Shown here: positions 1 through 64,000 of the stretch, piece by piece | Position numbering within the stretch: the stretch's first letter is position 1 | Layout of the letters: each line of letters begins with the position of its first letter | NCBI RefSeq assembly: GCF_025766255.1 | Contig: NW_026516808.1 | Location: forward strand, 1-64,000 | Length of the DNA stretch: 64,000 nt | Source: Zychaea mexicana | Lineage: Eukaryota; Mucoromycota; Mucoromycetes; Mucorales; Lichtheimiaceae | Direction of reading: 5' to 3' | Translations under genes and position numbers: made by a program | The notes under the pieces: generated by a model | The model's input: only the letters and a program-made list of their open reading frames with translations | What the model was told of the DNA's origin: nothing | Database searches by the model: none

Positions 1-291
1 TTTTTGGCGATAATGCAATTTTGCTGAAAAGATTACAAACAAACCTCCTCCAATACTCGCTATAGCTACTACCTTGCCACGATCACCTTTGCCTATGATC
101 AACAGTTCGCCTCCACCAACTTCTCCTGCTGTCGCTGCCCCACCTTTTAGAGCTTCGGGTTTAGAGCGGGGCAGCGCCCTAATGGGAGGGTCAGCGGGAG
201 GGAACGTCCTGCAAATATAGTTATCAATGTCATATTAGCAAAAGCATCTCTAGATCGTAACAAATAATAGAACTTCGGGTCTTTGCTTTGG

Positions 292-455
292 TAAGTAAGT
301 AGGGTGAGCAAAGCGAGCTTTGTTTAGGGTGTACGGTCACATCTTTAGTAGGTAGAGCGAACAAAGCGTGCTTACTTTAGGGTGTAACAATCACATTTTT
401 AGTAAGTATGATAGAGCGAACACAACGGCCTAGGTTTAGGGTGCAACAATCACAC
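292..455. repeat. three imperfect tandem units (about 55-65 bp)
   Basis: Three diverged units each contain gagcgaacAAAGCG-like and tTTAGGGTG(t/c)a motifs followed by a TCACA(t/c)(c/t)TTT-like stretch. No reading frame is conserved between units. The TTAGGG-containing words are not a telomere array because the unit is long and the words do not run head to tail. Function unknown. The rest of 1-800 shows no gene that I can support. Confidence 0.6.
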
Positions 456-817
456 CTTTCATGATGTCCTAGAATTTCCACCTCAACAATTGTCCAATAC
501 CCGTTTCAAGAGCAAGAGAATTCCACCTCTAAGATTCTGACCTATAAATTTTACGAAGAAACTGAACACGATCTGTTCAGTTGCGAGGATTGCCCGGGTA
601 TTGGACATGAATCGTCTGAGAGTTCGGAGTGCATTAACTCGAGTAACTGACACAGTAATCAGCTACATAATCTCAATCTGAAAGAGGTATTGCCTTTAGG
701 CATTTTTAGTGCAGTGACGACAATGACTTCAAGACCAAAATTATAAAAAACACCATTCTCACTCCTGTCAAGCAGAACAAATTTTCAGCATTGTTTGAAG
801 GTAAAAGGGGGGTAGTA

Positions 818-858
818 GGGGGCATTGCCCCCACCCGGGGTCTGGGGCAGAGCCCCAG
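818..858. repeat. GC-rich double hairpin
   Basis: Two adjacent perfect stem-loops: GGGGGC/GCCCCC with a 3-nt loop (818-832) and CTGGGGC/GCCCCAG with a 3-nt loop (842-858), separated by 9 nt. They sit in a GC-rich island of about 150 bp (800-950) inside AT-rich DNA. The form resembles the GC clusters or double-hairpin elements known from fungal mitochondrial genomes. That comparison is by shape only. Confidence 0.6.
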
Positions 859-1327
859 TAAACTGGTTCGTAGAGGACAGATGCTGACACGCAGCGAAGC
901 GGAGGGGCTCACATCGTCCGGAAGTGAAGCGGAGGGACCAGTTTATAGAGAAGAATAAACCATAACTATTATATGTATTCACATTTTATTATTTAATGAT
1001 TAATTTGCTGATTAAATTTATAAATAAAAAAAAGTATCATAAAATTTTATATTTTGGCATTTATTTTAAAGTCCGATTATTGATTATTTTATAAAAATAC
1101 TAGGCAACAATTATTATTATTCATCTATAATATGTATAAGTTATTTCTTAAACAATTTGTTTTTTTTTGTTTTTATTAATCATTTTTATTTATTTAAAGT
1201 ATATAATTACTTAATATAATTTAGATTATTATTTCTAATAAATCAAATTTTTAATTTTTTAAAATATCACATGACTTCTATTTTGCATATTTAATTTATA
1301 AAAATTGGATTTCATTACAAAATTAAA

Positions 1328-2935
1328 ATGGAATCTGATAATGAAATTATGGATGAGTATATAGATAAAGATAATGAAGAAATAAAAGAAAAAATGATAT
1401 AAATAATTTAGTATTAAAGGAATGGTATTTCTTAAGTAAAGATTGGAAAAGTATTGAAAATAAATATAAACATAGAACTGAGATTAAAAATGTAAAAGAA
1501 ATTAGAGAAATTAAAAATGAATTATTAAATAAATTAGGTTATATTGCAGTATTCTTTTTTATCACTGTATTATATACTAACAAAGAATATCCTACACCTT
1601 ATGTAGAAATTGAAAAAGCGTTAATATTATTATATCATTTAACAGAAGGTCTTACCTCCAAAACTATAAAACAATATATGCTATACACTACATTTTATTC
1701 ACTTTATAAAGAATTCTGGATTAATAATTATAATAATTTAAATCATTTTGTTGATATATGCCTAAAAAGTATGTTTAGTAATCTTAAAATTAGAATTTTA
1801 TCAGCAAAAATAAAAAACCCTAAACAAAATAAAAATATAACAATGATGCTTGATGGTCATGATACTGCTGTAGATTATAATAAACCTAATATTTCTAAAT
1901 TAAAAAAATGGTCTTATAAATTAAAAAGTAGTAGTATTAGAGCACAAATATTAATAGATATAAATGAAAACGTAATTAATGTATCAGGAAGTTTATTATG
2001 TGGTATTGGTAGTGATGGTGGAATGATGTTAAATATGAAATTATATAATAAAATTTATCAACAAGATTGTATAGCCCTAGGTAGTGGTTATACACTCTTC
2101 ATTAAAAATTTGAAAATCTTTGCAAAAATAAAAATATTAATTTAGATGATAAAAACTTTTTTTACCCAATAAGAAAAGAAACAGGTATTGCATTAAATGT
2201 TCAAGAAGAGCACTATAATAAGGTTTTTGGTAGTTTCAGGAGTATAGTGGAAAATCAATTTAAGGATTTATTTAATAAATTTAAAAGATTTAATAATAAT
2301 AATTCAATATTAAAAACAGATGATATAAAATATATAAATTTATAATTAAAAGTAGCTTTTCTATTAAAGAATATAAATAATTTTTCAGATAAATTTAACA
2401 TCATTATACAAGATCATCATAAGTTGTGGTTTAATGATAATTTTAATTTTCTATCTGGTATGAGATTAATAGATATAGTCTATACTAATCAAATGGAGCA
2501 AATAAATAAATTAAAAGAGTTAAATAAATTACAAGATGATTTTTTAAATCTAGATATAACTGATAATAATATGATTGAAGATGAACATATAGAAGATGAT
2601 ATAGATAATAATAATATAGATAATAGCATAATTGATGAAGATAATGAAATATATTTTCCTCAATATAGAAACACTAATAAAAAAAGAAAGAAATCCAATA
2701 AAAGAAACTCTAAAAAAAGAAACATTTATGATATAAGAAATATGAATGATGATGAAAATATATATGAAATTGATAAAATAATAAACCATAAAATTGAAGA
2801 TAACAAATATATATTCTATGTTAAATGGGTAGGTTACAATGATGATGGTAATACGTAGGTTAAAGAATCAGATTTTAAACAAAAAGAAATTTTAATAGAC
2901 TATTTTAATGAAAAAAACATTATATATAGAAATTA
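1328..2935 (+). pseudogene. DDE transposase with C-terminal chromodomain (AT-rich, broken)
   Basis: Coding fragments run from ATG 1328 to about 2935. The catalytic core is visible in the 1678-2145 frame: a first Asp in MMLDGHDT, then a block with SSSIRAQILIDINENVINVSG, as expected of DDE_Tnp_4/PIF-type nucleases. After a frameshift near 2080-2110 the frame continues with a Glu block (GSFRSIVENQF, about 2235-2265), the usual last catalytic residue of such nucleases. The 2424-2858 frame is an acidic/Asn-rich linker and NLS-like KKRKKSNKR followed by a chromodomain (YEIDKIINHK, then FYVKWVGYNDDGNT) that is cut by a TAG at about 2856 and continues in frame for about 25 codons. Several stops and frameshifts make it inactive. 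Base composition is far more AT-rich than elements further right, suggesting a separate transposon lineage. Chromodomain DDE proteins of this kind are common in Glomeromycotina and relatives (recalled). Confidence 0.6.
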
Positions 2936-4558
2936 AAAAGTAAATTTATTTTAATTAAATATAAAACTATAAAATATATCATCAACTATATTTTTTTCTA
3001 AAACTACAGGCATGGATTAATCTTCAGAGTATTATTTTAGCTATCTACTAAGAAACATATGGGAATTAATAAATTTAACTATATATTGTAATATACTAAG
3101 TACTATAAATAGATTGCGGAGTTATAATTTTCAGTTATAAAATAATATTAATTAAAAATTATAATTTGTATAACATTTGAAAATAAAGTAAAAAAAGAAA
3201 TTAATATAATTTCTTAAAATGAAATAAAAATAAATAAAAAAATTAATATAAAATAACTTTTTAGATTCAAAATTTATAATAAAGAATGAAAAATTAAAAA
3301 TCAATATATAATGTAACGTTTCTTATAGCTAATGATAGTGCTTTATTAGACCACATGGCACTGATAGTGACGCGTCAGCACAGGTAGTAAAAAAAAGGAT
3401 GGAATAATAGTATACAAAAAATAGTAAGGGAAAAAAATACAAAAGAAAAGCTATATAGAAACTATTCAATAAACTACACATGCTGATGGTATTCAAAAAG
3501 CAGCAGTACTAAGGGATTCTTGCTACAGCGATGTATATAGAGATTTTTAATAGAAAAAAAGAGAAAAAGTGTAACTATTAAAATACGTCCTATACTCTAT
3601 TGCTCCACACTATTATAACCCCCACCCTTAAACTTACCTTATAGTACATCATCTTGTTTCGTTTTCATGGACCACTGTAGCCTAAGGAGGGATCAGTTAG
3701 ATGAGGTTATAGCGAGCTGGTTAGTAACATGAAAGAGGTTGAAGGAATAGCTGGTGAAGTGAGCTCAATCTCATTGGCAGAAGTGAAATAAAGTGAAGTT
3801 GCTCAAGTGACGGTGCTTAGGCGATGGTGTTAGTATGAAGGACTTCAAGGAAGACACATTCAGCATGAAGATGTGACAATCTGATGAGGCCGTTCAAGTA
3901 AAAAAGCTCAAAGTATAAGTTGGAGATACACAGCAAATGTAAAAAAAAGTGGGTAGAAGAGAAAAAGGTGACAAAATTGAATTGAGCAGAGTGGAATACT
4001 AAATAATGAAAAAGAGCGGCAAAAAGATACACGTAGAAGAAGCTTTTGAAGAAACACGTCTTTCATATAAAAAAGCTGCTTTATTCAATTCTTATATGTC
4101 TAGAGCGCAAGGCCATGACGAACTTTTTCATCTAATGTTCGATCGTTAAATTCTATTGTAGGCTGTTCACGGGAGGATGTGTGCCCGGGTTCGCGGATTT
4201 TGTCTATCTCATGTAGAAAGCGTGTTGCTTATAAAGCTGATTTAGACTATGCTGCATATATCAAGATGAATAGAGTACGAGTGATCTCATGCTAGTCCTT
4301 ACATTATCGGATCTCCAAGCTGGATGAGAGATCACTTCGCTATCCTCAATATCAGACATGCATGCTGCAACAAAGATATCTCCGGAATCTTAATACAAGG
4401 ACAGTGCCAGATGGGTCTTGTTTGCGTTATACGTTTTCTTACGCTTGTTTGCCAACTATCAACCGAATATATATTGTATGTTATTGCGAATCCATGCTGT
4501 AAAGAGAAGTTGAAAATAAACCTACACTTGCATGTGCAGCTCGTTTCTTGCTTTTTTG
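2936..4558. other. no supported gene
   Basis: The AT-rich tail of the transposon relic grades into ordinary intergenic sequence from about 3.3 kb. Short open frames here are not supported by composition, motifs or splice signals. I see nothing further. Confidence 0.5.
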
Positions 4559-5134
4559 TCAGCAAGCTTCTTTTATGTGGTCCAGCTGTGTTTCCCAATT
4601 TTTCTTATTGTAAAAAGAAACCCTGAGCGCCCTCTTCATAGCCTGGGTGCTCCAGTTAAAAAGCTGGTAATCTCGACTCTCCGTCACTGTCCTAAGAACT
4701 TGACTTATGATTGTAGAGTTTGGCTGATCATTTATGCGTAGGCTATAATCCCAGGCAAGACCTTGGTGCTTGGATACAGAGGAATAGGCTTCTTGCAGAA
4801 GGCCCTAATAAACAATTCAAAAGTTGACGAGATGTTTGTAGTAGCCCATACAAAATAGCTGCCATCTTGTAAACCTCCTATAAATACTTACCATCATACT
4901 ACTACTGCTGTTGTTCTTGATATCACTTCCAGCTCTGATTGTATTGTAGCTCTCGACATATGCCGCGAGTTTCTGTTCCAGCTGCCCTACTTGCTGGCGT
5001 AGTGACTGGATTTCATTGTTATTGATTGGAGAAAAGCTTTGTTGGTGGAATTGACCTGCTGGGAATATGGTAGTAGAGAAAGTAGTGACGATATAGATTA
5101 CTATGATGCCTATCAATGCTAGAGAATGGCCCAT
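4559..5134 (-). CDS. small single-pass membrane protein, two exons, unknown function
   Basis: Exon 1 (5134-4892, 81 codons) begins MGHSLALIGIIVIYIVTT, a hydrophobic signal-anchor at residues 5-19, followed by a heptad-like stretch (about residues 41-60, with SLRQQVGQLEQKLAAYV). It ends exactly at a GTAAGT donor. The proposed acceptor (ttattAG at 4805-4806) opens an exon of 81 codons plus TGA (4804-4559) in the same phase, containing LAWDYSLRINDQPNS and SRDYQLFNWSTQAMKRALRV. The predicted protein is 162 aa: short cytosolic N-terminus, membrane anchor, coiled coil, charged C-terminal domain. Start chosen because ATG 5134 is the first Met before the anchor. Unlike its neighbours it has no stop or frameshift, so it is my best candidate host gene. 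I do not recognise the family. The acceptor is inferred, not proven. Confidence 0.5.
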
Positions 5135-5532
5135 CTATTTATACTTTAGCTGAAATGGATGATTCAGACACTAAGTTACCGAGCTCTCTACTAGATAAAA
5201 GTCTTGGCCAAATAAGTTGAGATGTCCGCTCTCTGAATGAGCTATTCAGTACAGGCCATCTGGAACACTTTTGCATGATATGCCTTGATGTGTAAAATCT
5301 GTAAACAAGTCTCAGGAAAAGTAGACATCTATTATAGACAGGGATGCATCTAATCGCGCGAGGATGGTATTTGTTGTTTTTCTTTCTTAGCTATGTGATG
5401 CAGATATAGTTTTGCTTTGAAATAAGTGAGACATCATTGTCAGATTCGGGGCATGTCTGTTATATAACATCCATGAGTGCGTAGTACATGACAGAATACA
5501 TAGATGCTTGGAGGAAAGAGAGAAAATTATAT

Positions 5533-5778
5533 ATACCAAAAAGAGATGCTGCCCGCTGTACGCTATCTATTACTAAAGCCAAAGTCATGCATAAGAAAGA
5601 TGTGATATGTTAGTGTAGGGACAACGATAAAACAATACCAAATCGAGATGCTGTCCGCTGTATATTACCCATCATTTATCATCTGTCGTATTGAAGGCAG
5701 AAGTATACATATCTCATTGTGCGGGAGAAAAAAAACATGCATAGACAAAGTTACCAAATCCAGATGCTGCCCGCTGTA
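5533..5778 (-). repeat. three copies of a 27-nt motif upstream of the membrane-protein gene
   Basis: Copies lie at 5533-5560, 5636-5662 and 5752-5778, spaced 103 and 116 bp. On the minus strand each reads TACAG, then 19 nt (CGG(g/a)CAGCATCT plus seven partly variable bases ending TTTG or TTTTG), then GTA. Each is therefore bounded by a potential AG acceptor and GTA donor. The sequence between copies is poorly conserved. They lie 400-640 bp upstream of the minus-strand ATG at 5134, so they could be repeated regulatory sites or duplicated 19-nt micro-exons of a 5' leader. Confidence 0.5.
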
Positions 5779-5872
5779 ATATATATCAACTAGGTCAAAG
5801 CCTTGTTCGTGCATATGCATTTCCTATTCTTTTCGTTCGCTGCTGTAAGCGTCATGCAGCTACCATTACACA

Positions 5873-6940
5873 ATGGGACGTGGAATATGCATATCCTGGT
5901 TTTTCTATCGATTCGCGCCATCACATTATAATAAAAAAAACTATCAATCCAGTTGTGAGCAGCTGTTTTTTATTTCATTCTTTCACGAAAAAAATGTTGT
6001 TACCCTCTGGTTGCTGTGCAAGATAATTGTACCTGCAAAAAATTCATCTGTAGCTTACTGTTCTACATGAAGATGGCCATGAAAAATTAAACGCACTTCA
6101 GAAACAGCGGTGTTTACTCTACCTGTATAGTAGCATTTACCAAAAACGACTACACATCCACACCAGTATTGCTGTGCATTTCCAACAATTAATATAGCAT
6201 CCTCATCCGTCCAAAGTCCAAAGCAATAATAGCTTCCAAGTACTTTCTGCATAAGTTTTCTGCTTCGACTATATATAAGCTAGATAAAATAAGTCTTTGG
6301 ATCATATAACCATTTTTTTCAAGTACCTTCATTATGTCAACTCCCCCACGCTTCCATCACTTACACTGGATCCAAACAGAGCTGTACTGTGTCATTGCGA
6401 CAGTTGTTTCGTTTCAAACGACTCGCACTGTAAGCTTGTGTCAGCACGAACAGAACGTCGCCATCGTCACGACCATGGAATAGCCAAGTGTATGTTGTCG
6501 TATATATATTGCTGTATATGTTGTTGTGTATATATTGTTGTATGGTTCCTAATACATAAATGGCCATCCTTCTAGCTTCTGCATGGCGCGAAGGTCGTTC
6601 AAACCTCTAGCTACTCTATTTGGATCAGCCAAGCACCGGCGAAAGCTGCCATTTGTTTTTAGAGTAGGAATGTCTTCGGTTGTTCGGTGCTAGTATCGAC
6701 GATCAGACCATTAACGTTACTGCCATTTGACCCATTAGCCACACCAATAGAGCTCGATTCAAGCTTGAGTGAGACCAGCAGCCAAGCTACAAGCACGATT
6801 GACTTGCTGCAACCGCCACCCCATCAGTTTCGACATTCGACATTACTATTGAGGGAGAAGAGGACGAAAACACCAATGGTAAATTTATGTTCTCGTATAA
6901 GCTAAAGATAGTAGCACGAAATTCAAATTATTAGTATCTT
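5873..6940. other. no firm gene; one possible minus-strand exon at 6055-6252
   Basis: The minus-strand frame 6252-6055 encodes a stretch with CGCVVVFGKC and VNTAVSEVRLIFHGHLHVE. That faintly resembles the N-domain of arrestin-like proteins (beta strands ending in a G-x-x-x-V-E pattern), and a GTAAGC donor overlaps its end. I could not join it to convincing neighbouring exons, so I call it only a possible exon. A TGTATATAT/TTGT-rich low-complexity patch lies at 6498-6545. Nothing else supported. Confidence 0.25.
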
Positions 6941-6947
6941 ATATACT

Positions 6948-9752
6948 ATGTTCTACACAGATATTACACGACCATCCGACTTCATCATCATGTTTTACCT
7001 TTTACTAGCCTTGTTCCAAGATCGCTATTTGAGTAGGGCTGGTAGTGAGCTGCTCCTCCATTTTCTATCTGTCGTTTTTGCAGGTCTCTACATTCCAATC
7101 AGTATCCCACGGTTAATGGCTACCGTACACCGCTTATCTGGTCTTAACGAGCTCTTGGATTGCGGTCAAGCAATCGTTATATGTCCCAGCTGCCACTGCC
7201 TCTATCAAAATGAACATATACCTACTGACTTGAAATGCTCGTTCGGGAAGTTCCCACACCATCCAATGACAGCACACTGAGCCCCATGGAGGGTAAACCC
7301 TAGTTCTATATTTCTTGTAGAATTATAAATATGTAAAAAATTATAAGTAATATAATTTTTAAATATTTATAATAAAGAGTGAAATTAATTTTTTGTTTAA
7401 AAAAATAATTTCTCAACCCCTGTGTTAATTCTCAACCCCGGGTTTATTCTCGCTATTATGTTTTGAAAAACCTAGGCTAGAACTTTAGTTCGACGCCTGG
7501 AGTGAATGAAATGAACGGAGCTTGACTAGAATAATAAAATATCATAAATTTACAGTTTACTGTAAAATTTATAGATATTGTTTATTCGCCCATGTGGCAT
7601 GAACTTGTTTCATTTGAGAAACAGAAACCTTGCACCTCCCAAAGTGTATGCGTATCATCCTGTGTCAGCAAGCCTTGCAATTATGATGCATAGACCAGGA
7701 TTCGGTGAAAAACTCCAGCACTGGAGGAAGCGAACCCCACGACCAAATTCTTTGGATGATGTATATAATGGTCGCAAATGGTGGTCGATAATGGCGCCAG
7801 AATCCACGGCAGAAAATCCTGTATCATTCGTTGGACGTGTCGGAAATCAACACTTACTTATGTTGACGCTCAATGTCGATTGGTTCCAGTCATTCGATAA
7901 GCAGACTTCGTATTCTGTCGGTGCACTGTATATGACAATCAATAACCTGCCAAGATCTGAACGATTCAAGTCATCAAATGTCATATTGGTCGGTATAGCA
8001 CTGGGACCCCATGAAAGTTCTAAAGGTACCATTTCGATTATACTGTTGCTCATCTTTTTACTCGTTGATTCTGGAGTCTCGCATGTGTGATTCTGATTCC
8101 CTTTCCTTTTTATACTGATAGAGCAAATCAATAATTTCCTACGTCCAATGGTCGACGATCTGTTACATTTATATTATGGCAAAGATATAGTTATTGATGA
8201 CGGCTCCTTGGTCAAAGTGCGAGCAGCTCTATGGTTCGTAGCATTGGACATACCGGCTTCAAGAAAGGTTTCTGGCTTTACAGGTCCAAACTCATTCTAC
8301 GGATGTAACCATTGCGACATTTCCTGGCCATTGCAAGCAGAGAATCCAAGGCTGTGCAATTACTCTAACTTTGACTTTCCTTGGAGATTACGGACAAAGG
8401 CAAAGAACTTAGTAGACGCAAAAGCTTGGAAGGCAGCAAAAACGGCTACCGAAAGGACACAGTTGGAGAAGTCAAATGGAACACACTGGTCCGAGTTGCA
8501 TCGTCTTCTATACTTTGATCCTATTTCGCAGACAATAGTCAACTGTATGCACAACATGTTCTGTGGGACAGCCGAGCGCATGGCCACCATATAGAAAGAT
8601 GACGGAACCTTGACCAAGGAGCATTTGACCGATATAGAGAGTTGCCTTGAAAAGATGGTGGTGCCCCTATCATACAGCATCGCTCGCGGCTGTATTACGA
8701 CTGGATTTACTGGAATGACGTCAGATGAATGGAGGTCGTGGACTGTTGCACTCTCGCCGTCGTTGTTGAAGGGAAGATTGCTTGGAGAAAAGATGACACA
8801 CTGGTTGCTCTTTATCACAGCAGCATGTCTCCTCTGTAAGCCATCCATCACCATTGCCGAAAACGAGGAAGCCTACCAACTGCTGCTCAAATTTGGCCGC
8901 AACTTTTCAAGATTGTACTCTAGAGATCAAGTCAAGCCAAATATGCACTTGCATGTTCACCTTTACGACATAGTACTCAATTTTGGCAGCTGCTATAACG
9001 TGTGGGTATTCAGCTTTGAGCGGTTTAACAAGATCATCAAGAACCAGCACACTAACCAAAACGACCATTTCGAGCTTACGTACATGAAGAAGTTCTTGAG
9101 TGTCGTTTTCGCTGATGATATAGTCCGACGAGTCGTGGTCGAGTGGTGCGGCAACAGCACGATTGCCAGATAGATTGCTGAGGTGTTGCTGCTACAATCA
9201 GAAGCCATGTAAGAGCATTACGATTGTCAGCTGTTCTTGGATCAATCGGATTTCGACTATGCCGCGGGAGTAAGCGTAGTTTGTTGGGAGCTGCTGCCAC
9301 CATCATGTCTTCCCCTTAAGACAGGCAAAAAAGTGTACATGAATACGCACCACTACCACTGTCTTGTCGAGTATTACCAATCGATGTTTCCAGACATGAA
9401 TTTTGTGTCACTCGCCAGCACTAGTGGTAATCAGGTCAGCGATCACCTCTACAAATTTGCAAAAGTCGATCTCCTGGGCCAAACATTCATTTCCGAAATG
9501 TCTCGCCACATCAACACCAGCACCTATGTCCGAGTCGTTTGCCCAAGTACTCAGTTTCATACTGAAGCGATCGTTCGTCCTGGGCGCATTTTATATTTCT
9601 TTGTCCACAACCTGTGCAATCCCACCGACAGTAATTTCTGCCAGTTCGTTTTTGCTTTTGTTGAGTACCTACAACCAAATAAGCAAGTCGTTGAGTTGTT
9701 TAGGATGCTAGGCATAGACGTCTACTATTTAGAAATCGAACCATATATATAG
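6948..9752 (+). pseudogene. Tnp2/Plavaka-like (CACTA superfamily) transposase, broken
   Basis: Fragments in order: a Cys-rich N-terminal block (7150-7280, VICPSCHCLYQ...KCSFGKFPHHP); after an insertion, 7578-8090 with VDWFQSFDKQTSYSVGALY, NNLPRSERFK and VILVGIALGP; 8148-8594 with RAALWFVALDIPASRKVSGF, the GCNHCD zinc pair and NCMHNMFCGTAERM; 8610-9173; and 9237-9752. The WFQ...YSVG, DIPA-RKV-GF-G and D/N-x-MHN-x-F-GT blocks are what I know from Plavaka/Tnp2-type transposases of fungi. Stops (TAG at 8592, 9171) and a phase change interrupt it. A probable intron lies at about 8020-8130. The N-terminal block and the core are separated by an AT-rich insert. I could not define terminal inverted repeats. 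Confidence 0.65.
7290..7583 (+). repeat. AT-rich insertion (about 290 bp) with two stem-loops
   Basis: It separates two blocks of the transposase and is flanked by similar 7-8 bp words (GCCCCATG at about 7282-7289, GCCCATG at about 7588-7594), consistent with an insertion duplication. Its right part carries a 6-bp stem CTAGGC/GCCTGG (7472-7477 with 7495-7500, one G-U) with a 17-nt loop, then a second hairpin (7546-7556 with 7559-7570). This order matches the structured 3' part of the A, B and C repeats elsewhere in the window, but the loop sequence differs, so membership of that superfamily is tentative. Confidence 0.4.
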
Positions 9753-10266
9753 CAATGTGTCGTTCCTTTGGGGAGGCTCCATTCTGGCGTTGTTGTTACC
9801 CCTATTCAAATAGACAATAGCTGTGCTCTTACATATTTACCATATAAAATAAAAGTAATCTACTCTTAAAAGCAAAATACCTTAGGTTAGGTCTTTTTCT
9901 TTTTTTGGCTTCGCTGCTGTAGTTGTAATAAAGAATAAAATAAAAACAAGTTTTGAATTATAGAAATCGCTTCAGATTTAAAAAGCATTTTGAAGGAATC
10001 TAATGCGATGGCGAATTAAGAAACTTATAGATGGTCAAATGAATAAAAATATTAAAGATTTGATTTAGTAATTGGCAAAAAATAAAAATAAAAATAAAAA
10101 TAAAAATAAAAAAGGAGAAGAAAGCAAAGTAGTGGAGACCAGCATAGTGGCAGTAAAAGTGTCAGAGTAGGAAGAAGCACAGCAAGTCCAGGTGGTGTAA
10201 AAAAGGGGTCATCCCAGATGGTTTTAGGAAAGAAGGATTTTAGTGGGGGAGCCAATTTTATCCATC
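9753..10266. other. spacer with (AATAAA)n
   Basis: No gene seen. A simple A4-5T run of about 33 bp lies at 10079-10111. Confidence 0.5.
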
Positions 10267-10629
10267 GGGTTTAATCCTTATCTGTAATTCTTTAAAGGTT
10301 TTATTAACTAAAGGTGAATCATTGTTTAAACACTTGTAGGAAAAAATAAAAAATTAGACTATAATTTTTTTATTTTTGAAACACTTAAGGTATTTTTTTT
10401 TATTTTTTTTAATTTTCTAAACAGTTTAGGTTTTACATAAATTTGTTTAAACCCTTTAGGTTGTAATATACTTTTATGTTTAATTTAACACTTATAGTAG
10501 CGGAACAGTAGTGAGCAAGTCCCCTCTCTAGCCGAGGAATACTTGGACGATGGCTAGCTTGACAGTGAAATCCTTAACTAAAATTAATTAGCAATTTATT
10601 GCTAAATTAATTGTTATGGATTGATACTC
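10267..10629 (+). repeat. AT-rich interspersed repeat A, copy 1
   Basis: Nearly identical to 12212-12575 in direct orientation. Shared features in order: start gggtttaatccttatctg, T-rich body, then a GC-richer core. The core holds an A-box-like word TAGCGGAACAG (10498-10508, fits TRGYNNARNNG), then stem CTAGCC (10528-10533), an 18-nt loop (10534-10551) and GGCTAG (10552-10557). A second long stem follows (10582-10594 with 10599-10612). No reading frame. Likely a non-coding retroposon with a structured RNA end. Confidence 0.7.
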
Positions 10630-10689
10630 TAGTGGTAGTGGATAATGAGAAAAGCCTTGTGCTTTTCCATTATGGCGCATATGCATTAC

Positions 10690-11036
10690 CAACTGTATTT
10701 ATATAAAAACTATTGGTAACAAACTTTTTGTTAGTAACAAAAATTTAAAATTGTTGTTAAATTGATTTTAATTTTTATAAAAATAGTAAAATGACAAAAA
10801 TAAATAAATTTATTTTGTCAATTTACTAATAAATATTTTTTCAAAATATTTATACCAGACGGAAAAAAAGAAAAAGAATATTTTCTTTTTGTTAATATAA
10901 ATATTAATTAAGAAATAAAAAAAAACATTCTTTTTTTTTCTTTCCATCTGGTCAGATGTTTACATCTGAAAATAGTAGAATGCCAAAAAATTATTTTGGC
11001 ATTTTACTATTTAGGGGTCTTTAGACCCGTCTGGAC
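10690..11036. repeat. cluster of palindromes
   Basis: At least four inverted repeats follow one another: about 10786-10830 (AGTAAAATGACAAAA with its complement), 10857-10956 (ACCAGACGGAAA...TTTCCATCTGGT), 10969-11012 (18 of 19 pairs, containing GAATGCCAAAA) and GGGTCT/AGACCC at about 11013-11027. They occupy the space between repeat A copy 1 and the Zn-finger ORF. Possibly the terminal or subterminal region of the element carrying that ORF. Confidence 0.5.
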
Positions 11037-11184
11037 AAGAATATATAAATAATTTAAATGTAATAATGTTGCAGAGTTATAACCATTAGTATTTACTAAT
11101 AAATAAATTTTAAACTCAATTACTTTTTTTTATAAAATTGAATTTTATTTTTAAATAAAAATAAAATCATCCAAAGGTTTAATA

Positions 11185-11718
11185 ATGGTTGCAATTAATG
11201 ATTATCTTCCACTCAATCACATTCAACTTCAACAGAATTTACGTAAAGAAATAAACATTTTTATGGAATCTGAATTTGATCATTTTTTAGAAAATGAAAA
11301 AAAATTAATAAAAAAAATACAAAAAAAAATTCATAAGAAAATAAAAGATACATTTTCATCAGAATATTTCTTATATTTGAGTATGAATAATGATTTTTGT
11401 ACTCATAAATTTAAACGGGGAAAACGAGAAGGTCAATTCTGTTCCCGTAAAATTAGAACAAATATACCAGAAGGTACTAAAAAAGATTATCTTTGTTGCA
11501 AACATAGTAAAGTTCATATTCGTAAAAAACAAAAACAGTTAGCATTTAACAGTAACAATGATATAGAATTAAAAAATATATCTATAAAAAATGAAGAAAA
11601 AAATTTAAATATACAGTATGCAGATAATTTTATAATGAAAAAGAAAAAAAAAAGAAAACCTATAAAAATTACAATAGGAAATCCCTTTTTCTTATGCTTC
11701 AATAACATTCTTCCATAA
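11185..11718 (+). CDS. small Cys/His zinc-binding protein of unknown function
   Basis: An intact frame of 177 aa. An N-terminal Lys-rich helix (residues about 30-60) is followed by a putative zinc site: CTHKFKRGKREGQFCSRK (residues about 72-89), then YLCCKH (about 102-107). The pattern C-x3-F-(K/R)RG(K/N)-x2-G-x-(F/Y)C...C-x2-H is one I have seen in large DNA viruses of protists and in some fungal transposon-rich genomes. The tail is a basic KKKKKRKPIK tract like a nuclear localisation signal. It lies between direct copies of repeat A and 15 bp before an opposed chromodomain fragment, so it is probably the second gene of an AT-rich transposon, not a host gene. Start: first ATG with open frame. 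Confidence 0.5.
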   Translation: MVAINDYLPLNHIQLQQNLRKEINIFMESEFDHFLENEKKLIKKIQKKIHKKIKDTFSSEYFLYLSMNNDFCTHKFKRGKREGQFCSRKIRTNIPEGTKKDYLCCKHSKVHIRKKQKQLAFNSNNDIELKNISIKNEEKNLNIQYADNFIMKKKKKRKPIKITIGNPFFLCFNNILP

Positions 11719-11732
11719 AAGATTATATATAT

Positions 11733-11930
11733 TATTTATAATATGCCTAGATTATGCTCTTCAATATATGCTTTTAATAAATCTTTTTGGTTAAATATAT
11801 CAATAGATAACCAACTATTATCATCATTACTATATCCAACCCATTTTACCTGAAACAAATATGCATTATTTTCTTTTTTATGACCAATAATACTTTCTAT
11901 TTCATATGATGCAGTTGACCGCTGTTTACA
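11733..11930 (-). pseudogene. chromodomain fragment
   Basis: Reading the minus strand from about 11930 gives SYEIESIIGHKKENNAYLF, then QVKWVGYSNDDNSWL and a terminal helix ending NLGIL and TAA. This is a complete chromodomain: three-strand sheet with the KWVGY aromatic motif, then a C-terminal helix. It is closely similar to the chromodomain at 2760-2930 of the transposase relic. Upstream sequence (11930-12000) is non-coding, so only the C-terminus of a transposase remains. It ends 15 bp after the Zn-finger gene, in convergent orientation. Confidence 0.65.
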
Positions 11931-12211
11931 TTTTATATTAATTTTCTACATTACATATTTATTTTTTATTTAGATATCGAAAAACAATTATTTTTAATAA
12001 AAATAATTATGTTTTTGTAACTATCAAGGTAATGCAGTACCCGCTATATTGGTACACCAACAACACCACACACCCTTTTGTTTTTAGAAAAAATAATTTT
12101 AGCTAAAATAATTTTAGAAAAGATAATTTTAGATAGAAAATAATAATAAATATTATTGAGGAAACTTTTAAGTTCTCGCAAATAAATATTTATATTAATT
12201 TTCTCTAATAG

Positions 12212-12575
12212 GGGTTTAATCCTTATCTGTAATTCTTTAAAGGTTTTATTAACTAAAGGTGAATCATTGTTTAAACACTTGTAGGAAAAAATAAAAAATT
12301 AGACTATAATTTTTTTATTTTTGAAATACTTAAGGTATTTTTTTTTATTTTTTTTTAATTTTCTAAACAGTTTAGGTTTTACATAAATTTGTTTAAACCC
12401 TTTAGGTTGTAATATACTTTTATGTTTAATTTAACACTTATAGTGGCGGAACAGTAGTGAGCAAGTCCCCTCTCTAGCCGAGGAATACTTGGACGATGGC
12501 TAGCTTGATAGTAAAATCCTTAACTAAAATTAATTAGCAATTTATTGCTAAATTAATTATTATAGATTGATACTC
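12212..12575 (+). repeat. AT-rich interspersed repeat A, copy 2
   Basis: Direct copy of 10267-10629 at high identity. Core hairpin: CTAGCC (12474-12479), loop (12480-12497), GGCTAG (12498-12503), followed by the second stem-loop. The two copies bracket the palindromes, Zn-finger gene and chromodomain fragment, as terminal direct repeats would, but I see no convincing shared flanking duplication. Confidence 0.7.
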
Positions 12576-12591
12576 CATTTGCTGCATCACA

Positions 12592-12705
12592 GCTCTGAAA
12601 GCGCACTGAAAGTGCTCTGAAAGTAAATTCTCACTGAAAGCACTCTGAAAGCATATTGAAAGAAAAATTTCAGAGTACACCGAAAGCACTCTGAAATCGG
12701 GTTTT
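12592..12705. repeat. CTGAAAG-rich short tandem repeat
   Basis: About nine occurrences of cTGAAAG(c/t) or close variants with irregular 10-17 bp spacing, some separated by CACT or GCTC. It lies immediately upstream of the tRNA gene and immediately downstream of repeat A copy 2. Confidence 0.6.
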
Positions 12706-12773
12706 ACCTTTAGTGCGGTCGGAAGTCAATGAGGCCAGCAACTCTCATACACACGTTGTGTCACTTATGTCTA

Positions 12774-12847
12774 GCTCGCTTAGCTCAGCTGGTTAGAGCG
12801 TGGTGCTAATAACGCCAAGGTCAGAGGTTCGATCCCTCTAGTGAGCA
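12774..12847 (+). tRNA. tRNA-Ile (anticodon AAT)
   Basis: A full cloverleaf of 74 nt. Acceptor GCTCGCT pairs with AGTGAGC (one G-U) and the discriminator is A. A-box TAGCTCAGCTGG. Anticodon loop CTAATAA with anticodon AAT. T arm AGAGG/CCTCT around TTCGATC (B-box GGTTCGATCC). No intron and no encoded CCA, as expected for a nuclear gene. Its 3' end is the exact complement of the primer-binding site of the gypsy element at 27524-32965, apart from one base in the CCA. Confidence 0.95.
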
Positions 12848-13157
12848 ATAGCTACAGTTTTTTGTGGAAGAGTTAATTATGTCAGAACTATTGTTAAAGT
12901 CTTTTTGGCAGATCAATACTGTAGCCAATAGAAAGAGAGATGACATGGAAGATAATGTTTTTTGCTTGATGATGAAGGGGATATTTATATTTTTTCTATT
13001 ATTACTAGATATGCTATAATGGCTACTTGTTGTGATGAGAGACTAATACATGTTCAAACAATAGACAACTATGTGTCTTGACAATCATGTGTTAATGAGA
13101 AGCGACTACGTGTTCAAATGATGGACAGGTGTCACAAGAGGGAAAAGGAAAGACCAT
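12848..13157. other. spacer; short imperfect duplication
   Basis: A 50-60 bp unit (GATGAGAGACTAATAC-ATGTTCAAACAATAGAC and relatives) occurs twice between 13030 and 13130. No gene seen. Confidence 0.4.
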
Positions 13158-13478
13158 TTACTTGTTCTTTCCTCCCTTGAGGTACCAGAATCGCCTTAAC
13201 AAAGTCGACCACATAGGATAGATACCATTGGCCAGGTAGTAACCCTTGTCATACTCGTTACTATTGATGGTGTACTTCACAGATGGCGCTCGACTGTGGA
13301 TCACGTCATCAAAAACAGGGGACTTATACAAGACACTGATGTCATTGCAAGAAATAGGTACACCAAAAAAGGAATGCCATATCCACAAGTTATGGGAGGC
13401 AACAGCATCCAAGATGACAGTTGCTTTGCCTTCTTTTCCAGAGTACATGTCCTCTCATCCTTTTAGGCAGTTTTTCCA
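13158..13478 (-). pseudogene. PIF/Harbinger transposase, C-terminal part (split by 20-kb insertion)
   Basis: The minus-strand frame contains ATVILDAVASHNLWIWHSFFG, then GVPISCNDISVLYKSPVFD, and ends GYYLANGIYPMW. The LWIWH-FFG, NDI-VL and GYYLADGIYP-W blocks are hallmarks of PIF/Harbinger DDE_Tnp_4 nucleases, with the second Asp in NDI. One TGA interrupts it at about 13450. Its N-terminal half lies at 33823-34753. The frame is continuous across the MULE's 10-bp target duplication, so both pieces were one gene. Confidence 0.8.
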
Positions 13479-13914
13479 CTCCCAATACCAAAACCCTTAT
13501 GTCCACCCCATTTTAACAGAGGGGAGTCCCACCCCTAAAACTGGAAATTTTAAACTCCAATTTCAGAGTCACGGCATATGGTGCGTCAGTGCTGTGAGCA
13601 GTGCCTTTTATTCACAAACTGCAAAAAAAAAGAAGTACTGGTCATTAATAATCAATATACAGTGCTTCTAACAAGCAATGTCGCAGCTAGCCAAAAACGA
13701 AGTCGTTGGCCAATCAAAATCGATGTCGTTGGTTGGTCAAAATCAATTTCGCACTTTTGGAAATGGAAGTCGTATTTTTAGAAACCATATCATTTGCATT
13801 TGAAAATGATGTCGTGTTACGATGATTTCTTGGCACTCGAAAAAATATAAAAATGAGGTCTTTCTTCTCCTGAGTCTGTTTTTTTTCTTTTCTTCAATTG
13901 CTTAAATTTTAATA

Positions 13915-15196
13915 TGAGTACAATATTTTTATTTGAAGATGGGCATAGGAATGTCGTTGATGAGAATGGAGGTCCTGAACCCATGGAATATATTGTTGAT
14001 CAGAATGAGTTCATTTAGAGCCGATTGCGACTCACAGTGAGTACTTGAAAAATATGCCCTCTAGTGAATCTTCATCTGTTTGTCCAATACTGACAGAAAA
14101 GCCAAAAGATGAAGACATTCATATGAAAGAGGTAAACACAAAGCGCGATTATGTGCGCTATTCCCTCCAAGATAAGGTTCGCTTTTTCGAACTGAAGATT
14201 GAAAAGTATATGAGTGCATCAGCTACAGCGAAGCAGTTGGGTATTCACATTCGGACTGCTCAGAGATGGGTTAAACAGTACAATATGTGTCCTGATAGCA
14301 TTTTTGAGGTTTGTAAGCAAATTGGTCGTAAATGTATCTTGAGCAAAGAGCATAAAACAGCTGTTATCAATTTTATTGATAGTAACCCTTCTGCTTCTGT
14401 TGTTGAAGTAACCAGGCATTTGTTGAATCGGTTCGATGATCTGAAAGTTTCACGTAGCACTGTTTACAATTTCATGAAAAGTGAATGCAACCTTTCGTTG
14501 AAGAAGGCTGACTTTCATTCTGTTGAAAGGAACAGTCCAGCCAAGGTTGAAGAGAGACATGATTGGGTTCGTAAGTGGGAAAATACTGATATGAATTTTT
14601 TGACGAATTGCGTGTTTCTTGACGAGTCAGCTTTCGATATCAATATGAAACGCTCTAGGGCTTGGTCCAAAAAAGGTACGCGTGCCATTGTTACCCGACT
14701 AGTAACGAGAGCAAACACGACGTCGATATTAGGTGCCATCTCTGCTGAAGGCTTGATTACAATTGGTGTCAAAAAACCGAGACCAGCGAAGAAGAGAAAG
14801 GCTGAAGGATACATAAGCTCAGGTACCGTAATGGGTCATTATATCAGTTTCTTAAAAATGACTCTTGATGAAATGGACAAGCATCCTCACATGAAAGGCT
14901 ACTATGTAGTCATGGATAATGCACCAATCCACACACATGAAAACATAAAGAAGTATATTGAGTATCGAGGATACAAATGCATGTATCTTCCTACTTACTC
15001 CCCTGAGCTTAACCCAATAGAACAATTCTGGGCAGTGGCAAAGAGTAAGGTTAAGCGTCATAGGTTTTTGCAGGAAGACACTTTATCAAAAAGAATCACG
15101 GAAGCTTGCAATAGTGTGGAGAAAAGTCATTTCCGAGGTTTCGTTTCGCATTCTTACAACTGCTTGGATAAATGTCGAAACAAAGTGCCCATATAA
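13915..15196 (+). CDS. Tc1/mariner (DD34E) transposase, arm 1
   Basis: The main frame (14045-15196, up to 383 codons; first in-frame ATG at 14054) has tandem helix-turn-helix regions (about residues 41-79, SASATAKQLGIHIRTAQRWV; 101-145, RSTVYNF). The catalytic core follows: FLDESAF (D193), VVMDNAPIH (D291), SPELNPIEQFW (E326). D291 to E326 leaves 34 residues, so DD34E. Upstream ATG 13915 opens a 34-codon peptide (MSTIFLFEDGHRNVVDE...) homologous to the start of the transposase in composite element 2. It is out of phase with the main frame through an in-frame TAG at 14017, in both arms, so a small intron or a shared frameshift lies at 14010-14045. A one-base C insertion at about 15188 ends this copy 14 codons earlier than arm 2. 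Otherwise it looks intact. Confidence 0.85.
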
Positions 15197-15331
15197 TGGC
15201 AACCAACGACTTCATCAAAAGGCAACAATACAGAAGTAAGAACCACGTAAGTATCAATCAGGTAAGTAATTAGCAATTTTATTTCACTTTTTTAAGAGTA
15301 TTACATCGACTGTCAGTCATTTTATGAGAAA

Positions 15332-15684
15332 GCAATCTTCAAATCAATATGCAGTAATGGATAAAAACAATAACTTGGTAGTGATTTTCCTATCAATTAG
15401 ATTGTTTTGCAACTGGTTTTGTGACAAGTGCAGCTATTCAAATTGCATCGTTGAAATAATGGGAAAATGAATGAACAGAAGGTTTCAGTTCACTTTTTTT
15501 TTTACAAAATCAAGTATAATTTACTGCTTTACATAGCATTTTCATACTGACGAGATTGGTTAAGTGTATCCATAAGATGTATTAGGTAAAAAAGGAATCA
15601 TGTAAAAAAAACGAATCACAAGCAAAAGAAAAAAAAAACGAATCGAAAGGGGAAAATCGTAATTCATTAAGCAAACGTGTTCCT
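15332..15684. other. cargo spacer
   Basis: Non-coding DNA just inside the left arm, containing A/T runs. Nothing recognised. Confidence 0.5.
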
Positions 15685-17521
15685 TTACTGTCCATATCGC
15701 ACAGAACAGCTTCTTGCTCGATCTTTGCTTCCGTCAATCAATGTTTCCAAGCTTGCTAATGTTACTTTGTATCTACCAGCTATGGTGGCAGAATCGTCGG
15801 ATTTTCTGCATAGGCGCCAAAATGCCTCGTTGATACCAAGCAACAATTTCATGTTCTTCAAGGATATGAAAGATGGAAGATCATCCAAGGATTGAGGAAA
15901 ACGAAAATGTGCAATTTCAAAAAAAGTGTAAATCCCATTGGCAACCAAGCGAGAGACAAAAAACGTGATGTTAAACCCTACCATGTGAAGAGATAAAAAT
16001 ATATTAATATCCTATGTGGGTGATTTGATTTTTTGACATACCATGAATTTGAAAAGCAAGCGATCCATCCAATTTGTTCACGTCGATTGCATTTTTGTTG
16101 AAAATTGCCAATCGAAGGGTGTCCATGCAGAGAAGGTATTTGCTTGTGTTGCCTTAATTCACTTTCACTTCACCGTGCCCAATACTGTGATCATACTCGA
16201 GTTGTTGTTTTTTGGCGATGATTGCATCTGGTCGCAATTTTCCACCTTCGATTGGAATGGAATTCGTCCAACGTAAATGTACAAGCCTATCTGGATCATA
16301 GATTAAGCATGAACGTAGAGGGTCAAAGTAAGTACCCCATAGTTCGCTTTCACTGATGTCATTGTTGTCTTTCAATGGTGTGTTTGGTAACTTTTGAATT
16401 CTGATCATAAAAAAAAGAGATTAATAAAGCATTATGGATAAAAAAAAAACTAAGCACATAAATATTGCTTACAAATTGGAGATTCCACGAACAAGACGTC
16501 TAGGACCATAATCCATATCAGCAGACATGACTGTAAGTTCAACAATGGCTTGATCTCTTGTTTTAATTGACATACTGAGATTCGTGATGGTTTTTGTGAG
16601 CGTCAGATAATACTGATCATTGAAATCGAGATTGTAGTTCATCGATTCGGAAGACAAAGACGCTGCTAATTCTTCCAATAATTCAATGGAAAATACCTTC
16701 GTGGCAATAGAACTGTGCTGATGCTTGTTTAAGATCAAAATATGCGATAAAGCTGCCAATTCATTGATATAGGGTTCAAGCGGAAGCTTTGTGTGTTTGT
16801 TGATCAAATCATGGACAACTGACTTGTAATTCTCGAACATGAGAGTAAGGTTTTTCCCGCGGAAGATCCAGGGGTTAACATTGATATTGTCTGAATTAAC
16901 ATTGGTATCATTGTTGCTGGTGATGGACGAGGTCGGGTAAAGCTGACAACTTCTATCATCATTGCTGAAAGAGTCGTCGTCGGTTGTTTCTTGAGCATCA
17001 TTCGCATTGATATTTTCTTGAGTGTCAATAGTACAGGCTGTTTCTTGGTATTCAGTAGTGTCTTTGGTGCTTTCTTGAATATCAGCAGTGTCGTCGGTAG
17101 TTTCTTGATCGTCAACACCATCGAGTGTTTCTCGGACAACAGTATTGGCCTTAGCATTCAGACTTCGCAACCTGTGTTCAGTAACAGAGCCAATAAACTT
17201 TATACAAGCTCCATCTGTTCGCAATATGATATCCAATTCCTCTTGCTCGTTCCAAAACCGTTGATAATCAGCAGAACCAGTCCAAGTCTTGTACTCCATT
17301 CTAAGGCGTTCGTAATGTTGAGTGTTACTGATATACTTTGAGAGAATATTGAGGTATCGTTGTTGCGAACTACACTTGTCCAAGCATTGGAACTTTTCAA
17401 TAAACTTTCTAAAAGTAAGATGGCGTAGGTTGTCTAAGCACCATTGTGCATCGTCTGGTACTTGAATCTTTGGCTTCTTTCTGGAGAGTGTAGATGCCAA
17501 CGACTTTTTTTTGGGTGGCAT
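15685..17521 (-). CDS. cargo gene: PD-(D/E)XK nuclease-like protein, three exons, one stop
   Basis: Exons: 17521-16473, 16400-16042 and 15977-15685. The introns (72 and 64 bp) have GTAAGC..AG and GTATGT..AG borders and the phases agree. The N-terminus is basic (MPPKKKSLASTLSRKKPK). Residues about 130-195 are an acidic repeat rich in TTDD/QET units. The C-terminal domain has SESELWGTYFDP (E369), LVHLRWTNS, then RPDAII (P407-D408) and GHGEVKV (E427-x-K429). This is the E...PD...ExK arrangement of PD-(D/E)XK phosphodiesterases. Downstream come LCMDTLRLAIF, SLAFQIHG and FEIAHFRFPQSLDDLPSFI. I recall similar proteins as a large unnamed family in mucoralean fungi. A TAA (16154-16156) two codons after the ExK motif breaks this copy. 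The ATG lies 38 bp from the MULE-USP target duplication. The nuclease role is inference. Confidence 0.6.
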
Positions 17522-17559
17522 TTCAAGGAAGAAACATACAGTAATCTACACTGCAAAAG

Positions 17560-17775
17560 GGGTACTGTAAATTTTTACGTACTTCACCTTCCTTTTTTGG
17601 ATTTTTACGTACTTAGCCTCCAAGTTTTTATGTACTTAGCCACTCAAGTACGTAAATCGGTTCTGACGCTGTATATTTGTACTATAAAATTTTACGTACT
17701 TCCTATTTGGGAATTTTACGTACTTCCGATTTTACGTACCTGCTGTATTTGATTTTTACGTACCTTGAGCGCTAA
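17560..17775. repeat. subterminal ACGTAC repeats of MULE-USP
   Basis: Repeated (a/t)TTTTACGTAC(t/c)T words spaced about 10-40 bp apart, mostly in one orientation, with one reversed copy (CAAGTACGTAAA, about 17644). Matching inverted words (TACGTAAAAATT) occur at 21306-21335 and 21448-21460. Confidence 0.7.
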
Positions 17776-18198
17776 GAGGACCATACATGTTGTTGTTGTC
17801 ACTTTTAAAATTTATTTTTTATGCCAACTATTACCACTCTACGCACTATAAGCATACCCTATCCACTTGCATAATAATCACACAAGTACATTTTCTTCTT
17901 TTGATTTTAAGAACGTTGTAGCACTCTTTGTATATTATTAAGTTTCAAGGGAGGGTAGGAAGAGCAAACTATATTTTAAGGAAAAAAAAAAAGGTACATG
18001 GATTTAGCAGAAAGGGGAAGAAGCAAAAAGGGAGATTTATACTTGGGATATTATTTATATGATAAAGAGAAGTAGAATATTCTTATTTTCCTGTCTTTTG
18101 CAATAGGTGTAATACTACTGTAATAGGCTAACAGAAATATAATAGCGGGTTAGCATCAGCTTGACGCTTTATCCCTGTATGGAGATTTATATAGCTCA

Positions 18199-21100
18199 TT
18201 ACCGCTCAATTTCTTTTTCTTCTTCTTCCGTAATAAACGGTTTGTCAAGATGATTATTGTCCTGTGCGAGTTTACGATATATGACGGAGTGCGTGTATGC
18301 TACCTTGCCATGGATTTTCTTGAGTTTTTTAGCGACACGCTTCGTATCATCGAACTCGTAAATGTTGTTGTCAGATGCTCTGCATATTGCTATATAGTGA
18401 AAACCAGTAGGTCGTGTACAGTAGATTCTGCCACATAGGTGATACTCTGCTTTCATTATGCTTATATGCTCTGGATTATAGACCATGCTGGATTCGTTGG
18501 ACGCGTATTTTTCACGCTACTCGTGATCTTTTCCTAGTATTCAATCGTGAACGATGATGAAGCTGGCATAGCTGACAATGTTTTGCATATAAAGATTTCT
18601 GCTGCTGGTTTCAACACGAGCTTGTATAATCTTTTGTTGCAGTAACTGGTCAAAGCTGCTTTCGGTGGGATCTTCAAGGTCCTCCTCATCGAAATCCTTA
18701 TCCGTCAAGTGGAAGATGGATGACCGGTTTCGAATCTTGTCTCCTTGAACATAGGCCTCAGCCATCCATGTTTTGGCGCTATTGTCCTTAGGAGTAGATA
18801 TTTTGGTGGCCTGTGGTCTTGTCTTGAATTGTAGATAGGCACGTAAAATATCATTATTCTTAAGTATACATTGGAGCACGTCTGCTGGGTCTCCGAATAC
18901 CCCTTTGCGCTCGATATTTAACTTTGCACCGTGGTCCCAGATATACTGGCGGAAGGACAAGACAGGACCTGTAAAGTCCTGCTGTCTGGACGCACTCCAA
19001 AGGTCTGATAGTAAATGTGCTCTTTCATCATTATCGACTTTGGAGGTTCAGGAATGTAAGGCAGAATCACCCTTAACATTATTTGTAAAAAGCAGTCGAT
19101 GAAGCAAGCATTATCAGCATTGGGAACAATAGCGATTGGATACTTGTTTAGCGAGCTCAAATGCGAAGAACGTTCACTAAAGGTATCAGGTATACATAAG
19201 ATTTACATTAGGCTTTAAATAATTTCTCTCTCAATTTACGTACGTCATATTTTTCGTTGCATTTTTCTTCGCTCTATATTCTTGCTTCTTTTGCTGTTTG
19301 AACAACTCTCGGATATCAGATAGCTTTTTCGCGCGTTCTTCTCGAGCATTGGCCGCTTCTTTTCTTTTTCTGTCACAATCTTCAGTTGCTTCTTTTTGAC
19401 TACTATAATCTTTTTTTTCGGTATCCTCTCGATATTCAGGTATAGCCAAAGAGTCTATATACATGTTTTAATTAGGTTTCAATTACTGTATTCTCAAACT
19501 CTTACAAACAACAAGCTTATTGTTTTACCAAGTGAAGTATCATTAGTTGTTTTTCTTGCTCTTTTGGTTGGCTCATTTTGATCTGAATTATTTTCTGTAT
19601 AGCGCTTTCTGGTATTGGTGGTAGAACTTCTTGACAATAATTGCTTGAGTTTCTCTGGAGGACGACTGTCGCTTATGTTTTTTCTTTTTAGGCGCTTTGA
19701 AAGGACTGCATATATAAAGCGTAGAATAAGCCAGATGCTAACTAGTTTCGATGCAATACACACCCTCACTACGCTAAGAAGAAACTTACGAAGGCGCAGA
19801 TATCTTATAACGTATATTTTTGCCAGCAAGAACATGTTCCAAGTTACTCTCTTCATTTCGCATGTAGTTGAAAAGTTCAGGTAACTTTGAAAGAATCGGC
19901 TTGGATTGCTGAACGAAACGGTAGATATTACGATGGAATGATTCTACGCCGTTCGTTGTTCTTGTGGCATTGAGTAAAAGCTCTTCATGCATCGTCGTTT
20001 TCGAGCGAAAGATCATACTAGCAACGCCAGGTCGAAGCCACCAGTTTAGCCATTTTGAAGTATGCGGGAATTCTTTCTCCATTTGAGCGGTTACAACATC
20101 AAACATCTGTTCCACCGTCGTCTCATACATGACCCTGGTGTATTCCAAGAATATCCTTCGGCGTTCCACTGGTACAACATCACCTATTTTTTGTATACGT
20201 TCAACCGACTGTTTCCAGTGAAAATAGCAACCCTTTAAGTAAGTCTCCCCACTTTTGGCACCGGGAAAAATGTTGCTGAACGCGATAAAAAAGCCGGTTC
20301 TTTGCGCTTGGGAAAAGTCCATCATTATCCCACACATAGATGGTTCACCGTCGTCGTTTTTCTTTACATTCAAAACTTTGAACATTGTCGTGAAGAACGA
20401 AACGAAGTTTTTAGTGGTTAAACCACCAAGAACCGCTTGGAAAACTGGAACATACTTTTCCAGTTTTTCTTGATATATGACAGAGTTGCAGAGGTAATAG
20501 CCGTCGCCAAAGCAGGAGTAAGTGACATCCATTGGAATTGGTTGGCGGCTGTAGTCAACATCGTTCAGAATGTACGGCGAAGCGAAAGGAATGCAAAAAC
20601 TGTCAGGATGGAGGTCGAGTGGTGAACGAAGATAACCGGGATACTCGACATTGAGCTTCATTACTGAAGTAGTTACTGTTTCGATGCTGGGTATACCTTT
20701 AGCGTTGAAGCCATTGGCTGCAAGGATGTTGCGGCGGTGATACGCAACTTTACCAGCATGCTGTAAGTCGCTGTCGATCTCGCGCAGAGGTTGTAGTGGG
20801 TTCATTGGTCTTTGAGAGCTGGTGCCTATAACAAGAGCCATGGGTCTTTCCTGCGGGGATCGCAAAACTCTCTCGGCAAGTTTGGCGACGGAGCTCTTGC
20901 TGATATGAACGGCTTCATATCGACTGTGCGAATGCACACCACAATGTTCGACACTGCCCACACTGCCAACGAACTTGAAGTGGACACGAACCTTACAGGG
21001 AATATGTCGCAACTCCGTATCGCACTTGACACACTTCTGCAGCTTGATAAGTGCTTTGGTGCTGGCTGGCTTGACCGGAAGGTTCTTTCGTACGCAATCG

Positions 21101-21303
21101 TCTTTTACACATTGCACGGCACCGAGACAAACCTTCGTGATGCTAACACCGCTTTCAGTTTTCTTTTGATTTTGCTGATGTAGCTGCCAGCCGATGTCAG
21201 TGGGTCGCGCATAAGTTTGGTCCGTTTTACGAATTAACGTGACCTGCTCAATCTCATCGCCGTCGATCCATTTTGTAAATTCAGATTTCATGTTGTAGGA
21301 CAT
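18199..21303 (-). CDS. MULE transposase fused to a USP-like deubiquitinase domain (frameshifted)
   Basis: The start ATG 21303 is chosen because the longer open frame begins outside the element. Exon 1 (21303-19800) has a Cys/His N-terminal domain (C-x5-C-x4-C...CVKCDTELRHIPC...EHCGVHSH, GCM/FLYWCH-like), then the transposase core: PMDVTYSCF, CGIMMDFSQAQ, GCYFHW and TTNGVESFH (D, D, C-x2-H, E). An intron (19799-19706) leads to a basic stretch (19705-19550) and a Lys/Glu-rich coiled coil (19464-19250). The C-terminal part resembles a USP ubiquitin hydrolase. It has a Cys box NACFIDCFLQIML (Cys at 19106), a middle block, a FIIVHD strand, and a His box GFHYIAICRASDNNIYEFDD (His at 18399). USPs use N-x-C and GHY/YxFDD motifs in the same order. 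A frameshift at about 18960 and two stops at 18538-18495 separate the pieces. Deubiquitinase activity and its role are inference. Confidence 0.6.
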
Positions 21304-21479
21304 GGTACGTAAAGGTTGATGTACGTAAAAATTGGTGTCAGTGATTTGTATGACTAGTGAGTGTAAGTAGTCAAGGAACGCACTCAGAAAAAAGAGACCG
21401 GTTTTCCTGCCAGAGCGACTGCTTTTCCTGCAATCACCGAAAATGGAAGTACGTAAAAATTCGCGCACCCCTGCAAAAG

Positions 21480-22130
21480 AAGAAAACAAGAAGAAAAAAG
21501 AGTCACACATGAACTTTGAATCGGCGATTTTTGTGAAAAATTCTCATGATTACTGGGATGTTTTGTTTTTCTTTATTCCTTTGGCTTAAATCTTCCGGTT
21601 GAAAGGTAATGATGGTAAGAGACTGATTCGGACTACAATTGTGGAGTTGCAGTGAGGTTAGTAGTCAGTGAAGGTCTTGCTTTTGTAAGACTGGAGATGA
21701 ACGTCTATGTTACTGGTGTATGCATCGTCGTTGAACGGACTTACATCGGTTTCACTACAAAACTGGGAGCAATAGTTAAGCAGTCTCCTTTTTCGTAATG
21801 TTTATGGATACGTCACACTAATAGTGTCTTTTTTTATGGAGAATTGGACAATTAGAACCATTGCAAAGATGGTAGACCCAAGCCTTTCGTCACATTGTAC
21901 ATACTTGCTTTTTGGCCTAGTTTCAAAATCTATTTGGCGCAGATGTATCAATAAAATTAGAACGCAATAGATTTGCACTTTTGTCCTTTATATTTCCAGA
22001 ACTAATCCCAATAACTTAGCCTGCAACACTTTCTGTCAGCTGTAACGACACAACTTGCCTGGTTTTCATGTTTTTTTTTCGTGTTGCTGGCGTTGTGCAA
22101 ATCAGTTTGCTTTTTACTTTCATGGTCGCT
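21480..22130. other. cargo spacer
   Basis: Sequence upstream of the cargo gene before the MULE inserted, up to the right arm. No gene recognised. Part may be the promoter of the 15685-17521 gene. Confidence 0.4.
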
Positions 22131-22217
22131 CATAAAAGGACTGACAGTCGATGTAATACTCTTAAAAGAGTGAAATAAAATTGCTAATTACTTATCTGAT
22201 TGATACTTACGTGGTTC

Positions 22218-23411
22218 TTACTTCTGTATTGTTGCCTTTTGATGAAGTCGTTGGTTGCCATTATATGGCACTTTGTTTCGACATTTATCCAAGCAGTTGT
22301 AAGAATGCGAAACGAAACCTCGGAAATGACTTTTCTCCACACTATTGCAAGCTTCCGTGATTCTTTTTGATAAAGTGTCTTCTTGCAAAAACCTATGACG
22401 CTTAACCTTACTCTTTGCCACTGCCCAGAATTGTTCTATTGGGTTAAGCTCAGGGGAGTAAGTAGGAAGATACACGCATTTGTATCCTCGATACTCAATA
22501 TACTTCTTTATGTTTTCATGTGTGTGGATTGGTGCATTATCCATGACTACATAGTAGCCTTTCATGTGAGGATGCTTGTCCATTTCATCAAGAGTCATTT
22601 TTAAGAAACTGATATAATGACCCATTACAGTACCTGAGCTTATGTATCCTTCAGCCTTTCTCTTCTTCGCTGGTCTCGGTTTTTTGACACCAATTGTAAT
22701 CAAACCTTCAGCAGAGATGGCACCCAATATCGACGTCGTGTTTGCTCTCGTTACTGGTCGGGTAACAATGGCACGCGTACCTTTTTTGGACCAAGCCCTA
22801 GAGCGTTTCATATTGATATCGAAAGCTGACTCGTCAAGAAACACGCAATTCGTCAAAAAATTCATATCAGTATTTTCCCACTTATGAACCCAATCATGTC
22901 TCTCTTCAACCTTGGCTGGACTGTTCCTTTCAACAGAATGAAAGTCAGCCTTCTTCAACGAAAGGTTGCATTCACTTTTCATGAAATTGTAAACAGTGCT
23001 ACGTGAAACTTTCAGATCATCGAACCGATTCAACAAATGCCTGGTTACTTCAACAACAGAAGCAGAAGGGTTACTATCAATAAAATTGATAACAGCTGTT
23101 TTATGCTCTTTGCTCAAGATACATTTACGACCAATTTGCTTACAAACCTTAAAAATGCTATCAGGACACATATTGTACTGTTTAACCCATCTCTGAGCAG
23201 TCCGAATGTGAATACCCAACTGCTTCGCTGTAGCTGATGCACTCATACACTTTTCAATCTTCAGTTCGAAAAAGCGAACCTTATCTTGGAGGGAATAGCG
23301 CACATAATCGCGCTTTGTGTTTACCTCTTTCATACGAATGTCTTCATCTTTTGGCTTTTCTGTCAGCATTGGACAAACAGATGAAGATTCACTAGAGGGC
23401 ATATTTTTCAA
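22218..23411 (-). CDS. Tc1/mariner (DD34E) transposase, arm 2
   Basis: 397 codons, almost identical to the arm-1 protein, with all three catalytic residues (FLDESAF, VVMDNAPIH, ELNPIEQFW) and both helix-turn-helix regions. It lacks the extra C of arm 1, so it runs on to KVPYNGNQRLHQKATIQK. The upstream peptide at about 23543-23440 carries the same in-frame TAG as arm 1. It faces arm 1. High identity over coding and non-coding parts implies recent duplication or continuing gene conversion between arms. Confidence 0.85.
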   Translation of the reverse strand: MKNMPSSESSSVCPMLTEKPKDEDIRMKEVNTKRDYVRYSLQDKVRFFELKIEKCMSASATAKQLGIHIRTAQRWVKQYNMCPDSIFKVCKQIGRKCILSKEHKTAVINFIDSNPSASVVEVTRHLLNRFDDLKVSRSTVYNFMKSECNLSLKKADFHSVERNSPAKVEERHDWVHKWENTDMNFLTNCVFLDESAFDINMKRSRAWSKKGTRAIVTRPVTRANTTSILGAISAEGLITIGVKKPRPAKKRKAEGYISSGTVMGHYISFLKMTLDEMDKHPHMKGYYVVMDNAPIHTHENIKKYIEYRGYKCVYLPTYSPELNPIEQFWAVAKSKVKRHRFLQEDTLSKRITEACNSVEKSHFRGFVSHSYNCLDKCRNKVPYNGNQRLHQKATIQK

Positions 23412-23777
23412 GTACTCACCGTGAGTCGCAATCGGCTCTAAATGAACTCATTCTGATCAACAATATATTCTATGGGTTCAGGACCTCCATTCTCATCAAC
23501 GACATTCCTATGCCCATCTTCAAATAAAAATATTGTACTCATATTAAAATTTAAGCAATTGAAGAAAAGAAAAAAAACAGACTCAGGAGAAGAAAGACCT
23601 CATTTTTATATTTTTTCGAGTGCCAAGAAATCATCGTAACACGACATCATTTTCAAATGCAAACGACATGGTTTCCAAAAGTGCGAAATTGATTTTGACC
23701 AACCAACGACATCGATTTTGATTGGCCAACGACTTCATTTTTGGCTGGCTGCGACATTGCTTGTTGGAAGCACTGTA

Positions 23778-24510
23778 CAATCACTAAGAAAAGACATATA
23801 TGGTCATTACAGATAAGTGCATGCAGCCAAGTTAGAAATGCCATTGAATAGAATGGAGAACAATTTGACAGCAGACACTTGAAAAAAAAAACAAAGTACT
23901 GGCGGGACAAAGCATAGATCCTTTTACAAACACACTGACGATTCTACTGCAAAGATCTCAACATAAGATGCAGTAATGGAATGGCCATTTGAAGCAGGGG
24001 ACGGTCCAAGGGTTAAAGAGAAGAAAAGGGGGACAAAATGTTCAAAGCTATACACTATGAAGGAGCTTTGCTTAACCACTGGTCTCTTGAGATCTCGCTC
24101 TTAGGCATCATGCATTTTGACATAGGACATTGGCATTTCGACACACGGTTACAATTCACGATGGAATGAACGATCATTGAACGATGACGGCCAGCTAATA
24201 TTGTATCTGTGGTTCTTAACGGGTATGCTTTTTTTTTGCTATAGTGCATTCGTGCTATATTCTCAACGATGTGCTAATATATATATAGGCAGGATCAGTC
24301 AAAGGTATTATGTTGTTGGCTCTTTCAGCCATGCGTTGTAAAGGAGTTCGTGTTTAAGAAAAGAGGGACGTTTTAGGTAAAGCATAGAAAACATGATATG
24401 TAAGCAAGCGTCGAATATGATTGGCAATATACTAATTCTCTCTATTCCCTCTTAAAACCAAAGATACACGTACCTGTCAATACATCATAGGGACCAAAAG
24501 ATGTGAGTAC
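23778..24510. repeat. left TIR of MULE-A (inner part)
   Basis: Inverted copy of 32971-33650 followed by 27437-27523. The last 85 bp (24428-24510) pair with 27437-27523, across a gap created by the gypsy element. Short open frames here are TIR sequence, not genes. Confidence 0.85.
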
Positions 24511-24887
24511 TATATTTATGCTTATGATATGATGTTAGAAGTATAGGTAGGTCCCTACCCAAAGTTATGGTTGTAAAGTGCCATTAATAAATAGTATATA
24601 TGAATAAAGCTTTTATAATAAAATGTCTCTTCAATACTACATGGATCCTTCATCTCTAAAAACACAGAATAATACATATATGGAGGGGAATCGTGCATCT
24701 CTTATTATTGCACCATCTGATGATAAATGTCAATATGAGACAAAACCTTTGTGCGTTCTGTTAAAGTATGATTATAAATAATTGAGAATCGCGGACCTAG
24801 TATAGTCTATAGTAAAAAGATCAAAAAAATAAACAAGTGCCCTCTTCAATACACATACTTTTCTACTACTGCTATTAAAAACACGAA

Positions 24888-27305
24888 ATGTCCAACAACA
24901 ACAGCAACACGCCTATTATTCTCGACCTCGAAAACGAGAGTGTTCCAGAGTGGCTACCGATTGCAACCTACAGAGCAACGATCGAGCGCGCACCTCAAGT
25001 GTCTGGTCATTGCTGGGTGAAAAAAGATCACCGAAATGGCAAAGGAATTCTGATCTGTGAAAGCAATGGCAATGAAATCCAACAAGCGAATGACGCGACG
25101 ATTTCGGGAGAAGTTGTTGAGGAAAACGAAGTAGAAGAAAGTAGAAATATAATAAATCAACAATGAATACAAATAAGGAAAAATTAATTATGTACCTGCA
25201 TTAATCTATCTCACAATATAACATCACTTATAGACATCCACCCTACCAAAAGAGCTCGTAAAAGAAAAGTGAAATGGTCCGAGCGTTATGTTTGCCATCG
25301 TTCTGGAGGCGTCCGTGTGCGCAACGATCGTGTCAAAGGTGGTGCATCAAAGTCGATCCGTATCCGCCAAAGATCAAAGAAGATTGGCTGTCCAGCTCGC
25401 TTCAGAGCAGTATGCTATGAAGAGGAGCCAGAAAAGGTGTATTTGTTCTTTGCTGGAGGTCATCCAGATCATACTCCTGGTAGCGGCGAAGATGTCAAGT
25501 ACTTGCCCAATTCACAAGAAATCAAGAGCAAGATCCTTCAAGAATTGCATAAGGGATACAACGTACGTGACGTGCGCTTGTATATGCAGCGTGAATACTG
25601 CACTATTGGTGACAACAGACGTGAAGCATACGTGAGCACAGTAGATGTATACAACATTTACTACAAGTATCGTCAAGAGAAATCACAGAGAAATGATGAT
25701 GACTTCTCGTCTTTGTCTTTGTGGTTGCAACACCTTGAATCGATCGGATATTTTGTGTGGATCAATGAAAAGATCACCATTGATGAAAACCAGCAACAGC
25801 AAGCAGTAAAGTGTCTTACCGAAGATAACTTTACATTCGGTTTCTTTGCTCCTTGGCAGAAGGATTTGCTCTTGAATGCCAAGTTTATTTCTCTTGATGC
25901 CAGCCAGTACTCTGATGGTATTTTATATACCATGGTTATTCGCCATCCAGTTGCAGCTCGAGGTGTTCCAGTTGCCTACCTCTTTACCGATACTACTGCC
26001 TCTGCTCCCCTTGGTACCTGGTTCCATCAGCTTGCTTCCCTTGGTGTAAACCCACTTCGCATCACTATTGACTGCAGCCTGCCTGAGGATAATGCCATCC
26101 ACGCTGTCTGGCCCTCATGTACGATCCAGTTTTGCACCTGGCATATCATGCGCTCATGGATGAAAAACGTCCGTTCCAAGATCAAGTCGTCGCCTGGTAG
26201 AAGCAAGGCCATCGCCATGCAGATTGCCCGTGAGAAGCTACGCGCGTTGATGTACAAACGTAATGTTGATACATTTCAACAACTGCTCCACGAGTTTTTG
26301 TCTACTTTTGGTAGATACCAAAAGCCCTTTATTACTTACTTTCAGAAATACTGGGTTACTGGTGAACAAGGCTGTGATCGGTGGGCTGCATGCTACCAAC
26401 CTGCAGTTTACACGAACATGGAGACAAACAACTATGTTGAGTCATGGCACAACCAGCTGAAGACAATTTATCTGAAGCGCAAACGTGTCCATCGTCTTGA
26501 CTTGTTGATGAGTATCCTGACGTTCGATGTCGAGTTTGACGTCCAGCAAGAAGTCAAACGTCTAACGTACCGAGTTGGGCGTATGAGCAAGGATGAACGG
26601 CATCTTCGTGTGCAGGAAATAGAGGCTGAGACCGTTGATGAACAGCTGTTGTCTGCAATGGTGAATGTCAGTATGGAGGACGAGTTCGTTGTCAGCTCCT
26701 TTCAGTTGGATAGCATCACCTATATGGTAAGCAGTATATCTCTTCAATCTTCATCCAGTTTATATCCTCGATGATTACCATAACTCTACAGTACCTGTGG
26801 TAAGTATTGACTTCTTTTTATTTCCTGCACTTTTAGGTGAAGGTCGAGGATGGGCAGCTGGTATCTTGCTCGTGCCCTGCTTTTGAACGTTGGCATCGCC
26901 CATGCAAGCATATGTTTCTTGTTTGAACGGAAGGAGAAGGATGTAAAAGTTCGCCCATCATTGGAAGCATGGCATACTGCATTGCAAACTGCTGCCACCA
27001 GCACATCAACTGATCCAAGCCTTCAGCAACAGCAAAATGAACAGCAGGATGTCCAATCCGAAATGGAGCAAGAACTATCACCAACAGATAGTTTTGCTAA
27101 AGCAATCCAACAGCATACAGCAACAATTACTGCCTTAAAACGCAAGTTTGAAAGCAGAATGGTTCAAGCACGCAACCACGAACAATTGAGCTTGCTGACC
27201 GATCGTCTGCGAAAGCTCACCGAAGAAGCACAAGGCATTAGCAATGAGTTGTCTGACATTGCCGTTGTCCCCCAAAACTCCCGTTTCCGCCATCAAAATG
27301 CATAA
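24888..27305 (+). pseudogene. MULE-A transposase with SWIM zinc finger (one frameshift)
   Basis: Exon 1 starts at ATG 24888 (MSNNNSNTPIILDLENES). A second coding block begins near 25233 with a nuclear-localisation-like KRARKRK, then a zinc-finger N-terminal domain (YVCHRS...IGCPARFRAVC...HPDHTPG). The core has FISLDASQYSDG (D), ITIDCSLPEDNAI (D), QFCTWHIMRSW (C-x2-H) and NNYVESWHNQLK (E). Compared with the sister copy (LDATHDVSQY), four residues are missing after the first Asp, a 12-bp in-frame deletion. An intron (26727-26836, GTAAGC..TTTTAG) precedes a SWIM finger CSCPAFERWHRPCKH, after which a one-base shift (about 26918) moves the frame. The C-terminal Gln-rich coiled coil ends at 27305. 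The frameshift and the DATH lesion suggest this copy is inactive. Confidence 0.8.
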
Positions 27306-27436
27306 CCGAACTTGTTTCTTTTTTTTTGTCCTTTATTGTATCCCTTTCTCTATAGACTTTATACTTATATATTAGCCCTTGTTTTACTTTCTTCCACTCT
27401 TGTTTCTTCTTTACAGACATATATAGTATGTAATAC

Positions 27437-27523
27437 TCACATCTTTTGGTCCCTATGATGTATTGACAGGTACGTGTATCTTTGGTTCTAAGAGGGAATA
27501 GAGAGAATTAGTATATTGCCAAT
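27437..27523. repeat. right TIR of MULE-A (inner part)
   Basis: Exact inverted counterpart of about 24428-24510 (words TCTTTTGGTCCCTATGATG, GGTACGTGTATCTTTGG). It is cut at 27523 by the gypsy insertion and resumes at 32971. Confidence 0.9.
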
Positions 27524-27796
27524 TGACCTGTAATAAATTTAAGACACAGAAAATGACCTTTATTTGATATATTAGAATATTGGACTGGATTGTTAAGTTG
27601 GATAAGATATACTCACCAGTACTACAGACTGGTCAAAGTTACAGATAAATGTGTGATATCAAGAGTAAAGAAAAAGGGTAAAGAATGATGAATAACAATG
27701 AAGTGGTAGAAATAGGGAATAGCAAAAGTCATGTGTACTACTGAAATGCAGAGTTACGGAGATACTAAAAACATCATTTTATCCCACTACGCATCA
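27524..27796 (-). repeat. 3' LTR of gypsy element
   Basis: 273 bp, TG...CA. It is downstream in transcriptional sense. Differences from the other LTR are single substitutions (for example atgtgtgat against atatgtgat). Confidence 0.95.
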
Positions 27797-28035
27797 TCAT
27801 CCCCCACTCTGTTTGCTGCCGACCCGATCGTCACCTTCAATTGGCAGTCGTGGTAGGCACGCAATGTGTCTTCATTAACCCTTCTCTTGAGTAGGCGGCC
27901 TGATTCATTGGCAAGTAAATAAGTTCTATTTGCAAACGCTGCCACCACCAAGAATCGCTCAGGTGTGTACTTGTGGTCGAGCTTGCCTTTACGGACTGCC
28001 TTGATTCGCAAAACATGTGAACCGGGTTTGAATTT
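27787..28035 (-). pseudogene. gypsy integrase C-terminal GPY/F-type module
   Basis: Continues the pol frame after a TAA at 28036-28038. The sequence has FKPGSHVLRIKAVRKGKLDHKY, then PERFLVVAAFANRTYLLAN and VNEDTLRAYH. This is the usual small beta-barrel after the integrase core. No chromodomain follows, in contrast to the second gypsy element at 57.7 kb. The stop means it is made only by read-through or not at all. Confidence 0.75.
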
Positions 28036-31000
28036 TGCTTAGAAATCTTGAACGAGTGATGGCTCCGGACAATCGATGAGTTCATCAGCCTTTATGTTTC
28101 GATTCACTAACTTGCAAAGGCGTTGATAGCCCAATGTAGACCCAAAAGCTGCCATAATGTCCTTGCCGTTGTCGCCTGGTGCTTGGCCGAACATCAATTC
28201 GAACGGCGTGATCTTGAGGGTTTCGTGGGATTTCGTACGATAGGAATACAAAACAGCAGGTAACATAGATTCCCATGTATCCGGATGGACTCGTACCAAT
28301 TTCCGTATAGCTTGCATAATGGTTCCTCCCATTTTTTCGTTCTTTCTGTTTGTTTGAGGATGTAGCGGCGCAATATAACGATGATGAGTTTGCAATTTCT
28401 TGAGAAACAATTCAATGCCTTGAGAAACAAAATGGGTGCCATTATCCGAGAGAAGATGGGTACTGGGACCGAACATGCTGAAGACATGGTCATAAAGAAA
28501 GTCGGCCACCGTTATTGCATCAGCCTTTTCGGTCGCAATCGCCACAGGCCAGCATGTAAAATGTTCTACCGCCAGTAGTACATATTTTTTTCCTGTTGGA
28601 GAAGGAGGTGTAATTGGACCCATGTAGTCAATTGAAAATTGTTCAAAAAGGTGCATCACCGGAACGCATCCTGGGACATACCGCCTTGGTAGGTTTGAAA
28701 ACAATTGGCAATCTTTGCACGACTTAATATAATGACACATGTCGTTATATGCGCTTGGCCACCAAAAAGAGGCAAAAAGTCGAGCCCAGGTACCATGTAT
28801 TCCATAGTGTCCATGACCATCATACAACATTTCAAGAACAGCATCGCGTTCATCAACATGTGGAATCTTGACCCAGCGATCACCAACAGCTCGGTACAAA
28901 TGCTCGTTTACCATCTTGAATCTTTTCGCCTTATGCTTGAACGCCTTAGAGAACGACTGGTTCGTTGGTGCGGCAAGATAATAGCAGATTTCCTGCAGAT
29001 CGGGCTCGTACCACGTTTCCATGATCAAGAAGTTGTGGTCGTATAAGTCCTCCAGATTGTCTTCGCCACTTGGTTCTCCTGGTACTTCCGCCGGTGGATA
29101 TCGCGAAAGGGCATCCGCCGCATTGTTCATTTTTCCAGGAATATGTCTCGTTTTGAAGCGAATTTCTTGACACGACAGAACCCAACGTTGTAGTCTCATG
29201 CTACTGTTGTTATCGACACCCTTAGAGAACAAGAAACGCACCGCCAAATTATCGGTCCAAATTGTAAACACTTTATCGAGTAGGTACTTGCGCAGCTTGT
29301 GCAGTGAGTAAACAATTGCAAGCAACTCCTTCTCAACTGTGGCATATCGCACTTCGGCTGGTTGAAGCTTGCGAGATAGGAAACATATTGGCTGCAGAGA
29401 ACCATCGGATTGTACCTGAGCAAGCACCGCACCAATGCCAATATCCGAAGCATCGCAGTACAGGTAGTATGGTTTGGATGGATCTGGGAAGGACAACAAG
29501 GAGCTTTTCGCCAAAGCCTTCTTCGTATCCAGAAAAGCTTGTTCCGTCATATCATCCCAAACGAACGACTGATTCTTCTTCGTCAAAGCAACCAAAGGAG
29601 CAGTAATCATCGCAAAATTCTGAACATGTCGTCGAAGAAAGCCGCATAGTCCTAAGAAAGCTCGCACCGCAGTAGGGTTTGTAGGTCTTGGATAGTCTTG
29701 AATACGTGACAAATGAGTGTCACTAGGATGTATACCTTGGGGACTGACGACAAATCCAAGTACTTCGACCGATTCACGCATGAAATTTGCTTTCTTGGCG
29801 TTGATTCGCACATTTACTTCTTCCAATCGCTGAAAAACTTGATGCAAGTGATCGAGATGCGAGTCCAAATCAGGGGAATATACAGTAATGTCATCAATGA
29901 ATGCCTCGACAAACCTTCCCAAGAAAGGTTGCATAGCCAAAAAGATAGCGCGAGACCATGTATGCGGACCATTGACTACTCCAAACGGGAGTACGGTATA
30001 TGAGTAGTTGCCAAAAGGGGTCGCGATGGTCAACTTGTTTCTTGATTCTTCGTCGCACTTGATTTGATTGAATCCCTTGAGAAGATCGATGGTAGTATAC
30101 ACCTTGGTACCACTTTTTCCTAGTTGTTCGACCAAAGAGGTAATATCCGGCAGAGGCCAGGTGTCACGCGCCGTCACCTTGTTCAATGATTGAAACTGCG
30201 TCACCAAGCGCAGTTCATTGTTCTTTTTACGCACATAACGACAAGGGAAGCTCCATCCTCCCATATCAGCGTTATTGCGATCATGGGTGGTTGGAACCAA
30301 AATGCCGTTCGAGACCATACTTTCAAGTTCTTGTTTTAGGTGTTCCAGCTCTGAATGTGACATACGCGGATTCGGACGATGATAGATAGGCTTTGCATCG
30401 CCGGTGTCAACATGGAAGGTCACTAAATTTGTTTGGGCCAGATGCTTGTACGAAGTGCCAAAGATGTGCTTGTAGTCTTGGACTAACTGTATGAGTTGAT
30501 CTTTGATGACTAGATTCAAATCACTTCTTGCCTGAATTTCCTCGGGCAGATCGCCAAGACGGTCGTCGATAGAGCTCTCACGCAAGAGCTCCTCGTCCTG
30601 CGATTCCTTTTGGACCGAAACCATTAACAGCATATCTTGTACATCGTCGCATTCAGATTCGTCTGCAGAATCAGTATCGTGTTCTTGTGGCATTGGTTTA
30701 TCCTTGGTTGGGATTGCGGTATATTCAACGTCCATTGGCCGAAGTCCATTGGGTGTATAGACCGACCACCGGTGGTATTTCCAACCGGTAACGACTTGAA
30801 GATCGTGAAGAGCATGCCTTCCAAGAAGCAAATCATAGCTTGTCACATCCAAGCAAAGAGCACTAAAATTCTTTGCTGGTGAGTCACCAATAGAGATGGA
30901 CAAACTAGGGACGCGACCAACAGGCGACGCATAATGACCGTCACCAAGTTGCAATGGACGATTGACCTGGTCAATTTCTTCGATTCCCAATTTCTTGATG

Positions 31001-32217
31001 AGGTTCAGACTTGCAATCACCGAGGTACAACCACCGTCCAGGATTATACGTAGCGGCTGCCCGTTCACTTTACCCCAAGTATGGGGGGCGCTATCGCCTT
31101 CAGGCAAATGATTGGTCTGAGTAGTTTCTTCTTTGTCCTCCTCGAGTAAGTGCATAGATTGGGGTTGTGGTGCCTTGCTATGATGCTTCGTCAAAACGCC
31201 CTTGATTTGCGTTCGCAATTGTGGAGACAAATCGGCCAATTGCGCCAATGAGACATGAAACACTTGACGCTCGATCAAGCTGCCTGCATCCAAGGGGGAC
31301 TCGGTCAGATGCACAGCAGATGCTTCCGGCGCGTTGGGAGCATCTCTAGCTGGAGCATCTGACACCTTAATCTTCTGCCGTGGTGGTTGCGTAGATGCTC
31401 TTCCTTGATGCTCGTTGCTCTTCCTTTTGATAGCGTAGAAGTCTTCCTTTTCGGCAATACTGCTTTCATGCGTCGACTTAATTAACAAAGCGGATGAGGA
31501 GGCTTGATTTCTTTTTGGATACTTTTCGCATTGAAAATTGGAATGCGAGCCTCTGCAATACTTGCATGGGTTTGGGCAATGGGCTGCAATGTGGTCAGGC
31601 GCCTGACAATTATAGCATATACGTGTATTCGATGACTTGTGGTGCGCCTTCGACGAGGGTTTCTTGTTATCACTAGGTCCATCAGGCGATGCTTGCTTGG
31701 ATCCGTTCATCTTGTCGATGGCAGTTGTCATACGATTAACACCTTGGATTAATAGTTCGAGGGAATCAGAGCAGCCTTCTTTCGTTCGTGTCTTGTTATA
31801 GTCACTACTCGACAACTTGACCGTTCGCCTAGACGAGCACGTTTTTGTTTTGAGGCAATCGTTGTCGGATGAAATGAAGTCGTCCGAGTCAGTGTCGTGG
31901 TCGTGATATTGTCCGTAGCTGGCTCGTTTTGCAATTTCTGCTGCAGCCTCAACGTCCTGTGGGGCAGTAGATGACACATGCAGACGTAAACTGTCAGGCA
32001 TGAGACCGCGGACAAACATCCTGACGAAAGCTTCAGGCTTGATGGTGACCACTGGTTCTGGTACAAAAGTGTTTCGTGTTTCAACATCGCTACTTGCAGA
32101 AACGCGTGACTTTTCTGCAGTGTTTCGTGTTTCACCCTCGTTACTTGCAGGAACGCGTGACTTTTCGGCAGCTTCCACCTCCCGTTCGGTTACGCCGCGT
32201 TCGTAACGCATCTTCAA
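28036..32217 (-). CDS. gypsy Pol polyprotein (protease, RT, RNase H, integrase)
   Basis: A 1392-codon frame. Residues 1-100 complete the Gag capsid part and include a 17-residue direct repeat (AEKSRV...ETRNT twice, residues 17-50). Zinc knuckle CYNCQAPDHIAAHC at 201-214, with a second Cys/His cluster to 230. Protease around 392 (IILDGGCTS, Gly replacing the usual Ser/Thr). RT with FIDDI near 774. RNase H LYCDASD near 921. Integrase zinc finger H-x3-H...C-x2-C near 1137-1165, core Asp near 1197 and 1258 (LSDNGTHF), and Glu near 1294. Acts in cytoplasmic particles and then the nucleus to copy and insert the element. It ends at TAA 28036, just before the GPY/F module. Confidence 0.9.
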
Positions 32218-32223
32218 TTCGTC

Positions 32224-32619
32224 AAATCAATGGACATAGTCACGCAATCTGGAGTATCGTTTCTCCATGCGTAACGCCCAGAGTTTTTCCACAGTACAGG
32301 TGAGGTCAACGCGTTTACAATACTTTTCCTTGAATGCTGGTACAAATTGCCTCCATGTTGTATAGCCTTTATGGAGTGCCCAGGTTGACATTTCTTGGGG
32401 CATGCTGGTCAAAGCATAAGCTAACTTTTGGGAGTCGCTCCAATTATTAGTCTCCGCAAGAGAGCTGAAGAGTAAAAGCCACGTTTTTGCTTCACTCTTC
32501 TTCTTGAGTTTCGGGGGTCTGACGTTCGCCATTCTCGAAGATGTGGTATCAGAGTCCGAGGATGAATGCAAAGATTTAGTATCGCTTGAGGGCGTACTGC
32601 TTTGGTTGGAAGGCGGCAT
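32224..32619 (-). CDS. gypsy Gag, N-terminal part
   Basis: 130 codons from ATG 32619 (MPPSNQSSTPSS), Ser-rich then a capsid-like domain (TWRQFVPAFKEKYC, SRLRDYVH). It stops at a TGA (32224-32226) with the same frame continuing into the pol reading frame, where the expected residue would be Arg. A CGA-to-TGA change is the simple explanation, so Gag and Pol were probably one frame. Confidence 0.8.
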
Positions 32620-32668
32620 AAACGACTGTTGTGGCTTCCGATCGGCTTGACGATAAATTGTAGTGCCC

Positions 32669-32686
32669 TCCCTCTAGTGAGCACTA
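32669..32686 (-). promoter_or_regulatory. primer-binding site for tRNA-Ile(AAT)
   Basis: Six nt inside the 5' LTR. The plus strand reads TCCCTCTAGTGAGCACTA, which equals the last 15 nt of the tRNA-Ile at 12833-12847 followed by CTA in place of CCA: 17 of 18 match. Reverse transcription would therefore start from this tRNA. Confidence 0.85.
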
Positions 32687-32692
32687 AAAAGA

Positions 32693-32965
32693 TGACCTGT
32701 AATAAATTTAAGACACAGAAAATGACCTTTATTTGATATGTTAGAATATTGGACTGGATTGTTAAGTTGGATAAGATATACTCACCAGTACTACAGACTG
32801 GTCAAAGTTACAGATAAATATGTGATATCAAGAGTAAAGAAAAAGGGTAAAGAATGATGAATAACAATGAAGTGGTAGAAATAGGGAATAGCAAAAGTCA
32901 TGTGTACTACTGAAATGCAGAGTTACAGAGATACTAAAAACATCATTTTATCCCACTACGCATCA
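32693..32965 (-). repeat. 5' LTR of gypsy element
   Basis: 273 bp, TG...CA, promoter end of the element. Followed by the duplication CCAAT. Confidence 0.95.
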
Positions 32966-32970
32966 CCAAT

Positions 32971-33812
32971 CATATTCGGCGCTTGCTTACATATCATGTT
33001 TTCTATGCTTTACCTAAAACATCCCTCTTTTCTTGAACATGAACTCCTTTACAACACATGGCTGAAAGAGCCAACAACATAATACCTTTGACTGATCCTG
33101 CCTATATATATATATATTAGCACATCGTTGAGAATATAGCACGAATGCACTATAGCAAAAAAAAAGTATACCCATTAAGAACCACAGGTACAATATTAGC
33201 TGGCCGTCATCGTTCAATGATCGTTCATTCCATCGTGAATTGTAACCATGTGTTGAAATGTAATTGTCCTACGTCAAAATGCACGATGCCTAAGAGCGAG
33301 ATCTCAAGAGACCGGCGGTTAAGCAAAGCTCCTTCATAGTTTATAGCTTTGAACTTTTTGTCCCCTTTTCTTCTCTTTAACCCTTGGACCGTCCCCTGCT
33401 TCAAATGGCCATTCCATTACTGCATCTTATGTTGAGATCTTTGCAGTAGAATCGTCAGTGTGTTTGTAAAAGGATCCGTGCTTTGTCCTGCCAGTACTTT
33501 GTTGTTGTCTTTTCCCTTCGGCTTTGTTTTTTTTTTCAAGTGTCTACTGTCAAATTGTTCTCCATTCTATACAATGGCATTTCTAACTTAGCTGCATGCA
33601 CTTATCTTCAATGACCGTGTATGTCTTTTCTTAGTGATTGTGTACTGATTGTTAATGACCAGTACTTCTTTTTTTTTGCAGTTTGTGAATAAAAGGCGCT
33701 GCTCACAGCACTGACGCACCACACGCCGTGACTCTGAAATTGGAGTTTAAAATTTTTGGTTTGGGGGGGGGGGGCTCGCCTCTGTTAAAATGGGGTGGAC
33801 ATAAGGGTTTTG
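32971..33812. repeat. right TIR of MULE-A (outer part, uninterrupted)
   Basis: Inverted copy of 24430-23778 and then 13659-13489. At about 33630-33650 it preserves the target of the composite Tc1 element without the insertion. A G13 run (about 33762-33774) is a length variant of the matching left-arm stretch. Confidence 0.85.
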
Positions 33813-33822
33813 CTCCCAATAC

Positions 33823-34753
33823 ATGTAGTCAATTGATCCTAACATGCCAGGGAGCCCTCGTCTCTGTCTACTGCAAGCAGTTCTTTCAGGTCTTCTTCAT
33901 TCGGTGAGGCGCAGGTGTTTATTGCCAAAGCATTCAATGACACCTAGGCAAAAGTGATGCAGCGATTATCTGGCTGTCGATGCCCCATCTTGAGGTACTT
34001 GTTGACTGCATTGGTGGGCAAAACTTGAATTTTGTTCCCAAAAAGAATGGGAACTGAATTTCACTTAGAGTATTTCACCTGTGTGAGCATATGCAGCAGC
34101 CTAGCTTATACTTGTCCTTCTCAAGATATTACAATCTTCTTTGTTAAAGCACCAATCCGCAACAACAGATAAATGCTATGCGTCAATGAAGTACTAGGTC
34201 AGCCACGATGCACGGCTACTTGGTGACAATGTGCTCAGACTAACCAGCAGTGCAATGGTGTCTTTTACTCTCCATAAGATCTTCCTTCTCTAATGCAAGC
34301 AAACTCTAATTGTTTGTTGTTGTGGATTAGTGTTTTACCAAAGAAGATCGTAATTCTCAAAAAGGACAAGTATAAGCTAGGCTGCTGCATATGCTCACAC
34401 AGGTGAAATACTCTAAGTGAAATTCAGTTCCCACTCTTTTGGGAACGAAATTCAAGCTTTGCGCATCCATACACGAGCATGTACATCGCTGCAGCTCCTT
34501 TGGCAAATGGATGGAGCGACAATTCACCTGTTGTGTCTGGCCTTTGCTGAAAATCCTCATACGTATTTTCCAGCTCGCGCATCACAGACACAAATAGCTG
34601 TTGGCTCATGCAATATCTGCTTCTGAAAAGTACCGCATTATATCGAGGATGAGGCACGAAATAATCATCTATAAGTATTTTTTCAAAGAGGGGTCGGTTA
34701 CGATCAACAAACTTTCGTTCTTTTATATGTTCCTTCTCGATCTTCGTCATCAA
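33823..34753 (-). pseudogene. PIF/Harbinger transposase, N-terminal part
   Basis: Starts near ATG 34753 (TKIEKEHIKERKF), then NRPLFEKILIDDYF, RYNAVLFRSRYCMSQQLFVS and HPFAKGAAAMYMLVYG, all typical of the N-terminal helical domain of PIF/Harbinger transposases in fungi. After a MITE (34018-34462) it resumes with NAVNKYLKMG and ends with a LPGMLGSIDYMYWE block, holding the first catalytic Asp, at 33823. The rest of the gene is at 13158-13478. A TAG near 33952 and the two insertions inactivate it. Confidence 0.75.
34018..34462. mobile_element. foldback MITE inside the PIF gene
   Basis: About 445 bp with inverted repeats of roughly 140 bp: 34018-34160 pairs with 34324-34462, with words such as GGGAACTGAATTTCACTT and CAGCCTAGCTTATACTTG. 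It separates MLVYG from NAVNKYLKMG in the PIF reading frame. No ORF inside. The target duplication is unclear. Confidence 0.75.
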
Positions 34754-34799
34754 CGAGCTGTTAAGAGATCATGTTTCCATGGACCACAATATTCGTGGC

Positions 34800-36069
34800 A
34801 ACGAAGTATGTAAAAGCAGTGTTGTTCATTGAAGAGAGAGATGAAGCAAGAAAGCACTCAGTTATTCAACAAGCATTTAGTTTTATTGATCTTTTTTATG
34901 ACGTAGTAGTTAAAGTCTCTGTTTTACAGTAACCGTTACAGAGAACAAGCTGTAACACCTTACAACTTATAGTCTGAAAATTTTGTTAATTACAGTCACT
35001 TTTTTAAAGTCACCGTTGCAGATGCTCTTAGTTGTACAATATGTTATCGTAACATTGGAGGAATCAAAGCACAACCGGCAGTACACACAACTACTGTGTC
35101 TCAATGTGTGTGTAGTGTCTCATAAAAGGCAAAGTGTGAATGGGTAAGATAATTCTGTTACAGGCCACAGGATGCACAATCTCAGACAGAATGTACAAAC
35201 TTGATAAAACTGATCAAGAAGCCATGCTATATCTAGTAAAGTAGTACGTCATAGAGAAAAATGCATTGTAGGTAGCAAAGTAGAGGAACAAGTGATCATG
35301 CACGTCATGGGCAGAGAAAGCAAGCTGTCGTCAGAATAAGTATTTTTATTTTTTCTCTTCTCTTCTTTACTATTTTTCCCTCCCTTCTGCTTTCGATATC
35401 CTTATTCTGCCCCAAAAATAAGAGTTGGGTTGGCCCCCCCCCCCAGTTTCCAATTTTTTTGAAAGTCAGCAGGAGACGCGTTGACGCGTCACTAGTGGGA
35501 CGACTTAGGAGAAAAATTAACGTGGCCCAAAACATTCTTTTTTTCATTATACAAAAACGAGCGTAATTCAGCATTGAAGTAAGCAGAGATTTTCGCTAGA
35601 GCAAAGGAAAAAATGTAGATCATGCATGACGAAGCAGGGGATGAAAACGGACAAGAAAAAAAAGGAATATAAGAGCGAGCTTTAATTTATTTCCCTTTGT
35701 CGTTCTAAATCTGCTAAACAAGAATCACAGCGGTGTGCTGTATACCAACGATTCGACATTGAACGATTAAATGAACCACTTCACAAGATTAACAGAAGCC
35801 TAATTAATGGATGGTGTTCAAGATGTGACGGCATTGTTAACACAGAGCAGTAAAAAAAAACAGTAGGTACAGTATTTCGGGTGTAACAACTTTTTTTTTT
35901 CCCCTTGACTAATCTTGCGAGCCAGTCTAAAGAGATCGATAGCCAAGGGATGAACCAACATGAATATACTACCAACAGCTAACTACAGAGCTGTGCAAAT
36001 AAAGAAAAACTAAACCAACGGTGTGCTGTCATTGGCGGCCTTCCTGACACAGTGCTTTTGCTTTGCTGA
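34800..36069. other. spacer with a degenerate MITE fragment
   Basis: No gene. At about 35329-35465 there is a CAGAATAAGTA / CCTTATTCTGCCCCAA inverted pair and a GAAAGTCAG word like the ends of the MITE at 43551-44012, so probably a decayed relative. A C13 run lies near 35435. Confidence 0.4.
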
Positions 36070-36411
36070 TTTTGTTTTGGCTTTTGATACAGACACCCCC
36101 CTCTAATCCTTACGGACACCCCCTTCTATTTTTAATCCTCATCAGGTTACACACATCCTATAAATATATACTTGTGGGGGTGTCCGCAAGGTTATGAGTA
36201 TACCTAAGTGGTGTGTTCTGTTATTTGCTGTACCATATAACAGGAGAGCCATAAATCAAAGTGATGTAAAATATAATGTTCCTTTAAGGTATTGAGTAAA
36301 TCTTATCAACATCGCTGTTTAACACATGCCAGAATATATCAAATAACAATGAAATGTAGAGAGTGGTGTTCGAGAAGAGAGGGAATTTCTGCACAGGAAG
36401 TAGTAGAATGA

Positions 36412-37100
36412 TTAATCTAGTGTAAAGGGTCCAGCACGCACTGTCTTTTCGTCGTCACGCTTTTTTATCTGCAGATAACGCCACTTTGTTTTACGCAGGT
36501 TATCAATATTACCCATTGATCGGTATGCCTTTATACACATCGAGTTGATAATCGGCCAGTCCATCTTGATAATGCGTCCTTTTGTATCGATGGTAACCCA
36601 ATGATTGTTATTGAGATGCTGCATAATGATGGGGAGAGGATTCTTAGTGTCGGACGATGGACCTTGCATTGGCAAAATTAGAGATGGCTCATAAGCGTAT
36701 TCGTCAGAGTCTGGCTTTTTCTTATCATTGTCTGGATAAATTGCAAGAGGTCGTTGATAAGTGTCTGCAGCGATCTGTGCAAAGTCAGGCGCAAGGAACC
36801 AATAATCCGATGGGCACGATTCTGGGGGTCGTGGTGCATCAAGTGCGTAAGATAGTGATGTTTCAATGCGCTGTAAATTTACACGCATAAATACATAGTG
36901 CTGCTGATATATATCCTTGTTTATCTTGAAGCACTCCAGCATTTGTAGCTTGACCAACATAAAAGCCTCTTGATTGCCGTGTATATGATGTGCGATTGTG
37001 CGGAAGCCACAGAAGCCATCAGACATAATGTCAATAGTTGTTTCAATGAACTTGCGAGGGATGGTTGGATGAACGAAGAACTTCAGCTTGGGTACAAAAT
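36412..37100 (-). pseudogene. OTU-like cysteine protease domain at the end of the MULE gene
   Basis: The frame 37026-36412 begins at MSDGFCGFRTIAHHIHGNQ. The D-G-x-C-x-x-R-x-(I/A) signature, with Cys at 37011, is the OTU catalytic motif, and HLNNNHWVTID supplies the His (residue 142 of this frame). Between them are the expected helices and a WF-APDFAQIAADTYQRPLAIY block. The region just upstream (KKDFVPKLKFFVHP) is in the same frame, so the domain continues the transposase gene after a short intron or linker. OTU enzymes remove ubiquitin. Whether this one does is inference. The catalytic residues are present. Confidence 0.65.
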
Positions 37101-37230
37101 CTTTTTTGGATCTACAATAAATAGTTTATCAACTTAGTTTGGTTACAAAAAATCATGATAGCTGCAAATATTGGTTAGCTAGAATTCCATCAGAAGAGCA
37201 CGTACCTTTTGTTCGTGCTTTTAAGGAAGT

Positions 37231-39628
37231 TCATCTCCGGATCCTTTCTTTTCCCTTGTTGAGGAAAAATGTAGATGTTATCATCCTCAGTGTTGCTGCC
37301 TTCGGAGAGTTCCTCTGACTCGTTGGCATTTCTATTTTGAAAGCGTTGCTGGCTATCCTTTTCATCGAGTTCAAACTTTGACGGTAATCGTGCATTTCTG
37401 TGTTAGCAGGGCGTCCTTTCGTCTTCACATTGCTTGGTAATTCGATGTCACTAATGTCGATACTCATTGTATATTCGTCGATAGTCCCATCGTTACTACT
37501 AAGTAAATCGGATTTTTGCTGATCCGACCGCATATTGTAGAGTACATCATGCAGCTTCTGTAGTACCATGTTCTGTTGCTCTAATACAATTGCTTCAGGA
37601 GTATACACCTTTTGGAAGCTATCTGTGGATAAATAACTCTCAAATTAGGATATGAAGTATATTACAGGCGCATAGTATAATCACAGTATTACTATAGCAG
37701 AAAATTATACCTCTGTCATATTCCAAACGCCATCGATCAGGGATATCCGACAAGCTTATACTGAACCCTTTTCGTGCGATATTATGTTGACACGGCAGTC
37801 CATAGTTTAGCGTGGTACCACACCAGCACTCGCTTGAGTCAAGTTGATATTTATCGCAGTTATCCCAAGCTCGTTTGAGCTCCCTTCGGAGTCGATTCAA
37901 AGCAAAAAACGAAATAGTGCCAAAGAGCTCTTGCATCGCAGCCGATTCATGCTTTCCATACAGTAGCATTTTATGTCTTTCTTGCAAAAACTGAGTCTCT
38001 TCATCAGCCAACTAGTTCTGATTAGCATATCTGTTAACACATTAACTTTTCAATTCGAAAACAAAGGGTGTAGTACATACCGATTTACGCATGACACGAT
38101 CAATTGCTTTGACCGTTTTAAACAAGCTTCCGGTGGTTTGCATTGTATCTTTGATGCGCCAGTGTGTTCCTTCAACACGCGATGATGCCCTCATTCCCAT
38201 GTTTAAAAGTCTTCCGGCATAACAAGCACCCCATTTCTCCTTATATTCAAGACAGCTATATAATATAATATAATACAGCTGGTGAGCACAACTCGGCAAA
38301 AGCCTCAGTCAAATATTGGATAAAGGTAGTTAACATACCCGTTGAGATAGTCCATCATTTTCTATTTCTTTTTGTTTGCCAGCAAACGTATTGCAGACGT
38401 TGCATCATCTTCAGTATCTCTGTCGTTCTCGCTATTGCTGCTGTTGTCATGATGCTTTGCTTTGGACTTTGTTTTCTTGTGCTTTTTGTTGGATCGCTTA
38501 TGGTTTTCGTTGGCATACGCAAGAGCACCTTTTTCGATCAGACACTTATAAGCGTCAATGGCAGCCTGGAAAGTCGCTTCGTCTTTTTTACCAACATCAA
38601 CCATTTGCTTAATGATAGCTTTGGCTTCGCCTATCTCTTCGCTGTTCGGTGGAAAGCAAGTACTGAAAAATGCTACGTAAATGCTGCTCCATATGCCACC
38701 CGCAAAGTATATACTCTGCATCTTTGAAAGTTGACTCGATGGCGTTGATTAAAGCTCTTTCGTTGTCCGTAATGAAAATGCGTACGTTTCCTTCTGGCCA
38801 TATGACTTGTCGCATAGTCCAAAGGATCCAGGTGTACGACTCTTCTTTCTCATTTACCAAGAAAGCAGAGGCAATAAGCACGTTCTTGAGCTTTGATGCA
38901 CCGAGATGACTGACACCAACAGCATTGACAAGAGGCATCTTGGTTCTGCTCGTTTTGTACGTCGCATCGATAGCAATGATCTCGTTGAATCGTCGTGCTT
39001 TTGCTATACTCGTTTCATGGGTAAAAAAGAGGGCGTCGAGACTTTTACCTGTGCCGTCTAGCTTATATCTAGTGATATAGTTGTTACCAATGAGGAACTC
39101 GAATATCCTACTGAAGCCGCCATGATTATCCTCACGGAATATTTGCGCACGAAAATTGTATAGATCCCTCATGGTCATAATTGCGCCGTCTTCGTCGTTC
39201 TGGACTTCTCGATGTATCATGAGGGGCCTGACGGAATTATCTGTCAATGATAATATTTGCTGCTCGGCGTGGAGAGTTGGCGTGCGGTGTTGGTGGTAAT
39301 ACTGAGGAAGCTTGTCGAGGGAGTGGTTGTGCTCATTGTCGTTGCTGAATTCGTTACTTTCCAGTGTTTATCCTTCTCGGACCACCTTAAGTTCATGGTC
39401 CATTGGCAGCCGGTTTGTTTTCGTCGCTGTTTGGCGTCCCCGCGTTTCTTCAGTTACTCCATGTGTATTGCGATAGCTTCCACCATGTACGCACTGGATC
39501 ACGATTTTTACGTTCTTCTCACTTCGTTTAGTTGAAACCGCAAAGTTGTATTCTCTGGCTTGCTCGTTGATTGCTTTCACAATTTGCTTATTTGATCCGG
39601 TATAAGTAGTGTCAATCAATTGCTCCAT
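37231..39628 (-). pseudogene. FAR1-type MULE transposase with SWIM finger (broken)
   Basis: Starts near ATG 39628 (MEQLIDTTYTGSNK) with a FAR1-like DNA-binding domain (QCVHGGSYRNT, a Trp-rich block, HNHSL). The core (39247-38609) has IIAIDATYKTSRTKMPLV (D), FITDNERALINAIE (D) and ILCGWHMEQHL (C-x2-H). Further pieces: a Lys-rich acidic linker (38560-38362), RASSRVEGTHWRIKD (Glu, about 38170), and a SWIM-type CWCGTTLNYGLPCQHN (about 37830-37785). An AT-hook-like KTKGRP follows at about 37425. Frames shift at several points, some probably introns. The OTU domain follows. Confidence 0.65.
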
Positions 39629-40189
39629 AGTGCTGGGATAGTAGGATGATAAACGTAGGTAGAAAGTTGAAGATATAATATCAAAGTATACTGTTTATTG
39701 AGGAGCATTTATATACTTGTATAAACTACTGCACATAAACACATCCGTAGAGACACCCTAGAGAGTTTGAAAAGCATCAAGGAATGTTTTTCATGTACTT
39801 TTTATGGTTCCTTTTTGTTATATATCGAAAGATGTATAATAACAATAACAAGTGAACAAATCCAGTGAACACATCCTTGCGGACACCCCCACAAGTATAT
39901 ATTTATAGGATGTGTGTAACCTGATGAGGATTAAAAATAGAAGGGGGTGTCCGTATCAAAAGCCTTTTGTTTTTGACGACGAAGTTTCAACAAGATTCAT
40001 TAGTCAATGCTCAACAAATTAAAAATGCTCGAACAATTCGATTCTCAATGGTTAGTCAACAATCTCCAAAACGATCGACGTTAACGGAAGTCCTGATGCT
40101 GACATTGTGGATAAAAGAAGGTAAGAAGTCAAAGCGGTTTTGCTATAGTATATTCTATATCTATGTTAGGATCGAGTTTTTAGATAGAA

Positions 40190-40335
40190 ACGCGCACACA
40201 CGATATATACGCACGCATATGATATGTGCACACACCATATATATACGCACGCATATGATATACGCACACACACGATATGCGCACACACACAATATACGCA
40301 GACGCACTTAATATACACACACACAAAATACGCAC
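40190..40335. repeat. alternating purine-pyrimidine microsatellite
   Basis: Irregular runs of (CA)n, ACGCA and ATATAT, including GCACGCATATGATAT twice. A candidate Z-DNA or slippage tract. Flanking 39974-40980 shows no gene that I can support. Confidence 0.7.
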
Positions 40336-40996
40336 AGCCAGAAGATGAAGCAGCTGCTGGATATGGCGACTACAATCAGTGATGCAATATACATATATAC
40401 TGTTTGGAGTGTTGGATACGACTGTGGGCAAGGGATTATGCTGGATTGATGTACTCCTTCTGCCACCGCTAAGGAACGTCACTGTCATCAACGGAACGAC
40501 CGATCTGTCACTCAATGAAATGAAGCATGAACTTTACATTCGTGTCGATCCATATTCGTCCTTTCTTATGAAGCACCATCATGCTTTCTACCGCCATATA
40601 TCAAACAATTGAGCGATCGCACGTGGAACAGGGGAGATCAGTCGACCTACCTATATACAATTATGAAAGGGGATAGTTAAATATTTAAGTGGCATACTGT
40701 GATCTATTACTACGTATACATATAGCATGCTCTCAGCTGTAAGTGAGCGGATACGTGAAGATCGAAGTGTTCTGTAAAATTTTGGATTGTGGATAGAAAA
40801 GGTAGTTTACACGAAATAGTGTACTAAAATATGATTAATAGAAAAAGACCATGCTACCAATATGAGGGATAGGAGTGTGCCATAGCATTACGAAGTAGCT
40901 AAAACGTGTTTTTGTGTTACTCGAGCACTACTGCACATAGTTGCCTGACTTTGTACTTACTTTTGAGCCAATTGCTTTGACATTCGCCATTTCGAA

Positions 40997-43382
40997 ATGA
41001 GCAATAATAACTTCAACGACAACAACAACAACACTAATAAGTATCACGACGATGAAGAGCTACTGAGCCCTGTTATTACTTCTGTCAGCCAACGTCCCAG
41101 TTCGTGCCCCGTTTCCGAGTACCAAGATATTATCTTACATCAACCTGAAGAAACAGGCGAACGTTGGATATAGAAGGGGGACTATAAAAGCGACCAGTTC
41201 AAAAAAATCATCTCCAGAAGAGAGTCCAGTGTCGCTACAGAGAGCGAAGAGACTATGCAGCCGACAGTCGCCATCACGATTGACGATGGTAAGAAAAGAA
41301 TAAGAAAGTATAGTGTCTAAGGCATCTACTTATAAACAATAGAAGAAAACGAAGCTGGTAGTAGAAAGAGACAGAAATCCTCTACCGTATTTTGGTCAAA
41401 GCAGTATGAGTGCCATCGCCATGCCACCAGTGACAACAGACGTGGGATTACCGAGATCCGTCCTATTCAGCAACAAAGTAAGCAAGTCGGATGTAAGGCC
41501 CAACTCAAGGTCATATGTTACATGAGCGGCCGTGACACTGTAAAGTTCAAGTATGTCAATGACCGTACTGGGCATACTCCTGGAACCATCGAAGATGTCA
41601 AATATTTGCCAAAGTCGATACTTTTAAAGGAGCGCATTATTGAGGAACTAAAAAGATACAAGAACGTCCGTCAGGTGCGCACTTACTTGCAGCGTGAGCA
41701 TGCACATCTTGAAAGCACCAAGAGAGACGCATATCTCCACACCGTTGATGTTTATAACATCTTTTATAAATTTCGATAGGAGGAGTGTGCTAAAGCTAAG
41801 GACGATTTTACTTCCGTCAAATACTGGCTACAAGATCTCGAACATAAGGGCTATCATGTCTGGTTATATGCTGATGACACTGGCCATCAATTGCTTTCTG
41901 CAGCCAGCTTTGGGTTTGGTTTTGTTGCTCCATGGCAGATGCATTTACTAGTGAATGCTGGGCAGCATATCTCTCTCGATGCAACACACGATGTATCTCA
42001 ATATAGAGATGGCGTTCTGTATACTATGGTTATCCGCCATCCAATTGCTGGTCGTGGTGTCCCTGTTGCCTACCTTATTACTGATGACAAGTCATCCGAT
42101 CCTCTTGTTAAATGGCTCACATACCTGCAATCTCTCAGTGTTAGTCCTCAAGGCATCACGATTGACCAGGATTATGCAGAGGATAATGCAATTACCATGG
42201 TGTGGCTAGACTGCAAGATCCAGTATTGCCTTTGGCATGTCATGCGTCCATGGATGAAGTATGTCCAAGAGAAAGTTACTGCTTATGGATGAAGCGACGC
42301 TCTTCAAGAACGAACGCGCATCAAGCTACAGTTACAAGAACTAATGTACGAAAGGGACATGGAAAAATTCCATCGCCTTTTACATACCTTCTTTTCCGAG
42401 TATGGCGTGAAGCAGCCATCATTTGCGTCTTATTTCCGAGCACATTGGGTAGATACATTTAATGGTGATGGATATACCTGCTGGAGTACATGCCACGAGC
42501 CTCAAGTGTTCACCAATATGGCCATGACTAATTACGTTGAATCCTGGCACAACCAGCTGAAGACTATCTATTTGCAACGGAAACGGGTCCATCGTCTTGA
42601 CTACTTGATCTATATCTTGACATCCGATGTTGCTTCTGATATTAGCAAAGAAGTCGAGCGTTTGTGGGCAGGCGTTGGGCGTATGAGCAAGACCGAGCAT
42701 TCATTTCGGACAGATGAACTGAAAGCTGTCGATTACAGCGAAGCAGACTTACAACGCATGGTAAAAGTAGTGTCAGATATACACTATAAGGTTGCTTCCT
42801 TCACCACCCAGAGAAAAGAGTATGACGTATGTATTGATTATCATTATACTTTTCTGGGTTTCCAGCGTTTTTCAAGCTATAATCTGATACTCCTATAATA
42901 TGGGATAGGTGCTCATTGAGAACAGCAGAATCATTCATTGTGAATGCGAGAAGTTCAAAGATAGCAAAATGTGTTGCAAGCACCTGTTCCTACTGGAACG
43001 TTTTCTTGCTACAGTGAGAAAGGTTTCGACAATAAAAGTTCGCCTATCCTTAGAACATTGGCAAGGACTTATCAACACCCGCACACCAACATCAGCATCA
43101 TCGAGCACACCTATCCAAGTATCACAGCACCAACAGCAAGTATCTGAACCTACACCAAAGGACGAATTGGAAGCTGAACTTAAAACATTAAAGAAGAAGA
43201 TCACAGCGATCGAACGTCATGTTGGAAAATCGATGATCGACCGTGGAGAAGCAGACACTATACGAAATACTGCTCGACATGTACAAGAGATGATTCAACA
43301 GGCTAATGCCATAGATACCATCCTCACAAGTACACTTTCTCTCCCCAAAAACTCTAATTTCCGTCGTCAAAATAACCCTTGA
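40997..43382 (+). pseudogene. MULE-B transposase with SWIM finger (three stops)
   Basis: A sister of MULE-A. Exon 1 starts at ATG 40997 (MSNNNFNDNNNN) and ends at 41288. The intron 41289-41342 (54 bp, GTAAG..AG) keeps phase into EENEAGSRKRQK. The core retains what MULE-A lost: HISLDATHDVSQYRDG (D), ITIDQDYAEDNAI (D), QYCLWHVMRPW (C-x2-H) and TNYVESWHNQLK (E). The second intron is 42827-42908. Then SWIM CECEKFKDSKMCCKH and a C-terminal helix with Gln-rich linker to 43382. Stops at TAG 41171, TAG 41777 and TGA 42290 are the only lesions I see. I could not locate its TIRs. Confidence 0.8.
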
Positions 43383-43550
43383 ATTCCGATCTTTATCCTT
43401 TCCTCTTTATATTCATTCTATGATCTATTCCCATTTATAAATTAACTTACTAAATTCCACTTTATTCCTACTCTGGTAAATAAATCTTTGAGTACACTTG
43501 TGATTACTATCGTTGGCTGATATCCCCGCATCCATGTGCGATTCAAAGTA

Positions 43551-44012
43551 CTTATTCTGCCCCAAATTTAACGCTGAAAGTCAGTTGGGAGAGAGTGTAA
43601 AGACAGTTGAAAAAAAAACATTAAAGTGTACTTGTCATCTTGTTTCATAAGAGAATTATATATTTCAACCATATGAAAGGTAAGTAAAGAGAGAATGGGA
43701 GGGGCAAGATCTTACTACTACAGGAGGAGAAACAAAAATGGAGGTAAAAAACAAACCACTTTTCATATAAGAAATAAACTTGGTTTGTTATTATTACTTC
43801 TTTACAACTTCCTTTTTCACCTCCATTTTTGTTTTTCTTATTGTAGTAGTAAGATCTTGCCCCTCCCATTCTCTCTTTACTTACCTTTCATATGGTTGAA
43901 ATATACAATTCTCTTATGAAACAAGATGACAAGTACACTTTAATGTTTTTTTTAAACTGTCTTTACACTCTCTCCCAACTGACTTTCAAAGTTAAATTTG
44001 GGGCAGAATAAG
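43551..44012. mobile_element. foldback MITE with TA duplication
   Basis: 462 bp, almost a perfect palindrome. It begins CTTATTCTGCCCCAAATTTA and ends with the complement, flanked by TA (43549-43550, 44013-44014). Arms of about 200 bp contain the same ATGGGAGGGGCAAGATCTTA word in both orientations. Likely mobilised by a Tc1/mariner transposase. No gene. Confidence 0.85.
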
Positions 44013-44210
44013 TATTTTGGTCAATCGTGTGGATCGTTTGGATGGTTGTGCAGAAGCAGCTATTGCTTTGCTCTGAGGAATCATAGGAGACACTGAAAAA
44101 TCCCGTAGACTTCTGTCAGTAAAACTTTATCTGAGCGAAAAAAACCATGATAATTTACTTAGATTTGGAAAAACAGCAATAGAGAGGTATAATGTCAGTT
44201 ATTTATAAGG

Positions 44211-44554
44211 AGAATGAGTCATATTAATAATATTTGTTATAAATAACAAAATTATATATAATTCTATTCTGTTAAGCTAAGCTGCGTCCAAGTATTCCTT
44301 GCTTAGAGGAAGGTATGCTTATTTCCATTCCGCTGGTTTATGAACTTTTATATTTATAGAGATTACAAATATTTTTAAGGATTACAAATTTTCTTAAGAG
44401 TTACAAAATTAATAAAATATAATATAAAAGGAGAAAATATATAATACAAATAAAAATTTTTCAAATTTTCTTATTATAAAAGATATTGTAGTTTTTTTAA
44501 CATTTAAAGCTTTTTTATATCTTTTTAAATATAATTTATATTCCTATATAATCA
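44211..44554 (-). repeat. AT-rich interspersed repeat B, copy 1
   Basis: Matches 53485-53818. Read on the minus strand, the core has stem CTAAGC (44306-44301), an 18-nt loop (44300-44283) and GCTTAG (44282-44277), followed by a TTGTTAT/ATAACAA hairpin (44234-44249). The loop is the same as in repeat A except at edges, while the stem differs by compensating changes. Its far end is cut by the hAT element at 44563. Confidence 0.75.
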
Positions 44555-44562
44555 ATAGCTTT

Positions 44563-47500
44563 TAGGGGTCTTCATTCACGGATTCGAAATGGATTGCAGC
44601 GAACTCGGATCCGTTTCGTTTTTAAACGGATCGATTTTTTGAAATCCGGATCTGATCCGGATTATAAAACTGCAGTTCCAATCCGTTTCGTGAGAATCTG
44701 GATTGAATCCGGATCAATTTCGAATCAGCACGTCAGCATAAGGCTCATTAAACGACGTATATATAAATGGGAAATGACGACATAAAAAAAGCACGTTTTC
44801 TTATGACCAGGATTGAGTTATCGTGAAGTTTATCGTAGTCGTTATAGAGCGTGTCGTAATGGTGAGAAAGCAATAAAGACAGGCAGCAAGATTTGAAAAA
44901 GCATTTCAAAGTATAAAATGTATTTGGAAAAAATTATTTATTTTCTATATGTAATAACCAGAGCGCCGGAACGAATAGTGTATAAGAAGTAAAAAAAAGG
45001 TGGGAAGAGGATGACGGAAAGAAGAGATGTAGGTAAAAGGGAAAAGGGGAAAAGAGAAAAAAGCAGTCTTCAGAAAACCAAAAGGGATAAATTTTGTTGC
45101 AGCCTACTCCTCACCAAAAAATTTGCTCCACGAGTCAATCAATACACTTGCCTTTAGCTTCTTCGAAGCAAGTCTGTTCCGCGAGCTAGGAACATACTGC
45201 TTTGCACGAGAAAACGTGCGCTCTGATCCTGTCGACGAGGCTGGAATTGCTAAGTATCTTCGTGCCATTCTTTTCAACTCGGGCCAGTCGTTCATTTCCG
45301 ATCGCCAATATTCCAACACTACGCCGTTGTCAGCCCCACCCTTTGGATCAGTCACTGTATCCGCCTGGATGTACTTCTCAAGCTGGTCTTTGTTGATGAC
45401 CGCCTTCTTGATCAGTGCATCGGGGTTTGTAGGAGTCATGACTTGGCTTCTGCTTAGCTTATAGGACTCCCACGCCTTTTCAACCAGCTCGATTGCATCC
45501 GTCCGAAATAGACCCCAGTTCTCGCTTTCCCACCATTCGTACTTTAGGCGCGGGTCCATGGCCGTCGCAACAGCGTACGCATGTCCTTCTGCTTTGCAGT
45601 AATATCCTTGCAACTTATTCCACCCACATTTTGCAGCTGCTGCAAGTTCCGGCCACGTCTACAATTGCAAAGGAAAGTTTTAGAACTTCACTGCTTCTAT
45701 ACGGGAGTGTTTTTACATTTATGCTGATTAAACGTTTACTTACTTCTTTCCATTATTCTTGGTAATGCTCAAGTTTGTCTAGCAATCGATTGTAGCTCAG
45801 GATTACGAGGTTCATAGTGGCATATGAGGAACCTGATAGCAACGGCGTCAACTTGGCGAATTCATGGAGCAACTCACAGATACATTCCAGGCAAACCCAT
45901 TCAGTGTCTGTCAGCTGGTAGTTCTGTAGACCTGCTATATTGTGGCATGCTCGATTGTAGTTACGCTTCACTTTCAAGGCCCTTTGCAGCATGTCAAAGG
46001 TGGAGTTCCAGCGGGTACGCACGTCCAAGATCAGCTCAAGCTCCTCTGAAGACCCGGCAACATCTTCACCTCCATCTTCTCCACTGGCGCCTTGCTTTGG
46101 CTGGTGTAAGGACTTGAATGTCTCGAGATATTGATTGTTTTTTTGTGGTGTCGCGCGGATACTGACAATGCCTTTACGAAGCTTACGCAGTGTTTTGCCT
46201 AGGTAAGAGAGAAACGACGATGATAATTAACATGGTGTGTGTACTGTTAGCTTGTGTGTTTTTTCGTACCTGTACTGAACACTGCTATATCGTCGCTACC
46301 AGTTAAAGCTTCTTGCTCATCATTATACGCCTCGCCATGCAACCCGTCGTGGAGAATCGCCTGCACTGCTAAATTCAAAACATGGGTTATGCAGGGTATA
46401 CGGTTCTGCGTGGCGTCAAAAATATCCGCGCCGACCTGGAACTCCAAGTTTTGCGCCATTGTGTTCATATTGGAAGCATTATCTGCCGTCAAGAAGAATG
46501 GTTTTGTTGCAAGGCTCCAGTCACCCAGCACCTTGAGGAATGCGTCTGCCATGTTGGCTCCTGTATGTGGACCGGTGAGAAGCTCCAGACCAAGGACGAT
46601 TGATTGCTGGTTCCAATCATTGTCGATCCAGTGGGCCGTGATACCAAGAAAAGAAGCCCTCCACTCACTTGTCTAGGCATCGACGGTGTATGATAGGAAC
46701 GGCACGTCTTTCAGTACCTCGAATATGCGAGTGCGGTAGATATGGTATGTGTCAAACAAATCGCGGGCGGCAGTGCTGTCACTTGGCAATTTGACATGCG
46801 TAGTTGTCGGTGCTGATTGTGCAAGATTCAGCAGCGACTGGAACCGCGGATTCTCGACGATCGCAAATGGCAAAGCAGCAGACACGAGAAAAAGACAAAG
46901 TGCGTGACGGAATGCTTCAGAGCTGAACCTGGAAACGCTAAAACCAGGAGCAAGAAAGGCGTCGAGCGTTTGTCCCTGTGGTGGTGCATCAACGGAAGTA
47001 TTCTTGGTAATATTGTGGTTCTTGAGCAAATGGTTAGATAGACCCGTCGTAGTACCTTTGGGATCTTGGTATTTTCTATTGCAGAAACCGTTGCCGACTG
47101 GAACATTGCAATAATAAAAGATGCCGCCACTCTGGCTTTCGTGGGCCTCTCTGAACCATTTGTACACCCAACTTTTGCGCGCTTTGACAGTTTTTCCCTT
47201 GGTTTGCCGCTTATTGGTACCTGAAATGACGCTTTCGATATCGCTGGTGCTCTCCATTTCAACGATGTCAGCATCGGTTGACATGGCAGACGATTGGCGG
47301 TCAACTGACATAAAGCTTTGGGCCCGAGCAAGAGTTGATGATTCCTAACCAACGGTAATGACTTATATTAGTACAGATGGTCAGGTACGTATTTGTGATG
47401 CAACGGGTTTATGATATAAACATACTTCGCCATGATCGGACAAGTCATCATGATTGCTGGTGGAAAGACGGCGTTTACCAAGAATTGAAAACTTGGGTTG

Positions 47501-48981
47501 GTTCATTGTAAGTATCTACACAGGCATGGCAGTGTATTAATATATGGTAAAGAAAAGTGGTAGGATACATCACAAAATAATGCAAGTGAAAAGTGGTATA
47601 GCTTACTCGGTTATTAAAATAAAAATATGCGGATATGCCTTTGAATCGTTCTTCTCTTCTTGCTTTTATATATGTTGCTTCCTTGTTCTTTTACATCTCT
47701 TTTTGCAGCATGATAGACTTTCAAGCATGATAGTAAAGCACTTCTACATCGTGCATTAACGATCCGCTACAGCGCTGGGATGACGCTTGATAGGATAGGA
47801 CGTAATTTCCTTAAACGTAATTTATTTCCGCCACAATTGGGCCCAACTCAAAAAGATCTACGGTATCAGGCTATCGGTGCAAACCGGGTTTGCTTTTTTG
47901 CTAAATAAAACAGCTATCGATATTCAGTGGGTGCCTCCGTATTATAATGTCTGATAAGCTTTCTACTTTTCCACACCCGTGTATGCTTATGCCCATCACT
48001 ATTGAATTACGAGATTCCGTTAACTTGATTCCGCTGATAACAAATCCCGTTGACATCGGAGCCATTTGCTTTGATATGCTCCTGATATACGAGACATACT
48101 TTGCTTGACATTGCTGATAACTGCCCGTTAAAAATCGTTGCATTTACTTTGACTTTTTTTACACTGCTATCCTACTGATAAGCAAAACATTTTTACTTGA
48201 CTTTGTTGATAACTGCCTATTTGGTTCTGGGATCAATGCTTTGTTTTCCGCTACAGTGTATATGCCATTGTTGACTTTCATCTATCTTTGATTTTATCCA
48301 TTGCCGCTATCATATCATTCGTTTATTGTTTTCAGCCTTTAGGAGATGTCTATATTTTATAATACAACTTTGGTTAATTAAGCTAACTGATGGGTATACA
48401 GTTCTCTTCTAGGCAATAAACAAGCTCAAAATCTTATGATCACATCAAATAATGGAAATGGTATTGGACAGCCATGTTTCTTTCCGTTATAGTGTATGGC
48501 ATAAGAACAGCGAGGCCATTCTGCTTTATTTTGATACATGACAGTAGATGGATGGCTATATAACGCAAGCATACCTCAATATCATGTGTAAGTTGAAAAA
48601 ATAGAGGATCTATCATCATATATTTTGGTGTTTGCAGAGTCGGTACTTTGATGCTGCAACAATATGGATACTACTGCTACTTTTACTTCTGCACCATTTA
48701 CAACTTTACTAACTTAGCGCAAATAAAAACTCGTTTTTGTTTTCTATAAATGGAGTTGTGAGTTGAGGTGCATTGTACTAGAATTAGCATGCTGTGTATT
48801 CGACATGGGAAAAATGGATCAAACGGATCAAACGGATCGCAAACTTTTGAACCGTTTTTGATCCGGATCAGCAATCTCGAATCCGAATCCGTTTCGTATC
48901 GTAAAAAATGCAATCTTAATCCGTTTCATTTCAATTCGAAACAAAACGGATCAGCCAATCCGGATTTTCTGAGTACCCCTA
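44563..48981 (-). mobile_element. hAT element 1
   Basis: Ends TAGGGGTCTTC and GAGTACCCCTA, with the perfect 8-bp duplication ATAGCTTT (44555-44562, 48982-48989). Both subterminal regions (44580-44740, 48805-48965) are dense in ATCCG, GGATC and ATCCGTTTCG words, probably transposase-binding sites. One BED-finger transposase gene is inside, and 47510-48780 is non-coding with a repeated GCTGATAACTGCC word (48109, 48207). Confidence 0.9.
45104..47506 (-). pseudogene. hAT transposase with BED-like zinc finger and C-terminal dimerisation domain
   Basis: Exon 1 is 47506-47426 (27 codons, MNQPKFSILGKRR). The intron with GTATGT..TTAG leads in phase to exon 2 from 47344. Then a BED-type finger (WVYKWFREA...YYCNV...LSNHLLKNH), the LDAFL region, the RNase H-like core with FLTADNASNMNT (D) and GIRFC/ITHVLNLAVQ, and VRTRWNSTFDML. 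The C-terminal domain (PELKRMARRYLAIPASSTGSERTFS) is the hAT dimerisation motif. Ends at 45104. Stops occur at 46675 (TAG) and near 45752. Introns are likely at about 46200-46270 and 45660-45750. Confidence 0.8.
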
Positions 48982-50213
48982 ATAGCTTTTAACCCTTAAT
49001 TAAAATATTCTATTATCTAAAAGTATTTATTTTTAAAAAAGTTAAATTATTTATGAAATTTCTTAATTATTTTATTTTTCTCATGTAGCTGAAGAAAGCT
49101 GAAGTATCTAATTTATGTAAATAAATTATAAGATGATTATTTTTTTATATTTTTATATTATTGTATTTTGTACTTTTTGATTTCATCTTTTAGATTTTCA
49201 GGCAATAAATTGAGGATGTTCTTATTGTTCATACAATATCTGATAAATATATTTGTTATTTACTATTTATATATAGTAGATTCATGATGTAGTATATATT
49301 ATTGTAGCTGATTATTCAAGAACAAAATTAAAATCATCTTGTTAATGCCAGTGTTGGCATTTCCGATGGCCCCTTTTTCCAACAGTGTTGGAAATGGGTC
49401 GTAAATGATTTCCGATGTTGGTAATGTCGGAAATTCATAAGGGTGATTTTCAAACTATGAATAAAGAGTAATTTTATATTTTAGGACACACATTGATGTT
49501 AAATAAGTAATGTTATTTGTATGATATCTGTATAGAAATCATTAAAAACAGTCAGCAATTCATGTATAGTGTATCTTGGCTGCAGCCTATATTGACCACA
49601 GCATGAAGTCCATATACCATTACGATAATCTCTCAAACATGGATCACAATCGAGAATAACTCAGGACCAACCATTGTCAGTACTTCGTTTCAATCCAATA
49701 TCGGCAATCTCTCAAACATGGATCACAATTAAGTCAGCTTCGTTTCAATCTAGTTTATCTGAGTTGAGCGCATTATACCTGTCAAAGAGTGGATACCAAT
49801 CCCAGCACTGACAAAGGTGAGACTTTGCCAAACAAGGAACACACTGATCAAGGCATAATGACTCTTTATAATTAGAAGACAACGTCCATTATCTTGACCG
49901 CCAAACTCAACCTTCCCATCCTTCTTCATCTTCGCAATATCCGAAATCCTACATGTCTGCGATCCATTCATCAGTTCATCCAAACAGAAGTCTAGACAGC
50001 ATCTTCAACAGTATATAAAGGGTTGTGAATTCATTCAATAAAAATCATCTCATATTTGACTCTCACTGTATTGCATATTGTCTTTTATTTTTACCTCTTT
50101 TCTTTTATTATCTATCCACAACCCACATTTATCACAACAATTCATCATCAACTACGTACACCACATTTCCATCTTTAACTTCATATTTTTACAAGAACCT
50201 ACTACATTCCGAC

Positions 50214-52994
50214 ATGTCCAACAACGCTGAACGTACTGGCTTAAACTCTTCATCGCAAACTGCTTCTCAAGCTCCATTGGCCGGCTGTAGGGCTCATACC
50301 CTTACATCAAGATGTTTTGATACCTTTGATCAATTCAAGAATGGAAAGCGGATGTCGGACAAAAGTGCAAAATGCAAGGCTTGTCTTGAACGTAATCTAC
50401 AAGGAGGAAAAGAATTTAGCAACCCAAAAAAGAAGACGTTGGAAAAGCATCTAAGGGTATATTTTATTTTGTTGTCCAATAATCAAGTGCTGCTTTAAAA
50501 ACGACAATCAGTGGGCACTAGAAGGTTGTTATTGTACAAACATATACATGTAGGAATGCCCTTATCTTTCGGATAAAGACAAGGCGGATCTTTGTCAAAT
50601 GGAAGATATCGATCTAGGCGATGATGTTTTTCCAGATGATTCGATTAGTCAAACATCAAGTTACTCAGAGACATCGGTTCAAAGAAGAAGACTCAACCAA
50701 ACCTCCATTGCCAAGTACGGTTCCTTTGAGAACCCAGATTGGTTGGCATTGTTCTATAGGAAACTTTTACTTGCCACTGTTTCTGCCAATTTGCCCTTCC
50801 GTTGGATTGAGAATTCCAGAGTTTGTGATGTGTTTGTTCATTTGAATAGTCGTATCCAGGTAATGCTTTAACTTTTTATACTCACCAAACGACTAAGCTT
50901 GAAAAAGTTTTAACCTAATAGGAGTTTTTTTATCATCTTAGTTCAAACCTGAAGGATTGCCATCTCGTAAATATCTCGGAAACGAAATCTTGAGCGCCGT
51001 TGCCATAGAAGCAAATGCATCCATCATCGAGGAAGCCCAAAGATCTCAAGGTGTGACCCTTACTTGCGATGGTTGGAAAAACGTATCCAAGGAGTCAATT
51101 CTAGATGTGGTGCTTAACACGGCTAAGGGAAGCAGCGTGGTCTAGGATGCCAAGGATATATCTGGTGAGATCTCAGGAACTTTAGGGGTCAAGAGTAAGC
51201 TTGAAAGCTTGCTGTTTGATGCTGCCGAAAAGATCCCTGAAAACAATATCTAGGTGATCGCAGTTGTTACAGATTCGGCAAGTGCATATACTACTGCTCG
51301 TTCACAATTGCGCCGCATCCACCAGCATATCGTTTGGCTTCCGTGTTTTGCCTATCAAATGAATCTTTGTATCGCAGACATGTTCAAGGCCTTTACTTCG
51401 CTGAAGGACTACGTAGCCCAAGCCGTCAAAGTTATTGAAGCGTTCAACCGTTCCCCTTATTTGACGCGAAAACTTAAAGATCATCAGACCGGTGAACCGC
51501 AACGACGTAGGGTTACCTTGCGACAACCTACAAGTACCCGATGGAACAGCCATTTTGACGCTTTCAGAAGCTTGTGTAATACACAGATTGCATTGAAGGT
51601 ACCCATTTTAATTCGTAGTAATCTACGGTCAACTCGAACTTAATGCAACAAGTTACTAATTCATAAATACAGTTGACCCCCTTTAATGTCAACCCTCAAG
51701 TACACCTGAAAGTGTTGACGCTAACGGGGGTTGACGTTAAAGGGGGTGGCACAAAGTTTAACCGTATAATAAAAATATTAAACCAGCGCACCCCGACACA
51801 ATGTATGTATGCAACAGAGTCGTTCCTAACAATGTATTTTCAACCAATAACGAAATAACCTCTTTTGATTGGATATGTTTGACCTCAATAAGAAGTCAAC
51901 CCTGGCCAAGGTGTTGACATTGACCTTATGTAAAAGTTGAAATTTATCTCTGCTAAAATGTGAGGTTCTCAGAAAAAGGTTGACTATATCGGGGGTTGAC
52001 ATTAAAGGGGGTCCACTGTATCTATAAACAGCATGCCATCTTGTCCTTGGAAGAAACGATGGATACTCGCTTGCCACCTGAAGTAGCAAACATTATCAAG
52101 GATGAAACTTTCTGATTACATGTACAAGGATTGCAATCAATGGTCCAGCCTTTTGCCACCAGCCTCGATTGTTTGCAAAGCGACCAAGCAAGGCTGTATT
52201 ATATTGTTCATCAGTTTGCAAGTATCATCCCACACATCGTTGCAAACGACTTTGTTAAGACGTTACCGCAAGAACAGTTGGGTGCCTTTATCAGTCGATT
52301 GGAACGACGCTGGTATCAGTGGGAGCAGCCACTTTTGCTTCTGGCATTGTACCTAAATCCGAATTATCGTCTCAACAATATCAACACTTTCCTGGATCCT
52401 TTTCACAGAGACACCGAAAACCGAGGCGTATCTGTTCTCGAGCTTGGCTTGTGGGCTGCGCGATACTTTTCTATGTGGACTAGACAAGAATCTCAGAGTA
52501 TGATGGCCCAAATACAAAGGTACCATGAGTAAGAATACCCATTCAGTGCAAATATGGACAAGCAATTCCCGTTAATGGAGCGATATTGGGCTATGATGGA
52601 GCAAGCCAACCATGAGTGCAAGGATCTGGTGTTCGTGGCTCGCCGCGTGCATTCAATTGGCGTTAACTCAGCTTCCTGTGAACGCCTGTTTAGCGATATG
52701 GGATTCATCCACAGCAATCGACGAAACAGACTTAGGTGGGAGAAGGTGCTCAAAATTGCATAAGTCCGAGCCATGCTACGAAAAGAAGATGCATACATGC
52801 GACGGATGCACACTGAAACACCTACGCCCACTGCTCGACCCATATTACAGCGGATGGAAAGTAGTCAAAGTTTGTATATGGAGGGCAGCATGGACAACAT
52901 GAACGAACAGGAGCCTGACGACGAAGACATGCATGAAGAAACCATAACTGGACATGTCGACGAGGAAAGTGCCGCTGTTTTGGCGTCCAGATAA
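50214..52994 (+). pseudogene. hAT transposase (five stops)
   Basis: Start ATG 50214 (MSNNAERTGLNSS). BED-like region with CKACLERN and LEKHLR. Intron from about 50457 to 50551, then 50552-50860 with NPDWLALFYRKLLL. Another intron to 50940. Core GVTLTCDGW, AVVTDSASAYTTA (D), VWLPCFAYQMNL and TSTRWNSHFDAF. After an intron of about 440 bp (51599-52034) comes the helical domain, and the C-terminal GVNSASCERLFSDMGFIHS dimerisation motif (52655-52715). In-frame stops: TAG 51143, TAG 51251, TGA about 52114, TAA about 52530, TAA about 52761. The mix of stop types argues for decay, not recoding. Confidence 0.8.
51670..52018. mobile_element. pogo-like MITE within an intron of hAT 2
   Basis: 349 bp. 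Termini CAGTTGACCCCCTTTAATGT and ACATTAAAGGGGGTCCACTG (complement of each other with one change), flanked by TA (51668-51669, 52019-52020). Internal extra copies of the GTTGACGTTAAAGGGGGT word. The CAGT-GACCCCC start and TA duplication point to pogo/Tigger-type mobilisation. Confidence 0.85.
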
Positions 52995-53484
52995 AACGTT
53001 TTAGTGAACGAATGGTTCGAAATTTTGGATGGAGAGGGTCAAGATTCTTGCCAAGACTAAGCGAGTGATGAAGTTCATCCAGCCGAAAATAAGAGATACA
53101 AGTGGAAGCTGGAATCGCTGTTTCTGCCTGGTTTGCCTCTACTAAAAAGCTTCGAATAATGTTTTGTTATAGTTTTTTTGATAAATATATATTCTTTATA
53201 TTGTATTTCCGACATTTCCAACATTTCCGATTTCCAATTTCCGACATTTACGATGGTCGGAAACTATGCTGTCGATTACCGACGTCGGAAACCCAATGCT
53301 GGTTAATGCAACATAAAAAACAAGAATAATATAATCTTGTTGTTATAATAATTATTGAATTTGACTAAAATAAAAATAAAATCAACCCTAAAAAATATTT
53401 TGCCCAGACAGTTTCAATGATATTCATAATAAATCATATAGAAGTAGTGTGTGTGTTGTGTTACAACCAATACTACTAGGAGTA

Positions 53485-53818
53485 TGAATCATATTAAAAA
53501 TATTTGTTATAAATAACAAAATTATATATAATTCTATTCTGTTAAGCTAAGCTGCGTCCAAGTATTCCTTGCTTAGAGGAAGGTATGCTCATTTCCATTG
53601 CGCCGGTTTATGAACCTTTTTATATTTATAGAGATTATAAATATTTTTAAGGATTACAAATTCTCTTAGGAGTTACAAAATTAATAAAATATAATATAAA
53701 AGGAAAAAATATATAATACAAGTAAAAATATTTCAAATTTTCTTATATTAAAAGATATTGTAGTTTTTTTAAAATTTAAAACTTTTTTATATCTTTTTAA
53801 ATATAATTTATATTCCTA
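53485..53818 (-). repeat. AT-rich interspersed repeat B, copy 2
   Basis: Complete copy matching 44211-44545. Core hairpin on the minus strand: 53576-53571, loop 53570-53553, 53552-53547. The region 53310-53484 before it is AT-rich without a gene. Confidence 0.75.
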
Positions 53819-54002
53819 AGTAAGAGATGTGTAGAATACATGATGAGAATCATCCTATTACTAAATATCAATCTACATATAATAAAAATGGGATCCTAGT
53901 CTATAATACATTGCTTGGGGAGTTTGAATGCTTATTATTACTCTTAAAAAAAGAGGCTTGTATTTGTTTCTCGTTCCTTCTCTTTCCCTCTCCTTTATTA
54001 AA

Positions 54003-57000
54003 ATGAACAACAGTAACTCCACCATCGCTGCTACTCCTAACATTACAGTAATCAACAATAGCACTCACTCCGACTCGTTACAACTGTACGCGAGGCTTGT
54101 GATGCTGGCAGGTTTAGCGAAACCAGACAGTACAAGTGTACTGATTGCTGCAAGACACATGAAGGCACACATTTTCTCGGATGTACCTGGCCTTACTTGA
54201 CTTGCATTGCATGTTGTGAAAATGCGACTCCTCGTGAGCGCGTTGCACTCGACTAAATGGTGTTTCTGGACGATTTGCTGGATCACTATCCGGTTTTTTC
54301 AGAATACAAGAACGACCATGAAGAAGTTGTATGTTGGAAGTAACCACTTATATAACTGCTTCCATACATGATTATTTATTTGTTTTATTGTAGGTTTACG
54401 AGTTTACCGGCTACATCTGTATCGATCCAGAATTAGAGTTGAAGGACGAAGACGGCATCATCGATAGCATCATCGAAAGAATTGAACAGTTGGATGGCTA
54501 CTACTATATTGGAAAAAATGTTGGTGATCCTTCTCTCTCTCGCAACATCTCGTTCACGGCTTACTGCTCTCGATCCAAGACTTTTTTGAATCCTCTTCCT
54601 GCAGCAGAGCACCAGCATTTGACCAAGCGAATGCCCACATTTTGTTGTGGTGGCTGTATCAGAGGCACCGTCAAGAAAGCCCTCGGTTATGTGGAGCTGT
54701 CAATTACCCACTCAGAACACGAACGTGTCGGTACTGATCTGTCACCACATAACCCTGTGCCTGCCAACGTCTGAAGCCATATTCAAAGCAGAGCGCTTCT
54801 TACGAACTCCTCTGATCTGTACCAAGAATTTGTTGTCCTTTTTCCTGGTTCGGATGTTAGGCCAATGCAAGTCTACTATTGGTGGCATGAGCCTTTTAAG
54901 AGCGAGTACCACCTCAACGACGATCAAATGGTATCCTTAAGGCTCGTCGTCGAAAAATACTGCAATCAAGGATTTCGCGAGGTACGTATTATATTAGAAT
55001 GCTAATATATGAACCTAGCCTTTGCTTTGTGAGCTGTTCTGCTCTATGAGCGACAAAAAAAGGTAATATTAGGTAGCATGTAGTATCTAGTATCTTATAC
55101 AATGATAATAAATCCTAGGTGTTTTGGAAGAATACTTTTGAAGTCTGTGCATTTGGTTTCCTAACTCCGTTTTTCTCTTTGTTGGTTGGGTGCGAGTATG
55201 TGGAGGAGTACTGCATCGATTCGACTTACAAAACAAATCGTGCTGGCTCCGAGCTGTTTGGGATAATCGCCAATGTGAATGGTGTTAGGTATGCCATCGC
55301 GTACTTGGTCTACCATAGCTTCCGTGAGGCTGGACCTTTGACCAAGACCGAAACTCTTATAGAGTTTTTTGGTCAACTAAAGAAAGATGGATTTGATCCT
55401 TCGTTCATGTTCTCAGATAAAGATGCGGCACAGATGAATGCTATCGAGGGCGTATCGGGACAATCAGGACTGCGCCTTTGCCTCTGGCATATGCAACGGT
55501 CAGTGAATAAAAAACTGGCCGAGGACAAAAGCAGAACCCTACCTGCATACAATGTCCATCAAGCACGAGAAGATTTTCCCTTCGTCGATATGCATTTTAC
55601 ACTATCTATCGGCGGTCATACTGGGATCATTTGTCGAAAAGAGGATCATCAGTATATTGTTTCGCTCATGACAAAACATTATCACCAACATCCTTTGATC
55701 CCAGATGGTAACGTCTTCGCGTTTGTCTCACATCTTGACCGAGCTACTCTATATATATAATATGACTTTATAAATCATGTGTAAGTTAATCGTAGCGATT
55801 TTGCTGTATAGGTACTATACAACGCACAGCCGAACAAATCCATCAGCTTGCTACCTTAGAAGTCTACCTGTTTTGCGTCACAAAGAATTACATAGATGCC
55901 TGGATATATCTATACCGCAATTAGTATCGGCCGTCTACTTAGAGAAAATGGGCGCGCAGCAGTATTCTAGACCGTATCCCAGCAGGAAAAACAACAATGT
56001 TGATTGAAGCGCATTGGAAGGTTTTGAAACGTAATCATTTGCACCAATTCAACCGAGCACGACTAGACTTGCTCGTATACATGATTGTTGCGTGACATTT
56101 CCCTAATCTTCGTCACAAGTTCAACTGTGATACTGTTCGTTCTCGCTCTGCGACCTGTTGGCATCAGATGTTTACCCGTGTATGGAAAAAGCTGTATGGC
56201 CGAACAGAAAATTTAGCAACCGAGACTATGAGGCTCATTCCATAACAATTAATCTTACTGTAAGTAAATTAATTTTAGTTATTCCTTTCACAGTCAAGCT
56301 AGCCTTCGTCCAAGTATTCCTTAGCTAGAGGAGAGAAATGCTCACTACCGTTGCACTACCCATGAAATAAAAAAGTTTTTATAAAACTTTATTAATTCTT
56401 AAGAATTAAAAACATTTATAATAATTAAAAAATCTAAGAATTAAAATTCTTGATTTTTTTAAATTATTATAACATTTTTATATTCTTATATTATAAGGAA
56501 TTAACTATAAACAATAATATAAGGATAATTAAAAATTATCTCTTATATTTAATTGTTATAGTTTAATTCCCTATCTACCAGCCATCGGTCAATAATTGGA
56601 TCTGTGGCTGCAGCAGTTATCTATCAAGTCGGTACATAATTTGCAAGCATCTTGTCTTCTGTTCTGGTTTTGGGCAGATTGCCCCCAAGACATTCTTTAT
56701 TCCACGGCAAAGCACAATCCCCTTTGTTCGCATACGACCAGTAGGCTAACAGTAAGTTATCTCTATTCTGCCTATCAATTAAAGCACTGATATTATTAAC
56801 TTCTTTTATTAATATGCATCCACTACTATCCTTTCATTACTATTTTGCTTATCCGCATACCAGCTCTATGAAAATGTTTTCAAAGATATGGCGCTAGACG
56901 AGCATCTTGCCGATCATCATCGTTCACGAGTTGCTGCCGCCATTGTCACTACTACACGTACTACCACTACTAACGCTACTACAGCTACTGTTACCACTAC

Positions 57001-57440
57001 CGCTCTGCCGTAAGCAGACAGTGAAGAAGAAGACGAACCACTTATTTTGAGAATCGTCAATCTCATGTACAAACACAACAACAATCAAATATCATTGATT
57101 TGACCGAGACAATCATCGATGATCAAGAGCATCAGCACCTGCGTTGGGAGCGCCAAATGCAGCGTCTCCGTGCCCGTCAACAAGAGTTGATAGCGCAATT
57201 ACAACAAACAGCGGAAAGTTTTGAATCTGCTTCGGCACACTATGAGCGTGTTGTGTCCATCGAGCAGTATCAGGACTTCTAACAGTCACTGGATGACGAT
57301 GCAGTCGATGCCTATCTCGAAGCCAACATCACTTTCTGAAGAAGATGCAACTTGCCAAGAACGTGGCGCGGTTACAATCGCCATACACGCCATATATAAA
57401 CACAAACAACTCTCACTTACACATATACACCTCCCATAGA
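54003..57440 (+). pseudogene. MULE-C transposase with SWIM finger, interrupted by repeat C
   Basis: Starts at ATG 54003 (MNNSNSTIAATPN). After a phase change there is a Cys cluster (CDAGRFSETRQYKCTDCCKTHEG...CIACCEN, about 54100-54235). A second block (54396-54774) has CCGGCIRGTVKKALGYVE. The core at 55119-55760 has EYCIDSTYKTNRAGSELFG (D), FSDKDAAQMNAIE (D) and RLCLWHMQRSVNK (C-x2-H). Near 56000 comes EAHWKVLKRNHLHQFNRAR (E). The SWIM finger CGCSSYLSSRYIICKHLV lies at about 56603-56656, after repeat C (56241-56575). The tail has a Thr-rich linker and a Gln-rich coiled coil (57100-57282). Many frameshifts and stops. TIRs not found. Confidence 0.7.
56241..56575 (-). repeat. AT-rich interspersed repeat C
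   Basis: Minus-strand orientation. A-box-like TAGTGCAACGG, then stem CTAGCT (56328-56323), an 18-nt loop (56322-56305) and GGCTAG (56304-56299). A second hairpin is AATTAATTTACT/AGTAAGATTAATT (56274-56247), followed by TGTTATGGA as in repeat A. The first stem has a G-U pair only when read on this strand (C-A on the other), which supports the orientation. Inserted within MULE-C. Confidence 0.7.
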
Positions 57441-57720
57441 CACATGCATATTTGCTTTAACTATTATTATCTTTCTCTAAACATATCTCTTTTTCTGATC
57501 TTTTATGACATCGAATGGTTATAGGTAGGTGATTTGGGTATCGTAATGATGTGACGTTTTTTTTACTGGGTATATATTTACCCGGTTCAGGTCTACGAGT
57601 TTTTTCAGCAGCCCCAAGAGCTTATCTTTGTTCTGTATTGTTGGTGTAACAGTACTGTAACAGTCTAGTAGTAACCCCCAAATCCTTACCCCCAAATATA
57701 ACTTAGTCACACATGAATAT
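57441..57720. other. no supported gene
   Basis: Region between MULE-C and the second gypsy element. May contain that element's LTR (a TGTAACAGTACTGTAACAG word lies near 57645), but no second copy is available in the window to define it. Confidence 0.3.
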
Positions 57721-58934
57721 CTACATCCCTATCTTGAATAAAGTTACAAGCAGTTGGTTTTCACTCATACTTTTACAAGTACCAACCCGTGTCCAGTACT
57801 CAGCTATGCGCTGCGGGCTACTGAACTTATCAGGAGGGAGCCAGCTGTCATCTTTTTCATCATAGCCTTCCCATCGAATTCTGTATAGGTAACTTCCACC
57901 TGACAGTTCTTTGTGGTCTACTACTGCTTGAACAGTGTACCAATTTTTTCCTTCTTGGCGTATCTCATCAAGTGAAACAATTTCGTCTTTGGAAATTAAC
58001 TTGAGTTGTGAAGGAGGAAAATCTCTAGGCATTAAAAGTCCTTGTTCATCCATAATAATAACGTATGATCCGCCTTTTGTTTCCCTGACTACAGTATATG
58101 GTCCTTCATAAGCTGGAGCTAATTTCCCACCGCGTTTCATATCCCTAATCATCACTTTGTTGTGCATGGGAGATTTTACTAATCTGTACTTTATGTCAAA
58201 CTTGCCCTTCTTCAAGTTGTTTCTGGCTTGTACTCTTTCAGTGATAGCTGGGAATACAACACCTGCTATTTCTTCAATGCGTCCTAGTAGCTCATCATTT
58301 TTCATTGGTCTCAGAACATCATCGTTGGCATAATTTTCAAAACTATTCATTGCTCGTGCAAACATTAGAGTGTAAGGTGAGGACCTATGTAGCTCTGTTA
58401 GTTTGGCGTTGATGGTGAGTTGTGACACCGGGACGTATATATCCCAATCGCGTATAGCGCCTTTGATCATTTTGCATAGCATGTTGACTGCTGTTTGTAC
58501 GTGGCGTTCGGTTTAGCCATTGGCTCTAGGGTGAACCTTCATGACTAGGCGATGAGAGAACCCTGCTTTCTCTTCCATCGTTTTCATCAGTTGGTTCACG
58601 AATTCCGTACCATGATCAGATTGTAAAAACCGCGGAAAGCCATAGTTACAGAATACGTCGACAACGACGCTTGTAATGGTTTCATACGTTTTGTCGGGAA
58701 TGGCGCATAGAACAGTAAAACATGTGCAGACGTCGACCATGACTAGTAAATAATTATTATTTCAATTGCTTGTCTCTAACGGACCAGCTAAATCAATTGC
58801 CCAGTGGTCACCTAGAAGGTACGCAAAAATAGGGTGAGAAGAGTGATAACCCTTTTTAACGATAAAGTACTTTTGACACTCTGAACATTTCCGAGTGACT
58901 TTGACCGCGTCTTTATTTATAGCAGGCCAGTGTA
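57721..58934 (-). pseudogene. chromodomain Ty3/gypsy (chromovirus-type) integrase, 3' part
   Basis: Minus strand. Zinc-binding C-x2-C (CSECQKYFIVKKG), DHWAIDLAGP (Asp), 58740-58513 with SDHGTEFVNQL (Asp) and VHPRANG. A TAA follows where Gln is usual, then TERHVQ with the Glu. The 58482-57721 frame has the GPY/F module (GPYTVVRETKGGSYVII) and a chromodomain (WYTVQAVVDHKELSGGSYLY, then IRWEGYDEKDDSWLPPD). The upstream frame is cut at 58934 by the composite Tc1 element and continues at 63971. The chromodomain would tether integration to modified histones (family knowledge). Confidence 0.85.
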
Positions 58935-59190
58935 CAGTCATTTCAGAAAGTAAAGTCGCTGATTTTGAGTTTGATGTCGCACCAAAAAATTGCCTGTCCA
59001 ACAACAATGTCAACTGATCCAAAAATAAAGACGCATTCACATAACATGAACTTCGTTTATTTCTACTTGTCGCTTAGTAATTATCCAATAAAAATTCTTA
59101 GCATTTTATTTTTATAAAATAGGCACGATTTTCTTATTGCTTCCTTTTGCGTTTCTTTTACCTATTTTTGTTTATTTTACAGACATTCAG

Positions 59191-60455
59191 AATGGATATG
59201 CAAATTTTTTATGAAGATGGACAAGGACATGTTGTTATTGAGAACGGAGTTGAGCCCTTGGATCTTGTTGTTGACGAGGAGTTATTCGCTAGCGAAACAA
59301 TAAGTTCTCGTACGTAATTCCTAGCAAATAAACCTCCTGAGAGACCTCATAATCCTGTAATGCATGTCGTTGCAGATGAGAGGAGCAGTGAGCATGTTTA
59401 TATGGAGCAATGCAACAAGCGCTGCTATAAAATTTATTCTGATGAAGATAAAACTCGATTTTTTCATTTATTTTTCAGCAAATGCTTGAATGCTTCTTCT
59501 GCTGCGAGACAATTAGGTATTCATATCCGAGCAGCACAGAGATGGGTCAAACGCTATTATGAAGATCCTGAAAGAATTTTCGAGAAGAAGAAAAAGTTAG
59601 GCCGGCGTCGTATTCTTGGAGAAGAGCATAAGCAGTTTCTTTTAAATTACATTGATGAGAATCCTTCTGCTGTTGTAACTCAAGTATCAAAAGTTTGACA
59701 CAAAACTTTGTGGATCTTAGTGTTTCTCGTAGCACTATCTATAACTTCATGACAACTGAGTGTAATATATCTATTAAGCAGGCACAATTCTAACCTGTAG
59801 AAAAAAAAAATTCAACAAAGGTACAATTGGGTACAAAAGTAGCAACAAACTGATATGGATTTCACAACAAATTGCGTCTTTCTTGACGAGTCAGCCTTTC
59901 ATATTAACGTGAAACGAGGCATGGCTTGGTCAAAGAAGGGAACTCCTGCAATAGTTACAGTGCCTACAACGAAAGCGAATGCAACATCGATTTTAGGTGC
60001 AATATCTGCCACTGGTTTAATTAATGTTAGTTTGAGAGTTCCAAAGCGCATTAAAAAGAGAAAGCTTAGACGCGAAACTGATGGTTATAGCATAGGAACA
60101 GTGACAGGACATTATTTGAGCTTTTTAAAGGCAACTCTAGATGAAATGGATAAGTATCTATAATTGAAAGGACATTATCTTGTCATGGATAATGCCGCTA
60201 TTCATAGCTCAACAGATATAGGGAAATATATTCACTCTAGAGGTTATCGATTTGTCTACCTTCCTCCATACTGTCTAGAACTAAATCCAATTGAACAGTT
60301 CTAGTCGGTTGTCAAGAGCAAGGTTAAGCGAAATAAGTTCCTGGAAAAAGAATCGCTCATGACTAGGATTAGTGAGGCTTGCGATAGCTTGTATCTGAGT
60401 GATTTCAGGCTTTGTTTCTCATTCTGCCAAATGTTTTGGCAAGTGTCTCAATAAG
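59191..60455 (+). pseudogene. Tc1/mariner transposase, left arm of element 2
   Basis: Begins MQIFYEDGQGHVVIENG, similar to the N-terminal peptide of element 1. Then helix-turn-helix NASSAARQLGIHIRAAQRWV, a second HTH SVSRSTIYNF, and the core FLDESAFHINVKRG (D), LVMDNAAIHS (D) and ELNPIEQF (E). Lesions: TAA at about 59317 (this arm only), a frameshift at about 59697, TAA after DEMDKYL (about 60161) and TAG replacing the Trp after EQF (about 60301). Inactive. Confidence 0.8.
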
Positions 60456-60956
60456 GACAGGTTATAAAAAAATAGCAAAACTAAATAAAAAAAGATGGTC
60501 AGACAGGTTAGATTGGTTAGATTGACTGGAATACAAACTAAAAATTTTGGCCAATTAAGGTTCAGAAAAATGAAACGGGGTTGTGAACCCAGGTTCACAA
60601 AAGATGAACCGCGGGTCACTTTTTTTTTGTTGTTGCCCTAACATTAAATATGAACATCACTCGTAACTAGGCAATCTGCATGCTTTTTTGCGAAGAGTAC
60701 AGTGATGATAATGCAACAAGATTGGCAAAAAAGATTGAACAACTTGGTGCTTTTAATGTGTGCTACGAAAATGATCCTAGGTGACCCGTTCTACTCACAC
60801 AAGCTATAATAAATTCTCAGCCTAGCATTTTAAAAAGATACGACACTTCATCTAAAGAAACATACAATGACAAAACTACGTGAATGACGAGAACATCAGC
60901 TACACTTTTCAAATCTCCCATTTTATTTATATCACATAAAAAATTAAACATCTTTA

Positions 60957-62279
60957 AATCTTTGAATAGGTTTTGATCTACAATTGAATGCATTCAAAAG
61001 AGATGGGTTTTCCAAAACAGAGTGTCTCTCGAATACGTGGACTTTGTGCTTGTACGGCAAGGTGTCAATAATGATTGTTTTTAAGTTTTCGTGGTTTCTA
61101 ATGAAAATATATATTGAGCATTAGGTTCACTTAACACATTTCTCAATAAGACTTACTCAATGAAGGTTGTTAAGTCATTGGTGTTTATGGACAGCCTGGA
61201 AAAGTCAATAGCCACAAGGCAAACGTTTTTTTCTGACGATTGAATATACGAGATCATGGCTAACGAAAAAAGATTAACATTAATAAATTGTTAAATAGCT
61301 GAAAACGTTTTTATACCTTGAGTGTTTCTAAACACGCATTCCAATCCATTTGACAAATCGTTGCTTTCATTCATATCTCTCGACGTAAGAGGTTCATCAG
61401 CAACTGAATAAGGTGACACAAAGATCTTGTCACATAACGATCTCTCTTGTAAACACTTCACCATGTGATTTAAAAGTGTTTTCCTGTTTTCATTGCTTTC
61501 GCAACCTGGGGATTTCCTAGTATATCCAATGATGGAAAGTTTTTGTTTCTTCAAAGATTGAATGTAGTTGTGGTAACGAGGTATATGATTGCGATGGCTT
61601 CTACAACATTGTCTAAAAATAAACAAATTAACACGCATATGTTTTTGTAAGTAGGTCAACGAGTTGTTACCTTGGTATTCATCTTTCATGACATAGAGTT
61701 TTCAATAGCGCTTATTGGATTCTCTTTCCCTTTTCCGGCTGATCGGCACATTCATGAAATCCACTTTTCTTTTTGAGCACCACAAAGCAAAAGCTACCTC
61801 CAATTTTCCATTCAAATATTGGTTTTTTGGAATGACTGACATATACACGTCTTTCATCGTTATATTTTCAAGAGAATAGCAAGCATTTTGTGGTTCAACG
61901 TAGGGACGAAACGCTTCATTTAGAAATGATACCACTTATGATTCCGAATCTGTTATTCAATATTTTAGTGTTAAAACAACTTGTTCAATTAAGAATAATA
62001 TATCAGCCATTGACCTTACTTACCAAGTTCGAATTTTATATTTTATTTCTTTTCAATATCAGGCTGTGAACGTGCAGTGAGATAACGTTTGAAAGTGAAT
62101 GAATCGTTGCGAATTACAAATAAATTGGCAAGAACGGGTCGCCTGGGATCATTTTCGTAGCACACATTGAAAGCACCAAGTTGTTCAATCTTTTTTACCA
62201 ATCTTGTTGCATTATCATCGCTGTACTCTTCGCAAAAAAGACATGCAGATTGCCTGGTTACGAGTGATGTTCATATTTA
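60957..62279 (-). pseudogene. cargo gene with resolvase-like segment, unknown family
   Basis: Pieces on the minus strand in order. First, CLFCEEYSDDNATRLVKKI, then FNVCYENDPRRPVLANLFV and IRNDSFTFKRYL (62260-62080). Next NEAFRPYVEPQNACYSLEN and VAFALWCSKRKVDFMNVP (61935-61702). Then 61689-61291 with KLSIIGYTRKSPGCESNENR, KIFVSPYSVADEPLTSRD. Finally 61258-60957 with NVCLVAIDFSRLSI and, after an intron (GTAAGTC..CATTAG), HENLKTIIIDTLPYKHKV. IGY-x-RKS, a D/E-rich middle and a VAIDFSRL strand recall the N-terminal fold of serine recombinases, but the match is weak. I recall related unnamed proteins in mucoralean genomes. Stops and missing start show decay. A truncated inverted copy of its 5' end is at 60640-60792. 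Confidence 0.45.
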
Positions 62280-62439
62280 ATGTTAGGGCACCAACAAAAA
62301 AAAAGTGAACCAAGGTTCACAACCCCGGTTCATTTTTCTGAACCTTGATTGGCCAAAATTCTTAGTTTGTAATCCAGTCAATCTAACCAATCTAACCTGT
62401 CTGACCATCTTTTTTTATTTAGTTTTGCTATTTTTTTAT

Positions 62440-63707
62440 AACCTGTCCTTATTGAGACACTTGCCAAAACATTTGGCAGAATGAGAAACAAAGCCTGAAA
62501 TCACTCAGATACAAGCTATCGCAAGCCTCACTAATCCTAGTCATGAGCGATTCTTTTTCCAGGAACTTATTTCGCTTAACCTTGCTCTTGACAACCGACT
62601 AGAACTGTTTAATTGGATTTAGTTCTAGAGAGTATGGAGGAAGGTAGACAAATCGATAACCTCTAGAGTGAATATATTTCCCTATATCTGTTGAGCTATG
62701 AATAGCGGCATTATCCATGACAAGATGATGTCCTTTCAATTATAGATACTTATCCATTTCATCTAGAGTTGCCTTTAAAAAGCTCAAATAATGTCCTGTC
62801 ACTGTTCCTATGCTATAACCATCAGTTTCGCGTCCAAGCTTTCTCTTTTTAATGCGCTTTGGAACTCTCAAACTAACATTAATTAAACCAGTGGCAGATA
62901 TTGCACCTAAAATCGATGTTGCATTCGCTTTCGTTGTAGGCACTGTAACTATTGCAGGAGTTCCCTTCTTTGACCAAGCCATGCCTCGTTTCACGTTAAT
63001 ATGAAAGGCTGACTCGTCAAGAAAGACGCAATTTGTTGTGAAATCCATATCAGTTTGTTGCTACTTTTGTACCCAATTGTACCTTTGTTGAATTTTTTTT
63101 TTCTACAGGTTAGAATTGTGCCTGCTTAATAGATATATTACACTCAGTTGTCATGAAGTTATAAATAGTGCTACGAGAAACACTAAGATCCGCAAAGTTT
63201 TGTGTCAAACTTTTGATACTTGAGTTACAACAGCAGAAGGATTCTCATCAATGTAATTTAAAAGAAACTGCTTATGCTCTTCTCCAAGAATACGACGCCG
63301 ACCTAACTTTTTCTTCTTCTCGAAAATGCTTTCAGGATCTTCATAATAGTGTTTGACCCATCTCTGTGCTGCTTGGATATGAGTACCTAATTGTCTCGCA
63401 GCAGAAGAAGCATTCAAGCATTTGCTGAAAAATAAATAAAAAAATCGAGTTTTATCTTCATCAGAATAAGTTGTATAGCAGCGCTTGTTGCATTGCTCCA
63501 TATAAACATCCTCACTACTCCTCTCATCCGCAATGACACGCATTACAGGATTATGAGGTCTCTCAGGAGGTTTATTTGCTAGGAATTGCATACGAGAACT
63601 TATTGTTTCGCTAGCGAATAACTCCTCGTCAACAACAAGATCCATGGGCTCAACTCCGTTCTCAATAACAACATGTCCTTGTCCATCTTCATAAAAAATT
63701 TGCATAT
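62440..63707 (-). pseudogene. Tc1/mariner transposase, right arm of element 2
   Basis: From MQIFYEDGQGHVVIENG (63707) to about 62440. It carries the same core motifs and the same three lesions as the left arm (frameshift after VSKV, stop after DEMDKYL, stop after IEQF), but not the left arm's early TAA (here MQFLANK). The frame 63756-63205 is the long intact N-terminal part. Confidence 0.8.
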
Positions 63708-63970
63708 CCATTCTGAATGTCTGTAAAATAAACGAAAATAGGTAAAAGAAACGCAAAAGGAAGCAATAAGAAGATCGTGCCTATTTTATAAAAATAAAAT
63801 GCCAAGAATTTTTATTAGATAATTACTAAGCGACAAGTAGAAATAAACGAAGTTCATGTCACGTGAATGCGTCTTTATTTTTGGATCAGTCGACATTGTT
63901 GTTAGACAGGCAATTTTTTGGTATGACATCAAACTCAAAATCAGCAACTCTACTTTCTGAAATGACTGTA

Positions 63971-64000
63971 TACCATCCTCATGCAGTCGCGCAGTCATTG
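63971..64000 (-). pseudogene. continuation of the gypsy integrase zinc-binding domain
   Basis: On the minus strand it reads MTARLHEDG, the usual sequence just before the WPAI block, which is found on the other side of composite element 2. It runs off the window. Confidence 0.7.

What the first reader, a model, noticed from the sequence alone, without database searches (positions are those of the whole stretch)
13660..23775. A 10-kb Tc1-bounded composite transposon with a transposase gene in each inverted arm
TA duplication at both outer ends, a matching outer terminal repeat, and an uninterrupted target in the sister TIR at 33.6 kb show that the whole 10.1 kb inserted as one unit. The inner ends of the arms carry no terminal repeat, so these are not simply two neighbouring Tc1 copies. 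Tc1/mariner elements are normally 1-3 kb with a single gene. This one carries passenger genes, like a bacterial composite transposon. I know of no standard description of this layout in fungi.
Basis: partly seen in the sequence, partly recalled or inferred. Interest (0 to 1): 0.9.

Follow-up and report, generated by a model that had tools for sequence, protein, structure and literature searches.

The report
Two-armed Tc1 transposons with swapped cores
The 10-kb block is one unit, a jumping gene of the Tc1 kind that carries an inverted copy of its transposase gene at each end around a middle gene likely to encode a DNA-cutting helper, and the same fungal genome holds relatives whose matching arms surround one of three unrelated middle genes.

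Summary
Observation confirmed: 13660-23775 is one TA-flanked unit with matching outer terminal repeats, none at the inner arm ends, and a Tc1/IS630 (DD34E) transposase in each inverted arm. It is not an opportunistic composite of two Tc1 copies. A copy at C263 (6.2 kb) is the same unit with the same middle gene but lacks 3.9 kb, a later Mutator-like insertion (17560-21470, 9-bp duplication). In 14 of 14 sequenced pairs the arms are sisters; against C263, 16 sites group by element and none by arm side, so arms are homogenised. Thirteen of 14 two-armed middles carry exactly one of three unrelated genes: PD-(D/E)XK-motif (A), a second possible nuclease (B), or a protein whose predicted fold best matches serine resolvases (C). 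Core type does not follow the arm tree. C297 has a single transposase plus gene A between ordinary repeats, probably the simpler form. Precedents: ciliate Sardine/Thon/Tec, viral mariners, KolobokP; none seen with transposase arms and interchangeable cores. Helper function and gene conversion are inferred.

The parts
13660..23775 (.). Whole two-armed Tc1/IS630-type element (10.1 kb here; 6.2 kb without the nested insertion), TA at 13658-13659 and 23776-23777
13660..15328 (+). Left arm (terminal repeat plus transposase)
22129..23775 (-). Right arm, inverted copy of the left
13660..13685 (+). Left terminal inverted repeat
23750..23775 (-). Right terminal inverted repeat
14045..15196 (+). Tc1/IS630 transposase frame (HTH + DDE_3, DD34E); its N-terminal part is broken by a frameshift near 14.0 kb that both arms share
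22218..23411 (-). Second transposase frame in the right arm, with the same N-terminal frameshift
15694..17521 (-). Middle gene A (E...PD...GEVK motif; open frame 16472-17521, further coding matches 15694-16411 with in-frame stops in this copy)
17560..21470 (.). Nested Mutator-like element, later insertion, 9-bp duplication CTGCAAAAG at 17551-17559 and 21471-21479; the C263 copy has the empty site
58935..63968 (.). Second two-armed element of another clade in the same window, TA both sides, terminal repeat CAGTCATTTCAGAAAGTAAAGTCG
58935..60792 (+). Left arm of the second element; transposase match 59345-60412 with stops
62131..63968 (-). Right arm of the second element; transposase match 62491-63564 with stops
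61297..61701 (-). Middle gene C, one coding stretch (serine-recombinase-like by the predicted fold of a homologue)

Best explanation
This is a Tc1/IS630-family DNA transposon in which the transposase gene sits, inverted, in both long end-arms around one middle gene, the whole being a single TA-flanked unit whose arms are kept alike within each element (likely by gene conversion) and whose middle gene likely encodes a DNA-cutting or recombining helper. Shown: the unit, its ends, the twin arms, the same unit elsewhere without the nested Mutator-like insertion, arm homogenisation after two copies split, and exactly one of three unrelated middle genes in 13 of 14 sequenced two-armed middles. Inferred: (1) transposase from either arm acts on the outermost terminal repeats and moves the whole by cut and paste; (2) the arms arose when a two-gene element (transposase plus helper, as in C297) had its helper-side end replaced by an inverted copy of its transposase-side end; (3) arms are homogenised by fold-back or inter-arm gene conversion, which would also let elements that share arms exchange middles; (4) the helper makes breaks or joints that favour re-copying of the element after excision.
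Confidence: 0.72

Rival explanations
1. Opportunistic composite transposon: two independent Tc1 copies in inverted orientation captured the DNA between them.
For: Two transposase copies flank non-transposase DNA and the outer repeats define the insertion.
Against: No inner terminal repeats; arms sisters in 14 of 14 sequenced pairs; the same middle-gene families recur; the C263 copy has the same arms and middle.
Confidence: 0.05
2. Long-repeat (foldback-like) growth of an ordinary one-gene Tc1: the terminal repeats expanded to include the transposase, and the middle genes are unrelated passengers of no use to the element.
For: Arm homogenisation and exact inversion fit foldback behaviour; most A, B and C loci lie away from detected transposases.
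Against: Exactly one of three gene families in 13 of 14 two-armed middles; gene A is open for 498 codons beside a single transposase in C297; A and C homologues occur in other fungi.
Confidence: 0.15
3. Assembly artefact: collapsed or hairpin reads created false palindromes.
For: In C147 the palindrome runs at least 1.5 kb past the terminal repeat on both sides, to the end of the fetched stretch.
Against: In 7 of 8 elements with both ends the inverted homology stops at the repeat/TA; arms within elements differ by 0.1-4.8%; the sister host repeat shows the pre-insertion sequence for the window element.
Confidence: 0.04
4. Middle genes regulate or target (DNA-binding adaptors) rather than cut or recombine DNA.
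For: The frame just upstream of gene A in C305 has weak, sub-threshold zinc-finger matches (E 1e-4 and 0.012); no Pfam nuclease or recombinase match.
Against: Conserved E...PD...ExK in family A; near-invariant G-Y-x-R-K-S motif and resolvase-like predicted fold in C.
Confidence: 0.3

Closest known systems
Tc1/mariner (IS630-Tc1) elements
   Same: TA duplication, terminal inverted repeats, HTH + DDE_3 transposase with DD34E spacing
   Different: Typical Tc1 members are ~1.3 kb with ~30-bp repeats and one gene, some with repeats of several hundred bp (PMC7325037, passages seen); here a full transposase lies in each of two arms around another gene
Ciliate Sardine, Thon and Tec elements
   Same: IS630-Tc1 DDE transposase, long terminal repeats (425 to ~700 bp) and a site-specific recombinase gene (PMC3464196, PMC7325037, passages seen)
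   Different: The passages do not describe a transposase inside the repeats, and the recombinase of Sardine, Thon and Tec is of the tyrosine type; here the C partner resembles serine recombinases and other elements carry A or B instead
[quoted passage not shown]
   Same: A shared transposase end joined to different partner genes, including endonucleases (PMC3627910, passages seen)
   Different: One transposase at the 5' end as described; no inverted transposase arms in the passages seen
KolobokP
   Same: Composite-like eukaryotic DNA transposon with transposase plus nuclease (PMC9587614, passages seen)
   Different: Kolobok transposase, direct (not inverted) end repeats that have their own terminal repeats, both genes in the middle
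Foldback elements (Tm1, Galileo, FARE)
   Same: Long inverted arms of variable length (PMC3169594, passages seen)
   Different: Other transposase superfamilies; the passage says transposases 'reside within their TIRs', which is ambiguous, and a gene copy in both arms is not stated

Membership tests
Tc1/mariner (IS630-Tc1) | TA target duplication and matching terminal inverted repeats | tested here: met
Tc1/mariner (IS630-Tc1) | DDE_3 transposase with DD34E-type spacing | tested here: met
   Pfam DDE_3 E 1e-28, IS630 family NF033545 E 4e-46; 34 residues between second D and E in 9 of the 12 frames given. The count misread C228 and C26 (369) and printed nothing for C297; a second attempt on C228 and C26 printed nothing
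Bacterial-style composite transposon | Flanking copies are complete ISs with their own inner and outer ends | tested here: not met
   No inner terminal repeat at up to 7 substitutions in the window
Bacterial-style composite transposon | Each flanking copy can move alone | not testable with these tools
   No arm-only insertion with two terminal repeats and a TA on both sides was found among the loci, but not all loci were fetched
KolobokP | Long terminal direct repeats | tested here: not met
   Arms are inverted
Serine recombinases (family C) | Resolvase-type catalytic-domain fold | tested here: inconclusive
Serine recombinases (family C) | N-terminal Y-x-R-x-S motif with the catalytic serine (role of the serine recalled) | tested here: met
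   G, Y, R, K and S of G-Y-x-R-K-S each in at least 90% of rows of a 14-row alignment
Serine recombinases (family C) | Full set of active-site arginines and strand-exchange activity | not tested
   No residue-level structural alignment was made; activity needs biochemistry
PD-(D/E)XK nucleases (family A) | E ... (P)D ... (D/E)xK motif in order | tested here: met
   Full pattern in 15 of 30 sequences examined (9 of 21 database proteins, 6 of 9 genome regions), partial in 2 database proteins, none in 13 (10 database proteins, 3 genome regions). P0005 and P0021 lack the stretch in the alignment; the other 8 database misses were not inspected. C305 misses the pattern by one residue
PD-(D/E)XK nucleases (family A) | alpha-beta-beta-beta-alpha-beta core fold | tested here: inconclusive
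   Model pLDDT 43, not usable

The most novel reading that the evidence does not exclude
A eukaryotic transposon family built as a platform: two self-homogenising transposase arms act as shared homology into which unrelated enzyme cassettes (two predicted nuclease families and a resolvase-like recombinase) are swapped, each cassette giving its carrier a way to copy itself beyond cut and paste, a Tc1 counterpart of Tn7 or Tn3 accessory logic.
Probability: 0.35. Interest if true: 0.85.

Novelty: new variant of a known kind. Interest (0 to 1): 0.64.

Why it matters
Tc1/mariner elements are textbook one-gene transposons. A lineage that keeps two full transposase copies as homogenised arms and exchanges the enzyme between them would show how cut-and-paste elements gain and swap helper functions. 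It would also make testable whether helper nucleases or recombinases repair or multiply transposon copies. It warns that transposase counts in such genomes overcount elements, and it suggests that some 'hypothetical proteins' of these fungi are transposon helpers.

Tried and rejected
Opportunistic composite: rejected. Cargo as host genes: rejected for 17560-21470, a nested Mutator-like insertion. Loose A loci as evidence against the link: two fetched ones (C20, C290) are A fragments inside a repeat that also holds a retroelement-like polyprotein frame (by eye, no family search); the other A loci without a transposase nearby were not examined. Pfam and NCBIfam for A, B, C: nothing above a curated cut-off. 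PDB sequence searches with A1 and A3: best E 1 and 0.26, taken as chance. Foldseek for C: top rows are KsgA-type enzymes at E 0.013 and worse; no serine recombinase among the 50 rows shown. Rfam on 13000-34500: 0 matches. Strand folding of the first 201 bases: z -1.39, not remarkable. Family B protein search: one homologue only. My notebook entry '12 of 16 downstream' was wrong; the output gives 13 of 16. Right end of the C157 element: not found. Literature: ten searches were answered and two failed on term format; I read listings, and passages of seven papers. They gave no description of Tc1 elements with transposase-bearing inverted arms; one fungal transposon survey is not held.
Full report
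OBSERVATION. The block 13660-23775 begins and ends with the same terminal repeat (CAGTGCTTCYAACAAGCAATGTCGCA) flanked by TA on both sides, and no further match with up to 7 substitutions exists in the window. The two arms are inverted copies, each with a transposase frame pointing inward. The block interrupts one ~0.9-kb inverted repeat of a Mutator-like host element; the sister repeat near 33.64 kb is uninterrupted there, with CA at the TA position. The host's transposase (25269-26774) has a sub-threshold Pfam MULE match (E 6.8e-5).

WHAT THE INSIDE IS. The best relative, at contig C263, is 6.2 kb. It aligns to the whole element except for 3.9 kb. At that place the window has a 9-bp direct duplication, CTGCAAAAG, at 17551-17559 and 21471-21479, and C263 has one copy. 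So 17560-21470 is a nested element that arrived later; its duplication length and its matching ends (GGGGTAC.../GGGGTGC...) fit a Mutator-like element (inference; its protein has no Pfam match). The element proper is 6.2 kb: arm, one middle gene, arm. The middle gene (A) is open for 350 codons and continues downstream, where this copy has an in-frame stop; C263 reads on at that place. Both transposase copies here share one frameshift in the N-terminal part that neither C263 arm has. This copy is probably dead.

HOW COMMON. The genome's contig C223 is 1,013,356 bp long, the length of the Zychaea mexicana contig that encodes P0022, so the window is most likely that fungus (Mucorales). Two transposase queries gave 114 and 105 matches, lower bounds because only 107 of 491 and 98 of 506 candidates were scored. 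Merged, they form 104 loci; of 30 adjacent pairs closer than 22 kb, 26 face inward, 3 outward and 1 is tandem. I fetched 14 of the two-armed elements. Ten group with the window element in the arm tree: eight have the terminal repeat with TA at both ends, C291 at one end, C223 at neither. Of the other four, the second window element (58935-63968, with a C-type middle) has its own repeat with TA at both ends; C305 and C68 gave one clear end each by pattern, and C287 none with fewer than 6 mismatches.

ARMS. In 14 of 14 sequenced pairs the two arms of an element are sisters in the tree, 95.3-99.9% identical. For the window element against C263, I counted columns without gaps: 1606 identical, 16 that separate the two elements with both arms agreeing, 0 that separate left from right arms, 0 crossed, 21 private to one window arm and 2 private to one C263 arm; 266 columns with a gap were set aside. 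With the C240 arms as outgroup, 9 of the 16 changed in C263 and 7 in the window copy. The single-copy middle is 98.3% identical, so the two are copies of one unit. Changes therefore became shared by both arms after the copies parted, in both lineages. Gene conversion between arms is the simplest reading; repeated re-formation of the second arm is not excluded. Transposases are under constraint (dN/dS 0.075-0.150 in the ten comparisons among C263, C240, C14, C212b and C228; the comparisons with C68 and C297 were saturated or near it).

THE MIDDLE GENE. Three unrelated families occur. A has 64 clustered loci, B 17 and C 29. Within 6 kb of a transposase lie 22 A (1.5 expected), 5 B (0.4) and 9 C (0.7); the expectation treats positions as uniform, which is rough, and the rest (42, 12 and 20) lie farther from any detected transposase. 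Of the 26 inward pairs, 9 hold A, 5 hold C, 4 hold B, 8 none; no pair holds two families. A closer tblastn search of 24 stretches found exactly one family in 17, none in 7 and two families in none. Among the 14 two-armed middles it found one in 13: A in C52W, C263, C240, C14, C305, C287; B in C147, C212, C68 and, weakly (E 1e-5), C13; C in C52W2, C223, C291; none in C262. Among 10 other stretches (one-armed or at contig ends) it found one in 4 (A in C297 and C303, C in C1 and C212b) and none in C2, C245, C251, C282, C26, C228. On the arm tree of 13 elements the core type needs 7 changes; 5000 shuffles gave 3 to 7, with 7 in 37%: core and arms show no shared inheritance beyond W and C263. Of 52 unpaired transposase loci, 16 have a middle gene within 8 kb; in 13 it lies downstream of the transposase and in 3 upstream (C168 twice, C254).

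THE SIMPLER FORM. C297 holds an element with both ends, 1753-5988 of L035: terminal repeats of 168 bp at 81.5%, TA on both sides, one transposase frame open for 417 codons (a longer match includes one stop) and one open 498-codon A frame facing it. C157 is similar on the left but I found no right end. I read the two-armed form as a derivative in which the end beside gene A was replaced by an inverted copy of the transposase end. That direction is inferred.

PRECEDENTS. Ciliate Sardine and Thon (and Tec) combine an IS630-Tc1 transposase, long repeats and a tyrosine recombinase (PMC3464196, PMC7325037; passages). Algal-virus mariners share a transposase end with different partner genes, including endonucleases (PMC3627910; passages). 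KolobokP is composite-like with direct repeats and a homing nuclease (PMC9587614; passages). Foldback elements have long inverted arms (PMC3169594; passages). Tc1/mariner elements are the most numerous transposons of the Mucorales genomes in one survey (PMC7928374; passages). I saw no description of full transposase arms with interchangeable cores in the answered searches; the library is open-access only.

VERDICT. A real, repeated architecture, better described as a two-armed two-gene Tc1 lineage with exchangeable cores than as a composite transposon. Shown: anatomy, insertion as a unit, arm homogenisation, core alternation. Inferred: conversion as the mechanism, origin from the one-transposase form, and helper activities.

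Noticed in passing
window 13489-33812: Host of the insertion: a ~20-kb Mutator-like element with ~0.9-kb inverted repeats (transposase 25269-26774) that also holds a Ty3/gypsy-type retroelement (by eye) with 276-bp repeats (27524-32968).
   Followed up: partly
L037, L038 (C20, C290): Fragments of middle gene A lie inside a repeat with a retroelement-like frame (99% alike over 2.2 kb between the two loci), which explains these two A loci away from transposases.
   Followed up: partly
L011 (C147): The palindrome runs at least 1.5 kb beyond the terminal repeat on both sides; an insertion into a palindrome, a larger inverted duplication or an assembly fault.
   Followed up: no
L013-L015 (C212:127725): Two elements abut back to back, sharing the TA between them; one has a C match, the other two B matches.
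   Followed up: no
L017-L018 (C13): An element of 16.7 kb with inverted homology of 8.0 kb per side at 99.9% and a spacer of only 0.7 kb.
   Followed up: no
L034 (C212:216053-217501): A 1.45-kb derivative with both terminal repeats and TA and no transposase frame of 100 codons or more: probably a non-autonomous foldback copy.
   Followed up: partly
P0001, P0002, P0006: Middle gene A is 94-95% identical at protein level in Rhizopus arrhizus and Apophysomyces sp.; possible horizontal transfer, not tested.
   Followed up: no
C168:51862-63456: Outward-facing transposase pair with two A matches between: opposite to the 26 inward pairs.
   Followed up: no
L032 (C68) 4116-5522; L029 1-1101: A Tc5/DDE_1-type transposase lies inside the C68 element, and a phage-integrase-type gene lies beside the C305 element (Pfam).
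   Followed up: no
window 13690-13820: The terminal region repeats short GTCG-containing words (e.g. GAAGTCGTTGGCCAATC), possible transposase binding sites.
   Followed up: no
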